Assembly: GCF_003932895.1 (NCBI RefSeq) | Contig: NZ_RQYW01000010.1 | Span: 1-64,000 of the forward strand | Reading direction: 5' to 3' | DNA from: Leptotrichia sp. OH3620_COT-345 | GTDB taxonomy: Bacteria; Fusobacteriota; Fusobacteriia; Fusobacteriales; Leptotrichiaceae | Length of the DNA stretch: 64,000 nt | Notes under the pieces: generated by a model | Seen by the model: the letters and a program-made list of their open reading frames with translations, nothing else | Databases searched by the model: none | What the model was told of the DNA's origin: nothing | Part shown: in pieces, positions 1-64,000 of the stretch | Numbering within the stretch: the stretch's first letter is position 1 | Layout: each line of letters starts with the position of its first letter | Position numbers and translations under genes: made by a program

Positions 1-263
1 ATTTCTTCCGCTTTTTTACTTTGTGATTCTCTTTTTATCTCTGCCGCTCTCTTCTGTATACTGTTTGTATTTGTTACAGGTATTTCTTCCATAACCGACG
101 GCTCTTCGATTTTTTCCATCTTCTGTTGCTGTTTTTGTTCTTCTGCCTGTCTTTTTCTTGCTTCTCTTAACAGTCTGTCCACTGCAGGATCACTGTAACT
201 TAATTGACCTATTACAAGTAATATTAATCCTGACAGTATAAATGTCATCTTTTTAAATTTCAT
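1..263 (-). CDS. Secreted charged coiled protein, 5' part only
   Basis: Reading leftwards from the ATG at 263 gives an open frame to the window edge, so only the first ~87 residues are seen. Residues 1-22 look like a signal peptide (MKFKKM then a hydrophobic run ILSGLILLVIG). The rest is rich in Lys, Glu, Gln and Arg and probably forms a helix or coiled coil. AGGAGG lies just upstream of the ATG (264-274). I do not recognise the family. The 3' end is outside the window. Confidence 0.7.
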   Translation of the reverse strand, partial: MKFKKMTFILSGLILLVIGQLSYSDPAVDRLLREARKRQAEEQKQQQKMEKIEEPSVMEEIPVTNTNSIQKRAAEIKRESQSKKAEE

Positions 264-1141
264 TTTTCCTCCTTAAATTTAATATAAAAAATATATAACA
301 ATATTTATAAATCAAATATTTAATTAAGTAAATATATTTAATTAAATTTTGTATTGATTTTTCTAAAATTTTAAAATTAATGCAGTTATTTATACAAAAT
401 GTTTCTTTATAACCTATATAGATGCTTTATTTGAATATAATTATTTTCATATAAAATGACAAAAGGAAATTAATATATTTAATTAAATTTTATTTATCTT
501 TAGCTTACCTTATTTTTTATTAAGTCAACTCATTTGAGAAATTTTCTAACTCCTAATTTTTTCCTGAAGAGTCGTGATATCTTTCTCTATTTTTATATGT
601 CTTTATAGGTCAAAACTTAATATCAAACAAGTTTTCTATCACAATTTTTTTATTTATTTCTTTATTTAAATATAAAATCGGTCAAATTATTTCATTTTAT
701 TACTAACAATATATTTATCGAATACATTTATTTTCTTCTTCATTTTTCTTAATCATTTTTTATACTTTAAATGTCAGAACTATTCGGTCATTTTATGTTA
801 GCCCGTATACTGCCTTAATTATAAATTTCTTTCTACTTATTTTTCACTTAGATTTTATCATATAATTTTCTTAGCATTCCATCTACTAAGAAGTATAACA
901 AAAATAAATTCAAAAGACAATATAAAAATTTTATTTAATACTATAAATTATATATTAATGTTTTAAATAAAATTAATAAACAAAATATCATATTCTAACA
1001 TAATAAATGAAATTAAAATTATTATTATAAATTAATTTTTAATTCTATTTTTTATGAATTTAAAAAAATATCCTGTTTTTATTATAAAAGGTAACTTCTC
1101 CAATATTTAATATAAAATTTATTTATAAAATAAAAAATATA
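264..1141. other. Long AT-rich spacer without a gene
   Basis: About 880 bp with no convincing reading frame on either strand. It separates a minus-strand gene from the plus-strand marR operon. One 20-nt AT-rich direct repeat occurs at 331-350 and 472-491. No clear promoter for the leftward gene, terminator or RNA gene could be picked out. It may hold decayed sequence. Confidence 0.4.
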
Positions 1142-1189
1142 TTGACATTATCACTAATTAGTGGTAATATATTTTTATACTAATTAGTA
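1142..1189 (+). promoter_or_regulatory. Promoter with two MarR-type operators
   Basis: TTGACA at 1142-1147 and TAATAT at 1165-1170 are 17 bp apart. A 12-bp palindrome CACTAATTAGTG (1152-1163) fills the spacer, and a second one, TACTAATTAGTA (1178-1189), lies over the likely start point. Their centres are 26 bp apart. The next gene encodes a MarR-family repressor, so autorepression is the obvious inference. Confidence 0.8.
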
Positions 1190-1224
1190 ATAAATTTCAA
1201 AATCTAAATTAAAGGAAAAATCTT

Positions 1225-1686
1225 ATGAATAAAGAAAGTAAACCCCTTACAAAAGAAAATTTATCATTATATGCAATGATAGTTTTTAAAAGAGCGGAAA
1301 GAACTATTTCAAACATAACGGTGAGAAACATTAAAAAAATGGGACTTACCCTCACACAGTTCGGTGTTCTTGAAGTTCTTCATTCAAAAGGAGAACTTAA
1401 AATATGTGAACTTATTGAAAAAATGTTATCCACTTCTGGAAATATGACTGTTGTTATTAAAAATATGGAAAGAAATGGATGGATTTACAGAAATATAGAT
1501 AAAAAGGACAAAAGATCTTTTGTTGTGGGATTGACCGAACAGGGAAAAAACATTCTCAAAGTTGTGTTTCCTGAACATGTAAAATCTGTGGAAACAGCTT
1601 TTAATGTTCTTACTGATGAAGAAAAAAAAACTTTAATTTGTATTTTGAAAAAATTCAAAAAACTTGAAGAAAAAAACAAATATTAG
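1225..1686 (+). CDS. MarR-family transcriptional regulator
   Basis: 153 aa, the usual length of a MarR/OhrR-type winged-helix repressor. The helix-turn-helix and wing cover about residues 50-100, with MLSTSGNMTVVIKNMERNGW followed by RNIDKKDKRSF, the typical recognition helix and Asp-Lys-Lys-Asp wing. The RBS AAAGGA lies before the ATG. Its stop codon overlaps the RBS of the following flavin reductase gene, so the two form an operon. Twin palindromes in the promoter suggest negative autoregulation. The inducer cannot be read from the sequence; redox stress or quinones fit the partner gene. Confidence 0.9.
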   Translation: MNKESKPLTKENLSLYAMIVFKRAERTISNITVRNIKKMGLTLTQFGVLEVLHSKGELKICELIEKMLSTSGNMTVVIKNMERNGWIYRNIDKKDKRSFVVGLTEQGKNILKVVFPEHVKSVETAFNVLTDEEKKTLICILKKFKKLEEKNKY

Positions 1687-1699
1687 GAGGAATTAAATT

Positions 1700-2257
1700 A
1701 TGAGTAAAAAAAATGTATTATTTATTGTAGGTTCACTAAGAAAAGAATCTTTTAATTCAACAGTTGCAAAATATGTGGAGGAAGTTCTTGAAAAAGATGC
1801 TGATGTTGAATATCTTGATTATTCAAAATTGCCTTATTTAAATCAGGATTCTGAATTTCCTACTCCTGAAGAAGTTTTAAAAGTACGTGAAAAAGTATCT
1901 TCCGCTGACGGTATTTGGATATTTTCTCCTGAATATAATTTTCAGATACCCGGCGCTTTAAAAAACTTACTTGATTGGCTATCTCGTCCATTGAAACCTT
2001 TTGCGTTCCAAGATCCTACAGCAATATCCAATAAAAAAATAACAATCAGCGGAGCAGCGGGAAGCTCAAAAGCCGAAGGAGTTAGAAAACAGTTGTCTGA
2101 ATTATTAAAATTTATAAGAGCGGAAGTTGTATATGGAGAAGGAACAGGAATTGAATTATCAGGAGAAGCATTTCAAACAAACAAACTTGTTTTATCAGAT
2201 GAAAATAAAAGTGAACTGCAAAAGCAGTCTAAAGAGTTTTTAGAAAAATTAAATTAA
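1700..2257 (+). CDS. NADPH-dependent FMN reductase family (quinone/azo reductase-like)
   Basis: 185 aa flavodoxin-fold protein. VGSLRKESFNS near the N-terminus (residues 11-21) is the FMN phosphate-binding loop of the ChrR/YieF/AzoR-like NADPH:FMN reductases, and SPEYNFQIPGALKNLLDW (residues 77-94) is the second family hallmark. It is cytoplasmic and likely reduces quinones or other electrophiles. AGGAGG is 8 nt before the ATG. It follows marR directly and is the likely target of that repressor. The exact substrate is unknown. Confidence 0.88.
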   Translation: MSKKNVLFIVGSLRKESFNSTVAKYVEEVLEKDADVEYLDYSKLPYLNQDSEFPTPEEVLKVREKVSSADGIWIFSPEYNFQIPGALKNLLDWLSRPLKPFAFQDPTAISNKKITISGAAGSSKAEGVRKQLSELLKFIRAEVVYGEGTGIELSGEAFQTNKLVLSDENKSELQKQSKEFLEKLN

Positions 2258-2290
2258 TACCTTTATTGTACAATACCTTACCTTAACAAA

Positions 2291-2338
2291 AAGCTGTTAT
2301 AAAGTAGAAACATTTCTATTTTATAACAGCTTCTTTAT
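2291..2338. terminator. Bidirectional terminator between convergent genes
   Basis: Twenty-base arms at 2291-2310 and 2313-2332 (AAGCTGTTATAAAG... / ...TTTATAACAGCTT, one G-T wobble) meet at a minimal CA apex. A T-rich tract follows on the plus strand and an A-run precedes it, so it can serve both the plus-strand reductase gene and the minus-strand hydrolase gene. Confidence 0.8.
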
Positions 2339-2351
2339 ATTTTCACCACTT

Positions 2352-3626
2352 TTATTCACTATAAGGACCGTTAAGTAATTTCAATGTTACATTTTTTGGA
2401 TTAGGAAGTAATGATTTATAGCTAAAAAATATACTTCCTTTAATTTCAGAGTATCTTCTGTTCAACCTTACCTGCTCTACAAGTTCATTAGGATTTGACC
2501 AATCTTTTACCTTATATGCCGCTTGACCTATGTATAAGTCGGTATTGGTTTTTTTTGCATATTTACTCCACCATTCTACAAGTATACTGTAATCCGCCGC
2601 TCTAAACCCTCGCACCCAATAAATCTGAGGTGCCACATAATCTATCCATCCTTTATCCATCCAATGGAGTATATCCGCATAAAGATCATCATAATTTTGA
2701 ACTCCCGCTTGTGTTCTTGAACCCCTTACAGGATCTGTCGATATATTTCTCCATACTCCGAAAGGACTTATTCCAAACATAACACTTCTATTCTCTTTTT
2801 TTATTGATTTGTAAAGTTTTTCTATTAATTTATTTATATTATTCCTTCTCCAATCAGCTATACTTGAAAATTTTTTCCCATATTTTCTGTACTGTTCATT
2901 ATCAGGATATTCCTGTCCTTTGACTTTATAAGGATAGAAATAGTCATCCATATGAACACCGTCTATATTATATTTTTTAACAACTTCTACTATACTGTCC
3001 ACAACATAATCATTTACTTCAGGTATTCCCGGATTCAAATATAGTTTTCCTCCATACATTACAGTCCAATCGGGTCTTTTATTTCCTATATTGTCACGGG
3101 AAAGTTTTTCTCTTCCCCCTCCCATTGTAAGTCTGTAAGGATTGAACCATGCATGAAATTCTATATTTCTCTTATGTGCTTCTTCAATCATAAATTTTAG
3201 CGGATCATATCCCGGATTTATCCCTTGAGTTCCTGTCAAATATTCAGACCATGGAGCATATCTGGAAGGATAAAACGCATCTCCCACCGGCTTTATCTGT
3301 ACAAATACGGCATTCATATTCCATTTTTTTACATTTTCAAGGACAGAAATAAACTCTCTTTTCTGTTGATCTGCAGTAAGTCCTTTTTTAGACGGCCAGT
3401 CAATATTTATTACACTCGCTACCCAAACTCCTCTCAATTCTTTTTTTCCGTTTTTCAAAATCTGCTTTTGAATTTTTAAATTTGAAGAATCATTGTTATA
3501 ACTGTCTATTATTTTTAATATCTCCTCTTCATCCTGAAAATTATCCGTATTATGTTCGGCATACAGATTTACCGCTCCCAAAATCAAAACGGCAAATAGT
3601 ATAAATGCTTTTAATATTCTTCTCAC
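2352..3626 (-). CDS. Secreted glycoside hydrolase-like protein, GHL10/DUF187 (YngK type)
   Basis: 424 aa with an N-terminal signal peptide (residues 1-23, ending LYAEH). It matches the GHL10 (formerly DUF187) family: RGVWVASVINIDWPSKKGL at about 64-82, YNIDGVHMDDYFYPY at about 219-233, and the C-terminal DYVAPQIYW. These are the conserved strands and acidic residues of a TIM-barrel thought to act on cell-wall or other glycans outside the membrane. The start is GTG at 3626 with AGGAG 9 nt upstream. The substrate is not known from the sequence. Confidence 0.85.
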   Translation of the reverse strand: MRRILKAFILFAVLILGAVNLYAEHNTDNFQDEEEILKIIDSYNNDSSNLKIQKQILKNGKKELRGVWVASVINIDWPSKKGLTADQQKREFISVLENVKKWNMNAVFVQIKPVGDAFYPSRYAPWSEYLTGTQGINPGYDPLKFMIEEAHKRNIEFHAWFNPYRLTMGGGREKLSRDNIGNKRPDWTVMYGGKLYLNPGIPEVNDYVVDSIVEVVKKYNIDGVHMDDYFYPYKVKGQEYPDNEQYRKYGKKFSSIADWRRNNINKLIEKLYKSIKKENRSVMFGISPFGVWRNISTDPVRGSRTQAGVQNYDDLYADILHWMDKGWIDYVAPQIYWVRGFRAADYSILVEWWSKYAKKTNTDLYIGQAAYKVKDWSNPNELVEQVRLNRRYSEIKGSIFFSYKSLLPNPKNVTLKLLNGPYSE

Positions 3627-3666
3627 TTTACTTAGTCTCCTGTTCTTTTAAAAATTTAAGCTAAAA

Positions 3667-4425
3667 TTATTTTTGATTTATATCATCCGATCGGTTTATT
3701 ATCTCAAAATCTATGAGAATAGGTAAATGATCCGACAATATAGTTCTAATTACTTCATATTTTTTTATTTTTATTTTTTTTGAACAAAGAATAAAATCAA
3801 GTTCTTTTTTAGGGGCCCAACTTGGAAATGTGGGTTTTCTGTGTATATTTACGTTATATAATCCTCCTGCTTTTAAAAACAACTCAATTTCTTCATTCCC
3901 CCAAAAAATATTAAAATCTCCGGCAACAATAAAAGGTTTTTTACAAGCTTCTATAAGTTTATATAGTTGTACAATCTGTTTAAGTCTAGTTTTCCCTCCC
4001 AATGCAAGATGGACTAAAAATACAATAACAGCTCCCGTTTCAATTTCTATTACAAGTTTTTTCATTCCTTTATCCAGATAATGGAATTTCCGAGATTTTG
4101 TCTCCATTTTCGATAAAAAGGCATTTCCATGTTTTTTTACCATAGGAACTTTCATATATCCGGAATTCTCTTCGTATTTACTTTGATACACGTAATAATT
4201 TTCAGTTAATTTCCCAAGCAGTTCAGCCTGATTTATTTCTCTTGTTCTAAAAGATCCTAAATCAACTTCTATAAGTCCTACTATGTCGGGATCATAACTC
4301 TTTATAAATTCTCCTATACGGTAAATATGATCTAAAGACTGTCCGAGATAACCTCTTATATGTTTTAAAGGTTGATTTAAATACTTTCCTGTTCCGTATC
4401 TTATATTATATAAAAGAAATTTCAT
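3667..4425 (-). CDS. Endonuclease/exonuclease/phosphatase family protein
   Basis: 252 aa. It carries the EEP-fold signatures in order: LLYNIRYGTG (residues 4-13), IVGLIEVDLG with the metal-binding Glu, VAGDFNIFW with the Asp-Asn pair, and a C-terminal SDHLPILID (catalytic His). No signal peptide, so probably cytoplasmic. It may be a phosphodiesterase or nuclease; EEP members range from DNases to lipid phosphatases. It starts 4 nt after the stop of the methyltransferase gene, so the two are likely co-transcribed. Confidence 0.82.
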   Translation of the reverse strand: MKFLLYNIRYGTGKYLNQPLKHIRGYLGQSLDHIYRIGEFIKSYDPDIVGLIEVDLGSFRTREINQAELLGKLTENYYVYQSKYEENSGYMKVPMVKKHGNAFLSKMETKSRKFHYLDKGMKKLVIEIETGAVIVFLVHLALGGKTRLKQIVQLYKLIEACKKPFIVAGDFNIFWGNEEIELFLKAGGLYNVNIHRKPTFPSWAPKKELDFILCSKKIKIKKYEVIRTILSDHLPILIDFEIINRSDDINQK

Positions 4426-4429
4426 AATA

Positions 4430-5092
4430 TTACTTCCTAACCAATCCTACTCCATCTCCAAAAGGTAATAAAACAAAATCATATTCATTATTCAATTTTT
4501 CTATAAATTCTCTTAACCTTTTCACTATTGTTTTATATTTTTTCGGAATATTTTCATCTTTTTCAGTTACTAATCCTCTGAACATTATGTTATCAATAAA
4601 TATAATTCCCTCTTCATTTAATAACTTATAACAATTTTCAAAGAACTTTATATATTGACCTTTTGAAGCATCTATAAATATAAAATCCATCATATTTTTT
4701 TGATCTTTTTCAATATTTTTTCCAAGTTTCGGTATTTCTTCCAAAGCATCTCCTAATATTAATCTACTTTTTTCAAAAATACCTGCTTTTTTGAAGTTTT
4801 CCACGGCTTTAGCATGCCTTTCAGGATTTATTTCAATAGTTGTAAAACTTCCTCCATTTTCAGTAGCAATTTTCCCGAGAAATATCCCTGAATATCCTGT
4901 AGCAGTGCCTATTTCAAGTATATTAAGAGGTTTTTTCCCTCGTGCTGTAAATATCATAAAATTAAGTACTTCTTTTGTTACTATCGGAACATTATCTTCC
5001 AGACTTTCCTTTTCTATCTCTTCTATATTTTTATCATTTATTTTGAAGAGATTACGGCTATAATCCGATGATTCAAAAAAATTTTCTATCAT
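4430..5092 (-). CDS. SAM-dependent O-methyltransferase (YrrM/TrmR-like)
   Basis: About 220 aa class I methyltransferase of the caffeoyl-CoA/COG4122 group. Motif I is LEIGTATGYSGIFL, motif II TTIEINPERHAKA, and the metal-binding DFIFIDASKGQY and IIFIDNIMFRG follow. Bacillus YrrM (TrmR), which methylates 5-hydroxyuridine in tRNA, has this size and layout, so a tRNA role is possible but not shown. An in-frame GTG at 5104 is an alternative start; I prefer the ATG at 5092 because the GTG sits almost on the GGA motif. Confidence 0.8.
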   Translation of the reverse strand: MIENFFESSDYSRNLFKINDKNIEEIEKESLEDNVPIVTKEVLNFMIFTARGKKPLNILEIGTATGYSGIFLGKIATENGGSFTTIEINPERHAKAVENFKKAGIFEKSRLILGDALEEIPKLGKNIEKDQKNMMDFIFIDASKGQYIKFFENCYKLLNEEGIIFIDNIMFRGLVTEKDENIPKKYKTIVKRLREFIEKLNNEYDFVLLPFGDGVGLVRK

Positions 5093-5104
5093 AACTTTTA
5101 ACAC

Positions 5105-5575
5105 ATTCCTTTTATTTTTATCTTTTTTTTATCTTTTTATTATCTTTCTATTTTCTTTATTTCATAGTTTACTTTCTTTTCATGAGAGCTCATCCTTTCC
5201 TCATACTCCTACTATTAACTACAAAATTTTTTAATACTCGAAAATATTCCATTTTCTAAAAATCATAAACCATCTCTGTTCAGACAATTTTTTTCTTAAC
5301 ATTTATTCCTGTATTTTTTCATTGAAATAATTTTAATATCAAATTTTTACTTACATTCCAAGTTTATATTTCCATTATCACAATCTAATTGCTATTTTTT
5401 TACTTAAAACTGTTTCATTTACCTTTTAATTCCGGTCTCAATATTGATTATAAAATGAAAAATACAATAAATATGTTTAATGAATATTTTTCAACTATAA
5501 CAAAATTTGAGTTGAATTGTCTTTGGATACAACTTTTTTCAAAAAAAGCTAAGTATGTTTTCTTAACTGTAAATC
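5105..5575. other. Intergenic region carrying a dispersed repeat
   Basis: Between the methyltransferase start and the GspF stop there is no supported gene. The part 5174-5292 is a copy of the dispersed element in minus orientation. The flank at 5296-5370 (ATTTATTCCTG, ATTGAAATAATTT) also resembles sequence at 38440-38510, so the element may extend further or its flank is repeated too. Confidence 0.6.
5174..5292 (-). repeat. Dispersed intergenic element, copy 1 (minus orientation)
   Basis: Read on the minus strand it contains TTGTCTGAACAGAG, then ATATTTTCGAGTATTAAAAAA, TTTTGTAGTTAATAGTAGGA, and it ends in GATGAGCTCTCATG. The same blocks in the same order occur at about 23.1, 27.1, 38.3, 39.4 and 50.2 kb. 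This copy lies downstream of the GspF-like gene in the same direction as that gene. Confidence 0.75.
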
Positions 5576-6622
5576 CTACAATATCTCCCCCATTTTAAAA
5601 ACGGGAAGCATTATCGATAACATTATCACACCTACTATTATTGCTATAAATATTATAGATAACGGTTCAAACATTTTAAGAAATATCCTTACTTTTTCTG
5701 TTACTCTCTCATAATAAATTTCATATAAATTAAAAAAGGCATTGGATATTTCTCCTGTTTTTTCTCCTATACTTAAAAAATTAACATATTCCTGATTGAA
5801 AAAATTCAAATTATAAAAAGATTTTCTTATATTTTCACCTTTTTCCACCTTTATTATAATTTTTTTTATTTCATTATTCAGAATACCGCTTTCAGAGACA
5901 AGGCATATTTTAAGTGCCTGTAAAAAAGGGATTTCAGCATTTGTAAGGAAATACATATTCCCTGTAAAATTCAAAACTTTTATATCTTTATATATTTTAC
6001 TCCAGATCGGAATATTTAACAGTATTTTTTCAAATCTTTCTTTATTTCTATTTTTTATGTAAATAATTATCCAAATGAAAATTATCAATAAAATTGTAAC
6101 AATAAAGCTGTATTTATTAAAAGTTTCACTAAATTTTATAATTATTTCGGTTATAAACGGCAATTTCTGTCCCGTATCCGAATATACAAGTACAAATTTT
6201 GGAACTACAAATTTCAAAAGTACTGTTACAATAATCATAGCCGTAGTGATAACCGTAACAGGATATATACTTAACCCTGCTATTTCTTTTCTTATTTTTT
6301 CCTTAAATTTATATTTTTCATATAAATTTTTGAAAACCGCTTCAAGATTTCCGGTCTGTTCCCCTATTCTTATCAATCCCAGAAATTCCTTATCTGATGC
6401 TATCTTTTCAAAAGCTTTATTCAAAGGTTTTCCTTTTTCTATAAGTTTTCTTGTCTGTATTATCTTTTCTCTAAACTCACTGCTATAATTTATTGAAACA
6501 AGATTTAGCGAATCTAAAAGTTCCATTTTACCTTTTATCAAATAATACATACTTTTCAAAAATGATAATAAGTGTCTATCTTTTATTTTAGTCGGACTTT
6601 TTCTATTGAAAAAACTTACCAC
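5576..6622 (-). CDS. GspF/PilC-like inner-membrane assembly protein
   Basis: 348 aa polytopic platform protein of type II secretion and type IV pilus machines. Two T2SSF repeats are visible, each with the signature F..L..IGE.TG: LGLIRIGEQTGNLEAVFKNL (about 100-119) and VNFLSIGEKTGEISNAFFNL (about 270-289). Three hydrophobic segments lie near 130-155, 175-200 and 315-340. It starts at GTG 6622 with AGGGGG upstream. It is the last gene of the long pilus-type run but is separated from the other assembly genes by metabolic genes. Confidence 0.88.
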   Translation of the reverse strand: MVSFFNRKSPTKIKDRHLLSFLKSMYYLIKGKMELLDSLNLVSINYSSEFREKIIQTRKLIEKGKPLNKAFEKIASDKEFLGLIRIGEQTGNLEAVFKNLYEKYKFKEKIRKEIAGLSIYPVTVITTAMIIVTVLLKFVVPKFVLVYSDTGQKLPFITEIIIKFSETFNKYSFIVTILLIIFIWIIIYIKNRNKERFEKILLNIPIWSKIYKDIKVLNFTGNMYFLTNAEIPFLQALKICLVSESGILNNEIKKIIIKVEKGENIRKSFYNLNFFNQEYVNFLSIGEKTGEISNAFFNLYEIYYERVTEKVRIFLKMFEPLSIIFIAIIVGVIMLSIMLPVFKMGEIL

Positions 6623-6673
6623 ATTAATCCCCCTCGATTTAATTCTCCTTATTTTTATTCCTTATATTTCCTA

Positions 6674-8194
6674 TTATCTTTTAATATTTTCTCCTTTTTT
6701 ATTGTTTATTTCCATATTGCTTTCTGCCGTATTTCCTCCTATATTGTTATTGTTTTTTTCGTTATTTTCCGTTATATTTTCTGAATTTTCACTGTCTGTT
6801 TTTATATCCGTTTCTTCATTTTCATGTTTTTCCTGTTCAATTTCTTCTTTATGATGTCCGTTTATTTTTGCTTTTGTTGCATTTATATAAGCAGCTCCTA
6901 TTGAGTACAGCCTTTTAGAAAGTATATTTTTTATAGGCAGCCCCCCTTTATATACAAACGTTTTTTCAAATGAATCTACTCTCGTTAATTGGAGTAGACA
7001 GTAAAGCCTTAACAGGAAGCCTATTACAAAGGCTATTCTTATAGTATGGAATGTTTCTCCGAAAATATAAATAACTCCATTATTTATATATGTACCAAGT
7101 ACACCTCCAAATATTCCTGCAGTAATTGCAGTCATTCCACAAACAGCTGCATATGCTCCCACATAAGCATCCGCAGGCTCTTCTGAAATTTCCATAAGTA
7201 AATTCAATAAACTGAGAGTAATTGCCGTAAATCCTACAGCATCTACTATTGCAGCTGTAAATAACATTGATATTTTATTATCTTCTGTCATTGAATAATA
7301 TATCAGTACAAAATATGTAGTAAAAAATATCCCCATTCTAAGCATTGTTTTATTTCCATATTTATCCGACAACTTTCCATAAAGAACATAAAGTCCGCTT
7401 GACAGTATCGCTGTCAGAACTCCCATTTGAGAAATAAATATAATATCCACACCCAATATTTTTATTCTGTAATATTCAAATAAAGGTTTTAAAAATTCCC
7501 ATGTAAAGAGCCAGACTGAAGCAAATTTGAGATAAATTACAAAATTTTTATTTTTTAATGCCAATTTTATACTTACTTTTTCTATTTTTTTCCCTAAGAC
7601 AGGTACATAATGAAGGTACATAAAAATTGCAGACACTATTGCCGATAATGACATACATAAAGTAAGAAGAAGCATAGCAACTTTTTTATCATTCATTGAC
7701 AGGAGATATCCGTAAAGAAGTATATATATTACCGTAGACAAAGAAGAGAAAAAATTTCTCAGTCCGAAATATTTACCTCTGTCCTTTTTTTCAATAATTT
7801 CAACCATAGTGGCTGTCCACACATTATTTACAAAGGGAGAAAACAGTGCATAAATAAACATAATTAAAAAATATATTTCAGGCTTCCTTATATCAAATAA
7901 TATTGCAAAAGGTAATACGCACACTACCATTCTTGATATTGTGACTGACAACATTAAAGTTTTCTTTCTATTTCCGAGAAATCTGTTTACAGATTTTGTA
8001 AAAATCTGTAGAAAGTATCCGGCAGTAGGCAGTACCGATACTATTGATATAAAAAACGGATTGAAGTTAAAATATATTGCAAGGCTCAGCATGACAAAAC
8101 CTTGCATTCCTACATAAAATCCGTTATAAAATATTGCTTCAAATATCGAATATTTTTTCGTCTTGTTTATCTGTTGCTGTATACCCGCATCCAA
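6674..8194 (-). CDS. MFS transporter with Asn/Glu-rich C-terminal tail
   Basis: 506 aa with about 12 hydrophobic segments from residue 25 to 420. NRFLGNRKKTLML (after segment 2) and KYGNKTMLRMG (between segments 8 and 9) are the typical MFS cytoplasmic loops. The last ~70 residues are hydrophilic, rich in Glu, Asn and Lys, and low in complexity, which is unusual for an MFS protein. It sits between a ROK kinase and gspF, so a sugar or related substrate is plausible but not shown. Confidence 0.8.
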   Translation of the reverse strand: MDAGIQQQINKTKKYSIFEAIFYNGFYVGMQGFVMLSLAIYFNFNPFFISIVSVLPTAGYFLQIFTKSVNRFLGNRKKTLMLSVTISRMVVCVLPFAILFDIRKPEIYFLIMFIYALFSPFVNNVWTATMVEIIEKKDRGKYFGLRNFFSSLSTVIYILLYGYLLSMNDKKVAMLLLTLCMSLSAIVSAIFMYLHYVPVLGKKIEKVSIKLALKNKNFVIYLKFASVWLFTWEFLKPLFEYYRIKILGVDIIFISQMGVLTAILSSGLYVLYGKLSDKYGNKTMLRMGIFFTTYFVLIYYSMTEDNKISMLFTAAIVDAVGFTAITLSLLNLLMEISEEPADAYVGAYAAVCGMTAITAGIFGGVLGTYINNGVIYIFGETFHTIRIAFVIGFLLRLYCLLQLTRVDSFEKTFVYKGGLPIKNILSKRLYSIGAAYINATKAKINGHHKEEIEQEKHENEETDIKTDSENSENITENNEKNNNNIGGNTAESNMEINNKKGENIKR

Positions 8195-8231
8195 CTGTTT
8201 CTCCTCCCAAATTTTAAAATATATAATTTAT

Positions 8232-9119
8232 TTACAATGTCAGTTTGTCCAAAGCTATTTTCCCCAAAGCTAGTGATCCCACAAATCCCGCTTCATCTCC
8301 AAGATCCGGACACACAATATATTTGTCTATTTCTTCTAAAATTTCTTTTTTATGGACATAACCGTTTAAAAATTTCTGTACATTTTTCCTTATAAGCGGA
8401 AACAGCTGTTTTTGTTTCATTACTCCACCACCCATAATTATTCTTTGAGGAGATAAGATCAATATATAATTTACTATTGCCTGAGCTAAATAATAAGCTT
8501 CCATTTCCCATACACACATATCATCTACAAGTTCCTGTCCTTTTTTACCCCATCTTTCTTCAATTGCAGGACCGGCAGCCATTCCTTCAAGACAATCTTT
8601 GTGAAATGGACATCTTCCTTCAAAATTATCTTCAGGATGTTTTTTTAAAAATATATGCCCCATTTCAGGATGAGTCAATCCCTGAAGCATTACACCATTT
8701 ACTATCGCTCCGGCTCCTATTCCGGTTCCCACGGTAATATACATTACATTCTTCAGTCCTTTTCCTGCACCCCACCATGTTTCGGCAAGAGCCGCACCAT
8801 TTACATCAGTATCAAATTCCATCGGAACATGAAAATGTTTTTTTAATTCCCCTATTATATTATAATCACTCCAGTAAGGTTTCGGAGTTTTTGTTATATA
8901 TCCATATGTTTTTGAGTTTTTCACAGGATCTATAGGTCCGAAACTTCCGATGCCCATAACATCAAATTTCTTGTTTTTGAAGTATTCAATTACTTTTTCC
9001 ATTGTTTCTTCAGGAGTAGTCGTAGGGATACTTATTCTTTCTGTAATTTTTCCCTTTTCATTTCCCAAACCACATATAAATTTCGTTCCTCCCGCTTCAA
9101 TTGCCCCGATTACAGCCAT
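8232..9119 (-). CDS. ROK-family sugar kinase (fructokinase-like)
   Basis: 295 aa cytoplasmic kinase. The ATP-phosphate loop GAIEAGGTKFICGLG is at residues 5-19, TVGTGIGAGAIVNG near 128-141 is the second phosphate loop, and HPEMGHIFL plus CPFHKDCLEG is the ROK zinc-binding motif (His-Cys-His-Cys). The layout fits the ScrK/GmuE fructokinase group, which phosphorylates fructose or mannose at C6. It lies 38 nt upstream of the MFS gene, suggesting uptake and phosphorylation of one sugar. Confidence 0.87.
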   Translation of the reverse strand: MAVIGAIEAGGTKFICGLGNEKGKITERISIPTTTPEETMEKVIEYFKNKKFDVMGIGSFGPIDPVKNSKTYGYITKTPKPYWSDYNIIGELKKHFHVPMEFDTDVNGAALAETWWGAGKGLKNVMYITVGTGIGAGAIVNGVMLQGLTHPEMGHIFLKKHPEDNFEGRCPFHKDCLEGMAAGPAIEERWGKKGQELVDDMCVWEMEAYYLAQAIVNYILILSPQRIIMGGGVMKQKQLFPLIRKNVQKFLNGYVHKKEILEEIDKYIVCPDLGDEAGFVGSLALGKIALDKLTL

Positions 9120-9160
9120 CTTTTATCACATCCTTATTAAAACTTTTTCATTTTATTTCC

Positions 9161-10150
9161 TTATTTTTTCATTTCATCATGATAAAATTCAAGTATTTCT
9201 TTTCTTGTAGCAGTTGCCGTTCCTACTTTTCCCACCACAATACCTGAAGCCATATTTGCAATTACACCTGCTTCATATAAATTCGCTCCGGCACTTATTG
9301 AGAGTAAAAAAGTTGAAATAAAAGTATCTCCTGCCCCTGTCACATCGTAAACTTCCCTTGCAACAGTGGGAATTCTCTTATGTTCATTTTCAAAAAGAGA
9401 GATACCTTCTTCACTCCTTGTCAGTACTACATTATCAAGTTCCAGCTCGTTTTTAATCTCTTTCATTTTCTGTGCAATTTCATCTTCGCTTTTAAATTTT
9501 TTCATTCCGAAATAATCAAGAAGTTCTTTTCTATTAGGTGTAACGGATGTTGCTCCTTTGTAATTTTTAAAATTCTGAGGTTTCGGATCAACAATAGTTT
9601 TTTTATTATTTTTATTTGCAATATTTATTATTTCTTCCGAAACATATTTTGTAAGAACTCCTTTATTGTAATCGGACAATAGAATTGCATCAATACTGTC
9701 TATATTTTCTTTCAGATTTTTTATAATTACATTTTGTATTTCTTTGGAAATTTCAGTATCTTTTTCTCTATCGAGCCTTAGCAATTGCTGCCCTTGTGAA
9801 AGTACTCTGCTTTTTATTATTGTTGGCCTCATCGGATCTTTTACAATGGCTGAAGCATCTATTTTTTTCAGATTCAGCTCATTTATAAACTTTTCTCCGT
9901 TTTCATCCCGTCCAACAACACCGTAAACTACAACCTCAGCATCAAGACTTTTTAAATTATTGGCAACATTTGATGCTCCTCCCAAAACAAACCTTTCTTC
10001 TTCTATATTTACTACAGGAACAGGAGCTTCAGGAGAAATTCTGTTCACTTTCCCTATGAGATATTCATCCAACATCATATCTCCGACAACTGCAATTTTC
10101 ACTTTATTGAAATTCTCCAGTATCTCTTTCAGTCTTTTAGCAGAAATCAT
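9161..10150 (-). CDS. rfaE1: D-glycero-beta-D-manno-heptose-7-phosphate kinase (RfaE1 domain)
   Basis: 329 aa PfkB-family sugar kinase. VVGDMMLDEYLIG (after the first strand), RISPEAPVPVVNIEEERFVL and the C-terminal DVTGAGDTFISTFLL (anion hole and catalytic Asp) fit the HldE N-terminal domain. The adenylyltransferase domain of fused HldE is absent, so that step would need a separate gene. Its product would feed ADP-heptose for LPS. A TTG start at 10168 is possible, but AGAGGG at 10156-10161 fits the ATG at 10150. Confidence 0.82.
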   Translation of the reverse strand: MISAKRLKEILENFNKVKIAVVGDMMLDEYLIGKVNRISPEAPVPVVNIEEERFVLGGASNVANNLKSLDAEVVVYGVVGRDENGEKFINELNLKKIDASAIVKDPMRPTIIKSRVLSQGQQLLRLDREKDTEISKEIQNVIIKNLKENIDSIDAILLSDYNKGVLTKYVSEEIINIANKNNKKTIVDPKPQNFKNYKGATSVTPNRKELLDYFGMKKFKSEDEIAQKMKEIKNELELDNVVLTRSEEGISLFENEHKRIPTVAREVYDVTGAGDTFISTFLLSISAGANLYEAGVIANMASGIVVGKVGTATATRKEILEFYHDEMKK

Positions 10151-10267
10151 AACTTTCCCTCTTTTCAAATTAATATATATTTATTTTTCTACTATTATAC
10201 TACATAAATTCAACTATTTCATTAACATTTGGTTAAAATTATTTTTTAAAAATTCTGAAGTTTTTAT

Positions 10268-11434
10268 TTAATATTCCGTTTCCTGTATTACAGCTTCTAT
10301 TTCTATATATATGTCCCTTATCTCTCTATTTGTCCTTTTATACTTAAATAACGGACCGATTATAGGTATACTCGATAAAAAAGGAATTTTTCTCACTGTT
10401 TCCTTTCCGACATTCTGTTTCAGTCCTCCTATAAAAGTTGATCCTCCATTATTAAGAGTTATTACGGTTTTAGTTTGATTTTTCTGTTTTGCACCTTCAG
10501 ATGTATTATAACTTGATGTAAGTTTAAAATTACTTATTTCCGTATCCACCTTTAATAATATTTTTTTTATCCCGTTTATCTTCCTTATTTCAGGTAAAAT
10601 TTTAAAAACTATACCTGCTTCGGAAAATACAGGTTCTATATATTCTACATTATTTTTTGTCGTTTTTCTTTCTCCTACGAGAACCTCTTCCGTAACTTTC
10701 AGCTCCCCCTGCTCATCTTCCATTATTAAAAGTGTCGGCATAGCTTCTATCTTTATATCTCCATTTTCTTTCAACAGATTAAAATCAATTCCCAAAAATT
10801 TCCCTCCGTTTGAAAATATGGAACCTATTGATATTTCACCATTTAAAAACTTTGCAATAAGATTTGATTTTGCGGGAGGAGAATTTTCTAAATTAATTGA
10901 CCAATCTACTCCCAGTTTTTCAAATAAATTTGAACTAGTGTCTATTATCGATCCTTTTATAATTATCTGCTCTTTAGGTCTATCAAGAGATTTTATTATT
11001 TTTTTTACCTGTATTATTTCCTTTTCTTCCCCACTTATTATTATTTTATTATCAATACCTACAAGTTTAAGATTTTTAAATCCGTCCAGTTTTTCCGAAA
11101 TTTCTTTTGCATTTCTATATTCCATTTCTATTTCTTCAGTTTTTTCATTTTTTCTGTTTTCTTCTCTATTTTCTATATGTTTTCCACTACCTATATTATT
11201 TTTATTGGCATCTTTCATATTTATGTCAGTATTTTTTGGTTCATTTTCAGATAAATTTACACTTTTGCTGTCTTCACTATTTTTCTTATAAATAAATATT
11301 TTATTTACTTTTTTAATATCCTGTCTATTCACATAATCATTTATTTTTGATGGAAAAAGATTAATCCCCATTACAAAATGGAAAGCTGATAATATAACCA
11401 AAATCAGCTTTCTTTTATTTTTCATATATTTCAT
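10268..11434 (-). CDS. Short secretin (GspD/PilQ-like)
   Basis: 388 aa. Signal peptide at residues 1-25, then a Lys/Asn/Glu-rich linker to about 100, one small N-domain (about 105-165, with IIISGEEKEIIQVKKIIKSL) and the secretin core (about 170-385) with VLVGERKTTKNN, ITLNNGGSTFIGGLK and the final VRKIPFLSSIPIIGPLFK. Typical GspD or PilQ proteins exceed 600 aa, so this has a minimal periplasmic part. It would form the outer-membrane pore of the machine encoded upstream. Confidence 0.87.
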   Translation of the reverse strand: MKYMKNKRKLILVILSAFHFVMGINLFPSKINDYVNRQDIKKVNKIFIYKKNSEDSKSVNLSENEPKNTDINMKDANKNNIGSGKHIENREENRKNEKTEEIEMEYRNAKEISEKLDGFKNLKLVGIDNKIIISGEEKEIIQVKKIIKSLDRPKEQIIIKGSIIDTSSNLFEKLGVDWSINLENSPPAKSNLIAKFLNGEISIGSIFSNGGKFLGIDFNLLKENGDIKIEAMPTLLIMEDEQGELKVTEEVLVGERKTTKNNVEYIEPVFSEAGIVFKILPEIRKINGIKKILLKVDTEISNFKLTSSYNTSEGAKQKNQTKTVITLNNGGSTFIGGLKQNVGKETVRKIPFLSSIPIIGPLFKYKRTNREIRDIYIEIEAVIQETEY

Positions 11435-11465
11435 AAATCCCCCTATACCTTAATTTTAAATATAC

Positions 11466-12014
11466 TTAAAAACTGTTCTTAATTTTTATATCATTTTCTC
11501 TTTCTATAAATCCTAAAGAAATCTTAAAAGCTTTTTCCGAAAGATCAATATACATTTTTGAAGTATCTATGAAAATCCTACTTTTGTTTATATAATATAA
11601 AAATTTCCCAAAGTCAGTAAGTCCTCCATCTAATATAAAATGTATGTATTTCAGTCTGTATCCGTTTCTTTCCCATAGCTTTTCAGATTTTGATATCTCT
11701 TTCATTTTAAGTCCGCTTTCTTTGGTAAATACGTATATCATCTTTTTAAAATCTGCTTCATTTTCCAATGACAATATTGACAATTTTTCTGTAAGTACTT
11801 GTATCTGTGCATAATCAAACTGAATTTTATTTTTCAATTTTTCTTTTTCTAAAACTAAGTCATTTATTTTATTTTCAAGCTGTTCCTTATTTTCATTAAG
11901 TCCTTTTCTAATATTTAAAATATTTTTGTACTTACTGTATCTATTATTTAAACTTATAATTATTAAAAATACTGTTAAACTTATAATTACATTTTTTAAA
12001 TTTAATTTAATCAT
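11466..12014 (-). CDS. PilO/GspM-like assembly protein
   Basis: 182 aa. One N-terminal membrane segment (residues 8-24), a coiled coil to about 75 (GLNENKEQLENKINDL) and a small globular domain ending in ISLGFIERE. This is the layout of PilO. Identity rests on architecture and position between a PilN-like gene and the secretin, not on a strong motif. It probably forms part of the inner-membrane alignment complex. Confidence 0.6.
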   Translation of the reverse strand: MIKLNLKNVIISLTVFLIIISLNNRYSKYKNILNIRKGLNENKEQLENKINDLVLEKEKLKNKIQFDYAQIQVLTEKLSILSLENEADFKKMIYVFTKESGLKMKEISKSEKLWERNGYRLKYIHFILDGGLTDFGKFLYYINKSRIFIDTSKMYIDLSEKAFKISLGFIERENDIKIKNSF

Positions 12015-12060
12015 TTCTACTCCACTTTTTTATACATTTAAAATTAATTACTGTAATCTT

Positions 12061-13239
12061 TTACTCTAAGATAGTGTACTCGAAAACTATTGCATTCTCA
12101 CTATCTTTTATGTACCCCAGTTCCGACTTCATGTATTTTTTCAATATATTTTTTTCAAATTTCTCAAAACTGTTGAAATCATCGACTTCTCCTTGTATTA
12201 GCCATTTTCCTTTTTCGTAATTTATTTTTGTATAACTTACACCGTACTCACTGTTATCAATTAAAAATTTTATCATTGAAAAATATTCCTTTCTTCTGAT
12301 CGAATTATCTATTTCATTTAATCTAACCAATTCTTCAGTATAATCAGGCATTTTATCATTTTTTTCATATAAATATTCTTTTTCCAGTTTTTTTGTTTCC
12401 GATTTTATTTTTTCATTTTTTTCAATCTCTCTCTCCAAAGGAATTATTCTGTTCAAAGAAAAATAACCCAATATTAAAAATAAAATAATAAAAATATCCT
12501 TACTTTTAATACTTCTTATATTTTCCATACTGAGAATCCGTTTTTCACTTTTAAAGTCAGGTTCTTCATATAACTCAGCTCCCTCAAATACAGCTTTTAT
12601 ATCTTCCTTGTCCGTTATTATGACTTTCATATTTCCAAAATCAAAATTATTAATATCTGAAACATCTTCATTTTTCAAATCCAGCTTTTCAATTTCCGTT
12701 ATTTTTGAATTTTCTATTACAAATCTTAAACTTTCTTCTTCTCCAATATGAAGTATCTCCAAGTTTTCCTCTTTATAAAAATTGTATATTGAAATAAAAT
12801 CTGCCTTAATTTCCGAAACTTTAAATCCATATTTTCCTGATATTTTTTTCAATTCAGATATTTTCTTTTTTAATAAATACATATTTATATACGTATTTTC
12901 GAAATAATTCAAGTACAATTTTTTATTTATGGAATTTACATTTTTTGTTAAAAAATTACTTATAAAATCTTTATCATATAAATTTGTTTTCATGTTTTTC
13001 TGATTTTGTCCCGTTTTTCCATCATTTTTGTCTAAATTCTCGGAAACCTTAGACTTTCCTACCAATTCATCAGTATTAAATACAAAATATGAAAAATGTA
13101 ATACATAATACAAATTTATTTTGTTTTCTTCCTGTTCATATTCTTCCCTCAAAGTTTCCAGAACAAAGTCAAGCTCCTGATTTTCATAATAAAAAACTTC
13201 CTCATTAATATAAATATATATTTTAAAATTGCTTCTCAT
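12061..13239 (-). CDS. PilM/PilN- or GspL-like fusion protein
   Basis: About 392 aa. Residues 1-240 form a soluble domain that could correspond to a divergent PilM/GspL actin-like part. A membrane segment follows (IFIILFLILGYFSL), then a short coiled coil and a C-terminal domain resembling PilN. Weak sequence signals, but size, order and neighbours fit. A start at 13263 is possible; AGGA with a 6-nt spacer favours the ATG at 13239. Confidence 0.55.
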   Translation of the reverse strand: MRSNFKIYIYINEEVFYYENQELDFVLETLREEYEQEENKINLYYVLHFSYFVFNTDELVGKSKVSENLDKNDGKTGQNQKNMKTNLYDKDFISNFLTKNVNSINKKLYLNYFENTYINMYLLKKKISELKKISGKYGFKVSEIKADFISIYNFYKEENLEILHIGEEESLRFVIENSKITEIEKLDLKNEDVSDINNFDFGNMKVIITDKEDIKAVFEGAELYEEPDFKSEKRILSMENIRSIKSKDIFIILFLILGYFSLNRIIPLEREIEKNEKIKSETKKLEKEYLYEKNDKMPDYTEELVRLNEIDNSIRRKEYFSMIKFLIDNSEYGVSYTKINYEKGKWLIQGEVDDFNSFEKFEKNILKKYMKSELGYIKDSENAIVFEYTILE

Positions 13240-13288
13240 ATATATTCCTATATTCCAAACCATAACAATCTTAAATCCCCCATTATAA

Positions 13289-13855
13289 TTACTTTATAAA
13301 CTTATTTTCTCCTGAAATAATCTTCACAGAAGTGGAATCAAGCCTTTTAAATGATATTTTTTCAATAAATGTGATTTTTTCTTTCAGTACAGTTTTTATA
13401 TATGTTATTTCCATATCATCATATACGGTATTCTCATTTAATGGTAAACTGTAAAAGTTTCCGCTCCTGTCCACTATTTTTTCAATCCTGAAATCTCCCA
13501 TACTTTTAGTACTTTCAGGAAAGAATATTAATTTTTTGATTTGATTATCTTCCGATGCTTTTATCTGTATTTTTGAATTAAAATACTGCTCTGTATTTTG
13601 AGGAAAAATATACACTTTGTCGGTTAAAAGTCCTTTTATCATTATTCTCTCGGCATTTTTCTTTTCTTTATTTATTAAATAATCTATTGATGTAAGACTT
13701 TTTTCATTACTTCTATTTTTTAATGAAATAATATCCGACTTTTCCTTCACAGAAAATATAAAACTTACTGAAAAAACCGAAATCATGGATAATACTATTA
13801 AAACATAAACTAAACTTACTCCCCTTTTTTTATTTTCCCTGTTTTTATCCCCCAT
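13289..13855 (-). CDS. Minor pilin of GspK/PilX type
   Basis: 188 aa. KKRGVSLVYVLIVLSMIS near the N-terminus has the Gly plus hydrophobic stretch of a prepilin but lacks Glu at position +5, as is usual for GspK/PilX proteins that sit at the pilus tip. The rest is soluble and exported. It overlaps functionally with the two following minor-pilin genes in one operon. Confidence 0.65.
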   Translation of the reverse strand: MGDKNRENKKRGVSLVYVLIVLSMISVFSVSFIFSVKEKSDIISLKNRSNEKSLTSIDYLINKEKKNAERIMIKGLLTDKVYIFPQNTEQYFNSKIQIKASEDNQIKKLIFFPESTKSMGDFRIEKIVDRSGNFYSLPLNENTVYDDMEITYIKTVLKEKITFIEKISFKRLDSTSVKIISGENKFIK

Positions 13856-13878
13856 TTATAAAACCTCGTTTCAAACTG

Positions 13879-14349
13879 TCAAAATAAATTTAAAATTTTA
13901 ATTTCCTTGTTATTTTTATATTCTAAAATTATAACTAACAATTTATCTATTCTTTTAAACTCAACTTTATCGTATTTTCCTACAACCGTCTTTTTTCCTA
14001 AATCCATAATGTTATTTCCGTCTGAAACATATAATTTCCCCTTTTCATGTTCCAACTTATAAAATTTCCCTTCTTTCTTCAAAAGAATTTCATTTTGTCT
14101 AACGTGTATATTATCTGAAATACTTTCATAAAGGAATTTTTCCATACTCCTATTTTTTATATCTTCTATTACTCTATATCCTGTAAAGTGTAAATTTTCA
14201 TATATTATTTGATCCTCCTTTTTTCTTTTTTCAATTATAACTATTCTTTTTAGAAACACAGATACTACAAAAACCAAGACAGAAAATAAAAACAGACATA
14301 TTAAAATTTCAAGTAAAAGGTAGCCCTTATTTTTTCTATTTTTATCCAT
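13879..14349 (-). CDS. Minor type IV pilin-like protein (GspJ-like)
   Basis: 156 aa. N-terminus KNKGYLLLEILICLF: cleavage after Gly would leave a mature chain with Glu at +5, the prepilin hallmark, followed by a hydrophobic helix to about residue 32. The remainder is a small exported domain. Assignment to GspJ is by position and size only. Confidence 0.7.
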   Translation of the reverse strand: MDKNRKNKGYLLLEILICLFLFSVLVFVVSVFLKRIVIIEKRKKEDQIIYENLHFTGYRVIEDIKNRSMEKFLYESISDNIHVRQNEILLKKEGKFYKLEHEKGKLYVSDGNNIMDLGKKTVVGKYDKVEFKRIDKLLVIILEYKNNKEIKILNLF

Positions 14350-14353
14350 TTTT

Positions 14354-14782
14354 TCAATCCAATTCCGGAAAATAATAATTTTTTATATTTCCTATTGTTA
14401 TTTCCATTATGTATTCTTTATTGCCTTTTTCATTCACATAAAAGCTGTCAGTCTGTTTTATTTCAATTTCTTTATGTTCACTTCCAAAATTTTTTTGATC
14501 TAAAATTTTATACTTATCTTCTATGAAAAAAGTATTATAAAAATTATTTATATCTGTAATTTTATACTTCCCTTTAAAACTGAATATTTCGTCATATTTT
14601 TTTGTTTTCAGTATTTCTAAAATATTTTCATTCTGATTATTAATGTCGTTTTTTGTATCAGTTTTTACATTTACACTGAATGTCTTTAAAAATAAGTCAG
14701 AAATTGGAACTATTATTGTTATTACCAAAAACATGGATATTAAACTTTCAATAAGACTTTCACCTTTATTTTTCTTTTTCAT
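14354..14782 (-). CDS. Minor type IV pilin-like protein (GspI-like)
   Basis: 142 aa. KKKNKGESLIESLISMF contains the prepilin cleavage site after Gly with Glu at +5 of the mature protein, then a hydrophobic helix. Likely a substrate of the prepilin peptidase encoded just upstream. The stop is 4 nt before the next minor pilin start. Assignment to GspI is tentative. Confidence 0.7.
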   Translation of the reverse strand: MKKKNKGESLIESLISMFLVITIIVPISDLFLKTFSVNVKTDTKNDINNQNENILEILKTKKYDEIFSFKGKYKITDINNFYNTFFIEDKYKILDQKNFGSEHKEIEIKQTDSFYVNEKGNKEYIMEITIGNIKNYYFPELD

Positions 14783-14880
14783 TTTTCCTCCAATAACTCA
14801 CACTAAGTTAAATTACAATTGATAAAAATCTCGCACAATATATTTTATTAATTAAATTAAATAAAACTAATTTTTGTTTT

Positions 14881-15351
14881 TTAAAATAAAATAATATTTC
14901 TTCCTAAATACCCGAATACAATATGAGAAACAATTATAAAAGGAGCAAAAGGAACATATTCCGATTTCTTTTTCTTGTATTTAAAATATAGAAGTAAAAA
15001 ACATACCGCAATTCCTGATAGAATATACAGTAACAAATAAAATTCCATAATTTCTCTTATGTTTCTATATTTAAAAATTCCTCCCACTGCCATCATCAAT
15101 TTTATATCTCCAAAACCTATAATCTCCTTTTTTATATAATCTTCGACAATATAAAGAATAAGCAACGGCAAAGAAAACGTACATATCCCCAAATAATAAT
15201 CTGTTAAACTGCTATCCGATAAGGCTTTCTGAAATCCTATAAACATAAGTATAATAAATCCTGCTTCAGAAATAATTTTCTTTTTTATGTCAACTATACA
15301 TATGTGCATAAATATCCCATACTTTATAATATCAAGTAAAATTTTTAACAT
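14881..15351 (-). CDS. Prepilin peptidase, A24 domain only
   Basis: 156 aa membrane protease. The two catalytic aspartates of the A24 family are visible: Asp21 in CIVDIKKKIISE and Asp82 in GFGDIKLMMAVG. The N-terminal methyltransferase domain of full-length PilD/GspO is missing, as in CpaA/TadV-type enzymes. It would cleave the leader peptides of the pilins encoded on both sides. It begins 2 nt after the major pilin stop. Confidence 0.85.
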   Translation of the reverse strand: MLKILLDIIKYGIFMHICIVDIKKKIISEAGFIILMFIGFQKALSDSSLTDYYLGICTFSLPLLILYIVEDYIKKEIIGFGDIKLMMAVGGIFKYRNIREIMEFYLLLYILSGIAVCFLLLYFKYKKKKSEYVPFAPFIIVSHIVFGYLGRNIILF

Positions 15352-15353
15352 AA

Positions 15354-15758
15354 TTATTTCCTTATTTCTTCTCCGGGAAACGCTTTGCTGTCACTGTCCA
15401 CTTTTCCATATATTTCTCCTTTGTCGTATATAATAACCCCTTTTATATTTCCTACTTTAAAATTTCCTGTGGCAGTCATCCCTATTCCCAGCTTTTCCAA
15501 ATTTCCGTGTTCCGTTAATATCTCCTGTAAGTTTTTCGGACTGTCACCTCCATGATCTATACTCCACGAAGTCGAAGAATTGTTTAATTCACTTATAGCT
15601 CCGATTATCCTGCTTCTATTGGCTTTATTAAGATATTTCCCTACTTGCGGTACAGCAATTGTAGATATGACGGCAATAATTGCAACTACTAAAATAACTT
15701 CAATTAATGTAAATCCCTTTTTCAAAGATTTTTTTTGATAAATTCCTCTATTTTTCAT
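15354..15758 (-). CDS. Type IV pilin / type II pseudopilin, major subunit
   Basis: 134 aa. KKGFTLIEVILVVAIIAV is a textbook class III signal: cleavage Gly-Phe, Glu at +5, then the hydrophobic assembly helix. The C-terminal domain is short. It is the first gene of the operon and directly follows the promoter at 15794-15822, consistent with the most abundant subunit. Whether it builds a pilus or a pseudopilus is not decidable here. Confidence 0.9.
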   Translation of the reverse strand: MKNRGIYQKKSLKKGFTLIEVILVVAIIAVISTIAVPQVGKYLNKANRSRIIGAISELNNSSTSWSIDHGGDSPKNLQEILTEHGNLEKLGIGMTATGNFKVGNIKGVIIYDKGEIYGKVDSDSKAFPGEEIRK

Positions 15759-15793
15759 CCCTCTCCTCCTTTTTTTTAATTTTTTACTAATTA

Positions 15794-15822
15794 TTTATAC
15801 CTCATTTTTTAAATTTTGTCAA
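15794..15822 (-). promoter_or_regulatory. Promoter of the pilus-type operon
   Basis: On the minus strand TTGACA (15817-15822) and TATAAA (15794-15799) are separated by 17 bp and lie about 36 nt before the pilin start. This is the only strong promoter seen for the minus-strand run that extends to 5576. Confidence 0.7.
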
Positions 15823-15852
15823 ATGTTTTAATACTAAATTAAACTTTTTGTT

Positions 15853-15882
15853 CATGAGAAGTCATTATATCCTCATATTAGG
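15853..15882 (-). repeat. Truncated copy of the dispersed element
   Basis: CATGAGAAGTCATTATATCC followed by TCATATTAGG matches the terminal block of the element in minus orientation (compare CATGAGAGCTCATCC at 5181). The rest of the element is not recognisable here. Confidence 0.4.
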
Positions 15883-16181
15883 GAAATAAAAAATGAAATT
15901 AGAAAAACAAATAGAAATTGAGGAAAATATAAATATATTAAAATTTTTCAACAACATTAAAGTTCCCAGAAAGAATTTAATATAGTAAATGCTTACCTTT
16001 CAAATATTTCTATTGCAGCTGATAAAATTATATTATAAGTCAACAAAGTATTAAAATAAGGCTATTTAATTCTGATATTAAATATAGAGAGTATAAAAAA
16101 TATTGGAAATTAATAACAAAAAATCCTAATGACATTTAGTGAGTTATAAAAGAAAGGGTTAGACAAATTAAGATTCAACGC

Positions 16182-16252
16182 AAAAAAAAGAGATAAAAAA
16201 TTAATATAGCTTAGGATTTCTTAAAGTTTCCGATTTTTTTATCTCCTCTTTT
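16182..16252 (-). terminator. Stem-loop with T-run, likely terminator of the minus-strand cassette
   Basis: GAGATAAAAAA (minus strand, from about 16245) pairs with TTTTTTATCTC and is followed by eight T residues down to 16182. The loop is long (~33 nt) and may fold internally. It lies about 270 nt beyond the stop of the AlaRS-like gene. Confidence 0.5.
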
Positions 16253-16522
16253 AACACTGAATCATTATAACAAAATAATTTTTTAATATATTAAGCAAAT
16301 AAAAAATTAAACTCTGATCTGTTAAATTTATATGATATCTGATGAAAAAAAATTAATAAAAAGAATAATCTTCCAAAAAAGTTAATTTTGAGAAAATTGT
16401 AATTATTATCATTTACTTCTTTAAATAAGTATTTTTAAAACATTATAAAGTGTTTAGAATATTTTTTTTACATTTTTATAATAAAAATCAATTATTTCAT
16501 TACTATTTTTATTATTTAAATT

Positions 16523-17746
16523 CTATTCATGTGATTCTTGTAGTAATTTTTTTATATCCACAATAGTTTCATCAGAACCTAAAGCTTGGCTACGTATAGA
16601 TTTTCTTTCTTTAATAGGAACTTTTTCTCTTAAATTTTCTAATTCATTTGAAAACTTTATTTTTATCCATTCCGGATAAATTCCAAACTCACTCTTTAAT
16701 CTTTCATATGAAATTACATTTTTAGACTTTATATCCATTTCAACTTTAGATAACCTTTTAGATATATCTAATGAATACCTATTAATAACCTCTAAATTTT
16801 TTAAAATCATAGATTTTTTAAATTCAGATATTTCATTGTACCCCATACTAATGAGAAGGTATATTGCAGACTTCAATAAAGAATCTTTTTGTAATTTATT
16901 GAATTGATTACCTGATAAAAGAAAACCTAACTCTCTCAGTATTTTTTTTAAACAAGAACCATGTTTTTTATTAGAAACATAATAAAGATCTCCATATACT
17001 AAAAAAACAAATATTCTAAAAAATAGTGCAAATCTTTTAATATTAATAATGTTTATTTTAAAGCTATCCAAAAGTTTAACTATTTGTATTATTTCTGAAA
17101 TTTCCCAAATTGCCTGCTTTTTTTCTAAAATTAAAGATAACCTTTCTAAATAATATACAACATCAAATTGATACTTTTTATTTACCTCTAAAACTGCAAT
17201 AGCTCCAAGAGGAACAATTCCATTTAAATATTTATAATATAAATATGAATAAAATCCTTCTGGTCTATGTTTTCCAATATGAAATTTTTCAAGGTTATTC
17301 CACTCAAATATATTTTCATACTTAATTCCAATTTCACGATACCAATTTGCAAATCTATTTAATGATGAATCACATCTTACAAATATTTTTTTTGATTCTA
17401 GTCCTAGTGTAGTAGTTAAATATCCTAAAGCATTTTTTAGAAAAAAAATAGGATTTTTTGTATTAAGCATAAAAAGTGATAATCCAACTTCCATAGGATT
17501 AGTTAATCTATTAATTCCTACTCCATCAAGCTTATTAGAAAAATATGAAAGTTGTTTTGTATAATAACCTTGTTCACTATCATATAACTGTAGATTGTCA
17601 AATAAATAAATATGTTCAGAAATTGCTGACATATTAAATAATGTCTCTTTTCCTTCTTCTCTTACTACTTTTCCTTCTTCAAGAAAAATGTATCCTAATT
17701 TTTTTCCTTCTTCATAAAATTTAATTTGGATATCAATTGCCTTCAT
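16523..17746 (-). CDS. Alanyl-tRNA synthetase-like protein with altered catalytic motifs
   Basis: 407 aa. By eye it follows the N-terminal half of AlaRS: TLFNMSAISEHIYLF (35-49) at motif 1, KIFVRCDSSLNRFANWYREI (120-139) like the Trp-containing helix after motif 2, FDVVYYLERLS (194-204) in place of the D-x-G-x-G-LERL motif 3, SNKKHGSCLKKILREL (258-273) against SNEGRGYVLRRILRRA of the helical domain, and a late FGIYPEW resembling GFPLD. The motif 2 Arg and motif 3 glycines are not conserved; the editing and C-Ala domains are absent. It is translationally coupled (TAATG) to the CYTH gene. The alignment is from memory of the family and needs a profile search. Function unknown; it may adenylate a small acid or bind tRNA. 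Confidence 0.6.
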   Translation of the reverse strand: MKAIDIQIKFYEEGKKLGYIFLEEGKVVREEGKETLFNMSAISEHIYLFDNLQLYDSEQGYYTKQLSYFSNKLDGVGINRLTNPMEVGLSLFMLNTKNPIFFLKNALGYLTTTLGLESKKIFVRCDSSLNRFANWYREIGIKYENIFEWNNLEKFHIGKHRPEGFYSYLYYKYLNGIVPLGAIAVLEVNKKYQFDVVYYLERLSLILEKKQAIWEISEIIQIVKLLDSFKINIINIKRFALFFRIFVFLVYGDLYYVSNKKHGSCLKKILRELGFLLSGNQFNKLQKDSLLKSAIYLLISMGYNEISEFKKSMILKNLEVINRYSLDISKRLSKVEMDIKSKNVISYERLKSEFGIYPEWIKIKFSNELENLREKVPIKERKSIRSQALGSDETIVDIKKLLQESHE

Positions 17747-18303
17747 TAAGCATTACCATCACTTTCATTAAGTTCTCTCATTAATTGTACATATCCTTTA
17801 TTTTCTATTTTAGGTTTGATAAAAAAAAACTCTTCTGCAATATTTTTCTTATATAACTCTATATCTTTTTGAGAAAATTCACCTAACAATTCTATCTCTA
17901 GATAAATTCCTAATCCATCAATTTTATCTAAATTTATAGTTTTTTGATTTTTTTTATATGTCTTACGTAACTTATTAATTGTAAGTACATTATTAAACCC
18001 ACTTTTCAATACATTTTTTAAAAACTCTGCTTCATCTCCTTCAAGAATAATCTCGTGTTCATCCCATAATCCTGGTGCTATTGTATCTTTTCGTGTAAAT
18101 ATATACTTATCATTTTCTTTCCTTATTCTATAAATATAGCTCCCCTGAATTTCTTTTTCCATTTCTTTTCCATATTCTTTAAAATATCTATCATTTTGAT
18201 ACACATTTTCTTTAAATGAATAATTCTTTTCTAAATATTCCAAAATTTTGATATATTCCTCTTCATTTTTGTTTAAAGCAAACCTTACTTCCAATTCTTT
18301 CAT
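17746..18303 (-). CDS. CYTH-domain protein (CyaB/thiamine triphosphatase superfamily)
   Basis: 185 aa. KELEVRF at residues 2-8 corresponds to the ExExK motif, with Arg replacing Lys. Further charged strands follow in the order expected of the triphosphate tunnel fold: YIYRIRKENDKYIFTRKD, EHEIILEGDEAEF, INKLRKTYKK and IYLEIELLGE. CYTH proteins bind and hydrolyse triphosphates or polyphosphate, or act as class IV cyclases. AAAGGAG precedes the ATG. It sits between a radical SAM gene and the AlaRS-like gene, so the substrate may be a nucleotide or tRNA-linked compound (inference). Confidence 0.75.
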   Translation of the reverse strand: MKELEVRFALNKNEEEYIKILEYLEKNYSFKENVYQNDRYFKEYGKEMEKEIQGSYIYRIRKENDKYIFTRKDTIAPGLWDEHEIILEGDEAEFLKNVLKSGFNNVLTINKLRKTYKKNQKTINLDKIDGLGIYLEIELLGEFSQKDIELYKKNIAEEFFFIKPKIENKGYVQLMRELNESDGNA

Positions 18304-18404
18304 TAATCTTCTCCTTTCATTTTTTTAAATTTCATTGATTGAAAAATTAAAAATTTGATTATTAAGTTTAAACAAAATTACTATTTAAAATCTAAAAAGC
18401 TTTA

Positions 18405-19400
18405 TTAATCCTCCCTTCTTTTACATAATCTTTTCATTTTTATTTCATTAAACACCATAGAATTTATAGAATCTTTCATTCTAAAAAAAGTTTCTTCAGA
18501 AGTTTTATGTATACATAACCTTAAATAAAAATCATCTAGTCTTTTTTCTAAACGAATACCATAAAAATATTCATTACACATTCCTAATTCTTTAATTTTA
18601 CATTGTTTGCACATTGAATTTAAGTAATTTGGAATTAAAACTTTAAATCCAATTTCTCCAATTTTAGGAATATTATAAAATATTGTTCCAGATGAACTTC
18701 CTAAAATATACTTTCTTCTTGACTCTTTTGCTCTTAAGCTTTTTAAAAATTCAATAATTGCTCTTATTGATTCTTTATTTTTATTTATTTCAGGTAGTAA
18801 TCTCACTGGAATTTTTCTTTTACTAGCCCATTGAAGAACATCGTTTGCCCTTTCAAAGTCTTTTTTATTTGCTAACACAGTATTAATTTTTATATCTATT
18901 CCTTTATTTTTAGAATATTCAATTATTTCTAAAAGCTTTTTGTGATTATAATCAATAGACTTTTTTGAACGATTAATTTGTGTTTCATACATGTGTTCTT
19001 TATTTATGGCATGTAGACTAAAATTAATAGAATGAATGCCTGACATAATAATTTTATCAAATATATACTTTTCACTTCCAATAGAAGTCATTTTTACAAT
19101 ATAATTATTGCTATTTAACTTTTTTATTATTTCACTTATTTTGGGATGTAAGCTAGGTTCTCCACCAGTAAGATGAACTTCCGTAATATTTAACAATTTT
19201 GTAAATTTTACAAATTCTTCCCAAAATTTTTCATTAAAAAAATCAATCTCTTGAATTAACTTTTTAGTTCTACTTCCCGTTCCTTCATTATGACACCAGT
19301 AACAATTCCACTTACAACTATCTGTAATTTTAACACGAATACTATTCAAGGGTTCAAATAAAGAATCTTTTTTGGGTAAAATATAATTAATAGTATTCAT
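18405..19400 (-). CDS. Radical SAM enzyme with MoaA-like C-terminal cysteines
   Basis: 331 aa. The [4Fe-4S]-SAM motif C-x3-C-x2-C is at Cys29, Cys33 and Cys36 (DSCKWNCYWCHNEG), and LTGGEPSLHP at 77-86 binds SAM. Near the C-terminus MCKQCKIKELGMC and a later LRLC give four further cysteines, like the auxiliary cluster of MoaA or SPASM proteins. The ATG at 19400 has AAAGGTGGT 5 nt upstream; a longer frame to 19466 lacks an RBS. It is the first gene of the three-gene cassette, 101 nt before the CYTH gene. It does not look like genuine MoaA because no molybdopterin genes are near. Confidence 0.85.
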   Translation of the reverse strand: MNTINYILPKKDSLFEPLNSIRVKITDSCKWNCYWCHNEGTGSRTKKLIQEIDFFNEKFWEEFVKFTKLLNITEVHLTGGEPSLHPKISEIIKKLNSNNYIVKMTSIGSEKYIFDKIIMSGIHSINFSLHAINKEHMYETQINRSKKSIDYNHKKLLEIIEYSKNKGIDIKINTVLANKKDFERANDVLQWASKRKIPVRLLPEINKNKESIRAIIEFLKSLRAKESRRKYILGSSSGTIFYNIPKIGEIGFKVLIPNYLNSMCKQCKIKELGMCNEYFYGIRLEKRLDDFYLRLCIHKTSEETFFRMKDSINSMVFNEIKMKRLCKRRED

Positions 19401-19525
19401 TTTACACCACCTTTCAGTATATTTATTATACAATTTAAATATACTATATTTATATAATATTTTCAAGTTAATTATTAAATTTTTTTTTACATGTTATGAT
19501 AATTTAATTTTTTTTATTTTGGCTA

Positions 19526-19554
19526 TTGCATTTATAAAATTTTATGGGTAAAAT
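19526..19554 (+). promoter_or_regulatory. Promoter of the DUF969 operon
   Basis: TTGCAT (19526-19531), 17-bp spacer, TAAAAT (19549-19554) preceded by TGGG. It ends about 30 nt before the start codon, with AAGGAGGAG as RBS in between. Confidence 0.55.
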
Positions 19555-19583
19555 TGTAATATATTAGATAAGGAGGAGTTTTT

Positions 19584-20276
19584 ATGAATTTGTGGATACT
19601 TATAGGTATCATTATTATTGTTGTAGGATTTACTTTAAAATTTGATGTATTAGCTGTTGTCCTTACTGCAGGAATTATGACAGGATTGACAGCAGGGATA
19701 AAATTTGATGCAATCCTTGAAATTATAGGAAAAGCTTTCATTGATAACAGATTTATGTCTATTTTTTTAATTAACTTTCCTATTATTGTTTTATTAGAAA
19801 GGTATGGTTTAAAAGAAAGAAGTATAATTTTAATAAATCATCTTAAAAATACTACTCCCGGAAAAATCTTAGCTTCCTATGTAGTTATTCGTTCATTTGC
19901 AGTTTCTCTTTCTATAAAAATAGGAGGGCATATTAGATGTATAAGACCTCTCATTTTTCCAATGGTTGAAGCTGCTGCTAGATCTTATAAAACAAAAGAA
20001 TTAACAGAAAAAGAAACCGAAGAATTAAAAGGATTAAGTGCTGCAGTTGAAAATTATGGAAGTTTCTTTGCTAGAAATATATTTATTGGTGATCCAGGGA
20101 TACTTTTAATTCTTAGTACATTAAAAGAGAATGGTTTTAATATTTCTCCTCATAAATTAGTTCTTTATTCAATTCCTATAGGAATTATTACTATCCTATT
20201 TACTTTTATTCAAGTAATTCTTTATGATAAAAAACTTAAAAAAGAAAAAAATAATTTAAAAGGAGGTAGTAAATAA
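19584..20276 (+). CDS. DUF969 family membrane protein
   Basis: 230 aa with about five to six membrane segments. FALWLIG-type start LWILIGIIIIVVGFTLKFD, VLLERYGLKERS and IKIGGHIRCIRPLIFPM match my memory of DUF969. In many Firmicutes and Fusobacteria a DUF969-DUF979 pair precedes pcp, which suggests a permease for 5-oxoproline or pyroglutamyl peptides. The start follows AAGGAGG. The stop overlaps the next start. Confidence 0.82.
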   Translation: MNLWILIGIIIIVVGFTLKFDVLAVVLTAGIMTGLTAGIKFDAILEIIGKAFIDNRFMSIFLINFPIIVLLERYGLKERSIILINHLKNTTPGKILASYVVIRSFAVSLSIKIGGHIRCIRPLIFPMVEAAARSYKTKELTEKETEELKGLSAAVENYGSFFARNIFIGDPGILLILSTLKENGFNISPHKLVLYSIPIGIITILFTFIQVILYDKKLKKEKNNLKGGSK

Positions 20277-21211
20277 TGGATATAAAAGCATTTTTAAACA
20301 TATTATCGGAAATTATTTATTTCCTCTGCGGATTGATAAGCATAAGCACTGCTCTAAGAGGACTAAAAAATGAAAAAGGAAAAATAGGAACTTTTCTGTT
20401 CTGGTTTATTTTAGGTATTACATTTATTTTCGGAAAAGTCATACCTTATAAATTTACGGGAGGATTACTCATAATTCTCGGAATAATTACAGTTACAAAA
20501 CAGCTTCAGCCGGGAACTTTTCCTGTTATCCCCTCTGAATTTAAAATAGCTCAAAGTGAAAAATTTAAAAATAAAATATTTATTCCTGCAGCGTTAATAG
20601 GAATTGCGGCTTTTCTCATACTCCAGTTTAAAATCGGGAAAGTGTCGATTCCTTCTGCGGTAGGTATAGGTGGCGGTGCAATTATTGCCTTAATTGCAGC
20701 CCTAATAATTATAAAACCGAATTTCAGGGAAACAAATGAAGATACTGCAAAAATGTTGATGCAGACAGGGGCTACCGTACTTCTTCCCCAGCTTCTTGCA
20801 GCTTTAGGAATCATTTTTAAAGAGGCTGGAATTGGAAATATAATATCACAGAGTATTTCCTCAGTAGTACCTTCAGGAAATGTTGTTATAGGCGTTATTA
20901 TTTATGCAATAGGAATGGCATTATTCACTATGATTATGGGAAATGCTTTTGCAGCTTTTTCAGTAATAACAGTAGGTATCGGTATTCCTTTTGTTATTGC
21001 TCACGGAGGAAATCCCGCAGTAATAGGAGCTTTAGGAATGACTGCCGGATACTGCGGAACTCTTATGACTCCTATGGCAGCAAATTTCAATATAATTCCT
21101 GCTTCAATATTAGAAATAAAGAATAAATATGCTATTATTAAAATTCAAATTCCTGTAGCATTATCATTACTTGTTATGCATGTAATATTAATGCTTGTAC
21201 TAGGATTCTAA
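20276..21211 (+). CDS. DUF979 family membrane protein
   Basis: 311 aa with about nine membrane segments. Conserved-looking stretches are RGLKNEKGKIGTFLFWF, GGGAIIALIAALII and MGNAFAAFSVITVGIGIP, plus TAGYCGTLMTPMAANF, the type of glycine-rich re-entrant region found in ion-coupled permeases. It overlaps the DUF969 stop (TAATGG), so the two probably form a heteromeric transporter. It lies 28 nt before pcp. Confidence 0.82.
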   Translation: MDIKAFLNILSEIIYFLCGLISISTALRGLKNEKGKIGTFLFWFILGITFIFGKVIPYKFTGGLLIILGIITVTKQLQPGTFPVIPSEFKIAQSEKFKNKIFIPAALIGIAAFLILQFKIGKVSIPSAVGIGGGAIIALIAALIIIKPNFRETNEDTAKMLMQTGATVLLPQLLAALGIIFKEAGIGNIISQSISSVVPSGNVVIGVIIYAIGMALFTMIMGNAFAAFSVITVGIGIPFVIAHGGNPAVIGALGMTAGYCGTLMTPMAANFNIIPASILEIKNKYAIIKIQIPVALSLLVMHVILMLVLGF

Positions 21212-21239
21212 ATAATATTTTATAAGGATGTGAAAATAT

Positions 21240-21881
21240 ATGAAAATATTAGTTACAGGCTTTGATGCTTTTGGTGAAGATTCTATAAACCCAGCTATAG
21301 AATCCGTAAAAAAACTTCCTGACAATATTGCAGGAGCGGAAATTATAAAACTTGAAATTCCTACAGTATGGAAAAAATCCATAGACAAAATAGAAGAAGC
21401 TATTATTGAACATAATCCTGACGTCATTCTTTCCATCGGACAGGCAGGAGGTCGATTTGATATTACAGTGGAATGTGTAAGTATAAATATTGATGACTTT
21501 AAAGGACCAGATAATGAAGGAAACCATATTATAGAACGCCCTATTTATCTTAATGGTAATAATGCATATTTTTCTAATTTACCAGTTAAATCTATTGTTA
21601 AAAATATACAAAAAGTAAATATTCCTGCTTCAATTTCATATAGTCCAGGTACATTTATATGTAATCATGTTTTTTATGGAGTATGTTATTTAATTGATAA
21701 AAAATATAAAGAAAAAAAATCAGGATTTATACATATCCCTTTTTTACCTGAGCAAGTTGTAAATAAAAAAAAGACTCCTTCAATGTCTTTGGACTGTATT
21801 GTTACAGGACTTACAGCAGCCATTGAAGCTATTGTTTTAAATGATAAAGATATTAAAAAATCAGGAGGAACTGTGTGTTAA
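21240..21881 (+). CDS. pcp: Pyrrolidone-carboxylate peptidase
   Basis: 213 aa, the usual length of family C15. It removes N-terminal pyroglutamate from peptides in the cytoplasm. The triad is visible: Glu78 in [17 protein letters not shown], Cys141 in [13 protein letters not shown] and His165 in [16 protein letters not shown] lies 13 nt before the ATG. It belongs to the DUF969-DUF979 operon, and its 5-oxoproline product links it to the gamma-glutamylcyclotransferase that follows. Confidence 0.95.
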
Positions 21882-21895
21882 TCACACAGTTTCTT
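21869..21895 (+). terminator. Hairpin overlapping the pcp stop codon
   Basis: AACTGTGTG (21869-21877) and CACACAGTT (21883-21891) form a 9-bp stem with loop TTAAT. The loop contains the TAA stop of pcp. A short TTCTT follows, so termination is likely partial, and the next gene starts 21 nt later. Confidence 0.55.
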
Positions 21896-21915
21896 AATGT
21901 AAAAGGTGACGGAAA

Positions 21916-22359
21916 ATGATAAAATTATTTGTATATGGCTCTTTAAGAAAAGGCTGCTTTAATCATTCTTATATTAAAGAAAAAGCTGAATTTAAAAGAA
22001 TATTTTATGTAAAAGGAACACTCTTTACAATTAAAAACAAGAAATATCCTGCTCTTATTTTAAATAATTGTAAAAAAAACTCTTCTGATATATTTACAGT
22101 AGGAGAATTATATGAATTTTGTGAAAATGCGGATAATCCTGAAAAAATTTTTGAAAATATGGATAAAATGGAGGAATATTATGGCGAAAACAATATAAAT
22201 AATGAGTATAACCGCCTTTGCCTTGACATATATGACAGTAATTATAAAAAAGCAGACAGTGCCTACGTATATGTTTATAATCTTGAAAATCCTTTATTGA
22301 AAGACAGCCTGGAAAATAAAATTGAAAATAATGATTATCTTAATGTATATAAAAAATAA
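21916..22359 (+). CDS. Gamma-glutamylcyclotransferase-like (AIG2/GGCT) protein
   Basis: 147 aa. KLFVYGSLRKGCFNH at residues 3-17 is the YGSL substrate loop of the BtrG/AIG2 fold, and VGELYEF (about 58-64) with the following NMDKMEEYYG carries the expected catalytic Glu region. Members release 5-oxoproline from gamma-glutamyl amines. Position right after pcp supports a common 5-oxoproline theme. Its AAGGTGA RBS is 10 nt from the ATG. Substrate not known. Confidence 0.75.
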   Translation: MIKLFVYGSLRKGCFNHSYIKEKAEFKRIFYVKGTLFTIKNKKYPALILNNCKKNSSDIFTVGELYEFCENADNPEKIFENMDKMEEYYGENNINNEYNRLCLDIYDSNYKKADSAYVYVYNLENPLLKDSLENKIENNDYLNVYKK

Positions 22360-22371
22360 GGAGAAAATAGA

Positions 22372-22932
22372 GTGACTGAAAAGGAAAAAATGATAAGTGG
22401 AAAACTGTACAAAAGTTTTGGAGAAGAGCTGGCAAAAGAACGACTGCATGCTAAAGAACTCTGTTTTGACTTTAATAATATAAGACCGTCAAATACTGAG
22501 GAAAAAAACCGGATAATAAAAAATCTGTTCGGAAAAATAGGAAAAAATTTCTGGATAGAAGCTTCTTTCATATGTGATTACGGCTATAATATAAAAGCAG
22601 GGGATAATCTTTATATAAATTACAACTGTGTAATTCTTGACTGTGCACAAGTTACTTTGGGAAATAATGTAATGATTGCACCTAATGTGGGAATATACAC
22701 AGCAGGACATCCTCTTGATTCAAAAACAAGACATGAAGATTTACTCGAATTTGCTTATCCCGTTACTATTGGAAATAACGTCTGGATAGGAGCAAATGTT
22801 ATTATTCTGCCGGGAGTTTCCATTGGAGATAATTCAGTTATCGGAGCCGGGAGTGTAGTTACCAAAAATATTCCTGAAAATGTAATTGCTGTAGGAAATC
22901 CATGTAAAGTCATAAGAAAAATAAAATCCTAA
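22372..22932 (+). CDS. Sugar O-acetyltransferase (maltose/galactoside type)
   Basis: 186 aa left-handed beta-helix acyltransferase. N-terminal mac domain (SGKLYKSFGEEL, residues 9-20), DNLYINYNCVILD, PNVGIYTAGHPLD with the catalytic His, and hexapeptide repeats IGNNVWIGANVIILPGVSIG. Acetyl-CoA donates to the C6 hydroxyl of glucosides or galactosides. The GTG at 22372 is chosen because AAGGAG lies 8 nt upstream. It may be cotranscribed with the preceding gene. Confidence 0.9.
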   Translation: MTEKEKMISGKLYKSFGEELAKERLHAKELCFDFNNIRPSNTEEKNRIIKNLFGKIGKNFWIEASFICDYGYNIKAGDNLYINYNCVILDCAQVTLGNNVMIAPNVGIYTAGHPLDSKTRHEDLLEFAYPVTIGNNVWIGANVIILPGVSIGDNSVIGAGSVVTKNIPENVIAVGNPCKVIRKIKS

Positions 22933-23002
22933 TCTATTAAAAAAATTTCTTATACTTTTACATAATACTTTCTACTTTCATGTTACAATATTTTATTGTT
23001 TT

Positions 23003-23180
23003 AAAATTCCCGACATTCAAAATTTTTTCAAAAAAATATGATATTATGTTGATTAGGAAAACTACTGTCCGGGCATTGCAAGTTTACTGTTTTCAAAATA
23101 TGATGAGTATTTTTGAGGTCTTAAAAATTTTGTAGTCGGTAGTGGAAGTATAAGAACGGAGATGAGTCCTCATGAAATAA
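23003..23180 (+). repeat. Dispersed intergenic element, copy 2
   Basis: Blocks in order: CCCGACATTCAAAATTTT, ATATGATATTATG, CTGTCCGGGCATTGCAAG, TTTACTGTTTTC, GAGTATTTTTGAGG, TTTTGTAGTCGGTAGTGG, GTATAAGAACGGAGATG, and the end ATGAGTCCTCATG. It follows the acetyltransferase gene in the same orientation and ends just before the Zur-type promoter. Confidence 0.8.
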
Positions 23181-23216
23181 TTTTTGAATAATTTTATAAA
23201 AAAATTTAATATCTAT

Positions 23217-23271
23217 TTGACAAATCCAACCGATTGTTATATAATCAAAAATATTTTGCAAATCATTTGCA
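23217..23271 (+). promoter_or_regulatory. Promoter with Fur/Zur-type 7-1-7 operator
   Basis: TTGACA (23217-23222), 17 bp, TATAAT (23240-23245). The palindrome TGCAAAT-C-ATTTGCA (23257-23271) covers the likely start point and has the 7-1-7 layout of Fur, Zur and PerR boxes. The downstream genes encode a Fur-family regulator and a zinc ABC transporter, so zinc-dependent autorepression is inferred. Confidence 0.8.
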
Positions 23272-23321
23272 TTTTTATAGTTTTAATTATTCTAAAAATT
23301 TTGTCTTTTTAAAGAGGTAAT

Positions 23322-23681
23322 ATGATGAAATTAACTAAAAAACGTCAAGAAATCCTTGATATTATAAAATCGTCAGAAACTCCCATAAATGTAAAATTTT
23401 TAAAGTCAAAAGTAACTTTTGATCTTTCTACAATATATCGCTCTCTTGATTTTCTGGAAAAAAATAAATTTGTTTTTTCTTTTGATTTGGAAAATGAAAG
23501 ATATTATTTTAAAGAGGAAAATGCAAACTTTTTTGTATGTAATTCGTGTAAGCATATTGAAAATATAACTGAATTTTCAAATTCGGAAACAGAAAATGAA
23601 AAAGACATATTGAAAAAGAAAGGGTTTTCTCCTCTTTCCCATTTGTCTATTTTCAAAGGAAAATGTAATGACTGTAATTAA
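23322..23681 (+). CDS. Fur-family regulator, probably zinc-responsive (Zur)
   Basis: 119 aa, shorter than the usual 135-150. N-terminal winged helix with FDLSTIYRSLDFLEKN (about 37-52), the Fur recognition helix. Two CxxC pairs (CNSCKH at about 84-89 and CNDC at the C-terminus) form the structural zinc site. The His-rich stretch that normally precedes the first CxxC is ENANFF here, so a sensory ligand set seems reduced. ATG at 23322 or 23325. It heads the znuACB operon under a Zur-type box. Confidence 0.85.
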   Translation: MMKLTKKRQEILDIIKSSETPINVKFLKSKVTFDLSTIYRSLDFLEKNKFVFSFDLENERYYFKEENANFFVCNSCKHIENITEFSNSETENEKDILKKKGFSPLSHLSIFKGKCNDCN

Positions 23682-23745
23682 ATGGAGCTGTTATATTTCC
23701 AATATTCATTAAAAAAATTTAAAATTATATAACGGGAGGAAACAA

Positions 23746-24708
23746 ATGAAAAAAATTTTAACATTAATTTTAGTAGGAATTTTTATTTTTTCGTGTGGAA
23801 AAAAGGAAAGCTCGGGAAAAAAAGAAGACACTATAAAAACTGAAACTACTATAAAAAAAGAAAAAATAGCGGCAAGTATACCTCCGCTTAAATGGATTGT
23901 TCAGAAAATTGCGGGAAATGATTTTGAAGTTATTTCCATTGTTCAACCGAATATGAATCACGAACTTTTTGACCCCAAACCTGATGATTTGAAAGTTCTT
24001 GAAGATTCAAAAATATTCTTCACTTACAATATGTTGGCTTTTGAGGAAACAGTTGGAAAAAGTCTGAATAATCCCGATAAAGTTACTAATGTTCTTAACG
24101 GAGTAGATACTGCATTATTTTTAAAAGGACATCATCACGATGATGACGACCATGACCATGATCATAAAAATGAAAAACATGGACATAAAGATGAAAAAAA
24201 TAAAAAAGATGACCACAACCACGATGAAGATTCTCTTGATCCTCATGTATGGTTTTCACTGGAAATGATGCCCCAAGTTGCTAAAAATATAAAAGATAAA
24301 TTAACGGAAATATATCCTGATAAAAAAGATGTTTTTGAAAAAAATTTCAATGATTTTTCTGTTGAATTGAATAAGTTTAAAGATGAGATTTCAAAAAAGA
24401 TGGCTTCAAAAACTAAAAAATCATTTATGATTTACCATCCTGCACTTGACTATTTCCTGAAAAACTATGATATTGAAGAAATTGAAATTGAAAGTGAAGG
24501 AAAGGAACCTTCTGCACAGCAGATTAAAGAAATTATAAATGAAGCTAAGGAACACGGTGTAACTACCATCTTGGTTCAACCTCAGTTTCCTAAACAGAGT
24601 GCGGAAGCTATATCCAAAGAAATTCCTGGTTCAAAAGTAATGGAATTCAATGTGGATTTGGAAAATGTATTTGAAAATCTTAACCGTTTTGTTGATTATC
24701 TTGACTAA
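23746..24708 (+). CDS. znuA: Zinc ABC transporter substrate-binding lipoprotein ZnuA
   Basis: 320 aa. Lipobox IFSC with Cys17 as lipidation site. Cluster A-I binding protein: PPLKWIVQKIAG, MNHELFDPKPDD with a metal-ligand His, SLDPHVWFS with a second His and MIYHPALDYF with a third. Residues ~125-160 form a His/Asp-rich loop (HHHDDDDHDHDH), characteristic of zinc rather than manganese binders. GGGAGGA precedes the ATG. It works with the ATPase and permease that follow. Confidence 0.93.
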   Translation: MKKILTLILVGIFIFSCGKKESSGKKEDTIKTETTIKKEKIAASIPPLKWIVQKIAGNDFEVISIVQPNMNHELFDPKPDDLKVLEDSKIFFTYNMLAFEETVGKSLNNPDKVTNVLNGVDTALFLKGHHHDDDDHDHDHKNEKHGHKDEKNKKDDHNHDEDSLDPHVWFSLEMMPQVAKNIKDKLTEIYPDKKDVFEKNFNDFSVELNKFKDEISKKMASKTKKSFMIYHPALDYFLKNYDIEEIEIESEGKEPSAQQIKEIINEAKEHGVTTILVQPQFPKQSAEAISKEIPGSKVMEFNVDLENVFENLNRFVDYLD

Positions 24709-24734
24709 TTAAGCATATTAAAGAAAGGATCAGT

Positions 24735-25430
24735 ATGAAAAGTTCCGAAAAAAAGCTAATCAGTGTAAGAAATTTAAGTTTTAAATATCATAATGATCTT
24801 ATTCTGAATGACATAAATTTTGATATATTTAAAGGACAAAATGTAGCAATATTAGGAAGAAATGGCGGAGGAAAATCTACTTTAGTAAAAGTTATCTTGA
24901 ATTTTCTTAAAAAGAAAACAGGAAAAATCAAGTTTTTTATCGATAAAAGTAGAATCGGCTATCTTCCTCAAATTAGAGAATTTGATGTGACATTTCCAAT
25001 TAATATTTTTGATTTGGTTATATCGGGGCTTACAAATAGAAAAAATCTTTTCAGACCCTTTAATAAAGAAGAAAAAGAAAAAACGGAAAAACTTCTGAAA
25101 GAATTTGGAATTTTTCATCTGAAACATAAATTAATAAGTGAAGTTTCAGGAGGTCAGCTTCAAAGAGCTCTTATTGCAAGGGCTCTTGTCTCATCTCCTG
25201 AAATCATATTTTTAGACGAGCCTGAATCTTTCCTTGATAAAGAATTTGAATTTAGGTTATTTGAAAAAATAAAACAGCTTTCAGATTCCACACTTGTCAT
25301 AATTTCTCATGAACTGGAAAAAATATATAACTATGTGGATTCTATATTTATTGTGGAAGAAAATATAAAAATATATAAAGATAAAACCGATTATTATAAA
25401 AGTGAAAATACAAACTTACATAAACATTGA
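24735..25430 (+). CDS. znuC: Zinc ABC transporter ATP-binding protein ZnuC
   Basis: 231 aa ABC ATPase. Walker A GRNGGGKST (about 39-47), ABC signature EVSGGQLQRALIARAL (about 136-151), Walker B EIIFLDEPES and switch His in LVIISHE. It powers zinc import at the inner membrane. The start has AAAGGA 8 nt upstream; 26 nt separate it from znuA and 41 nt from znuB. Confidence 0.93.
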   Translation: MKSSEKKLISVRNLSFKYHNDLILNDINFDIFKGQNVAILGRNGGGKSTLVKVILNFLKKKTGKIKFFIDKSRIGYLPQIREFDVTFPINIFDLVISGLTNRKNLFRPFNKEEKEKTEKLLKEFGIFHLKHKLISEVSGGQLQRALIARALVSSPEIIFLDEPESFLDKEFEFRLFEKIKQLSDSTLVIISHELEKIYNYVDSIFIVEENIKIYKDKTDYYKSENTNLHKH

Positions 25431-25471
25431 TTTTTATATAAAATTATATATTAATTAAAGATTGGGGAAAA

Positions 25472-26308
25472 ATGAACTTCATAGATTTTTTTGAATACTC
25501 TTTTATGAGAAATGCTCTCATTGTAGGATTTCTTTCAAGTGTATGTTGCGGAATAATAGGAACATATATTGTAAATAAAAAAATGGTTTTTATTTCTTCA
25601 AGTATAAGCCATGCTTCATATGGAGGAATAGGGATAGGAATTTTCCTTATTCATTTTTTTAAACTTCCTGTAAAAGATCCGTTAATTTTTGGATTATTTT
25701 TTTCTATATTGTCGGGGATACTTATACTTCTTTTAAAGGATTTTTTCAATGTAAACAGTGATTTAGGAATAGGAATGGTAATGTCACTGGGAATGGCGGT
25801 AGGAATTATATTTTCCTTTATTACTCCCGGTTATCAGGCAGATATGTCTACCTATTTATTCGGAAATATACTGCTTTCAAACAATACAAATATAATTTCT
25901 CTTTTAATACTGGACATTATTACAGTAATATTTTTTATTGTGTACTATAAAGGAATTGTATATACTAGTTTTGACGAGAAACTATATGGAATATACGGAG
26001 TACCTGTTTCTTTCATAAATTATTTTATGATTACTCTTATATCTTCAGCAATAATAATAAATATAAAGACAATAGGAATTATTCTTATTATTTCCATATT
26101 GACGATTCCCCAAGCCGCTGCATCCATTGTAGCAAAAAAATATTCAGTTATTATATTACTGTCAGTACTTTTTTCCTTTTTAGGAATTCTTTCGGGATTA
26201 TATTTTTCATATGTGCTTAATATTCCGTCAGGTCCTTCCATAATAGTATCATTAATTATTTTGATTGTCATAATAAAATTTTTTTCTTTTTTTCGAAAAA
26301 ATGATTGA
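25472..26308 (+). CDS. znuB: Zinc ABC transporter permease ZnuB
   Basis: 278 aa with about eight membrane helices. FMRNALIVGFLSSVCCGIIG and SSSISHASYGGIGIG near the N-terminus are typical of the ABC-3 permease family, as is IKTIGIILIISILTIPQAAA. It is the membrane channel for ZnuA-delivered zinc. Its last codons overlap the -35 box of the dps promoter. Confidence 0.92.
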   Translation: MNFIDFFEYSFMRNALIVGFLSSVCCGIIGTYIVNKKMVFISSSISHASYGGIGIGIFLIHFFKLPVKDPLIFGLFFSILSGILILLLKDFFNVNSDLGIGMVMSLGMAVGIIFSFITPGYQADMSTYLFGNILLSNNTNIISLLILDIITVIFFIVYYKGIVYTSFDEKLYGIYGVPVSFINYFMITLISSAIIINIKTIGIILIISILTIPQAAASIVAKKYSVIILLSVLFSFLGILSGLYFSYVLNIPSGPSIIVSLIILIVIIKFFSFFRKND

Positions 26309-26358
26309 CAATTTTTTTAATATTTTATATAATTAATTTGTAATGATTATAATTATAA
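26305..26358 (+). promoter_or_regulatory. Promoter of dps with AT-rich palindrome
   Basis: TTGACA (26305-26310), 17 bp, TATAAT (26328-26333). The palindrome TTATAATTATAA at 26347-26358 lies just after the likely start point and resembles a PerR/Fur half-site pair, though its AT-rich nature makes chance possible. Confidence 0.6.
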
Positions 26359-26387
26359 AATAATTTTAAAATAAGGAGAGGATAACA

Positions 26388-26825
26388 ATGAGTAAAACTG
26401 TAGAAAAATTAAATCTATACTTAGTAAATTTAAATGTACTTTATAGAAAAGTACAGAATTATCACTGGAATGTCATAGGTAAAGGATTCTTCACTATACA
26501 TGCAAAATTGGAAGATTTCTATGACGGAATCAGCGAGCAGATAGATGAAGTAGCTGAAAGAATACTTTCTGTGGGAGGAAGACCATACGGTACTTTAAAA
26601 GATTATTTAGAACTTACTACTCTTAAAGAAGCTGAAAATAAAGAAATTTCAGTTGAAAATGTTGTTAATTCAGTAAAATCGGATTTTGAAGCTATGCTTA
26701 ACCTTTTAAAAGAAACTAAAGAAGTTGCTGATAGTGAAAATGATTATGGAACTTCAGCAATGCTTGATGAATATATTTCAGAATATGAAAAAAATCTATG
26801 GATGTTAAATGCTTACTTAAAATAA
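26388..26825 (+). CDS. dps: Dps-family ferritin-like DNA/iron protein
   Basis: 145 aa four-helix protein. NYHWNVIGKGFFTIHAKLED (residues 24-43) carries His26 and His38, and GISEQIDEVAERI (47-59) carries the acidic ligands of the inter-subunit ferroxidase centre. Dps dodecamers oxidise and store iron with peroxide. AAGGAGAGGA is the RBS. Its own promoter and terminator make it a single-gene unit next to the zinc operon. Confidence 0.93.
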   Translation: MSKTVEKLNLYLVNLNVLYRKVQNYHWNVIGKGFFTIHAKLEDFYDGISEQIDEVAERILSVGGRPYGTLKDYLELTTLKEAENKEISVENVVNSVKSDFEAMLNLLKETKEVADSENDYGTSAMLDEYISEYEKNLWMLNAYLK

Positions 26826-26854
26826 TAGTTTTTCAATTTTTTACCTGACCTAAC

Positions 26855-26892
26855 AAAAAAACTATTCTTAAAATTTTAAGAATAGTTTTTTT
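26855..26892 (+). terminator. Strong terminator after dps
   Basis: Perfect 19-base inverted repeat centred at 26873/26874 with half AAAAAAACTATTCTTAAAA, ending in seven T residues. It lies 30 nt after the dps stop and could work in both directions. Confidence 0.88.
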
Positions 26893-26990
26893 ATTTCTCT
26901 AAATGTTCATTTTCATATTTTTTTGTTGAAATGATTTAAATGTCGCAATTTTATTTTTAATTTAACGGCCTTATACTTTATTTATTTTAA

Positions 26991-27165
26991 ACTTCCCGAC
27001 ATTCAAAATTTTTCCGAAAAAATATAATATTATACCGGTGAAAAAACAATTATCTGAGGACAATAAATTTTCTATTTTTCAAGTATAATAAATAATTTTG
27101 AGGATTAAAAAATTTTGCTGTTGGTAGTGAATGTGTGAAGTCAGTAATGAATTCTCATGAAGAAA
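26991..27165 (+). repeat. Dispersed intergenic element, copy 3
   Basis: Starts ACTTCCCGACATTCAAAATT, continues TATAATATTATAC, TTATCTGAGGACAATAAATT, AATAATTTTGAGGATTAAAA, TTTTGCTGTTGGTAGTGAA and ends in ATGAATTCTCATG. It follows dps and its terminator and ends at the fni stop codon. More diverged than copies 2 and 4. Confidence 0.75.
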
Positions 27166-27169
27166 AATC

Positions 27170-28204
27170 TTATAATTTCCTCTGTTCTGTAAACTCTTTT
27201 GTTTTTCCATATAATATATATTTTACATTTTTCAAATCACTTATATTTTTAGAGTTTAATGCACACATTATAATCTTACATTCATGTTTCCAACTATCTA
27301 AAGTTTTAATGACTTCTTCAATGGAATTTTCTTCAATAAGTTTCAGTATTGCCTTTGAAATTCCGACTCCTTTAGCTCCCAATACTAATGATTTTATTAT
27401 ATCCAACGGATTTCTGATACCTCCGCTTGCTATTATTTCTACTTTATCCATGTATTCTTTTACACTTAAAAGTGAAACAACTGTCGTTTGTCCCCAGTCA
27501 TCTAAATAAGAAAATTTGTTATTCCTCCTTGCATTTTCAATATAGGCAAAGCTTGTTCCGCCTCTTCCGCTTATATCAAAAGTTTTTATCCCCAGTTCTA
27601 TTCCTTTCCTTACAGTTTCCTTACTCATTCCAAATCCCACTTCTTTAAGAATAAGAGGAATTTTTATATTTTCTGTAAATCCTTTTATATTTTCCTGCCA
27701 TTTGCTGAAATTTCTGCTTCCTTCAGCCATTATAAGCTCCTGCATAAAGTTTACATGTATTTGAAGAAATAATGGGTTCAAATCTTCTATTGCTTTAATT
27801 CCGTCTTTATAATCTTTATCCGCTCCGATATTTGTTCCTAAAAGTAAATCTTTATTTTCTTCCCTCACTATCCTGAAAGAATTATCATCAGGATTTTTTA
27901 GTGCTGCACTGTAAGAGCCCGTTATAAAAAGTAATCCGCACTCTTGTGCAACTTTTGCTAATTTTCTGTTTATTTCTTTTCCTCTTTGACTTCCCCCTGT
28001 CATGGCATTTATAAAAAAAGGGCATTCAAATTTATGTCCCGCAAAACATACGGAAGTGTCGATATCTTCCATATTATATTCAGGTATTGAATGATGTATC
28101 AGTTCTATATCGTCAAAGCTGTTATATGCACTCTCATATTTTAAGGCATGATTTATATGATCATCTTTTCTGTTCATTTTTCCATATATGTCATTATCAG
28201 GCAT
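27170..28204 (-). CDS. fni: Isopentenyl-diphosphate delta-isomerase, type 2
   Basis: 344 aa FMN-dependent enzyme that interconverts IPP and DMAPP. Family marks: NRKDDHINHAL (residues 11-21), FECPFFINAMTGGS, LLLGTNIGADKD, ISGRGGTSFAYIE and the FMN phosphate site ASGGIRNPLDIIKSLVLGAK. Last gene of the mevalonate run, 13 nt after phosphomevalonate kinase. Cytoplasmic. Confidence 0.95.
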   Translation of the reverse strand: MPDNDIYGKMNRKDDHINHALKYESAYNSFDDIELIHHSIPEYNMEDIDTSVCFAGHKFECPFFINAMTGGSQRGKEINRKLAKVAQECGLLFITGSYSAALKNPDDNSFRIVREENKDLLLGTNIGADKDYKDGIKAIEDLNPLFLQIHVNFMQELIMAEGSRNFSKWQENIKGFTENIKIPLILKEVGFGMSKETVRKGIELGIKTFDISGRGGTSFAYIENARRNNKFSYLDDWGQTTVVSLLSVKEYMDKVEIIASGGIRNPLDIIKSLVLGAKGVGISKAILKLIEENSIEEVIKTLDSWKHECKIIMCALNSKNISDLKNVKYILYGKTKEFTEQRKL

Positions 28205-28217
28205 ATTTCCTCCTATT

Positions 28218-29240
28218 TTACAGTTCTGATGAATAAAGTAAATCTATATTTTCCTTTTTCCATCTTTCAATCAAAATTTCCGTATCATTTTTATTAAAGG
28301 ATACAGCTATCCCGCAGTCTCCTCCCCCGGCTCCACTGCTTTTTGAAAATATATCAAGACCGTCAGAAGCTTTTACAAGTTTTTCAAGTTCATTGCTATA
28401 TATCGACTTATCCAAATTTTTCAGTAACTTTCCCCCTTTATCTAAAGCGTTCCCAATCATTTTACAATTTCCTGTTTTTATTCCTTTTACAAGCTCACGT
28501 ACATTTCTATCGGAATTTTCCAGAAATTTTTCATTAATAGATTTTTTCACATGATTTATCATATCTTTAGAAATTGAAGGCTTTTTTGTCCAACCTACTA
28601 AAAATTCATATTTCTCCTTACATTTTAATTTTTCAATACTATATCCCCAATCCATATCCATTATTTTTCCAAGGGATTTTTTCTCTATTTCCGTACTTAC
28701 TTTTCCTCTGTCAAACGAAGTATAGACAATGAGACTTTCGTAAGTTATACATGCCAAATCTCCCATTGAACCATTATCCCCTCTTTTTAAAAGTATATAA
28801 GAAGATAATTTAAAAACTTCCTCTTTTGAAATTTTCAATTTATATAATTTTATCATTGCCTTTATTACTAATATTACCACACTTCCACTTGATCCTATAC
28901 CGTATTTTTTGCCGTTATTTTCCATTTTCCCCATTATATTCAACTCAAAGGGGAAAGTTTTTATTGCTTTTATGTAAAGGTATTCATTTACAATATTTAC
29001 AGTTTCCTGTATAAGGGAGTAATCTTCATTTTTTTCTAAAGACACTGAATAACCGTACATATCAGAATATATCTTATAATTATTTGAAAATTTTATTTTT
29101 GCTTCCATGTAAATATTTACATTTTTTACAACTGCACTATGACCTGAAATTAATACTGCATATTCTCCTGCTATGTAAAGTTTTCCACAAGTTTTTACTT
29201 TGACTAATTTTCCATTATCTTCCCTATTCCCTATCGTCAT
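28218..29240 (-). CDS. Phosphomevalonate kinase
   Basis: 340 aa GHMP kinase. LYIAGEYAVLISGHSAVV (substrate strand), the ATP loop YGIGSSGSVVILV and the third motif SKSSGAGGGDCGIAV are visible. Position between diphosphomevalonate decarboxylase and IPP isomerase identifies the substrate as mevalonate 5-phosphate. It overlaps the preceding gene by 17 nt, indicating translational coupling. Confidence 0.92.
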   Translation of the reverse strand: MTIGNREDNGKLVKVKTCGKLYIAGEYAVLISGHSAVVKNVNIYMEAKIKFSNNYKIYSDMYGYSVSLEKNEDYSLIQETVNIVNEYLYIKAIKTFPFELNIMGKMENNGKKYGIGSSGSVVILVIKAMIKLYKLKISKEEVFKLSSYILLKRGDNGSMGDLACITYESLIVYTSFDRGKVSTEIEKKSLGKIMDMDWGYSIEKLKCKEKYEFLVGWTKKPSISKDMINHVKKSINEKFLENSDRNVRELVKGIKTGNCKMIGNALDKGGKLLKNLDKSIYSNELEKLVKASDGLDIFSKSSGAGGGDCGIAVSFNKNDTEILIERWKKENIDLLYSSEL

Positions 29241-30183
29241 CAGAAATCACCTTCGTTTTTGATGCTATTATATTATATTTCTTTTTCAATATATTTTTCA
29301 GTTTTTCAAAACTTTCTTCAAGACACAGAACTTTCACATTAGGTCCTGCATCCATTGTAAAATAGCATTTTTCTCCTTTTTCCCTCAGCTCTCTGACATA
29401 ATCCATTGCTTCCCTGCTTTTATCTGTCAGATACGAAAAAGGAGGAGTTGTATATAATGTTGTTTCATGCATTGCCAAAGCATTTTTTTCAGTCAGCTCT
29501 CCTACTTTTTTAAAATCATTTTCAGTTAACGCTTTTTTCATATCTTCATAATCTTTTTCAGAATCTTTTACCCATTTTTCAAATACTGTGGAAGTTTCAC
29601 TACAAAGTTTCATCCCTTCCCTACTTGATATTATTTTCTTTTCTTCATTCAGTACAAGCATAATCATTGCGAGCTTTAAATCTGTTTTTATTTCATATAT
29701 TTCTCCTGTATCTTTATCCCATGCACCTATAGGACCGAAAAAACTCCTTGCAGAAGAACCTGATCCGAATTTTGAAATTCCTGCCATTTCATTTCTTGAA
29801 AGATTTTTGTCAAACAGCTTATTACATGCTTTTATTACCGCCGAAAGCCCACTTGAGCTTGAAGACAATCCTGCTGCTGTCGGCATGCTGTTTTCAGTTT
29901 TTATTAATACTCTCCGATTTTTATCTTCTCTGAACATATTTATTATGTTACTTATTTTTTCAGTCTGCTTTTCATCCTGAAGCTCTCCATTCAGATAAAA
30001 TAAATCCTTGTCAATGAATTTATCTCCATTATTATCAATGAAACTTATTTCCGTATCGGTATACATATTTTCCAATGTAAGAGATATGCTGCTTGTAGCA
30101 GGTATCATATTTTTTTCATTTTTTTTCCCCCAATATTTTATAATTGCTATATTGGCATAGGATCTTACAGTTTTTCTGTCCAT
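29224..30183 (-). CDS. mvaD: Diphosphomevalonate decarboxylase
   Basis: 319 aa. Starts with RSYANIAIIKYWGKKNEK, the family signature, followed by PATSSISLTL, the ATP loop PTAAGLSSSSSGLSAV, and YFTMDAGPNVKVLC with the catalytic Asp. It makes IPP from mevalonate 5-diphosphate. It overlaps the mevalonate kinase stop by 19 nt. Confidence 0.95.
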   Translation of the reverse strand: MDRKTVRSYANIAIIKYWGKKNEKNMIPATSSISLTLENMYTDTEISFIDNNGDKFIDKDLFYLNGELQDEKQTEKISNIINMFREDKNRRVLIKTENSMPTAAGLSSSSSGLSAVIKACNKLFDKNLSRNEMAGISKFGSGSSARSFFGPIGAWDKDTGEIYEIKTDLKLAMIMLVLNEEKKIISSREGMKLCSETSTVFEKWVKDSEKDYEDMKKALTENDFKKVGELTEKNALAMHETTLYTTPPFSYLTDKSREAMDYVRELREKGEKCYFTMDAGPNVKVLCLEESFEKLKNILKKKYNIIASKTKVISDDDRE

Positions 30184-31073
30184 ATATTTACTGCTCCTTT
30201 TTCTTTTAAAGCCTGTTTTATTATATCTGCCTTCTTTTCATCATCAGTCAGAGCTATGATACAGCCTCCCTGCCCTCCACCTGATATTTTTGCTCCCAAT
30301 GCTCCCGCTTTCATCGCCTCATCTATGAGTAAATCTGTCTTCATTGTACTTAAACCAAGTTTTGAAAGCTCTTTATTTGCTTTAAGCATATTTCTTCCTA
30401 TATTGATTAAATCTTTTTCTTCTATATATTTTTCTGTTTCTTCTGTAAGTTTTCCAAGTTCTGAAAGCATAGGCTCCGCTTTTTCTCCCATTTCTCTTAT
30501 CATAGTTACAGTTTCTCTGGTTTTCCCCTGAATTCCTGAATCCGCTATTATAAGATATGCTCCCAAATTCAAATTAATATTGAAAAATCCCGCTTGTCTG
30601 ATAAATTTTACAGCTTTATCACTTAGACATGTTTTTGCGTCAAGACCGCTCGGAGTAGTGTGAGCCACAATTTCAGCTTTATTTACAAGTTCTTCAAGAA
30701 TATTTTTTTCGGGCTTTTTTCCGAAGTAGTTAAATACGGCTTTGATTCCTGCTATACTTACAGCTGCTGAAGAACCCATGCCTCTTTTTTCAGGAATTTC
30801 AGATTCTACTTCATATTTTATTTTTTCATTCTCTTTTCCCAGATATTTTAATGCTTCATAAACAGCTGTTGACAAAGTATCTTCAGGATTATATGAAAAC
30901 AGTCTATCTGAAAGTGTTACTTTACACTTTACAGTTACGTTTTTTAAAGGAATGGCAATGGCAGGATAGCCATAAACTACTGAATGTTCTCCTATCAGTA
31001 TTATTTTTGAATGTGCTTTCCCGACACCTATTTTTTCAGCAATATTCTCATTTTTTCCTATGCCGATTAACAT
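30165..31073 (-). CDS. mvk: Mevalonate kinase
   Basis: 302 aa GHMP kinase. ILIGEHSVVYGYPAIAIPL (about 25-43), ATP loop KRGMGSSAAVSIAGIKA, TTPSGLDAKTC and the C-terminal AKISGGGQGGCIIAL. It phosphorylates mevalonate. AGGAGG precedes the ATG, and only 1 nt separates the start from the stop of the TctA-like permease gene upstream, so the two are coupled. Confidence 0.94.
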   Translation of the reverse strand: MLIGIGKNENIAEKIGVGKAHSKIILIGEHSVVYGYPAIAIPLKNVTVKCKVTLSDRLFSYNPEDTLSTAVYEALKYLGKENEKIKYEVESEIPEKRGMGSSAAVSIAGIKAVFNYFGKKPEKNILEELVNKAEIVAHTTPSGLDAKTCLSDKAVKFIRQAGFFNINLNLGAYLIIADSGIQGKTRETVTMIREMGEKAEPMLSELGKLTEETEKYIEEKDLINIGRNMLKANKELSKLGLSTMKTDLLIDEAMKAGALGAKISGGGQGGCIIALTDDEKKADIIKQALKEKGAVNIWTEKL

Positions 31074-31074
31074 A

Positions 31075-32403
31075 CTAAATTCCTCCTATTATCTGTACAA
31101 TGAATGAAGAAGCATACAACGTCATAAACTGAACTCCGTAATTTACTCCAAGTTTATTCATAAATCCGCTGTAAAGACCTATTAAAAATACCCCAAATAT
31201 ATTTATAATACCTGCTTCCATATAGGAAAGCAACAATATAAAAGAAACAAATACTGCAAGTACGGCTTCATGAGGTATTCTTGTCATAACGAAATAAGTT
31301 ATTTTAAAAGCATATCTTGTAATAAGAAAATAGCTCAATCCTGCCGCTATCAACGCAGAAATTAATACAGTAATTATAAAAGTTTCTTTTGGAAGTAAAT
31401 TATGAATATTATTTCCTATTTTAAACCTATCTCCCGCTTCAAACAATGCAGCTCCCGGACCTATAGCTGCAGGAGATAAAGGTATCCCCAATCCGAAAAG
31501 AGATATTATTATTCCTGATAAATAAGTAGCCTGAGCTATTGCACCCATTCCTACAAGCTTTTCAGTGTGGGAGATTGTTTCATCTTTTCCTTTCCCTATA
31601 AGTTCTTTGGATAAAATAAGCAATCCTACAGGACTTAATACAAAAAGAAAATTTACAATTACTGAAGATAAAACGGAAATCTTCATTTCTTCCTTGGTTA
31701 ATTTCACCTTTTTACTGTCTTCAGATTCAGGAAGAATAACATTATCATATTCCTTTACTTCCATTTCTTTTAAAGATTCTTTATTTAAAAGCGAAATCAT
31801 GGATACAAACAAAGGTCCTATTGTTATTCCGATAAAAAAAGATGTCGTAATATTTTTTGTTGGAGGAACTACTTCAATAGCATAATAAAGATGTCTTAAC
31901 GCCATTACGAGAATAGCTCCCGGAATAATGGAAATAAGACATAATGCCTTATTTTTACTTATAAGTGATAAAAATACCGCTCCTGCCACAAAAAAATATT
32001 TTGAATATGCTTTTATAGATTCTCCAAAAGGAACTAATGCATTCGCCAGAAGAAGTGATATTATTATTGAAATAAATGTCGCTATTACCGCAGATAGTGC
32101 CATTTTTTTTATTACCGTGGCACTTAATCCTTTTTTCTTGAGTATAAATCCACTTTCTATCATAGGTGTAGACATTACACCCCCAGGTAGTCCTACCAAA
32201 ATTGCAGGCATAAGATTTATAAGATTTAGCGTGATTATTGCTGAAATAAAGAAACTCAATATTATCACTTCAGATGCCCCTGCCAATACAAGCATAAGTG
32301 TTATAGGAAGTAGGACACTTGTTTCATCAGTTCCCGGAACGAAACCGATTACAGTATATATAAACACTGCTGCCAATGCAGCTATGACTATTTCAAATAT
32401 CAT
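31075..32403 (-). CDS. TctA-like permease (tripartite tricarboxylate transporter family)
   Basis: 442 aa, about 11 membrane segments. GFVPGTDETSVLLPITL (about 21-37) and AILVGLPGGVMSTPMIESGF (about 66-85) correspond to the two conserved glycine/proline motifs of TctA. Typical TctA has about 500 aa. The periplasmic binding protein TctC is not nearby, only a small membrane protein. Coupling to mevalonate kinase raises the possibility that it carries mevalonate or a related acid (inference). Confidence 0.75.
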   Translation of the reverse strand: MIFEIVIAALAAVFIYTVIGFVPGTDETSVLLPITLMLVLAGASEVIILSFFISAIITLNLINLMPAILVGLPGGVMSTPMIESGFILKKKGLSATVIKKMALSAVIATFISIIISLLLANALVPFGESIKAYSKYFFVAGAVFLSLISKNKALCLISIIPGAILVMALRHLYYAIEVVPPTKNITTSFFIGITIGPLFVSMISLLNKESLKEMEVKEYDNVILPESEDSKKVKLTKEEMKISVLSSVIVNFLFVLSPVGLLILSKELIGKGKDETISHTEKLVGMGAIAQATYLSGIIISLFGLGIPLSPAAIGPGAALFEAGDRFKIGNNIHNLLPKETFIITVLISALIAAGLSYFLITRYAFKITYFVMTRIPHEAVLAVFVSFILLLSYMEAGIINIFGVFLIGLYSGFMNKLGVNYGVQFMTLYASSFIVQIIGGI

Positions 32404-32644
32404 TTATGCCCTCCGTTTTTAATTTTCTTTTTGGTCTGAATAAAAGGCTTGTTATTATAAATCCCGCTGTTGTTCCTGCCAGTCCGAATAAAAGCTGTAT
32501 AGCTTTCGGATCTACATTTATCTGAATACCGAAAGAAAGGAAATATCCTGCAAATGTAGTTATAGCTACAATAATTATAGATATTACCAGTTCACTTATT
32601 GAAACTATATCTCCCCATATTTTTATAAGTCTCTCATTTTTCAT
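32393..32644 (-). CDS. Small membrane protein, possible TctB-like partner
   Basis: 83 aa with two hydrophobic segments (about 18-37 and 47-67) and a basic C-terminus FRPKRKLK. It overlaps the TctA-like gene by 11 nt, so the products probably interact, in the way the small TctB subunit serves TctA. No clear motif; TctB normally has four segments, so this may be a distinct family. Confidence 0.6.
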   Translation of the reverse strand: MKNERLIKIWGDIVSISELVISIIIVAITTFAGYFLSFGIQINVDPKAIQLLFGLAGTTAGFIITSLLFRPKRKLKTEGINDI

Positions 32645-32721
32645 ATTTTATCTCCTTAAATTAAAAACTTCTCCTTCTATACTTCATCTTTATATGTGCA
32701 GGTTTTTATTGATTTCCGTTT

Positions 32722-33954
32722 TTATTTTATTTTTATAATTTTCTTTTTTCCTGCTCTTATTACCATCCCTTTTTCAGGAGTAATAGACACTTTTACATCT
32801 TTCACCGCTTCATCGTTCACCTTAAAACCACCTTGTTCTATGAGTCTTCTCGCTTCACTTGTTGAAGATAGAAGACCTGTTTTTTTCACTAATAAATCTA
32901 TTATTCCTATTTCTTCATAAGGAAGTTCTATTTCAGGTAAATCTACATCGAGGTTCTTCCTGCTGAATACATTTTCAAACCATTCCCTCGCTTTTTTAGC
33001 TTCCTCTTCGTTATGGTATATTTTTACAACTTCTTCTCCTAATCTTTTTTTAACTTCCATAGGATGAAGAGACCCTTTTTCGATATCCTCTTTCATCTTT
33101 TTTATTATTTCCTGAGGAATTTCGGTAATTACTTCATAATATCTGTACATTAATTCATCAGATACCGACATTATTTTTCCAAACATATCATTTGGACTGT
33201 CTTTAACTCCAATATAATTATTTAGAGATTTACTCATTTTTTCAACTCCGTCAAGTCCTTCAAGAATAGGCATTATCATACACACTTGCTGTTCCTGACC
33301 GAAATTTTTCTGTAAATCTCTTCCCCTTAGTAAATTAAATTTCTGCTCTGTAGCTCCAAGCTCGACATCCGCTTTAAGTTCCACAGAATCATAGCCCTGA
33401 AGTATTGGATACATAAATTCTATAAGTGATACCGGCTTATTTTCTGAAAGTCTTTTTGAAAAATCTTCCCTTGAAATCATCTGAGATACTGTAAACTGTG
33501 AAAGTAACTTTAAAACATCTTCTAGCGTAAGTTTTTCAAGCCAATCGGCATTGTACACTACTTTTATTTTATCCAGGTCAAGTATTAATGACACTTGTTC
33601 CAGATATGTTTTTATATTTTCATTCACCTGTTCGGCAGTGAGCATTTTTCTTGTTTCGGATTTTCCCGTAGGATCTCCTATTCTTCCTGTAAATGTTCCG
33701 ATGAGAAATAAAACCTGATGTCCCAAGTCCTGAAACTGCTTCAACTTTCTCAAAGGTACTGCATGGCCTAAATGCAAATCCGTTCCCGATGGATCTATTC
33801 CCAGTTTTATTCTTAAAGGAGTATTTGTAGAAATCGACTTTTCAAGCTTTTTTTTAAGCTCATGTTCGTTTATTATTTCTTCACAGCCTCTTTTTAATAT
33901 ATCAAACTGTCTTTCAACTTCTTTTTTTATTTCTTCTTCATTATTAATACTCAT
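32722..33954 (-). CDS. tyrS: Tyrosyl-tRNA synthetase
   Basis: 410 aa class I synthetase. HLGHAVPLRKLKQF near residue 60 is the HIGH motif, KMSKSLNN near 235 is KMSKS, and the last ~65 residues form an S4 RNA-binding domain (TSEARRLIEQGGFKVN). The sequence resembles the Thermus/TyrZ subtype. GGAGG precedes the ATG. No T-box leader fits in the 70 nt before it. It lies within a lipid/isoprenoid gene run, apparently by operon fusion. Confidence 0.96.
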   Translation of the reverse strand: MSINNEEEIKKEVERQFDILKRGCEEIINEHELKKKLEKSISTNTPLRIKLGIDPSGTDLHLGHAVPLRKLKQFQDLGHQVLFLIGTFTGRIGDPTGKSETRKMLTAEQVNENIKTYLEQVSLILDLDKIKVVYNADWLEKLTLEDVLKLLSQFTVSQMISREDFSKRLSENKPVSLIEFMYPILQGYDSVELKADVELGATEQKFNLLRGRDLQKNFGQEQQVCMIMPILEGLDGVEKMSKSLNNYIGVKDSPNDMFGKIMSVSDELMYRYYEVITEIPQEIIKKMKEDIEKGSLHPMEVKKRLGEEVVKIYHNEEEAKKAREWFENVFSRKNLDVDLPEIELPYEEIGIIDLLVKKTGLLSSTSEARRLIEQGGFKVNDEAVKDVKVSITPEKGMVIRAGKKKIIKIK

Positions 33955-34024
33955 TTTTTCCTCCTACTTTTATCTTGCGATATTTTTCTTATTAAAATTT
34001 AATTTTTATATAATTATATATTTT

Positions 34025-34951
34025 TTACATAGGCACTACATACTTCATAAATACATAAACTATAGGCAATACAAATAATGCACTGTCAAATCTGTCAAGA
34101 AATCCTCCATGTCCTAATAACAGACTTCCTGAATCTTTTATTTCAAGTTCTCTTTTTATTTTTGATTCCACGAGGTCCCCCAACTCTGCAAATACACCTA
34201 TAGCAAGGGCAAGAAGAAAAGCTTTCCAACCTGATATTGCAATATAATCATAACTTAAACTGCAAGTTTTTGAAATCATTGAAATACTGCAAAGAATTTT
34301 TGCTATAAATAAATATATTTTATCAAAAAATGAAATCACAATAAACACTCCCAAAATCCCTGCAATTGCTCCTTCAATAGATTTATTCGGACTTATTTTC
34401 GGAGCAAGTCTCTGTTTAAATATTTTTCTTCCTATTAAAATCCCTACAAGATATGCAGAAATATCACATGCCCAAATTAATATAAATGTCATTGCAACTA
34501 TTACATTTCCATTAGGAAACTCATATTTTATAAGTAATATATATGAAAAAAAGTAAGCAATATATATTATTCCGAATAATGTATACGATATTTCCGCCAT
34601 TGCACCTTTAATCTTAACTTTCAAAATTTGTCTGAAAGCTATAAGCATTAATGCAAAAACTATATATCCTCCCATATCAAAATTTATTTGCTCCAAAAAC
34701 CTCATTTTAAAAAATGAAAATATATTTTTTGAATTTTCCTGAAAATATATTGCCAGAGGAAGAAATAACCCCAATCCCATTCCTATTCTACTTGCAACTT
34801 CAAATCCCTTATCTTTCAACATTTTATAAAATTCCTGAAGGGAAACACCTATTATTACCATAGTGAATATTAAGAACATAATATCACCTTTCAAAAAAAT
34901 CCAAAGAAGAAATGGTACAAATAATATAATTACAAATATTCTACTTAGCAT
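34025..34951 (-). CDS. cdsA: Phosphatidate cytidylyltransferase
   Basis: 308 aa with about eight membrane segments. The family signature is near the C-terminus: GDLVESKIKRELEIKDSG followed by LLLGHGGFLDRFDSALF; KISPNKSIEGAIAG precedes it. It makes CDP-diacylglycerol for phospholipid synthesis. Overlaps the uppS stop by 11 nt, an order common in bacteria. Confidence 0.95.
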   Translation of the reverse strand: MLSRIFVIILFVPFLLWIFLKGDIMFLIFTMVIIGVSLQEFYKMLKDKGFEVASRIGMGLGLFLPLAIYFQENSKNIFSFFKMRFLEQINFDMGGYIVFALMLIAFRQILKVKIKGAMAEISYTLFGIIYIAYFFSYILLIKYEFPNGNVIVAMTFILIWACDISAYLVGILIGRKIFKQRLAPKISPNKSIEGAIAGILGVFIVISFFDKIYLFIAKILCSISMISKTCSLSYDYIAISGWKAFLLALAIGVFAELGDLVESKIKRELEIKDSGSLLLGHGGFLDRFDSALFVLPIVYVFMKYVVPM

Positions 34952-35636
34952 TCAAACCTCCATACCTCCTGTCTCTCCTACTAAAAGACATAATAGCCTT
35001 ATCGTATTCTTCAGGTGTAAAATCAGGCCAGTAAACATCAGTTACATAAAATTCCGAATATGCAATTTCCCAAAGAAGAAAATTACTTATTCTGAATTCA
35101 CCACTTGTCCTTATTATAAGTTCGGGATCCGGAATATCAGGTCTATACAAATATTCTCTGAACTCAGTTTCAGTTATATTTTTTTTACCTGTTTCCAGTA
35201 TTTTATTTACAGCATCTGTTATTTCTTTTCTTCCTCCATAGTTGAATGCTATGTTGAAAACCATATTTTCACAGTTTTCCAAATATTTCTGAGTTTCTTT
35301 TATTTTTTTTATTAATTTTTCAGAAATATTTTCTTCAGATCCTGTTATAAGAAGCTTTATCCCCTGTTTTTTCAAATTTTTCTTTTTACCGTCAAGATAT
35401 TTCGAGAACAGTTCCATCAGACCGTTTATTTCTTTTTCGGGTCTTTTCCAGTTTTCAGTGGAAAAAGCATATACAGTCAGGTATTTAATTCCTATTTTCA
35501 TTGAGTGCTCTATTATTTTTTCCAGATTAGCAGCCCCTTGTCTATGCCCTTCAAGTCTTATTTTCCCCTTTTCTTTTGCCCATCTTCCGTTACCGTCCAT
35601 TATTATCGCCACATGTTTCGGTATTGTCAATTCCAT
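34941..35636 (-). CDS. uppS: Isoprenyl (undecaprenyl) diphosphate synthase
   Basis: 231 aa cis-prenyltransferase. HVAIIMDGNGRWAKEKGK (7-24) holds the catalytic Asp, GHRQGA binds diphosphate, and DPELIIRTSGEFRISNFLLW near the C-terminus is the second signature. It extends farnesyl diphosphate with IPP to the wall-lipid carrier. IPP comes from the mevalonate genes farther down the same strand. Confidence 0.96.
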   Translation of the reverse strand: MELTIPKHVAIIMDGNGRWAKEKGKIRLEGHRQGAANLEKIIEHSMKIGIKYLTVYAFSTENWKRPEKEINGLMELFSKYLDGKKKNLKKQGIKLLITGSEENISEKLIKKIKETQKYLENCENMVFNIAFNYGGRKEITDAVNKILETGKKNITETEFREYLYRPDIPDPELIIRTSGEFRISNFLLWEIAYSEFYVTDVYWPDFTPEEYDKAIMSFSRRDRRYGGLNAK

Positions 35637-35726
35637 ATATATCCTTTCAAAAGAACTGTTTTTTTATAAATTACTTATATTTTACCATATTTTTCAAAAA
35701 TTTTAAAAATCTTTTTTAAATTAAAT

Positions 35727-35754
35727 TTGATGTTTTGAATTTATATGATATAAT
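35727..35754 (+). promoter_or_regulatory. Promoter of the nadR-like gene
   Basis: TTGATG (35727-35732), 16 bp, TGA-TATAAT with an extended -10 (35746-35754), 41 nt before the start codon. Confidence 0.65.
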
Positions 35755-35795
35755 TAATTCAAATAGCTAATTTTATTGTGGGAGAATGAATATAA

Positions 35796-36884
35796 ATGAA
35801 AATAGGGATTGTAGTAGGAAAATTTCTACCCCTTCATATAGGGCATGTGAATTTAATTCAAAGAGCAAGCGGTTTAGTTGATAAAGTTTATGTCGTAGTT
35901 TCCTTTTCTGATACAGGAGATACGGAAATGGTTTCAAATTCACGTTTTATAAAAGAAATTACACCAAAAGACAGACTCAGGTTTGTAAAACAGACTTTTA
36001 AAAATCAGAAAAATGTTTCGTCCTTTTTATTTGATGAAAGCGGTTGCCCTCCATTCCCTGAAGGATGGGAAAAATGGTCGGAAATCCTGAAAAAAGAAAT
36101 AGAAGAAAGGGAACCCGGTCTAAGCTGGGAAAATGACGTTTTATTTATAAGTAATAGAAAAGACGATGAAAAATATAATTTAAAATTCTTTAATGCAAAA
36201 ACCAAATCTATTGACCCTGAATATTCGGAATACCCTGTAAATTCGTGGGAAATTAGGGAAAATCCAAGTAAATACTGGGAATTTCTTCCCCGTGAAGTAA
36301 GAGAACATCTAATTCCGATTATTACAATCTGTGGAGGAGAAAGCAGTGGAAAAAGCGTAATGATAGATAAACTCGCAAATGTTTTTAATACTTCTTCAGC
36401 TTGGGAATACGGGCGTGAATATGTTTATGAAAAACTAGGAGGCGATGAAGATGCTCTCCAGTATTCAGATTATGAAAAAATTGTATTCGGTCATCAGTCA
36501 AATGTCCTGTATGCAGCAAGAAATGCCAATAAATTTGCCTTAATAGATACAGATTACATAACTACATTAGCGTTCTGCCTAACTTATGAAAAGAAAGACA
36601 ATCCTATTATAAGAGAATTTGTTCGTAATTATAAATTTGACTTGACGATACTTCTCGAAAATAATGTGAAATGGGTAAATGACGGTTTACGTTCCATTGG
36701 AGAAGACAGCAGGCGGAAAAAATTTCAGAATTTGCTGAAAGAATTATATAAAGAATATAATATTCCTTACATTACTGTAAAGTCGGACAATTACGAAAAA
36801 AGATATCTTGCCTGTCAGGAAATTATAAAAGCTTATCTGGATGGAAAGGATAATTTACAAGAAATTGCAGATTCATTCATATAG
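35796..36884 (+). CDS. nadR: NadR-like bifunctional NMN adenylyltransferase / ribosylnicotinamide kinase
   Basis: 362 aa. The N-terminal domain has GKFLPLHIGHVNLIQRA (8-24), the (H/T)xxH nucleotidyltransferase motif, and LFISNRKDDEKYN. The C-terminal kinase domain has the P-loop GGESSGKSVMIDKL (about 180-193) and LIDTDYITTLAF. The N-terminal helix-turn-helix of enterobacterial NadR is missing, so it is enzymatic only. It salvages nicotinamide riboside and NMN to NAD. Confidence 0.92.
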   Translation: MKIGIVVGKFLPLHIGHVNLIQRASGLVDKVYVVVSFSDTGDTEMVSNSRFIKEITPKDRLRFVKQTFKNQKNVSSFLFDESGCPPFPEGWEKWSEILKKEIEEREPGLSWENDVLFISNRKDDEKYNLKFFNAKTKSIDPEYSEYPVNSWEIRENPSKYWEFLPREVREHLIPIITICGGESSGKSVMIDKLANVFNTSSAWEYGREYVYEKLGGDEDALQYSDYEKIVFGHQSNVLYAARNANKFALIDTDYITTLAFCLTYEKKDNPIIREFVRNYKFDLTILLENNVKWVNDGLRSIGEDSRRKKFQNLLKELYKEYNIPYITVKSDNYEKRYLACQEIIKAYLDGKDNLQEIADSFI

Positions 36885-36894
36885 TAAAAATTAA

Positions 36895-36922
36895 GAGGGC
36901 TATTAATGCCCTCGCATTTTTT
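36895..36922 (+). terminator. Terminator after nadR
   Basis: GAGGGC (36895-36900), loop TATTAAT, GCCCTC (36908-36913), then GCATTTTTTCT. It separates the gene from the converging tetR remnant. Confidence 0.85.
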
Positions 36923-36968
36923 CTACATTTTTTGAAAAATATTTTATAAACTTCATATTTTAACTAAT

Positions 36969-37560
36969 TCAATCTTTTTTACTTTTAAAACCTTCTAATA
37001 AACAAACTATAGAATTATGTATTTCTTTTTTATCAATTTCTTCTTTTTGAGAAAAATACAATGTTAATTCATTTAATGCTCCTGATATCATACGACATAT
37101 TACAGAAATTTCCAAATCAACTAATTTTTTTTGATTTTGCAAAACTGTAAAATGTTCCTCCAAATGTGAAACTGAGTTTTCATTATCAATTTTTCTCCAT
37201 TTATCCCATCCGATAATATTTGGTGCATCTATTAACAATATTCTTTTATTTTTTTCTAAAATTGCTGCATCTATAAAACCTGTACAATCTCCTATTAATT
37301 GTCCCCAAACATCACTAAAATTAAGGACTTTTTTCCACATTTTCAGCAACTTCCTGTTGAACCTTTTTTAAAACTGATAAAAAAAGCGTTTTTTTATTTT
37401 TAAAATGATGATATAATGCTCCTCTTGTCATTTGGACTTCTTCTGCAATTGCCTCTAAAGAAGTTTTTGAGTATCCATTTTGTGTAAAGTGTCTACGTGA
37501 TATAGCAATTAATTTTTCTATTGTTTCCATCGAAGCTAATTCTTTTTTATTTTTTTTCAT
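36969..37560 (-). pseudogene. TetR-family regulator split by a frameshift
   Basis: The first part (37560 down to about 37321) encodes a full TetR helix-turn-helix: TSLEAIAEEVQMTRGALYHH. It runs to VAENVEK and stops at a TAA four codons later. The ligand-binding domain continues in another frame from about 37335 (VLNFSDVWGQLIGDC) to 36969. Removing one A from the six-A run at about 37330-37335 restores a single ~195-aa protein. It could be a true mutation, a phase-variable tract or a base error. Its likely operator at 38013-38039 is intact. Confidence 0.82.
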
Positions 37561-37561
37561 T

Positions 37562-37969
37562 TTATACCTCTCTGTATAGTTTTAAAAACTCTTCAGTAGG
37601 ATGTATAATCTGTATAATATCAATTAAAATTCCATCTGCATTTTCAATAATAAAATGTCTTTGTCTAAAATCTTCATCTTTTAATTTCAATAAGATAAAA
37701 ATTTCTTTTTGAGATTCAATATATGAGAATACTTCATTCACATTTTCTACTTCAATATCAAGAATAACTCCTTCACATTTTTTTCTATATTTCTCCGGTA
37801 TTGTTTCATGCTGACTGTCAATAAAGGCTATTTCAAATTTTTTTTCATTTTTTAAACTAATATACCAATCACTTACAAAAGTTTCTTTAAATTTAAATAC
37901 TTTCTTAAAAAATTCAGCTTCCTTCTTTATATTTTTACTCATAATTACAGGGTAAAAACTGTTTATCAT
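37562..37969 (-). CDS. VOC (glyoxalase/bleomycin resistance) superfamily protein
   Basis: 135 aa with two beta-alpha-beta modules: FYPVIMSKNIKKEAEFFKKV at residues 4-23 and GVILDIEVENVNEVFSYIES at about 67-86, ending with the ADGILIDIIQ strand. Members bind metals or sequester toxic compounds. It is first in an operon with the TetR gene, whose start overlaps its stop region, so it is probably induced by a toxic ligand. Substrate unknown. Confidence 0.75.
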   Translation of the reverse strand: MINSFYPVIMSKNIKKEAEFFKKVFKFKETFVSDWYISLKNEKKFEIAFIDSQHETIPEKYRKKCEGVILDIEVENVNEVFSYIESQKEIFILLKLKDEDFRQRHFIIENADGILIDIIQIIHPTEEFLKLYREV

Positions 37970-38012
37970 CTAAATCACTCTTATATAAATATAATTTTAT
38001 TATATTTATATT

Positions 38013-38039
38013 TTAACATACATACGGAATGTATGTTAA
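38013..38039. promoter_or_regulatory. TetR-type operator
   Basis: Inverted repeat TTAACATACAT (38013-38023) / ATGTATGTTAA (38029-38039) with a 5-nt spacer. It lies about 45 nt upstream of the VOC gene, over the expected -35 area of a promoter whose -10 TATAAT is on the minus strand at 37999-38004. Confidence 0.8.
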
Positions 38040-38563
38040 TTATTCAATAAAAAAATAAATTTAAAAATTAATTCATCTCTTGTTTTATAAGTAAAACAAA
38101 TGATGAATCTCCCTCTTATATTTATTTTTAAAGTTTTACTGTCATTTTATTTTATATATTAAAATTTTATTTTCTTCTCCCGATATTTCAAATTTTCCCG
38201 GAAAATATGAAATTATTCTCATAAGAAATTTTATGTCTGAAAGAAATAAGCTTGCTGTTTTTTAAATGAAGTAAATATTTTTGAAGTTTTAAAAAATTTT
38301 ACAATCATCAATAACTATGTAAAGGCACAAATAATTCTTACGACAAAAACTTATCCAACTCAATCATTTCATATTCAAAAAACACTCAACTCACTAAAAA
38401 CTCACAAATCCGCCCCGCTGAAACAATCACTTTTCTTTGCATTCATTCCTGTATCTTTTATTGAAATAATCTGAATACTATGACTTTTTATTTAATACTT
38501 CACTTTCCCTCCGGCAATGAAATTTTTTTAAATACAAAAATATAAATTTATTCTTATTTAAAA
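38040..38563. other. Spacer with dispersed element and shared flank
   Basis: No gene. Contains copy 4 of the element (38176-38345), preceded by AAGTTTTACTGTCATTTTA (38131), which also precedes copy 6. The stretch 38430-38510 (GCATTCATTCCTGTATCTTT, ATTGAAATAATCTGAATA) resembles 5300-5370. Confidence 0.5.
38176..38345 (+). repeat. Dispersed intergenic element, copy 4
   Basis: CTCCCGATATTTCAAATTTT, AATATGAAATTATTCTC, ATGTCTGAAAGAAATAAGC, TTGCTGTTTTTT, GTAAATATTTTTGAAG, TTTTACAATCATCAATAAC. The terminal palindrome is decayed (ATAATTCTTACG). Confidence 0.7.
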
Positions 38564-39118
38564 TCATTCTTTTTCCAAAAGTTCTTCTACTAAAGGTAAT
38601 TCTGTAATTCCCTCTCTCGCTAAAAAATGGCCTGCTTTTTTTAAAATATAAAGTTCGGCATTAAGTTTTTCAGCCATTTCTCTACTTAATTCTATAGGAA
38701 CTATAGTGTCATTTTCCGATGCTACTACAAATCTCTTCTTTGCTTTGGAATTTATCTTTTTATAGTCCGTTTTTCCTTCTACAAATGGATGCAGTACCTC
38801 GTATTTGGGTATTTTTCTGTCAAATCCCGAAACGAGAACAAATCCTCCAAATTCAGGTAATTCCTCATATTGAGTAAGATATTTAAGTAATGTAATCGTT
38901 CCCAGACTATGAGCTACAAAATAAGTATTTTCATTCAGTTCTTTCACATTTTTATTTAATGTTTCAATCCATTCATTTACTTTAGGATTTTCAGAATCAG
39001 GCATTCTAAGAACCGAAGCATTCCATCCTTTATTTTCAAACTGTTTTTTCAACCATGGAAACCAATGTTCTTCGGGTGTTGCACTATATCCGTGAATTAT
39101 ATATAATTGTTTTTTCAT
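38564..39118 (-). CDS. RBBP9/YdeN-family serine hydrolase
   Basis: 184 aa alpha/beta hydrolase. IIHGYSATPEEHWFPWLKKQ (7-26) is the family N-terminus, FVAHSLGT carries the nucleophile Ser, SENDTIVP the Asp and KKAGHFLA the His. Cytoplasmic, substrate unknown for nearly all members. GGAGG precedes the ATG. Single gene between two spacers with repeat copies. Confidence 0.85.
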   Translation of the reverse strand: MKKQLYIIHGYSATPEEHWFPWLKKQFENKGWNASVLRMPDSENPKVNEWIETLNKNVKELNENTYFVAHSLGTITLLKYLTQYEELPEFGGFVLVSGFDRKIPKYEVLHPFVEGKTDYKKINSKAKKRFVVASENDTIVPIELSREMAEKLNAELYILKKAGHFLAREGITELPLVEELLEKE

Positions 39119-39325
39119 GTTTTTTCCTCCTTGATTTTATTTTAAATTATAATATCATATTCTAAAAAATATCTTACAGAATTAAAAAATTCGATAACTA
39201 AAAAACTAACATAACTTATAAACTTTTAAGATTATCGAACTTTTTCTTCTTCATTATTGAAAAGAATCAAAAATATAAAAATTATAATTCTAATTTATTA
39301 AAAAAAGTTAATACTTTTATATAAA

Positions 39326-39486
39326 TTTCTCCAAAAATATGATATTATTCTGATTTGAAAAATAGCTGTCTGAACATAACGAGCTTACTGTTTTTTTAGC
39401 ATAATGAATATTTTTGAGAATTAAAAAGTTTTGCAGCCGATAACAGGAGTATAAGAACATCAATGAGCTCTCATAAAAAGAAAAAT
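39326..39486 (+). repeat. Dispersed intergenic element, copy 5
   Basis: CCAAAAATATGATATTATTC, GCTGTCTGAACATAACGAGC, TTACTGTTTTTTTAG, TGAATATTTTTGAGAATT, TTTTGCAGCCGATAACAGGA, GTATAAGAACATC and the full end AATGAGCTCTCAT. The left CCCGACATTC block is missing. It may run into the end of the following gene region at 39503. Confidence 0.78.
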
Positions 39487-39502
39487 TTTTATATTTTATT
39501 TA

Positions 39503-39889
39503 TTACTCGGTAATTTCTATTAAATTTCCGTCAGGGTCGACAATTACACTTTCATAATAGCCGTCTCCTGTAGTTCTTGGTCCGCTGAGACACTTATATC
39601 CGTCATTTACCAAAATTTTTGTCAGCCTGTCTACTTCGGCAGTACTTCCCGTACTGAATGCCAGATGAATGAATCCCTCATTTAAAACTTTTTCTTCTCT
39701 TCCGATAAGATTTTCCCTTGTCATTATTTCAAGCCTGACATCACTTCCGTCAAAACTTAAAAAATATGTTTGTAAAGTCGTTTCAGTATTATGATATTTT
39801 GTATTTGCTTTTGCACCGAAATATTTTTCATAAAATTTTCTTGATTTTTCAATTTCTTTTGTATACAAAGCCACATGATTTATTTTCAT
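39503..39889 (-). CDS. VOC-family metalloenzyme (lactoylglutathione lyase-like)
   Basis: 128 aa. INHVALYTKEIEKSRKFYEK (3-22) with the first metal His, LEIMTREN with a Glu ligand, FIHLAFSTG with the second His, and DPDGNLIEITE with the last Glu. All four ligands of a glyoxalase I-type site are present, so it is likely an active lyase or isomerase. Substrate not identified. GGAGG before ATG. Confidence 0.85.
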   Translation of the reverse strand: MKINHVALYTKEIEKSRKFYEKYFGAKANTKYHNTETTLQTYFLSFDGSDVRLEIMTRENLIGREEKVLNEGFIHLAFSTGSTAEVDRLTKILVNDGYKCLSGPRTTGDGYYESVIVDPDGNLIEITE

Positions 39890-39910
39890 TTTTTCCTCCT
39901 TATGGATTTT

Positions 39911-40741
39911 TTAAAGCTTATGATATAACGGTTGCATTTTATTAAAAGTGCATATATGTGTAAATCCTATCTTTTTCAACTCTTCCTGAATGTAAGGAAT
40001 ATGAGCCCCTACATCCTCAGCTTTGTGAGCATCCGAACCTATAGTGATTATTTTCCCTCCCAGTTCATAATAAAGTTTTAAAATATCCCTTGACGGAGTT
40101 AAATCTTTCAGTCCATATCTGAAACTTGATGTATTCACTTCTATTCCTTTTCCGTCTTCTATTACTTTTTTCAGTATTTTAGTAATAATTTCTTCCGATT
40201 TTTCAAAAGGATGTATAGTTTCATTATATCTCTGTATCATATCCAAGTGCCCTAAAATACTGTAATTTTTATATTTATTCATAACCTTATAAATTTCTTC
40301 ATAATATTCACGATTGTATTCATCTTGAGTTTTCCCTTTCTGGAAATCATTATTCCAGAATTCCCTGTTATTTATCTGATGACAGGAAAGTATTACAAAA
40401 TCAAGTTCATAAGCATCAAACAGTTTTTGAAAGTCTTTTATTGTATGTATCTGCATCCCAAATTCCAGTCCCTGTCTGATTGTAATTCTATTTTTATACT
40501 TTTCTTTTAATTCTCCTATTTCTTTAAAATAATTCGGATAATCCACATTCAGTACAACTTTTTCCTTTTCAGAATCTGTCATTTGTCTGTAGACATCATG
40601 ATCTATTTTTACTCCGTAATCTACATGATCAGTAAAACATATTTCGGAAAATCCTTTATTGATAGCACTTATTATGGATTTTTCAAGTTCTTCATCAGAA
40701 TCATCACTGTATTTACAGTGCATATGATAATCTGCCAACAT
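39911..40741 (-). CDS. PHP-domain histidinol-phosphatase-like protein
   Basis: 276 aa. PHP metal-binding motifs in order: DYHMHCKYSDDS (residues 4-15), ICFTDHVDYG, LSCHQINN, ILGHLDMIQRY and GSDAHKAEDVG. This is the HisK-type histinol phosphatase group, but no histidine genes are close, so another phosphate ester is possible. I choose ATG 40741 because GGGAGG is 6 nt upstream; a longer frame to 40798 has no RBS. Confidence 0.85.
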   Translation of the reverse strand: MLADYHMHCKYSDDSDEELEKSIISAINKGFSEICFTDHVDYGVKIDHDVYRQMTDSEKEKVVLNVDYPNYFKEIGELKEKYKNRITIRQGLEFGMQIHTIKDFQKLFDAYELDFVILSCHQINNREFWNNDFQKGKTQDEYNREYYEEIYKVMNKYKNYSILGHLDMIQRYNETIHPFEKSEEIITKILKKVIEDGKGIEVNTSSFRYGLKDLTPSRDILKLYYELGGKIITIGSDAHKAEDVGAHIPYIQEELKKIGFTHICTFNKMQPLYHKL

Positions 40742-40888
40742 AACAGCCTCCCTAAGTAAAATATTTCTATTTTTAAAATAAAGTTTATTTAAAATCAAAG
40801 TATCTTTTCATTAAAGCAACTTTCATATTCCCAAATTTATTTTAAATTTATCTTACATTTATTATTTTTTAATTCTATATTCTTATTT

Positions 40889-41590
40889 TTATGCAATTCC
40901 TTCAATTTCCTTTTCAATTTCACTTTTTCCATCTATAAGTCCCCATTTCTCAAATATCTGTTCAATTTTAGGCATAAATATCCCGAGAAAAGGTCCGAAT
41001 AAAATTGCAAAAAGAACTGTTCCTTCTCTTAAAGACCACGGCAATGAAAATAAAAGAGTTGTAACTGTTATAATAGCTATTATTCCCATATCCACCCATT
41101 GTCTGAATTTAGAATAGGATATTTTCGTTTTTTTATGAACCGCACTACAGAAACTTTCCAGAGGAAAAGTCGGTTTTCCAAGCACCAAAATTGCACTTAC
41201 GGAAAAACTTACAAATATAATTCCTATAAGTATAAACATAAATTTTATAAAATAATTATTAAAATATAAATTTTTAAATACAGTATATATAAAATAATTT
41301 ACAACATTTCCAATTAGAAGCAAAACCAGTATCTGTAAAAAACTGATCTTTTTGAATTTTTTCCCTTCTATTATAAACTGTCCCAGTATACATAAAAGAT
41401 TGAATATCATTCCTACAGTTCCTATTTTCAATCCTGTCAGATATGAAAAAGTAAGAGCGACAGCATCCCAAGGCCCCAATCCTATACCGATTTTAACTAT
41501 AAGAGATACTCCGATCCCTGTTAAAATAAGAAATATCACTATAATTATGTATATTTTTATTTCTTTTATAATATTTTGTTTATTTCCCAC
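40889..41590 (-). CDS. YczE/YitT-type membrane protein, copy 1
   Basis: About 233 aa, five membrane segments. IKIGIGLGPWDAVALTFSYL and GKPTFPLESFCSAVHKKTKI match the COG2364 YczE family; KFRQWVDMG and LREGTVLFAILFGPFLGIF follow. It is a close paralogue of the protein at 44055-44738. The GTG at 41590 has AGAGGA upstream; a TTG at 41617 would butt against the GH1 stop. Function of the family is unclear; it may be a transporter. Confidence 0.75.
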   Translation of the reverse strand: MGNKQNIIKEIKIYIIIVIFLILTGIGVSLIVKIGIGLGPWDAVALTFSYLTGLKIGTVGMIFNLLCILGQFIIEGKKFKKISFLQILVLLLIGNVVNYFIYTVFKNLYFNNYFIKFMFILIGIIFVSFSVSAILVLGKPTFPLESFCSAVHKKTKISYSKFRQWVDMGIIAIITVTTLLFSLPWSLREGTVLFAILFGPFLGIFMPKIEQIFEKWGLIDGKSEIEKEIEGIA

Positions 41591-41617
41591 AACTTTTCCT
41601 CTTTCTTTATTATGCAA

Positions 41618-43048
<1,431 letters not shown>

Positions 43049-43079
43049 TTAATTTTCAATTACTCAATTTTTATAAAAT

Positions 43080-43108
43080 AATATAACATCGTTTTTTGAA
43101 AAAATCAA
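43080..43108 (-). promoter_or_regulatory. Promoter of the first GH1 gene
   Basis: On the minus strand TTGATT (43103-43108), 17 bp, TATATT (43080-43085). Upstream, TTGTTTCA occurs at 43132-43139 and 43173-43180, possible half-sites for the RpiR-type regulator whose gene next door is decayed. Confidence 0.5.
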
Positions 43109-43193
43109 TTATTTCCTATGATTTTGTTCTATTGTTTCATTTTTTCCGATATACAAATTTTTTCTGACACTTTTGTTTCAGATAAATAAATTT

Positions 43194-44029
43194 TCATTTA
43201 TTTTTCTCTGTTTTCATAACTTCAATATACGTATTTACATTTTTGTGATAATTATTTACAAGTAACGAAGCAAAAAATATGTCAAAAACGTAATTTATTC
43301 CGGCTAAAATAGCAAGCATTTCTAAAGTTAAAACATATTCTTTCATGCATATCCCCATATATTCCGAACAAGCTTCTATAAATTCCGAAGTTGGAGTATC
43401 TCCTATCTCTACGACATAAATCTTTCTTTTTTTCAGTTTATTTGCTATTTTTATCATATATAGATTATTCAAAAAAAGAGAAATAATAATTGCCAAATCA
43501 TTTTTACCTTTCCGACTTGCTACTATATAATGTTCATTTATACCGTCATAAGCTTCACTTTCAATACCCAATGTCATAATTTAAAAGCTGCCAGTTTTGC
43601 TACAGTATAGCTGATTCCTATCCCATATATTTCAATTTTTTTGCCTTTTTCAATTTTTCTATAATTTTTTCATTATTGAAGGTGACAAAATAAGTTTCGT
43701 ATCTGAAATAATTTTTTCATAAAGTAAAGGCGTGAAAGATACAATATCTTCATATTTAATTGAAATATTTAAAGATTCTTTACTTAAAAAAAATTCTATC
43801 TTCTTCATTTCATTTACTTTCCTGTCAATTTCTCTCTGAAATTCTCTATATCTTCCAATATTTATTTTCTGCATAATCTTACAGCTGAAACTTTACTTGT
43901 AAAAGATTTTCTTCCCAATTTTTCTGCTGAAAATGTATGAATATCTTTCAGATCTTTCAATATGTATTCGGCAATATTCTTTTCACTGTTTGTAAAATTT
44001 TCCATTTTTTCCAGTTTATGAATGATCAT
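43194..44029 (-). pseudogene. Decayed RpiR/MurR-family regulator
   Basis: The minus strand carries the parts of one ~280-aa RpiR regulator in three or more frames. From 44029: HTH domain with ENFTNSEKNIAEYILKDL and LGRKSFTSKVSAVRLCRK, then a stop. After a one-base loss near 43870 it continues GRYREFQREIDRKVNEMKK to about 43660. A SIS-domain start (IEIYGIGISYTVAKLAAFKL) appears in a third frame near 43590-43650, and the rest (ESEAYDGINEHYIVASRKG...) is from 43577 to 43194. The SIS domain would have sensed a sugar phosphate from the neighbouring glucosidase pathway. Confidence 0.88.
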
Positions 44030-44054
44030 TTTTTTCCTCTTCAAAAAATTTTTA

Positions 44055-44738
44055 TTATTCCATTTCTTCTATTTCTTTTTCAAGCTCACTTTTTCCATCT
44101 ACTATTCCCCATTTTTCAAACATTTTTTCAATTTTAGGCATAAATATTCCCATTAAAGGGCCGAACAGCAGCATGGAAATTATAGTCCCCTCCCTCAAAG
44201 ACCATTTAAGGGAAAATATAAAAGTAAGAATTATTGAAACAGTTACACAGAAAAAATCTACCCACTGTCTGAATTTTCCAAAAGGAATCCCCGTCTTTCT
44301 GTGAACCGCACTGCAAAATCCTTCCAATGCAAAGCTCGTTATTCCCAATACTACTATCGCTCCTATTACTGCCGCTAAAAACACAGTCGAAGTTATGGAA
44401 GCAGTAAGCCTTATAATATAATTGGGAAATACTAAATTTTTAAATGCGGTATAAGCAAAAAAGTTTATTGCAATTCCCAATAGTATTGAAACAACTATTT
44501 GCCAAATACTTGAATTTTTAAAATCCTTTCCAAGTAAAATTTTCTGTCCTATTAAGCATATGAAATTGAATATTATTCCAAGCGTTCCTATTTTTAATCC
44601 TGTAAGATAAGAAAAAGTAAGAGACATGGCATCCCATGGTCCTACTCCTACATCCGCTTTTACTGTCACTGCAATTCCCGCTCCTGCCAGTATTATTAAT
44701 ATTCCCAATAACCCATATGCTTTTATGCTTTTTGTCAT
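44055..44738 (-). CDS. YczE/YitT-type membrane protein, copy 2
   Basis: 227 aa paralogue of the protein at 40889. Shared stretches: VGVGPWDAMSLTFSYLTGLK, FALEGFCSAVHRKTGIPFGK, LREGTIISMLLFGPLMGIFM and the end KWGIVDGKSELEKEIEEME. The near-identical C-terminal tail shows recent duplication. AGGAGAA precedes the ATG. It lies between the RpiR relic and a flavin-binding protein gene. Confidence 0.8.
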   Translation of the reverse strand: MTKSIKAYGLLGILIILAGAGIAVTVKADVGVGPWDAMSLTFSYLTGLKIGTLGIIFNFICLIGQKILLGKDFKNSSIWQIVVSILLGIAINFFAYTAFKNLVFPNYIIRLTASITSTVFLAAVIGAIVVLGITSFALEGFCSAVHRKTGIPFGKFRQWVDFFCVTVSIILTFIFSLKWSLREGTIISMLLFGPLMGIFMPKIEKMFEKWGIVDGKSELEKEIEEME

Positions 44739-44817
44739 TTTTTCCGTTCTCCTAGTTCTATATTTCTTTAGTCTTTTCTATTTAACAAAATAAATAATAT
44801 ACTGTTACTACATCATT

Positions 44818-45273
44818 TCATTTTAATAAACATACTTTTCTTTTATATATATTTTCTTCAAAACAATATTTTTCAATAAAAGGCTTTCCATTTTCATAAA
44901 TCCACTTCTGGATATATACAGGCTTCACTACAAATAATCTTTCAGATTCCAGAAAAGAATAATTTTCATAGGAATTTTTGAAATTTTTTTTATACATACT
45001 CAAAAATTGAACTTGTTCCGAGGGATATCCGATTTCTTCGGATATCCCCTCAATCTGCACATTTTCAAAGCAAAGAGCTATATTCGGATTTTTCAAGAGA
45101 TATTCATATTTTCTAAAATTTTTATCTGTTTGAAAATAAAAATGTTTATTTATAATTACTACAGACATTGTTCTTGAGGTAACTTTATCATTCAAGGAAG
45201 TGGACAGAACCATCTTCCTGCCGTTTCCCATCTGATTAAACAGTTTTTCACATTCATTATCAAATATATTCAA
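44818..45273 (-). CDS. Pyridoxamine 5'-phosphate oxidase-like flavoprotein
   Basis: 151 aa split-barrel. KMVLSTSLNDKVTSRTMSVV (20-39) and FYFQTDKNFRKYEYLLKNPN are typical of the FMN-binding PNPOx-like family. Starts with TTG at 45273, with GGAGG 9 nt upstream. Role unknown; possibly a reductase or haem/F420-type enzyme. Placed between the two glucosidase blocks. Confidence 0.7.
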   Translation of the reverse strand: MNIFDNECEKLFNQMGNGRKMVLSTSLNDKVTSRTMSVVIINKHFYFQTDKNFRKYEYLLKNPNIALCFENVQIEGISEEIGYPSEQVQFLSMYKKNFKNSYENYSFLESERLFVVKPVYIQKWIYENGKPFIEKYCFEENIYKRKVCLLK

Positions 45274-45374
45274 TTAAAAACACCTCCAAAACTTTCATAT
45301 TACTTGTACTGCTCCAATATCCTTCTTTAATTATTTTTAAAAGTATTGCTGTATTAAATTTTTAAATTTTCGAC

Positions 45375-46838
<1,464 letters not shown>

Positions 46839-46858
46839 TTATCTTACATACTTCTACT

Positions 46859-48262
46859 TTATTTTTTCAGTTTTTTATCAGTTTTTATTTTATCCTTTTT
46901 ATCTTTCGGTAAATCTACTCTATATTTTTCCCTATTTTCATAATACTCTTTAAATTGAGGCAAATATTTTTCATGGGCATCCAGCAGCTCATTTAAAACT
47001 TTTCTTGCTATTTCAGTTCCCGGTACAAGAGGATTTGTCGTAAATGCTTGTAATGCAGTTCCATAATCTCCTGTAACGGCCGCTTCCACTGTCAACTCTT
47101 CCATTGCTTTCATTATCTGTATGTACCCCCTCTGCCCTGCATTTGGAAATTTTCCAAAATTTAAAGGTTTCGGTCCTGACGATGTTATATACGAAGATAT
47201 TTCCACTGCGGAATCATAAGGTAAATCTTCTATTGCACCTTTATTTTTAGTATTTACAGCCATCACAGTCCCTTTATTATTATAAATTCCGTTTATAATT
47301 TCACACGCTGCATCGGAATAATAAGCTCCTCCTCTTTGTTCAAGCTGTTTAGGTTTTTCATGCAAATCGGCATTTTTATAAAGCTCAAAAAGTTCCTCTT
47401 CCACTTTTTTTACTATTTCTCCTCTTGTTCCTTTCTCTTTGTAATCTTTTAAGGACTGTTTCAACATTTCATCCTGTAAATAGTAATATCTATGATAAGG
47501 ACACGGAAGCATACCGAGATTCTTTATTTGGGTATAATCAAAATTGAAGTTCACAATATTTTTTACACCTATGTTTTCTTCATCCTGAAGCTTTTCCATT
47601 AAATCATAAGTTATGTCGTTACCTTTTTTATCATACACATTATACCATACAAAATGATTTAATCCTGCAAATTGAAAGAAAAAATCTTCAACTTTTTTTT
47701 CATATATTTTTGCACAATCCATCATTAGATTAACAGGAACATTGCACAACCCCACCACTTTATCAAATTTTCCGTATTTCAGCACAGCTTCCGTTACCAT
47801 TCCCGCAGGATTTGTAAAATTTATAAGCCATGCGTCAGGTGCCAGTTCTTTTATATCTTTTACAATATCAAGAATTACCGGAATGGTTCTAAATGCTTTG
47901 AACATTCCTCCCGCTCCGTTTGTTTCCTGTCCCAGAAGTCCGTTTTCAAAAGGAATTTTCTCATCTTTTATCCTTGCATCAAGAAGCCCCACACGAAACT
48001 GTGTTGTTACAAAATCAGCTCCTTTTATAGCTTTTCTTCTATCCAAAGTCAAATGAATTTTACAGTCTATTCCTGCCGCTTTTATCATTCTCCGGGCAAG
48101 CTTTCCGACTATTTCCAATTTTTCTTTTCCGTCTTCTATATCTACTAGCCATATTTCTCTTACAGGAAGCTCCTTTATTCTCTTTATAAACCCGTCTATC
48201 AATTCGGGAGTATAACTTGAACCTCCTCCTATCGTTACTATTTTAACACCTTTCTTTTTCAT
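46859..48262 (-). CDS. GH4 6-phospho-beta-glucosidase (LicH/CelF type)
   Basis: 467 aa NAD- and metal-dependent hydrolase. NAD-binding VTIGGGSSYTPELIDGF (9-25), WLVDIEDGKEKLEIV, FTNPAGMVTEAVL, metal-binding Cys in VGLCNVP and His in AGLNHFVWYN. It cleaves 6-phospho-beta-glucosides such as cellobiose phosphate by a redox mechanism. 14 nt after the IIA gene, so a cellobiose-type pathway is likely. Confidence 0.93.
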   Translation of the reverse strand: MKKKGVKIVTIGGGSSYTPELIDGFIKRIKELPVREIWLVDIEDGKEKLEIVGKLARRMIKAAGIDCKIHLTLDRRKAIKGADFVTTQFRVGLLDARIKDEKIPFENGLLGQETNGAGGMFKAFRTIPVILDIVKDIKELAPDAWLINFTNPAGMVTEAVLKYGKFDKVVGLCNVPVNLMMDCAKIYEKKVEDFFFQFAGLNHFVWYNVYDKKGNDITYDLMEKLQDEENIGVKNIVNFNFDYTQIKNLGMLPCPYHRYYYLQDEMLKQSLKDYKEKGTRGEIVKKVEEELFELYKNADLHEKPKQLEQRGGAYYSDAACEIINGIYNNKGTVMAVNTKNKGAIEDLPYDSAVEISSYITSSGPKPLNFGKFPNAGQRGYIQIMKAMEELTVEAAVTGDYGTALQAFTTNPLVPGTEIARKVLNELLDAHEKYLPQFKEYYENREKYRVDLPKDKKDKIKTDKKLKK

Positions 48263-48276
48263 TTTTTTGATCTCCT

Positions 48277-48603
48277 TTATTTTTTATCATATACAGTCTT
48301 ATACAAATCAATGAATTCCTTTACTAAATCCTTGAACAGTATGGCTCCCATAAGATGATCCTGAGCATGTACCATTATAAGCCCAATGTCTATTTTTTCT
48401 CCACCTGCTTCTTTTACAATAAGGTCTGTCTGTATATTATGGGCTTTCAGCATTTCTTCTCCCGCTTGCTCCATAAATCTTTCCGCTTCATCGAAATTTC
48501 CTTTTTTTGCAGCATATAAGGCCTGATAAGCCAAACTTTTACTTTCTCCTGCATGTCCTATAAGCGTCATCGCTATTGTTTCCAAATCAAAACTCTCAGC
48601 CAT
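48277..48603 (-). CDS. PTS lactose/cellobiose family IIA component
   Basis: 108 aa, the usual size. MVHAQDHLMGAIL near residues 78-90 contains the phosphorylated His79 and the metal ligand Asp82. It passes phosphate from HPr to a IIB component during uptake of cellobiose-type sugars. The matching IIB and IIC genes are not in this window. First gene of the operon IIA-GH4-GH1. Confidence 0.93.
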   Translation of the reverse strand: MAESFDLETIAMTLIGHAGESKSLAYQALYAAKKGNFDEAERFMEQAGEEMLKAHNIQTDLIVKEAGGEKIDIGLIMVHAQDHLMGAILFKDLVKEFIDLYKTVYDKK

Positions 48604-48652
48604 TTTTTCCTCCTAAAAATATTTTATTTGATATATTTTTCTTTATACATAA

Positions 48653-48680
48653 GTTATATCATATTATTTTTATATGTCAA
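48653..48680 (-). promoter_or_regulatory. Promoter of the IIA-GH4-GH1 operon
   Basis: Minus strand: TTGACA (48675-48680), 16 bp, TATAAC (48653-48658), about 50 nt before the IIA start. Confidence 0.6.
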
Positions 48681-48759
48681 TTTTTATATATTTTTGATAT
48701 TTTTTCGTCTACTTTATTATAATATTTCCAATAATATAATTCTTTTTTTAAATAAACGA

Positions 48760-48789
48760 TTTACAATCATTATATTTTTCGTGTATAAT
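48760..48789 (+). promoter_or_regulatory. Promoter of the Rep_3-like gene
   Basis: TTTACA (48760-48765), 18 bp, TATAAT (48784-48789), 49 nt before the start codon. No iteron-like direct repeats were seen around it. Confidence 0.6.
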
Positions 48790-48838
48790 AAGTAATAAAA
48801 GTTCTAAAATTTTTAATTTTTTTGTAAGGAGAATTAAC

Positions 48839-50044
48839 ATGAATATTTCCAATTCCATAAACAAAAATTTTTTTGAGAATAAAAAAATCAATGTCACATT
48901 TTTAAAACCTTTAAATAAAAAGGAAAAAGATTTTCTAAAATACCTTTTTGTACGTTTCAAACTGCTGAAACACTTTGAAAAAACTTCCATTATATCTGAT
49001 ATCCCTTTAAATGATCTTCTTCAGTATTTAAAATACACTTCAATACAGCAGTTACAGAAATTTTTAAATAATTTATTATCAAAAAAACTTGTTTATTCGG
49101 TTTCATCCAATAAAAAACTTATTATTACAGGAACCTTTCCGATTCTTTCTTCTTACAGCATAGTTTATAATGAAATAGATTTTCTTTTTTCTAAGGAACT
49201 GCTTTTAGCAAGAAAAATAAATACATTATTCGCTATGCTCAGAATAGACTTTTTAATTTTTATGGGAGATGAATTTTCTTATAATCTGTACATTTATCTT
49301 ATTTCTTCTCAAACAGAAAATAATTTTATAGAAGTTTCCTTGAGAGAATTGAAAGAAATATTAAATACAGGGAATAAATATGACCGTTTTTTTGATTTTG
49401 AAAAAAAGGTTTTAAAAAAGTCCGTTGATGATATTAATCTTTTTTCAGATATTGAATTGCAATATGAAAAAATAAAAATCGGAGAATTTAAAAATAACAG
49501 AGTGGATAAAATAAAGTTTACTTTAAAAAGTAAAACTGAAAATGACAAACTACTCAAAAATATTAAATTAACTGATAATATTAATAAAATCCTTGATATG
49601 GTGAAAGGAGATATTAAAGATTTCCACACAACATTTGAGTTGATTAAAAATTATATAATTAAGAGAAATTTTGATTATGTATATAAAAATACGGTTTTTG
49701 TAAAAGAAAACTTTAAAGACAATATCGAACAAAGTTTAAAAAAAGCTCTTCTTTTGGACTTTGCCCAAGCATCTTCTCCTAAAAAGTTCAATGAAATTGT
49801 CAATATTAAGAAAATGTATTCGACACCTTTTTTAATTCAACTTGATATTTCGACCTTATTAAGAAAATACGAGCTTGTTCATGAGCTTCAAATATTGCTC
49901 GATACAGGCTTTTTCAACAAAATCAATATTTTAAAGGATGATCAGATTTTAGAAAAACATTTTGAGACTTTTAAAGTTTATGTTCATTATTTTAAAAATA
50001 AGGAAAGTGTTATTATAATAAGTGTAATTAAAAAAGGAAAATAA
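48839..50044 (+). CDS. Rep_3/RepB-like initiator domain protein
   Basis: 401 aa. Residues about 120-235 resemble the paired winged helices of plasmid Rep_3 initiators: YNEIDFLFSKELLLARK, YNLYIYLISSQ, EVSLRELKEILNTGNKY, FDFEKKVLKKSVDDINLFS and VDKIKFTLKSK. The first ~110 and last ~160 residues are unlike any family I know. AAGGAGAA precedes the ATG. Rep_3 proteins normally sit on plasmids with iterons; none were seen and the neighbours are chromosomal. It may be a domesticated replication or partition protein, or a regulator. Confidence 0.65.
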   Translation: MNISNSINKNFFENKKINVTFLKPLNKKEKDFLKYLFVRFKLLKHFEKTSIISDIPLNDLLQYLKYTSIQQLQKFLNNLLSKKLVYSVSSNKKLIITGTFPILSSYSIVYNEIDFLFSKELLLARKINTLFAMLRIDFLIFMGDEFSYNLYIYLISSQTENNFIEVSLRELKEILNTGNKYDRFFDFEKKVLKKSVDDINLFSDIELQYEKIKIGEFKNNRVDKIKFTLKSKTENDKLLKNIKLTDNINKILDMVKGDIKDFHTTFELIKNYIIKRNFDYVYKNTVFVKENFKDNIEQSLKKALLLDFAQASSPKKFNEIVNIKKMYSTPFLIQLDISTLLRKYELVHELQILLDTGFFNKINILKDDQILEKHFETFKVYVHYFKNKESVIIISVIKKGK

Positions 50045-50104
50045 TCGAAAAATAATTTGAATATTAAGTTTTTAGATTGCTATTTTAAATCTATTCTTTA
50101 ATTT

Positions 50105-50330
50105 ATCAAAAGTTTTACTGTATTTTCATTTTAAATTACCTTCTATATATCTCCACTTTTTCCTAACATTCAAAATTTTCTGAAAAAATGTGAAATTATT
50201 CTGTCAGGAAAACAGCTGTCTAAGCATCATCAGTTTGCTGTTTTCCAAGAATAATAGATGTTTTGAGCAAATAAATTTTTTCAGTCCGTAGTAGGAATAC
50301 AAAGACGGTAATAAATCCGGATAGAAAAAA
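50105..50330 (+). repeat. Dispersed intergenic element, copy 6
   Basis: Includes AAGTTTTACTGTATTTTC (as before copy 4), TTCCTAACATTCAAAATTTT, GTGAAATTATTCTG, then a perfect 10-bp stem GGAAAACAGC (50207-50216) / GCTGTTTTCC (50237-50246) around CTGTCTAAGCATCATCAG-like loop sequence, AGTCCGTAGTAGGAATAC and AAGACGG. The terminal palindrome is lost. It follows the Rep_3-like gene in the same orientation. Confidence 0.8.
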
Positions 50331-50375
50331 CATCTTTTACAAAACTTTTTTCCAAAAGCATAAAAAACAGAAAAC

Positions 50376-50885
50376 CTACTCCTTAATATTTACCGTTCCT
50401 GCTCCGTCTATAAACCATTTTCCATTTTTATTAATAACATTTACAGGTAACTCTATTCCCGTTTTTTCATCTTTCAAGATAATTCTTCCTGTTTTTTTAT
50501 TGTAAGATTTCACTTTGAAAATACTGTCTTCCTCTAAATCCAACCATACAGCTCCAAATATAGGACCGTAGTCTACCGCATACTCGTTAGAAAATTTTCT
50601 GTCTTTTTCACTTACTTTTTCTCCTGAAAGAATTCTCTCTGAAATTTCTCCTGCATGTTTCTGATTTGTATGTATTATTTTAAATTTTTCCGTAATAGGT
50701 TGAGTACTCATCCATTTGTCATGATTTTCAATATTTACATTTATATAATCATTCACAAAATTTTCAGCTATTTTTTCAGCTTCAGTTTTTTTCTTAACTG
50801 TACTTTCCGCTGTAATTCCCAGACTTAATACCATTATTAATCCAAATATCAGATATAAAATTTTTCCCGTTTTTATTTTTTTCAT
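50376..50885 (-). CDS. Small secreted protein, paralogue of the one at 56995
   Basis: 169 aa with a signal peptide (residues 1-26, ending GITAES). The mature part starts with a helix AEKIAENFVNDYI and ends with NGKWFIDGAGTVNIKE, nearly the same as the C-terminus of the 56995-57576 protein. The fold may be of the NTF2-like or DUF3828 type, but I cannot be sure. Last gene of the run that begins with the response regulator. Confidence 0.72.
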   Translation of the reverse strand: MKKIKTGKILYLIFGLIMVLSLGITAESTVKKKTEAEKIAENFVNDYINVNIENHDKWMSTQPITEKFKIIHTNQKHAGEISERILSGEKVSEKDRKFSNEYAVDYGPIFGAVWLDLEEDSIFKVKSYNKKTGRIILKDEKTGIELPVNVINKNGKWFIDGAGTVNIKE

Positions 50886-50918
50886 ATTTTTCTCCTTTAA
50901 TTTTATTAATATTTTTAA

Positions 50919-51533
50919 TTATTTATCAATAATTTCACTCAAAAATTCCTCTGTATCTATAAGCCATTCTCCTCCTTCTTTTTCCGAATTAATTTCTATA
51001 ACTGTTTCTAAAGTTTTAGGCATTTTTGATATATATTCTTCAGAAATTATTAAAAAATCTTTTAATACCATAGGTAAATACCGTTTTTTATCTTCATCGG
51101 TTTCAATTGATTCCAGTGAAAGTCCTGTTTTCTTTTTGAAATTTCTTTCTACTTTTTCATATATTTTAGCAATATCAGGTTCTTTCATTGACCTGATTTT
51201 TAACTTTATATCCGCTTCTGTTTCAGAAATATATTCTATTTCCTTTATTTCAATTTCGGTATTTCTCAGAACTATATTCGTAAGTCCGACAAAAAACATA
51301 GGAAATAAGCTATCAGTTGAGTAGTTTTCCGATTTCATATTCAATATTTCATCTAAAACTTCTTTTTTTGAGTTTTCTCTTATAATTTTTTTCAATTCTT
51401 TTTCAATTTTTATATTATTATTTCGCAAAGTTTTTTCTGAAATCTTTACTCCTGTTTCTACTGTCACTTTATATGGTTCCGAAATTCCGATTATTGATAT
51501 CATTAAAAATAATATTATAGTTATTTTTCTCAT
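50919..51533 (-). CDS. Secreted protein of unknown function
   Basis: 204 aa with signal peptide (1-19, MRKITIILFLMISIIGISE). The stretch IEIKEIEYISETEADIKLKI resembles YELQKINYMSDTEAEVIIGK in the protein at 55640-55972, so the two are probably paralogues. Ends with GGEWLIDTEEF, similar in style to lipoprotein DUF5105-like domains. Envelope location; role not known. Confidence 0.68.
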   Translation of the reverse strand: MRKITIILFLMISIIGISEPYKVTVETGVKISEKTLRNNNIKIEKELKKIIRENSKKEVLDEILNMKSENYSTDSLFPMFFVGLTNIVLRNTEIEIKEIEYISETEADIKLKIRSMKEPDIAKIYEKVERNFKKKTGLSLESIETDEDKKRYLPMVLKDFLIISEEYISKMPKTLETVIEINSEKEGGEWLIDTEEFLSEIIDK

Positions 51534-51654
51534 TTAAAATCACCCCCCTTTTTCCAAATTTCCAATCATTATATCATTTTAACCTTAAAAATAAAATGAT
51601 AAATTGTAACTTTCTTGTTCTTTTATATCAGTTTCACGGTTTTATATAAAATCA

Positions 51655-52722
51655 CTATAGAATATCCAGTTCTTTAAATTTTTTGATATTTTTTTCATAC
51701 AAATTACTGTCTGTATTTTTTATTTTCTCATTATATTTTTTTATAATTTCAACTGTTTCTTCTACACTTTTATCATCAAGTATATCAACTATATCTGAAT
51801 ACTTTTCAAAAAACATTGAAAAACCTTTATTATAATCTTTTTTTTCAAAATGAAGAAAAATCGAAGCTACTTCCGCCTTTATTTTCTCCTTTTCTATTTT
51901 TCTTTTATCTCTTGAATTTCCTGAATGATCCATTTTATCCTTTTTATTACTTCCAAAGTTTTCTAGCGATATACTCGGAGCGGCAGGTAAAGGGGGCATT
52001 TCTTCTATTCTTGTATATTCAGGTGATAACGGCATCGAATAGTTTTTATCTTTGGAAAGATTTTGTACTGAAATTTCTCTTTCTTCCTGTTTTTTAATAC
52101 TTTTTTCAGTTTCCTCAGGAGAAACTACAGTTCGAGCTTTGGAAATATTCGACATTAATTCTAATTTTCTTTCTTTATTATATAGTTCCACAGATTTATT
52201 TAGATAGTCAGTTCCTTTTTTTTCATCTCCCCTGTAAATATTTATAGTTCCTGCTCCTAAATATCCTCCCGAAAGTTCGGGAAATTTTTTTATCATTTTT
52301 TCGTAAACTTCCAGCGCCTTTACATAATTGCCCATCTCCTTATAATTATTTCCAAGTTTTTCATAAATAAAAGGAACATCAGGATTTATGTTTAAAGCTT
52401 TTTCATAGTATTTTACAGCTTTCTTTTTATCCTTTCCGTATTTTTCATCTTCATAATAAGCTCCAAGTGCATAATAGGCAAGATAATTTCTCCCATCCAG
52501 TTTAATGGATTTCATAAGCTGCCTTTCTATTTCAGAAGCTCTATTCTCCTGTATTCCTATTAAAAGTGCTTTTGACGAAGCTTCATTTATTCCGAACTTT
52601 TTCAGTTTTAACTTGACTTCTTTTATATCTTTATCCGTAATAAAAGAGCTTGCCGATAATACAACTGAATTTAATGTAAGAAAAAAACATAATAATATAT
52701 TTTTAAATAATTTTTTTTTCAT
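51655..52722 (-). CDS. Exported TPR-repeat protein
   Basis: 355 aa. Signal peptide 1-24. Three TPR units between about 70 and 180: YLAYYALGAYYEDEKYG, PFIYEKLGNNYKEMGNYVKA and SGGYLGAGTINIYRGDEKKG. Then a charged linker with a proline patch (PPLPAAPS) and a C-terminal helical domain. It would bind partner proteins in the periplasm or at the membrane. No enzyme motif. Confidence 0.78.
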   Translation of the reverse strand: MKKKLFKNILLCFFLTLNSVVLSASSFITDKDIKEVKLKLKKFGINEASSKALLIGIQENRASEIERQLMKSIKLDGRNYLAYYALGAYYEDEKYGKDKKKAVKYYEKALNINPDVPFIYEKLGNNYKEMGNYVKALEVYEKMIKKFPELSGGYLGAGTINIYRGDEKKGTDYLNKSVELYNKERKLELMSNISKARTVVSPEETEKSIKKQEEREISVQNLSKDKNYSMPLSPEYTRIEEMPPLPAAPSISLENFGSNKKDKMDHSGNSRDKRKIEKEKIKAEVASIFLHFEKKDYNKGFSMFFEKYSDIVDILDDKSVEETVEIIKKYNEKIKNTDSNLYEKNIKKFKELDIL

Positions 52723-52751
52723 TTTATACTCCTATACTGTTTCAAAATATT

Positions 52752-53123
52752 TTATAATCCTAAAATTTCCTTGAACAATCCTTTAAATACTCTTCTATTC
52801 TCCGCTGATTTCCTGTTTTTATTCGCATATTTAAGAATATATCCGGTATCAGCATCAATTTCATAACTGTATTTTTTATTTTTTGTAAAAAATTCTATTA
52901 TATAAAAATATTTTCTATTTTCTCTGTTAAGCATAATTTTTGTAATTTTTGCTTCCTTACGTAAAACTCCCGAATGAGAAAATATAATCTGCTTTGCTTT
53001 TTCAGTTGTTATTTTTACATTTGTATTTGAAATTTTTACTCCTGCTCCTTTATTATCTGAAAAAACTGTTCCTGAAAAAAATATTATCCCTGCCAATATA
53101 ATTTTTAGAAAACCGATTTTCAT
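52752..53123 (-). CDS. Exported PepSY-domain protein
   Basis: About 123 aa. Signal peptide (MKIGFLKIILAGIIFFSG) followed by one PepSY domain: KITTEKAKQIIFSHSGV, then YFYIIEFFTKNKKYSYEIDA and DTGYILKYA. PepSY proteins often modulate proteases or bind metals in the envelope and are frequent next to two-component systems, as here. ATG 53123 is preferred (GGAGG 9 nt upstream) over the frame start at 53150. Confidence 0.82.
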   Translation of the reverse strand: MKIGFLKIILAGIIFFSGTVFSDNKGAGVKISNTNVKITTEKAKQIIFSHSGVLRKEAKITKIMLNRENRKYFYIIEFFTKNKKYSYEIDADTGYILKYANKNRKSAENRRVFKGLFKEILGL

Positions 53124-53154
53124 TTTTATTTTCCTCCATTTCCTCTTCATCCAA

Positions 53155-54552
53155 TCAGACGGAATCTTCTATTTTTTTATTTAATGGAAGTTCAAAGCTG
53201 AATATACTTCCTTTGTTTATTTCACTTTCCACATCGATTTTACCGTTATGGGCTTCGACAATCCATTTTACCATAGAAAGTCCCAACCCTGAATTATCTC
53301 CGGCTCTGGACGGATCAACTTGATAAAACCTGTCCCATATTTTATCTATATGCTCTTCAGATATTCCTATTCCATCATCACTAACTTTACAAATGACTTT
53401 ACCATTATTTGTAAAAATCTCAATCAAAACATTTCCATTTTTCTTTCCATAAAAAATTGCATTGGATATTAAATTTATGAGAACTCTCATAATCATTGAC
53501 TCATCTATATCTACATAAATTTCCTCATTAATGACCCTATTCAAAGATATATTTTTCTTTTCGGCATTTGTCCGTTGCGTTTCAATGGCAATTTCAGCCA
53601 TTTCGCTCAAATTCGTATTTTCAATATTAAGCTTCCTATTTCCTTTTTCCATTCTTGCCAACATTAACAACTTTGAGATAAGATTCGACATTTTTTTAGA
53701 CTCGTCCAGTATACTTTCAAAAATTTCTTCCGTTTCCTTATTAATTTTCAAATATTTTATTCCATACTCACTTTGAGAGCTTATAATAGATATAGGAGTA
53801 CGTAACTCATGGGAAACATCCGATGTAAACTGTACTTCTCTGTCAAAAGAATTTTGAAGTCTGTCAAACATTTTATCAAAAGTATTTGCCAATATTGAAA
53901 TTTCATCTTTTCTGTCTCCTATATCTATTCTTCGGGATAAATCATTTCCTTCACTTATTTTTTCTGCGGTCTTTGTAATATTTTCTATAGGTCTGAAAGC
54001 CTTTTCGGTTATAAAATATCCTCCAATAGCTGAAATTAAAACTAAAAACGGAAATATCACAAGAAAAATAAGGATAATAACTTCCATATTCCTTTCAGCT
54101 ACCGATGCGGGGGTAATTCCCCTAATCCATATATTTCCATAATTTCCCAGTTTTTTCTGAATTTCATATACATACCATCTGGAATAACCCTGTGTTACAG
54201 TCTTTATTTTATTATTTTCTGAAAATGAATCGGAAAATTCAAAATCCAGATGAGAATCTCCATAAATAAATTCTTTATTTTTATCATATATTGAAACAAA
54301 AATATCAGTAACTGAAGTGTCCAAATTATTATCAAGAATGAGCTCGTTGTTATGAAATTCAATCCTTTTAAATGTATTTTCCACTGTATTTTTCAATCTT
54401 CTATAAACTGAATTACGAATTACAAAACCTCCGATATAGACCATCGTTCCTAAAAATAATGCGGTAATCCCTATTATCAAACTTGTATACCAGAAAGTTA
54501 TTCTCATTTTTATTGACAATTTTTCTGTAAACAATTTTCTTAACTTATTCAT
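53155..54552 (-). CDS. Two-component sensor histidine kinase
   Basis: 465 aa. Membrane segments at about 20-44 and 156-182 enclose an extracytoplasmic sensor of ~110 aa. HAMP follows (about 183-235), then the dimerisation box SDVSHELRTPISII with His248, N-box NLISNAIFYGKKNG, G1 DDGIGIS, and GLGLSMVKWIVEAHNGK. It overlaps the response regulator gene by 8 nt. Signal unknown; the neighbouring envelope proteins suggest cell-surface stress. Confidence 0.94.
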   Translation of the reverse strand: MNKLRKLFTEKLSIKMRITFWYTSLIIGITALFLGTMVYIGGFVIRNSVYRRLKNTVENTFKRIEFHNNELILDNNLDTSVTDIFVSIYDKNKEFIYGDSHLDFEFSDSFSENNKIKTVTQGYSRWYVYEIQKKLGNYGNIWIRGITPASVAERNMEVIILIFLVIFPFLVLISAIGGYFITEKAFRPIENITKTAEKISEGNDLSRRIDIGDRKDEISILANTFDKMFDRLQNSFDREVQFTSDVSHELRTPISIISSQSEYGIKYLKINKETEEIFESILDESKKMSNLISKLLMLARMEKGNRKLNIENTNLSEMAEIAIETQRTNAEKKNISLNRVINEEIYVDIDESMIMRVLINLISNAIFYGKKNGNVLIEIFTNNGKVICKVSDDGIGISEEHIDKIWDRFYQVDPSRAGDNSGLGLSMVKWIVEAHNGKIDVESEINKGSIFSFELPLNKKIEDSV

Positions 54553-55228
54553 TTTCTACCTTTAATATATATCCGACTCTTCTAATAGTATGAATTAATT
54601 TCGGAGAAAATTCTTCATCTATTTTTTTCCTTAAAAATTTAATGTATACTTCGACTATGTTACTTCCTCCTTCATAGTCAAAATCCCATACATGCTCTTC
54701 TATTTTTTCCTTTGACACTACTTTTCCTTTATTTCTGATAAGATATTCCAATATTGCAAATTCCTTTGCAGAAAGTTTTATGGACGTTTCTCCACGGAAT
54801 ACATTATGACTTTTACAATCTACAGTAAGATTGGCAACTTTAAATATATTTCCTTTTTCATTAAAATCAGAATTTTTTCTGAATATTGCTCGTATACGTG
54901 CAAGGAGTTCTTCAAAATCAAAAGGTTTTACTAAGTAATCATCTGCTCCAAAATCAAGTCCTTTTACCCTGTCTTCCACATTTCCCCGTGCTGTCAAAAA
55001 AAGTACGGGAGTTTTAACACCTTTTTTACGTATTTCTTTCAACACATCAAAACCATTCATTTTCGGAAGCATTACATCAAGAATAACCGCATCATAATCA
55101 ACTGAAAAAATATAATCAAGCGCTTCTTCCCCGTCAAAACAGCTATCTACACCGTAATTTTCCTGTTTCAGCGTTTTCACTATAATGCTGTTTATCTTTT
55201 TTTCATCTTCCACTACTAATATTCTCAA
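54545..55228 (-). CDS. OmpR-family response regulator
   Basis: 227 aa. Receiver domain with acidic pair Glu7-Asp8, phospho-acceptor Asp51 in VILDVMLPKMNG, Thr in FLTARG and Lys in LVKPFDF. DNA-binding winged helix from about 130, with LSAKEFAILEYLIRNKGKVV and SNIVEVYIKFLRKKID. TTG start at 55228 with AAAGGAG 9 nt upstream. First gene of the operon with the kinase, PepSY, TPR and secreted-protein genes. Confidence 0.94.
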   Translation of the reverse strand: MRILVVEDEKKINSIIVKTLKQENYGVDSCFDGEEALDYIFSVDYDAVILDVMLPKMNGFDVLKEIRKKGVKTPVLFLTARGNVEDRVKGLDFGADDYLVKPFDFEELLARIRAIFRKNSDFNEKGNIFKVANLTVDCKSHNVFRGETSIKLSAKEFAILEYLIRNKGKVVSKEKIEEHVWDFDYEGGSNIVEVYIKFLRKKIDEEFSPKLIHTIRRVGYILKVENE

Positions 55229-55639
55229 GACTCATATCTCCTTTCACTAAATTTTTCTATCCAAATATAAAAATACTTTTTCTAATTATAGCATATTCTA
55301 TCATTTAAACCTTAAAATAAACTGAATTTTTTTATCTTTTTAAAATTTTTTAAGAAAAAAGACATTTTCATTATATTGAATAATTGAAAATGTCTGCATA
55401 AAATCAATCAGAATTAATGTTTTTTCTTTCTAATCCCGGTATTTAACTGATAAATCATTACTGTTTTAAATTCAAACTTTAATATGATTAATTGATTTCA
55501 CATCTAAAGAATGAGAAATTAAACAAGAGTTTTCTGCAATTTATAAATTTATTTCAAGTTGTGTTTTCGGAAAATTTCATATATAAATACAATTACAATA
55601 TTTCCCTACAATTTATTTTAAATTATATTTACAGTATTT
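55229..55639. other. Spacer upstream of the response regulator operon
   Basis: No gene. Holds the stem-loop at 55350-55395. The rest, including 55400-55639, shows no motif that I can support. Confidence 0.4.
55350..55395 (-). terminator. Terminator for the minus-strand gene at 55640
   Basis: AGACATTTTCA (55360-55370) and TGAAAATGTCT (55385-55395) pair; read on the minus strand the stem is followed by TTTTTTC. It is about 245 nt after the stop of the small secreted protein. Confidence 0.6.
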
Positions 55640-55972
55640 TCAGCTTTCCTGTTCGTTTATAGCCCAACTTCCTTTTTCCTTAAAGACTTTTAGAATCACT
55701 CCGTTTCCTTCGTACTTCTCTTCCGTAATTCTTTTCCCGATAATAACCTCAGCTTCAGTATCCGACATATAATTAATTTTCTGAAGCTCATATCTTGAGA
55801 TGGGGTAAATTATCTCTTCTATTCTCTTTTTTATTTCATTTTCTATCTGAGCATTATTTTCCTTAATTTCCTGTTTTGAAAGTTTGACAGTTTTTTCTTT
55901 GTCCGTTTCATAGTTTGCTGTAAAAGCCTGTAATGAAATTGTTGTTGAAATTAAAATTGCAAGTTTTTTCAT
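55640..55972 (-). CDS. Small exported protein, partial paralogue of 50919
   Basis: 110 aa. Signal peptide MKKLAILISTTISLQAFTA. The mature part KEIKENNAQIENEIKKRIEE, YELQKINYMSDTEAEVI and the end GSWAINEQES parallels the protein at 50919-51533 in short form. Start at ATG 55972 because TAGGAGGG lies 10 nt upstream; a longer frame to 56020 is unlikely. Function unknown. Confidence 0.7.
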   Translation of the reverse strand: MKKLAILISTTISLQAFTANYETDKEKTVKLSKQEIKENNAQIENEIKKRIEEIIYPISRYELQKINYMSDTEAEVIIGKRITEEKYEGNGVILKVFKEKGSWAINEQES

Positions 55973-56318
55973 AATTTGCCCTCCTAATTTTTTATTTTCA
56001 TTGTAATAAGATTTTAGCACCTCAGTATTAGAATAAATTTATTTTAAAGTTGTTTCCTCCTGTGTTACAATAAAGTATTTTCAAATGAAAAGAGCAGAAG
56101 CCTATTATCATGACTTCTGCTGTTACTTTGTAACTTTTTAAGACTATTTTTACTTTTCACATTATTTTTTCTCATTCGTTACCGTCATTTGATTTTTATA
56201 ATACATATATTATGCAATCGTTTTTCTCTTGAAGTTTTTACATTGCTCTTCCATTATTAACATACAAAAACAAAAATTAACAATAAAGGAATATAAATGT
56301 AACCGTTTTTTAGTAATT
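55973..56318. other. Spacer between two minus-strand genes
   Basis: No supported gene. It contains the stem-loop at 56088-56121. A short GTTAC-TTT-GTAAC hairpin follows at about 56122-56134. Confidence 0.4.
56088..56121 (-). terminator. Stem-loop, likely terminator of the PII-like gene
   Basis: AGCAGAAG (56093-56100) / CTTCTGCT (56114-56121) with a 13-nt loop; on the minus strand the stem is followed by CTTTTC. It lies about 200 nt after the stop of the gene at 56319. Confidence 0.5.
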
Positions 56319-56615
56319 TTACAATACCATATCATCTATCGGAATAAGAACAGCACCCATAGAAATCATATGTCCTACATCTATTTTCATCTTTTTTATA
56401 ATTCTCATAATTTCTTCTCCCTGCTCATCTTCCACATAGGCTATCATTATACTGTCAGTTCCCGGCCATAAATGACTGTTAAAATGTTTGAGATGTTTTC
56501 CCCAGTCACTGAAAACTTCAGGAATAAGTATATACTTTTCCAATCCATATTCTGTAAGCTCTTCTTTTATTTTTTCAAGAAAAAAAGAATCAAAATATAC
56601 TTCCAGTCTTTTCAT
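56319..56615 (-). CDS. PII-like small regulatory protein (DUF3240/P-II type)
   Basis: 98 aa. MKRLEVYFDSFFLEKIKEEL, TEYGLEKYILIPEVFSDWGK, WPGTDSIMIAYVEDEQGEE and EIMRIIKKMKIDVGHMIS follow the beta-alpha-beta ferredoxin-like plan of PII and its relatives. The uridylylation loop of GlnB is not obvious. Related small proteins accompany metal or efflux transporters and may bind nucleotides or metals. ATG 56615 is chosen over GTG 56627 because the latter touches GGAG. Confidence 0.65.
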   Translation of the reverse strand: MKRLEVYFDSFFLEKIKEELTEYGLEKYILIPEVFSDWGKHLKHFNSHLWPGTDSIMIAYVEDEQGEEIMRIIKKMKIDVGHMISMGAVLIPIDDMVL

Positions 56616-56647
56616 AACTTCTACCACTCCTTATCTTAATAATTTTT

Positions 56648-56680
56648 AAGTTAAAAATGCAACCGTAGGTAGCTTAACTT
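56648..56680 (-). promoter_or_regulatory. Leader hairpin before the PII-like gene
   Basis: On the minus strand AAGTTAA is followed by GCTACC-TAC-GGTTGC and TTAACTT, a compact 33-nt hairpin with an inner stem. It lies 32 nt before the start codon. A TATAAT at about 56700 on the minus strand could be its -10, so the hairpin would be in the 5' leader. Confidence 0.4.
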
Positions 56681-56994
56681 TGAAATAAAATACATTTATC
56701 ACTATATTATACCCCATTTTATGCTTTTTGTGTTTTTTCATCCAATCTATATTTTATATGCATTTCTATTTTATTATATTAAATTGCTGTTCTAAAAATC
56801 AAAATATTTTTTAAATCAATAAAAGAATATTTGTATTTTTAATTACAATTAAAATTTTTATATTTTCAGTAATCTTATATTTTATTCATAACTATTGCAA
56901 ATAAAAAGAACACTGATAAACTCAATGTCTTTTTTTAAATTCATTATTTTTTGATAATCGATCCATATTCACAAAAATGAGTATTATTGTAAAA
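56681..56994. other. AT-rich spacer
   Basis: About 310 bp before the end of the next minus-strand gene. Apart from a possible -10 box near 56700-56710 nothing stands out. Confidence 0.35.
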
Positions 56995-57576
56995 TTATTT
57001 TTTAATATTTACTGCCCCTGCTCCATCTATAAGCCATTTTCCATTTGATTTTACTAGTTTCAATTTAACTTCAACATTAATCGGTTTACCTTCTGAATGA
57101 ACTGCAAACTCAGGTTTTATATTATCTTTTAAAATCATTGTCCCGGTTTTTTCATTCCAACTTTTCACCTTGAAGTTACTATGTTCAGAAGATGTCGCAA
57201 ATATTTCACTCCCTAATAAAGTATTATATTCGATACCTTTATATTTATTCAAAAGTTTTCTTTCGGATTCGGAAAGTTTTTTGTTTTCGAGCTGTTTTTC
57301 TGCTAATTCCAATGCTCTACTTCTTTCTTTATACATTTTACGAAAATTTTCTGTAACGGGGGAAGCTGCTAGCCAATCTTCTAAACTAATATTTTCTTTT
57401 ATATAATCATTCATAAATTTTTCAGCTATTCTCTCAGCTTCACTTTTTTTCTCTGATATAGATGTTTTTTTCGCTATTTTTTTCTCCATTGAACTTTTTG
57501 CTGAAATTCCCGGATTTACTACCAGCATTAATCCGAATATCAAGCATATAATTTTTCCTATTTTTATTTTTTTCAT
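56995..57576 (-). CDS. Small secreted protein, paralogue of the one at 50376
   Basis: 193 aa. Signal peptide MKKIKIGKIICLIFGLMLVV... to about residue 27, differing from the 50376 protein at few positions. SEAERIAEKFMNDYIKENIS and the C-terminal NGKWLIDGAGAVNIKK are shared. The middle is longer and diverged. Envelope or periplasm; function unknown. It has its own AGGAGG and stands between the PII-like and RND genes. Confidence 0.75.
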   Translation of the reverse strand: MKKIKIGKIICLIFGLMLVVNPGISAKSSMEKKIAKKTSISEKKSEAERIAEKFMNDYIKENISLEDWLAASPVTENFRKMYKERSRALELAEKQLENKKLSESERKLLNKYKGIEYNTLLGSEIFATSSEHSNFKVKSWNEKTGTMILKDNIKPEFAVHSEGKPINVEVKLKLVKSNGKWLIDGAGAVNIKK

Positions 57577-57722
57577 TTTTTCCTCCTGTATTTATTATTT
57601 ACATTCATTTTACCATTTTAACATTAAAATAAACTGAAAACTTTTAATTTTTTATGATATACAAAACTTTTTCACTTTATCTAATAGTTTTAAAGATAAA
57701 AAAATACAGGACTGTCATTAAA

Positions 57723-60700
57723 TTATAACTTATGTTTCTGTTTGAGTTTTCTTTTTTCAATTCTTTTTTCTTTATTTTCTTCAACTATTAAATACACTAC
57801 AGGAATAAATATTAACGTCAATAACGTTGAAAAGGACAATCCGAACATTACGGCTATGGCCATTCCCTGATAGTATCCTGCACTTCCTCCTCCCAATGCT
57901 AGAGCCATCGGTATCCATCCAAGCACTGTTGTCAATGTTGTCATAAGTATAGGTCTGAGTCTTGATCCTCCTGATTTTATAAGAGCTTCCCTTATGCTTA
58001 TTCCTTTCTGCCTCATACTTGCAACAAAATCAAGAAGTACTATAGCATTGTTTACAACCATACCCATAAGCATTATTATACCTATCATGACAAACATACT
58101 CAGCTGTACTCCTGTTAAAATCATTCCTACTATTACTCCTATTATGGATAAAGGTAACGAACTCATTATAAGAAGCGGAAGTATGAAAGATTCGAGCTGT
58201 ATTGCCAGAACTATGTATATAAGTACTACTGAAAGTCCAAGGGCATTAGCCATCTCGCTACCCATATCCTGCTGGTTTCTTGCATTTCCGGCTGTAGCAA
58301 GTTTATATCCCGTAGCAGGATTGGATTTTTTAAATGCTTTATCTATAAATTTCGCAGCATCGTTAAACCCTTTGGAGCTGTCAAGATTCAGTCCTACGGT
58401 TACGGTTTTTGCACCGTTATACTTACTTATTGCCGAAGCCCCTTCCACTTGAATAAGTTTTGCAATGTCTCCTATTCGTACAAAAATCCCGTCTTTTGCT
58501 TTAATTTCCAAATCAAGAATTTTTTCAAGAGAATTTCTGTATTTTTCTTCCAGTTGTAGCGTCACATCAAGGCTTTCAGTTCCTTCTGTAATTTCAATAG
58601 GAGCTACTCCAAGTACGGACATATTCAACATTGTTGTCAAATTAGTAACGTTTATACCGTAACTTTCTGCTTTTTCCCTATTTATTTCCAGCCTTGCCTG
58701 AGGATTCCCTCCTTCTGTGGAAGATTTTACGTCTTTCATCCATTTTTCCTTTTTTATTTCCCCAACTATGAAGTTTGCAATTCTGTTGAGTTCATCGGCA
58801 TTATTTCCTTCTATCTGAAATGAATAGTCTTTATTGGCATTGGCATTGGTAGTTTCTTCAGAAGATAAAGTCAAATTCACATCAGGCAAGTCTTTTAGGT
58901 TTTGTCTTATTCTGTCCATAGTTTTAAATGTGTCTTTTTTTATTCTTACATTGACTATTGCGGCATCTTTTCTTGATATTGAATAGAAACTTTCCGTCAT
59001 TTTATCATTTTTAACAATTTCTTCTATTTTCTTCGTTATTTCATAAGATTTTTCCAAATCAAGTCCTGTAGCAAGAGAAGCTACTACCGAATACTCTTTA
59101 TTATCTATCGTCGGGAAAAAGGATGTCTTTACTCTCGGTCCTAATATTACCATTGTAAATATAAATAATCCGATAGTCCCGGTTACTACTTTCCACTTAT
59201 TTTCCAAAGAAACAGCTATCACTTTTTCATATTTTTCCCTAAAAATGTTAAAATATTTAGCTTTTTCTTTATTTAGCAATATTTTTTCAAGATTTAAAAA
59301 TCTGCTTGATACCATAGGAATAAAGAGCATTGCAACTATTATTGAAGCTCCTAAGGCAAACATTATAGAAAATGCTATTCCGGAAAATACTTCTTTTATA
59401 AATCCATTAAATATTACTATTGGTAAAAATACACATACTGAAGTCATTGTAGAAGCTATCATAGGCATTATTACTTCATTTGTTCCCCTTACAGCTGCTA
59501 TTAAAGAAGGTTCCCTGTATTCCTGCATATGATCAAATATATTATCAAGGGTGACAACAGAGTTATCCACAAGGGAACCCACAGCAAGAGCAAGTCCCAT
59601 TAAAGATACTAAATTCAGAGAAATCCCCTGTGTGCTTAACAGAAAAAATGTAAACATTGCCGATATAGGAATTGACAATGATATAAATATGGATGCCCTT
59701 ATATCTTTCAAAAATACAAGAAGAACTATCGCTGCAATAACTAATGCCTGTAATCCGGAGCTTGTAACATTTGCTATGGCATCTTTTACGTCTATACTGT
59801 TATCTTTTATAAGATCATAACTCGCTCCTTTAGGAAACAACGGCTTCATTTCCTCCAGCTGTTTTTTTGCTGTATTTGCTATTTCTACTATATTCCCGTC
59901 CTTTGACTTTTCTATTACTACAGCTATGGAATCCTTTCCGTTTACTCTTGTATAAGTGTCCTTTTCCTTTGTACCGTAACTTATGCCGGCTAAATCTCTT
60001 AACTTCAATGTCTGTCCGTTATCATTGGATAAAATTATATTTTCAACTTGTTCCAGAGTTTTTATTTCTCCTGACACTCTCAGGATAAATTCCTTTCCTC
60101 CGTCGGTTACTGTTCCTGCAGGAGTTATAGTATTCGCAGCTTTTATTTTAGAATAAATTTCTGATGGCGAAAAATTAAAAGCTTTCAGTTTATACGGATC
60201 TAGTTCAACTTTTATTTCCCGCTTTGTTCCTCCTAATACAAAAATATTCCCTATTCCTTTATTTCTCTGTAATGCGGGTTTCATCGTTTCATCTACGAAT
60301 GAAGTCAAAGTTGCTTCATCTGCACCTTTCAACACTATAAACAAAGCCATTGCAGAACTCACACCTGCTGAATTTCCTGCTCCTGACAATACAGGGCTGT
60401 CAGCATCATTTGGAAGATCATTTTTTATTTTATCTATTTCAGATTGTATCTGAACCTTTTTCGTGTCAGTATCCGTACCGAAATTAAACTGAACTACTAC
60501 TACTGAAGTACCGAATGCCGAAGTAGTAGTTATATTTTTTATTCCGTCAACATTCAATGATGCTTCTTCTATTTTTTTAGTTATCTGTGTATCCACATCT
60601 TCGGAAGTTGCCCCTGTCCATTTAGTCTGGATTACTACAAAAGGGAAATTAAAATCAGGTAATAATTCCTGTTTCATATTTTTTAATGCACTATAACCTG

Positions 60701-60770
60701 AAAATATCATAAATGCAATTATCATCGTAGTAGCAACTATTCTCTTTGTTGCAAATTCTGCTACTGTCAT
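57723..60770 (-). CDS. RND efflux pump inner-membrane transporter (AcrB/SwrC family)
   Basis: 1015 aa, full length for the family, with 12 membrane helices and two large periplasmic loops. N-terminus EFATKRIVATTMIIAFMIFS; LALAVGSLVDNSVVTLDNIF in helix 4 has one Asp where AcrB has Asp407-Asp408, and MGMVVNNAIVLLDFVASMR in helix 10 has Asn where AcrB has Lys940, as in the SwrC-like group. It drives drug or lipid export with proton flow. Last gene of the efflux operon. Confidence 0.94.
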   Translation of the reverse strand: MTVAEFATKRIVATTMIIAFMIFSGYSALKNMKQELLPDFNFPFVVIQTKWTGATSEDVDTQITKKIEEASLNVDGIKNITTTSAFGTSVVVVQFNFGTDTDTKKVQIQSEIDKIKNDLPNDADSPVLSGAGNSAGVSSAMALFIVLKGADEATLTSFVDETMKPALQRNKGIGNIFVLGGTKREIKVELDPYKLKAFNFSPSEIYSKIKAANTITPAGTVTDGGKEFILRVSGEIKTLEQVENIILSNDNGQTLKLRDLAGISYGTKEKDTYTRVNGKDSIAVVIEKSKDGNIVEIANTAKKQLEEMKPLFPKGASYDLIKDNSIDVKDAIANVTSSGLQALVIAAIVLLVFLKDIRASIFISLSIPISAMFTFFLLSTQGISLNLVSLMGLALAVGSLVDNSVVTLDNIFDHMQEYREPSLIAAVRGTNEVIMPMIASTMTSVCVFLPIVIFNGFIKEVFSGIAFSIMFALGASIIVAMLFIPMVSSRFLNLEKILLNKEKAKYFNIFREKYEKVIAVSLENKWKVVTGTIGLFIFTMVILGPRVKTSFFPTIDNKEYSVVASLATGLDLEKSYEITKKIEEIVKNDKMTESFYSISRKDAAIVNVRIKKDTFKTMDRIRQNLKDLPDVNLTLSSEETTNANANKDYSFQIEGNNADELNRIANFIVGEIKKEKWMKDVKSSTEGGNPQARLEINREKAESYGINVTNLTTMLNMSVLGVAPIEITEGTESLDVTLQLEEKYRNSLEKILDLEIKAKDGIFVRIGDIAKLIQVEGASAISKYNGAKTVTVGLNLDSSKGFNDAAKFIDKAFKKSNPATGYKLATAGNARNQQDMGSEMANALGLSVVLIYIVLAIQLESFILPLLIMSSLPLSIIGVIVGMILTGVQLSMFVMIGIIMLMGMVVNNAIVLLDFVASMRQKGISIREALIKSGGSRLRPILMTTLTTVLGWIPMALALGGGSAGYYQGMAIAVMFGLSFSTLLTLIFIPVVYLIVEENKEKRIEKRKLKQKHKL

Positions 60771-60803
60771 TTTCCTCTCCTTTCTCTTACTTCTTCCGAC
60801 ATG

Positions 60804-61850
60804 TTAGTTGATTTTCTTTATTTTTTCTCCATCCTGAACTACATTTTGTCCGTCAGTAATAATTTCTGAACCTATTATCAGTCCTTCCCCTTCAACTGCA
60901 GCAAATTTTTCATTCTGATTCAGTATTTTTACAGGAACGGCTTTTGCAACACCGCTCTGAATTACATATACTATCTGCTCTACTCCTCTTACAACAATAG
61001 ATTCTTTAGGTATTACAATACCTTTTTCAACTCCCGTATCTATACTTGCAGTTCCATACATACCGCTTTTTATTTTCCTTTCAGGATTGGGAATACGTAT
61101 TTTCACAATAAACTGTCTTGTTTTAGTATCTGCTGTTCCTGATATTTCGTGTACTTCTCCTGAGACTTCTCTATCCAGTTCATCTATTTTTATTTTTGCT
61201 GCTGTTCCTACTTTTATTTTATTTACTATATTGGGAGAAACTCCTACTTTTATTTCCATTTCGGACTCATTTACAATTTTAAACAGAAGCTGTCCTGCAC
61301 TTATCTGCTGATGTCTTTCAAGATCAAGGCCTGATATTACACCGTTTATATCCGCTTTTATTACCGATTTATTGTTACTATCATTTGCCAATGCCAGGTT
61401 CGCACTTGCTGATTGATAATTTGTCTTGGCATTCAGATACTCGGTCTCGGTAATCAGTCTTTTCTGATAAAGTTGACTGTATTTTTCATATTGTATACGT
61501 GCCGTATTGTAACTTGCAGCGGCAGACTGTAGATTTGACCTTGCTGATTGATTGTCTATTCCCAGTATTACCTGCCCTGCATTTACTTCGTCTCCATTTT
61601 TTGCGTTTAATACTGTTAATTCTCCGTTTACTACCGCTACATAAGGTATTTCCTCTTTTCCTTTTATCTCAGCTCCTGCGGTATATCCCAACGACATATC
61701 GCTCCGGCTGAGAACCTGAACTTTTACAGGACGCAGTACTTCCTCTGCTTCCTGCTCCTTCTTTTTCCTGCAGGAAACTGTTATTGCAAGTATAAGCAAC
61801 AAACCTGCAATATATTTTTTCTTTGTATATAGTGATTTTACTATTTTCAT
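60804..61850 (-). CDS. RND efflux adaptor (membrane fusion) lipoprotein
   Basis: 348 aa. Lipobox ITVSC with Cys27. Lipoyl half-motifs NGELTVLNAKNGDEVNAGQV and ADINGVISGLDLERHQQISA flank a helical hairpin (about 95-160, LQSAAASYNTARIQYEKY), followed by beta-barrel and membrane-proximal domains. It bridges the RND pump and the TolC-like channel. 41 nt after the TolC-family gene. Confidence 0.93.
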   Translation of the reverse strand: MKIVKSLYTKKKYIAGLLLILAITVSCRKKKEQEAEEVLRPVKVQVLSRSDMSLGYTAGAEIKGKEEIPYVAVVNGELTVLNAKNGDEVNAGQVILGIDNQSARSNLQSAAASYNTARIQYEKYSQLYQKRLITETEYLNAKTNYQSASANLALANDSNNKSVIKADINGVISGLDLERHQQISAGQLLFKIVNESEMEIKVGVSPNIVNKIKVGTAAKIKIDELDREVSGEVHEISGTADTKTRQFIVKIRIPNPERKIKSGMYGTASIDTGVEKGIVIPKESIVVRGVEQIVYVIQSGVAKAVPVKILNQNEKFAAVEGEGLIIGSEIITDGQNVVQDGEKIKKIN

Positions 61851-61891
61851 ATTTTATTTTTCCTCCCACTTTAAATATATTACTTTAAGTA

Positions 61892-63166
61892 TCAATCTAA
61901 AAATGCCCCGTATCTTGAAACTAAATAATAATATCTTAATTTTGAACTTATGTAGTCAGTTCTGCTTTGTCTCAAATTTGATTCTGCTGTAAGCAAATCT
62001 CTCATCGTTACCAATCTGTACGAATATCTTTCCTGTTCCAGTTCATAGACTTCCTCTGCCTTTTCCAAAGCGATTTTCTTTGCTTCCAGACTTTTTTCAA
62101 GGGATTGCAGCTGATAATACACTTTCTTCATTCCTACTTTCAATTCATCCATTACTTTTTCAGCTTCTATTTGCTTTATTTCATAATTTCTTTTAGCCTT
62201 ATCTACATCAATTTTATTTTCTCCCCAGTCGAAAATCTGCCATGAAAAATTCACTCCCACTGTTCCGTTATAATTTTTTGTTTTTACAGTTTCGGAAATT
62301 TTTGTCTGATTTGAAGTTCCATATGTTATTACTCCTGTAACTTTCGGTTTCGTATCCGATTTTTTAAGTTCTATATTCTGCTTACTTATTTCTTTCTGTT
62401 TAAGTGCCATCTGATATTCGGTATTCCGTGCCGTAAGTTTTTCAAGATCGTTTTTCAGATTAACTGTCTTACTGAATTTTTCTTCTACAGTAAAAGGTAC
62501 AATTTGTATTTTTTCACTGTCTTTTATCCCTATTATATTTCCCAATGCTTCTTTTGCTATTTCTATATTGGCTGTTTGCTGTACTATATCCGCTTCTATT
62601 GCTTTCAGACTTCTTTCAGCTTCTATAAATTCAGGTTTTGTAACAAGTCTCAGTCTATATTTTTCCTTCTGCTCTTCATAATTTCTGTTCAGTGCTTCTT
62701 TGGATTTTTTAAGTACTTCCAGTGTATTTTCAGCTTCATATACATCTATATATGCCTGAATCGTATTTAATATAGTATCTTTTCTTACTTTATCCAAAGA
62801 TAACTCCATTAACGACAGATAGTTTTTGCCTATCTCTATCCCCGATTTTATTGCCCCTCCTGTATAAATAGGCTGTGTCAATGTGACATTATGTCCATAT
62901 GACTGGTCATATCTGCCTGAAAAAGGACCTTTTACTTCTTTAAAATATTTATTTGCAGTTGCATTATAACTTATTTTAAAATAGGCATTTTTCCATGCTT
63001 TATTCACATCAAGCTTACTTTTATCCACTTCAAGCATTCCTATTTTAATATCTTTATTATTTTTTACTGCCATTTCCGCAGCTTCCTGTACGGTTATCCG
63101 CTGTCCGAACACAGGTATTGAAAACAATATTGCCAATATTATTTTTTTTAAGGCTTTTCTTTTCAT
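61892..63166 (-). CDS. TolC-family outer-membrane efflux protein
   Basis: 424 aa. Signal peptide 1-21 (ending FGQR). Two repeated helix-hairpin blocks with ITVQEAAEMAVKNNKDIKIG near the start, LTQPIYTGGAIKSGIEIGKN, and FSWQIFDWGENKIDVDKAKR in the second half, typical of the OEP fold. It forms the trimeric exit duct. The stop is followed by the adaptor gene. Confidence 0.92.
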   Translation of the reverse strand: MKRKALKKIILAILFSIPVFGQRITVQEAAEMAVKNNKDIKIGMLEVDKSKLDVNKAWKNAYFKISYNATANKYFKEVKGPFSGRYDQSYGHNVTLTQPIYTGGAIKSGIEIGKNYLSLMELSLDKVRKDTILNTIQAYIDVYEAENTLEVLKKSKEALNRNYEEQKEKYRLRLVTKPEFIEAERSLKAIEADIVQQTANIEIAKEALGNIIGIKDSEKIQIVPFTVEEKFSKTVNLKNDLEKLTARNTEYQMALKQKEISKQNIELKKSDTKPKVTGVITYGTSNQTKISETVKTKNYNGTVGVNFSWQIFDWGENKIDVDKAKRNYEIKQIEAEKVMDELKVGMKKVYYQLQSLEKSLEAKKIALEKAEEVYELEQERYSYRLVTMRDLLTAESNLRQSRTDYISSKLRYYYLVSRYGAFLD

Positions 63167-63180
63167 TTTTTCCTCCTGAG

Positions 63181-63774
63181 TTATTTTAACGCATTATATA
63201 TAAATTCTACTATCTGTTCTATTTTTTCTTCTCTTGTCATATTCTCCCCTTTTCTTAAATTTACATTTTCCGTCAGGCTTTCATCCAGAAAAAAACCTTC
63301 CATTGATATAAGTATAAATTCAGTTATAAAAGTATCATTATAACTTTTATTTTTAATATCTCCGCTTCTGTTTACAACATTTTTTCGAAGAAAATTTATG
63401 GATATATCATGTATCTCTTCCATATATTCCACAAATTTCTTATCTTTCAGAAAACTGTCTATATTTTGTAAATTTATGTTTTTCATATATTTAAAAAATA
63501 TTTCACTTCTTTTGTTTATAAAATCTTTTAAAATTTCTTTAGGTTTTTTTTCTACATTAATTTCTTTCATTACTCTGATTTTTTCTTCTTTCAGTATTTC
63601 CAGAATTTCATATAGAACTTCTTCTTTTGTCTTAAAGTAAGTATAAAAATTTCCCTTGGATATTTCCAATGCTTTTGTAATGTCATCTACTTTTGTCTGA
63701 AAATATCCTTTTTCGCAAAACAGTTCCATTGATTTGTCTATTATCATCTGTCTTTTATTTTCTTTTCTTATCAT
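63181..63774 (-). CDS. TetR/AcrR-family repressor of the efflux operon
   Basis: 197 aa. HTH at about 22-48: FQTKVDDITKALEISKGNFY then TYFKTKEEVLYEI. The C-terminal ligand domain is variable. Its gene is first in the operon, 14 nt before the TolC gene, and a TetR-type operator covers the start point of its promoter, so it likely represses the pump until a ligand binds. Confidence 0.9.
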   Translation of the reverse strand: MIRKENKRQMIIDKSMELFCEKGYFQTKVDDITKALEISKGNFYTYFKTKEEVLYEILEILKEEKIRVMKEINVEKKPKEILKDFINKRSEIFFKYMKNINLQNIDSFLKDKKFVEYMEEIHDISINFLRKNVVNRSGDIKNKSYNDTFITEFILISMEGFFLDESLTENVNLRKGENMTREEKIEQIVEFIYNALK

Positions 63775-63800
63775 TCTATCTTCTCTCTCCTTCTCATAAA

Positions 63801-63851
63801 TGACTCACGAGTCACTTTATGTATAATATTACTTTTTTTACATTTTGTCAA
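63801..63851 (-). promoter_or_regulatory. Promoter and operator of the efflux operon
   Basis: Minus strand: TTGACA (63846-63851), 17 bp, TATTAT (63823-63828). The palindrome TGACTC-AC-GAGTCA (63801-63814) covers the expected start of transcription. Beyond 63851 to the window end no gene is seen. Confidence 0.82.
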
Positions 63852-64000
63852 CAACTTTTTATAAAAATATTTCTTCTATAATTTTATAAAATTTTATTTT
63901 TATTTTTTATCGAATGGAAATTCACTTTATTATAAAATAAGGGTTACAGTATAATACATTTAATTTTTTTCAATGCTTTAATAAATATTAATAGTTGAAA

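What the first reader, a model, noticed from the sequence alone, without database searches (positions are those of the whole stretch)
27170..32644. TctA-like permease coupled to the mevalonate pathway
The permease stop is 1 nt from the mevalonate kinase start, and a small membrane protein overlaps it on the other side, while no TctC binding protein is near. HMG-CoA synthase and reductase are not in the cluster. An attractive idea is uptake of mevalonate or a related hydroxy acid feeding directly into mevalonate kinase.
Basis: inference. Interest (0 to 1): 0.55.

Follow-up and report, generated by a model that had tools for sequence, protein, structure and literature searches.

The report
Predicted bacterial mevalonate importer, two subunits
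Two adjacent genes in this bacterium probably encode a transporter that brings in mevalonate, the building block of isoprenoids, because related gene pairs in other bacteria sit beside mevalonate-using genes even where the cell seems unable to make mevalonate itself.

Summary
The layout is real: on the minus strand an 83-aa membrane protein overlaps a TctA-family permease whose stop lies 1 nt before mevalonate kinase, then mvaD, mvaK2 and idi2. Import is therefore not essential in this organism. Relatives nevertheless support the idea strongly. Of the 80 loci kept from a scan by permease similarity alone, 62 lie beside mvaK1, mvaD or mvaK2 and 2 beside HMG-CoA reductase. Of 39 such lower-pathway genomes searched (of 62), 31 have neither HMG-CoA synthase nor reductase over the cut-off; 4 of these also lack DXR: predicted mevalonate auxotrophs. 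In an even draw of 398 genomes, 22 of 26 permease copies sit with lower-pathway or HMG-CoA reductase genes. On plasmids, 4 of 4 sit with HMG-CoA reductase. Mevalonate is the metabolite those enzymes share. Best explanation: a two-subunit mevalonate importer without a TctC-type partner, gained horizontally and inserted before the native mvaK1. No transport was measured. Ten paper searches listed no natural bacterial mevalonate importer gene.

The parts
32393..32644 (-). small subunit, 83 aa, two hydrophobic stretches; motif WGDxV near the N-terminus and PKR after the second stretch
   Evidence: hydropathy; a homologue directly upstream of the permease found by BLAST in 100 of 104 loci; 8 invariant columns in 25 sequences; no Pfam family
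31075..32403 (-). TctA-family permease, 442 aa, predicted mevalonate importer
   Evidence: Pfam TctA E 4.5e-19; linkage and co-occurrence; dN/dS 0.03; AlphaFold2 mean pLDDT 85
30165..31073 (-). mvaK1, mevalonate kinase
   Evidence: TIGR00549 235 bits, cut-off 163
29224..30183 (-). mvaD, diphosphomevalonate decarboxylase
   Evidence: TIGR01240 398 bits, cut-off 171
28218..29240 (-). mvaK2, phosphomevalonate kinase
   Evidence: TIGR01220 204 bits, cut-off 166
27170..28204 (-). idi2, type 2 isopentenyl-diphosphate isomerase
   Evidence: TIGR02151 379 bits, cut-off 281
32722..33954 (-). tyrS (name by eye), border of the insertion: in sister species G002 tyrS is followed directly by mvaK1

Best explanation
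The 83-aa protein and the TctA-family permease form a two-subunit secondary transporter that imports mevalonate without a TctC-type binding protein, driven by an ion gradient. Imported mevalonate is phosphorylated by the neighbouring mevalonate kinase and enters isoprenoid synthesis. In this organism the module was acquired horizontally from a Bacillota-like source and inserted between tyrS and the native mvaK1; because the organism also has HMG-CoA synthase and reductase, uptake here supplements synthesis. In related systems the same module feeds a lower mevalonate pathway with no upper half (salvage or auxotrophy), or HMG-CoA reductase with, in many, HMG-CoA lyase (mevalonate as carbon source). 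Shown by sequence: the module, its linkages, the matches and missing matches of enzymes. Inferred: substrate, import direction, coupling ion, that the small protein is a subunit.
For: (1) Linkage in a set chosen by permease similarity only: of the 80 loci kept (of 163 found), 62 have mvaK1, mvaD or mvaK2 in the held flanks, 2 HMG-CoA reductase, 16 neither. (2) Absent upper pathway: of 39 lower-pathway genomes searched (of 62), 31 have neither HMG-CoA synthase nor reductase over the cut-off; 25 of the 31 are RefSeq NZ_ records, one a complete chromosome. 4 of the 31 also lack a DXR match, 27 have it. (3) Even draw of 398 genomes: of 67 with mvaD over the cut-off, the permease (at least 640 bits) is in 6 of 7 without an HMG-CoA synthase match and 3 of 60 with one, Fisher p 6e-6; without the centre genome 5 of 6, p 4e-5. 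(4) All 26 permease copies in that draw: 7 with lower-pathway genes, 15 with HMG-CoA reductase, 4 with neither; 14 of the 15 HMG-CoA-reductase genomes have neither HMG-CoA synthase nor mvaD over the cut-off. (5) An HMG-CoA-lyase-like gene near 11 of 18 HMG-CoA-reductase-linked copies; two of three tested pass the NCBIfam lyase cut-off, the third (L146) is below it but over Pfam's HMGL-like cut-off. (6) 4 of 4 plasmid hits are HMG-CoA reductase - small protein - permease. (7) Mevalonate is the metabolite shared by mevalonate kinase and HMG-CoA reductase (pathway knowledge). (8) The order of genes around the module varies and context labels change 11 times on the permease tree. (9) The window's permease nests in a 26-row starred clade whose other rows, apart from its sister, come from outside Fusobacteriota, while its mvaK1 is 68% identical to that of sister species G002 and at most 41% to full-length copies at the named loci outside the genus: the module seems to have moved alone and landed before mvaK1.
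Against: No transport measurement. The window's organism has a complete-looking mevalonate pathway, so need is not shown here. 16 of the 80 loci show neither mvaK/mvaD nor HMG-CoA reductase within the held flanks; the 9 of these whose genomes were searched have HMG-CoA synthase and reductase and no DXR match. In the draw, G413 lacks HMG-CoA synthase but neither of its two copies is near mevalonate genes, and G516, with HMG-CoA synthase, has an unlinked copy. 3 of 60 mvaD genomes with HMG-CoA synthase also carry the permease. Only 2 of 33 family genomes carry a full-length copy. Genomes are not independent: the Fisher test ignores kinship, and 4 genomes of the draw (G102, G108, G122, G531) also belong to the named set. 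Completeness is not given for genomes reached through named loci. G374 has mvaD, no HMG-CoA synthase match and no permease match; it does have HMG-CoA reductase clustered with mvaK1, mvaD and mvaK2.
Confidence: 0.85

Rival explanations
1. The permease exports surplus mevalonate, an overflow valve for the pathway.
For: The window's organism can apparently make mevalonate; the 9 searched genomes with an unlinked permease have HMG-CoA synthase and reductase.
Against: 31 of 39 searched lower-pathway-linked genomes have neither HMG-CoA synthase nor reductase over the cut-off, so they have no evident mevalonate to export; 15 of 26 copies in the 398-genome draw sit with HMG-CoA reductase, 14 of them in genomes without an HMG-CoA synthase match.
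Confidence: 0.05
2. The permease imports a related acid (for example 3-hydroxy-3-methylglutarate or mevalonate phosphate), not mevalonate itself.
For: The substrate is inferred from context only.
Against: The metabolite shared by mevalonate kinase and HMG-CoA reductase is mevalonate; mevalonate phosphate would not serve the HMG-CoA-reductase loci, and hydroxymethylglutarate would not serve mvaK1 without an upper pathway (pathway knowledge).
Confidence: 0.06
3. An ordinary citrate or tricarboxylate carrier that is beside mevalonate genes by chance.
For: Pfam family TctA; full-length copy in only 2 of 33 family genomes.
Against: Repeated linkage in different gene orders and phyla; association with missing HMG-CoA synthase among mvaD genomes.
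Confidence: 0.03

Closest known systems
Tripartite tricarboxylate transporter TctABC (Pfam TctA, PF01970)
   Same: The large permease matches the TctA profile over nearly its whole length and is paired with a small membrane protein.
   Different: No TctC-type gene seen beside it by eye; the small protein has 2 hydrophobic stretches and the Pfam scan of 25 homologues did not list TctB; the genomic context is mevalonate, not citrate.
Mevalonate catabolism by HMG-CoA reductase and HMG-CoA lyase (Pseudomonas mevalonii mvaAB; operon recalled)
   Same: Relatives of the module lie between HMG-CoA reductase and HMG-CoA lyase, for example on Roseomonas gilardii plasmid pRo-1 and in L171-L176.
   Different: In the window the module is beside mevalonate kinase, and HMG-CoA reductase is elsewhere, adjacent to HMG-CoA synthase.
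Mevalonate importers made by mutation: MCT1 F360C and yeast JEN1t Y180C/G (PMC12405511, passages read)
   Same: Predicted function: mevalonate import.
   Different: Those are altered monocarboxylate carriers; this is a natural bacterial TctA-family protein. [quoted passage not shown]

Membership tests
TctA permease family (PF01970) | Full-length match over the curated cut-off | tested here: met
   68.8 bits against cut-off 28.9, residues 7-421 of 442
Tripartite tricarboxylate transporter | TctC periplasmic binding protein | tested here: inconclusive
   None seen by eye among the ORFs listed for 22000-38000; the genome was not searched for TctC
Tripartite tricarboxylate transporter | TctB small membrane subunit | tested here: inconclusive
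   25 small proteins scanned against Pfam at E up to 1: weak matches to 21 families, TctB not among them; a weak profile match can be missed
Tripartite tricarboxylate transporter | Tricarboxylate substrate | not testable with these tools
   needs a transport assay
Lower mevalonate pathway | mevalonate kinase, phosphomevalonate kinase, diphosphomevalonate decarboxylase over curated cut-offs | tested here: met
Mevalonate salvage (lower pathway without upper) | HMG-CoA synthase and reductase absent from the genome | tested here: not met
   both present in the window's genome; no match over the cut-off in 31 of 39 searched lower-pathway-linked relatives
Mevalonate catabolic operon | HMG-CoA reductase and HMG-CoA lyase beside the permease | tested here: not met
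   not in the window cluster; met, as far as BLAST and annotation show, in relatives L146, L171-L176, L178, L180-L182 and L185

The most novel reading that the evidence does not exclude
A natural family of bacterial mevalonate importers, a TctA-type permease plus a small WGD/PKR membrane protein working without a TctC-type binding protein, that underlies a widespread mevalonate salvage trait: many Bacillota keep only the lower mevalonate pathway beside it, some as obligate mevalonate auxotrophs, and other bacteria use the same module to feed mevalonate catabolism.
Probability: 0.75. Interest if true: 0.8.

Novelty: new variant of a known kind. Interest (0 to 1): 0.75.

Why it matters
It puts a gene to a transport step for which my paper searches listed no natural bacterial gene, predicts which bacteria live on mevalonate made by others, including some with no evident isoprenoid route of their own, and explains lower mevalonate pathways without an upper half. 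It would also give isoprenoid engineers a ready importer, and would mean that a block of mevalonate synthesis or of the MEP route can be bypassed in such species where mevalonate is present.

Tried and rejected
Own-genome test: mvaS and mvaA absent? Rejected; both are present, so obligate import by this organism is rejected.

The NCBIfam label 'degradative' for HMG-CoA reductase (TIGR00532) is not diagnostic: the window genome's own enzyme, encoded next to HMG-CoA synthase, also passes it, 333 bits, as do the three tested from permease loci, 413-497 bits. I rest the catabolic reading on the lyase-like gene nearby and the missing HMG-CoA synthase match. For G087 HMG-CoA synthase was not searched.

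Structure: AlphaFold2 gave mean pLDDT 85. Foldseek against PDB gave nothing at E 0.001. VIA-align's top row is the barley Yellow stripe 1 transporter, Z 13.0; NaCT, INDY and TRAP carriers follow at Z 5.4-7.7 among unrelated folds. For a helical membrane protein this is inconclusive. A sequence profile found no solved relative (one chance row at E 0.41).

The match in G014 (E 3e-4, 76 residues) was not counted as the permease. My script missed the small protein in 11 of 104 loci and picked a wrong frame in at least one (L164); BLAST placed a small protein beside 9 of those 11. Pfam gave weak matches of some small proteins to 21 families, the commonest Choline_transpo in 8 of 25, best E 0.0013; I take these for chance matches of membrane helices.

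Papers: searches (all 10 allowed) listed no natural bacterial mevalonate importer gene, judged by titles, abstract starts and the passages read in six papers (PMC12405511, PMC13001223, PMC9363119, PMC5040788, PMC13064465, PMC13370337). Subscription papers are mostly not held. The search for a mevalonate TRAP binding protein found no paper; I recall such work but did not see it. The hiochi search showed 12 of 1,642 papers, none holding the word.
Full report
WHAT IS THERE. On the minus strand, an 83-aa ORF (32644-32393), a TctA-family permease (32403-31075), mvaK1 (31073-30165), mvaD, mvaK2 and idi2 follow each other with overlaps or gaps of at most 13 nt. Families were assigned by Pfam and NCBIfam. 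The same order of the first three, with the same overlap and 1-nt gap, occurs in a second species of the genus, Leptotrichiaceae bacterium S30M_Sa_2 (G001), followed by mvaD and mvaK2. The permease changes slowly between them (95% identity, dN/dS 0.03; tyrS 0.04; mvaD and mvaK1 0.12; small protein 0.24).

OWN GENOME. HMG-CoA reductase and synthase lie side by side on contig C16 (L043 5136-6440 and 6456-7631), pass NCBIfam cut-offs, and three short motifs that I expect in the synthase are present (motifs recalled). DXR was not found. The organism therefore appears to have a complete mevalonate pathway as its route to isoprenoids.

CLOSE RELATIVES. A full-length or nearly full-length permease is in 2 of 33 genomes of the family and in 3 of 98 of the phylum; one more hit in each search (G014) is a 76-residue match. 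The third genome of the genus, G002, has tyrS followed by mvaK1 about 100 nt later, with no permease. mvaK1 of the window is 68% identical to that of G002 but at most 41% to full-length copies at the named loci outside the genus, where the permease is up to 57% identical. On the tree the window's permease and its sister are inside a starred 26-row clade whose other rows are labelled Bacillota or Mycoplasmatota, or carry no phylum label (Izimaplasma and C. ultunense); 25 of the 26, the window and its sister included, are linked to lower-pathway genes. So the module was probably gained alone and inserted before a resident mvaK1. The tree warns of long branches meeting at this join, so the donor is unsure.

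DISTANT RELATIVES. In genome G087 (same order, another family) a 33% identical permease has a related small protein upstream and HMG-CoA reductase before that. That led to a scan of genome contigs with the three permeases: 163 relatives, the best 80 kept, one of them the sister species. The scan used permease sequence only. Around these 80, 62 have mvaK1, mvaD or mvaK2 in the held DNA, 2 have HMG-CoA reductase, 16 neither. Of the 16, two lie on contigs that end within 8 kb (L149, where idi2 is near, and L158).

ENZYME CONTENT. 50 of the 80 genomes (39 of the 62, both of the 2, 9 of the 16) were searched for HMG-CoA synthase, reductase and DXR. Lower-pathway-linked, 39: 31 have neither synthase nor reductase over the cut-off, 8 have both. 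One of the 31 (G105) has a sub-cut-off synthase match of 18.7 bits. Of the 31, 27 have DXR and 4 have no match (G098 Clostridium sp. Cult2, G099 Clostridium ultunense, G105 Tissierellia MAG, G107 Helcococcus sueciensis). 25 of the 31 are RefSeq NZ_ records and 6 are from uncultured or metagenome assemblies; Clostridium manihotivorum CT4 is a complete chromosome. Of the 8 with both, 7 have no DXR match. HMG-CoA-reductase-linked, 2: no synthase, DXR present. Unlinked, 9: synthase and reductase present, no DXR match. A lower pathway without an upper half has no evident use unless mevalonate comes from outside.

EVEN DRAW. 398 genomes drawn evenly from the class of G102. Permease in 25 genomes, 26 copies, in two score groups: 10 genomes at 640 bits or more, 15 at 304-459 bits (one of the 10 also has a 428-bit copy). 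mvaD over the cut-off in 67, HMG-CoA synthase in 73. Among the 67: a first-group permease in 6 of 7 without a synthase match and 3 of 60 with one (Fisher p 6e-6; without the centre genome 5 of 6, p 4e-5). The exception G374 has an HMG-CoA reductase - mvaK1 - mvaD - mvaK2 cluster (L183). The test ignores kinship. Neighbourhoods of all 26 copies (23 fetched already held as L087, L102 and L125): 7 lower pathway, 15 HMG-CoA reductase, 4 neither. The 4 are both copies of G413, the copy of G516, and the shortened copy of G268, which has a lyase-like gene near. 14 of the 15 HMG-CoA-reductase genomes have neither HMG-CoA synthase nor mvaD over the cut-off (the exception is G525), so their reductase has no evident biosynthetic role. 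An HMG-CoA-lyase-like gene is near 10 of the 15; two of these were tested and pass the lyase cut-off.

PLASMIDS. Of 72,556 plasmid records, 4 have a relative at E 1e-20 (28-29% identity), and all 4 are HMG-CoA reductase - small protein - permease. In Roseomonas gilardii HMG-CoA lyase follows directly; in Rhizobium etli it is about 4 kb away on the other strand; in the two Burkholderia records BLAST found none within 7 kb. One record is B. cenocepacia, a species whose HMG-CoA reductase is called oxidative in the title of a paper that I saw only in a reference list (PMC13064465); I did not show that it is this very gene.

MECHANISM. Shown: the small protein and permease travel together (BLAST finds both in 100 of 104 loci); the small protein has two hydrophobic stretches in the sequences examined and eight invariant residues across 25 sequences (D12, L19, L51, G54, G57, P71, K72, R73 in window numbering); partners are mevalonate kinase and its pathway or HMG-CoA reductase, in varying gene orders (17 patterns as detected, some only because contigs end or a gene was missed). 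Inferred: mevalonate is the substrate, because it is the metabolite these two enzymes share; direction is inward, because most searched linked genomes have no evident way to make it; the small protein acts as a TctB-like partner; an ion gradient drives uptake, as usual for secondary carriers; no TctC-like protein is needed.

NOVELTY. [quoted passage not shown] A 2026 review of bacterial isoprenoid diversity (PMC13001223, passages read) treats incomplete pathways; the word 'uptake' does not occur in its main text. A 2026 preprint on Borrelia (PMC13370337, passages) reports that IPP but not mevalonate fully rescued HMG-CoA-reductase depletion and raises a difference in uptake. Ten searches of the held library listed no natural bacterial gene. 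This does not exclude subscription papers. As a permease it belongs to a known family; predicted substrate, partner and lack of a TctC-type neighbour make it a new variant.

LIMITS. Absence of enzymes rests on profile searches; completeness of the named genomes was not given; DXR alone stood for the MEP route; TctC was not searched genome-wide; no assay was run.

Noticed in passing
L002 1462-4037 (G041): HMG-CoA reductase followed by a 429-aa permease of another type (it looks GntP-like by eye, not tested) in a genome without an HMG-CoA synthase match: possibly a different mevalonate carrier in the same role.
   Followed up: no
L075 10229-13309 (G087) and L003 42-2733 (G044): HMG-CoA reductase beside AtuA-family proteins (acyclic terpene utilisation; Pfam for G087, similar genes in G044 by eye), suggesting another mevalonate-breakdown cluster.
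   Followed up: partly
L004 and L005 (G010, G017, same family as the window): HMG-CoA reductase beside what looks by eye like a UbiA-type prenyltransferase, in genomes with no HMG-CoA synthase match.
   Followed up: no
window 34025-35636: uppS and cdsA (names by eye) lie upstream of tyrS on the same strand, an order kept in G001, so isoprenoid supply and one of its main uses are close together.
   Followed up: no
L115, L132, L139, L140, L148, L150, L155, L157: In Bacillaceae such as Oceanobacillus and Virgibacillus the permease pair sits away from mevalonate genes, often with an MBL-fold-like gene downstream (by eye); 7 of these 8 genomes were searched (not L155) and have HMG-CoA synthase and reductase.
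   Followed up: partly
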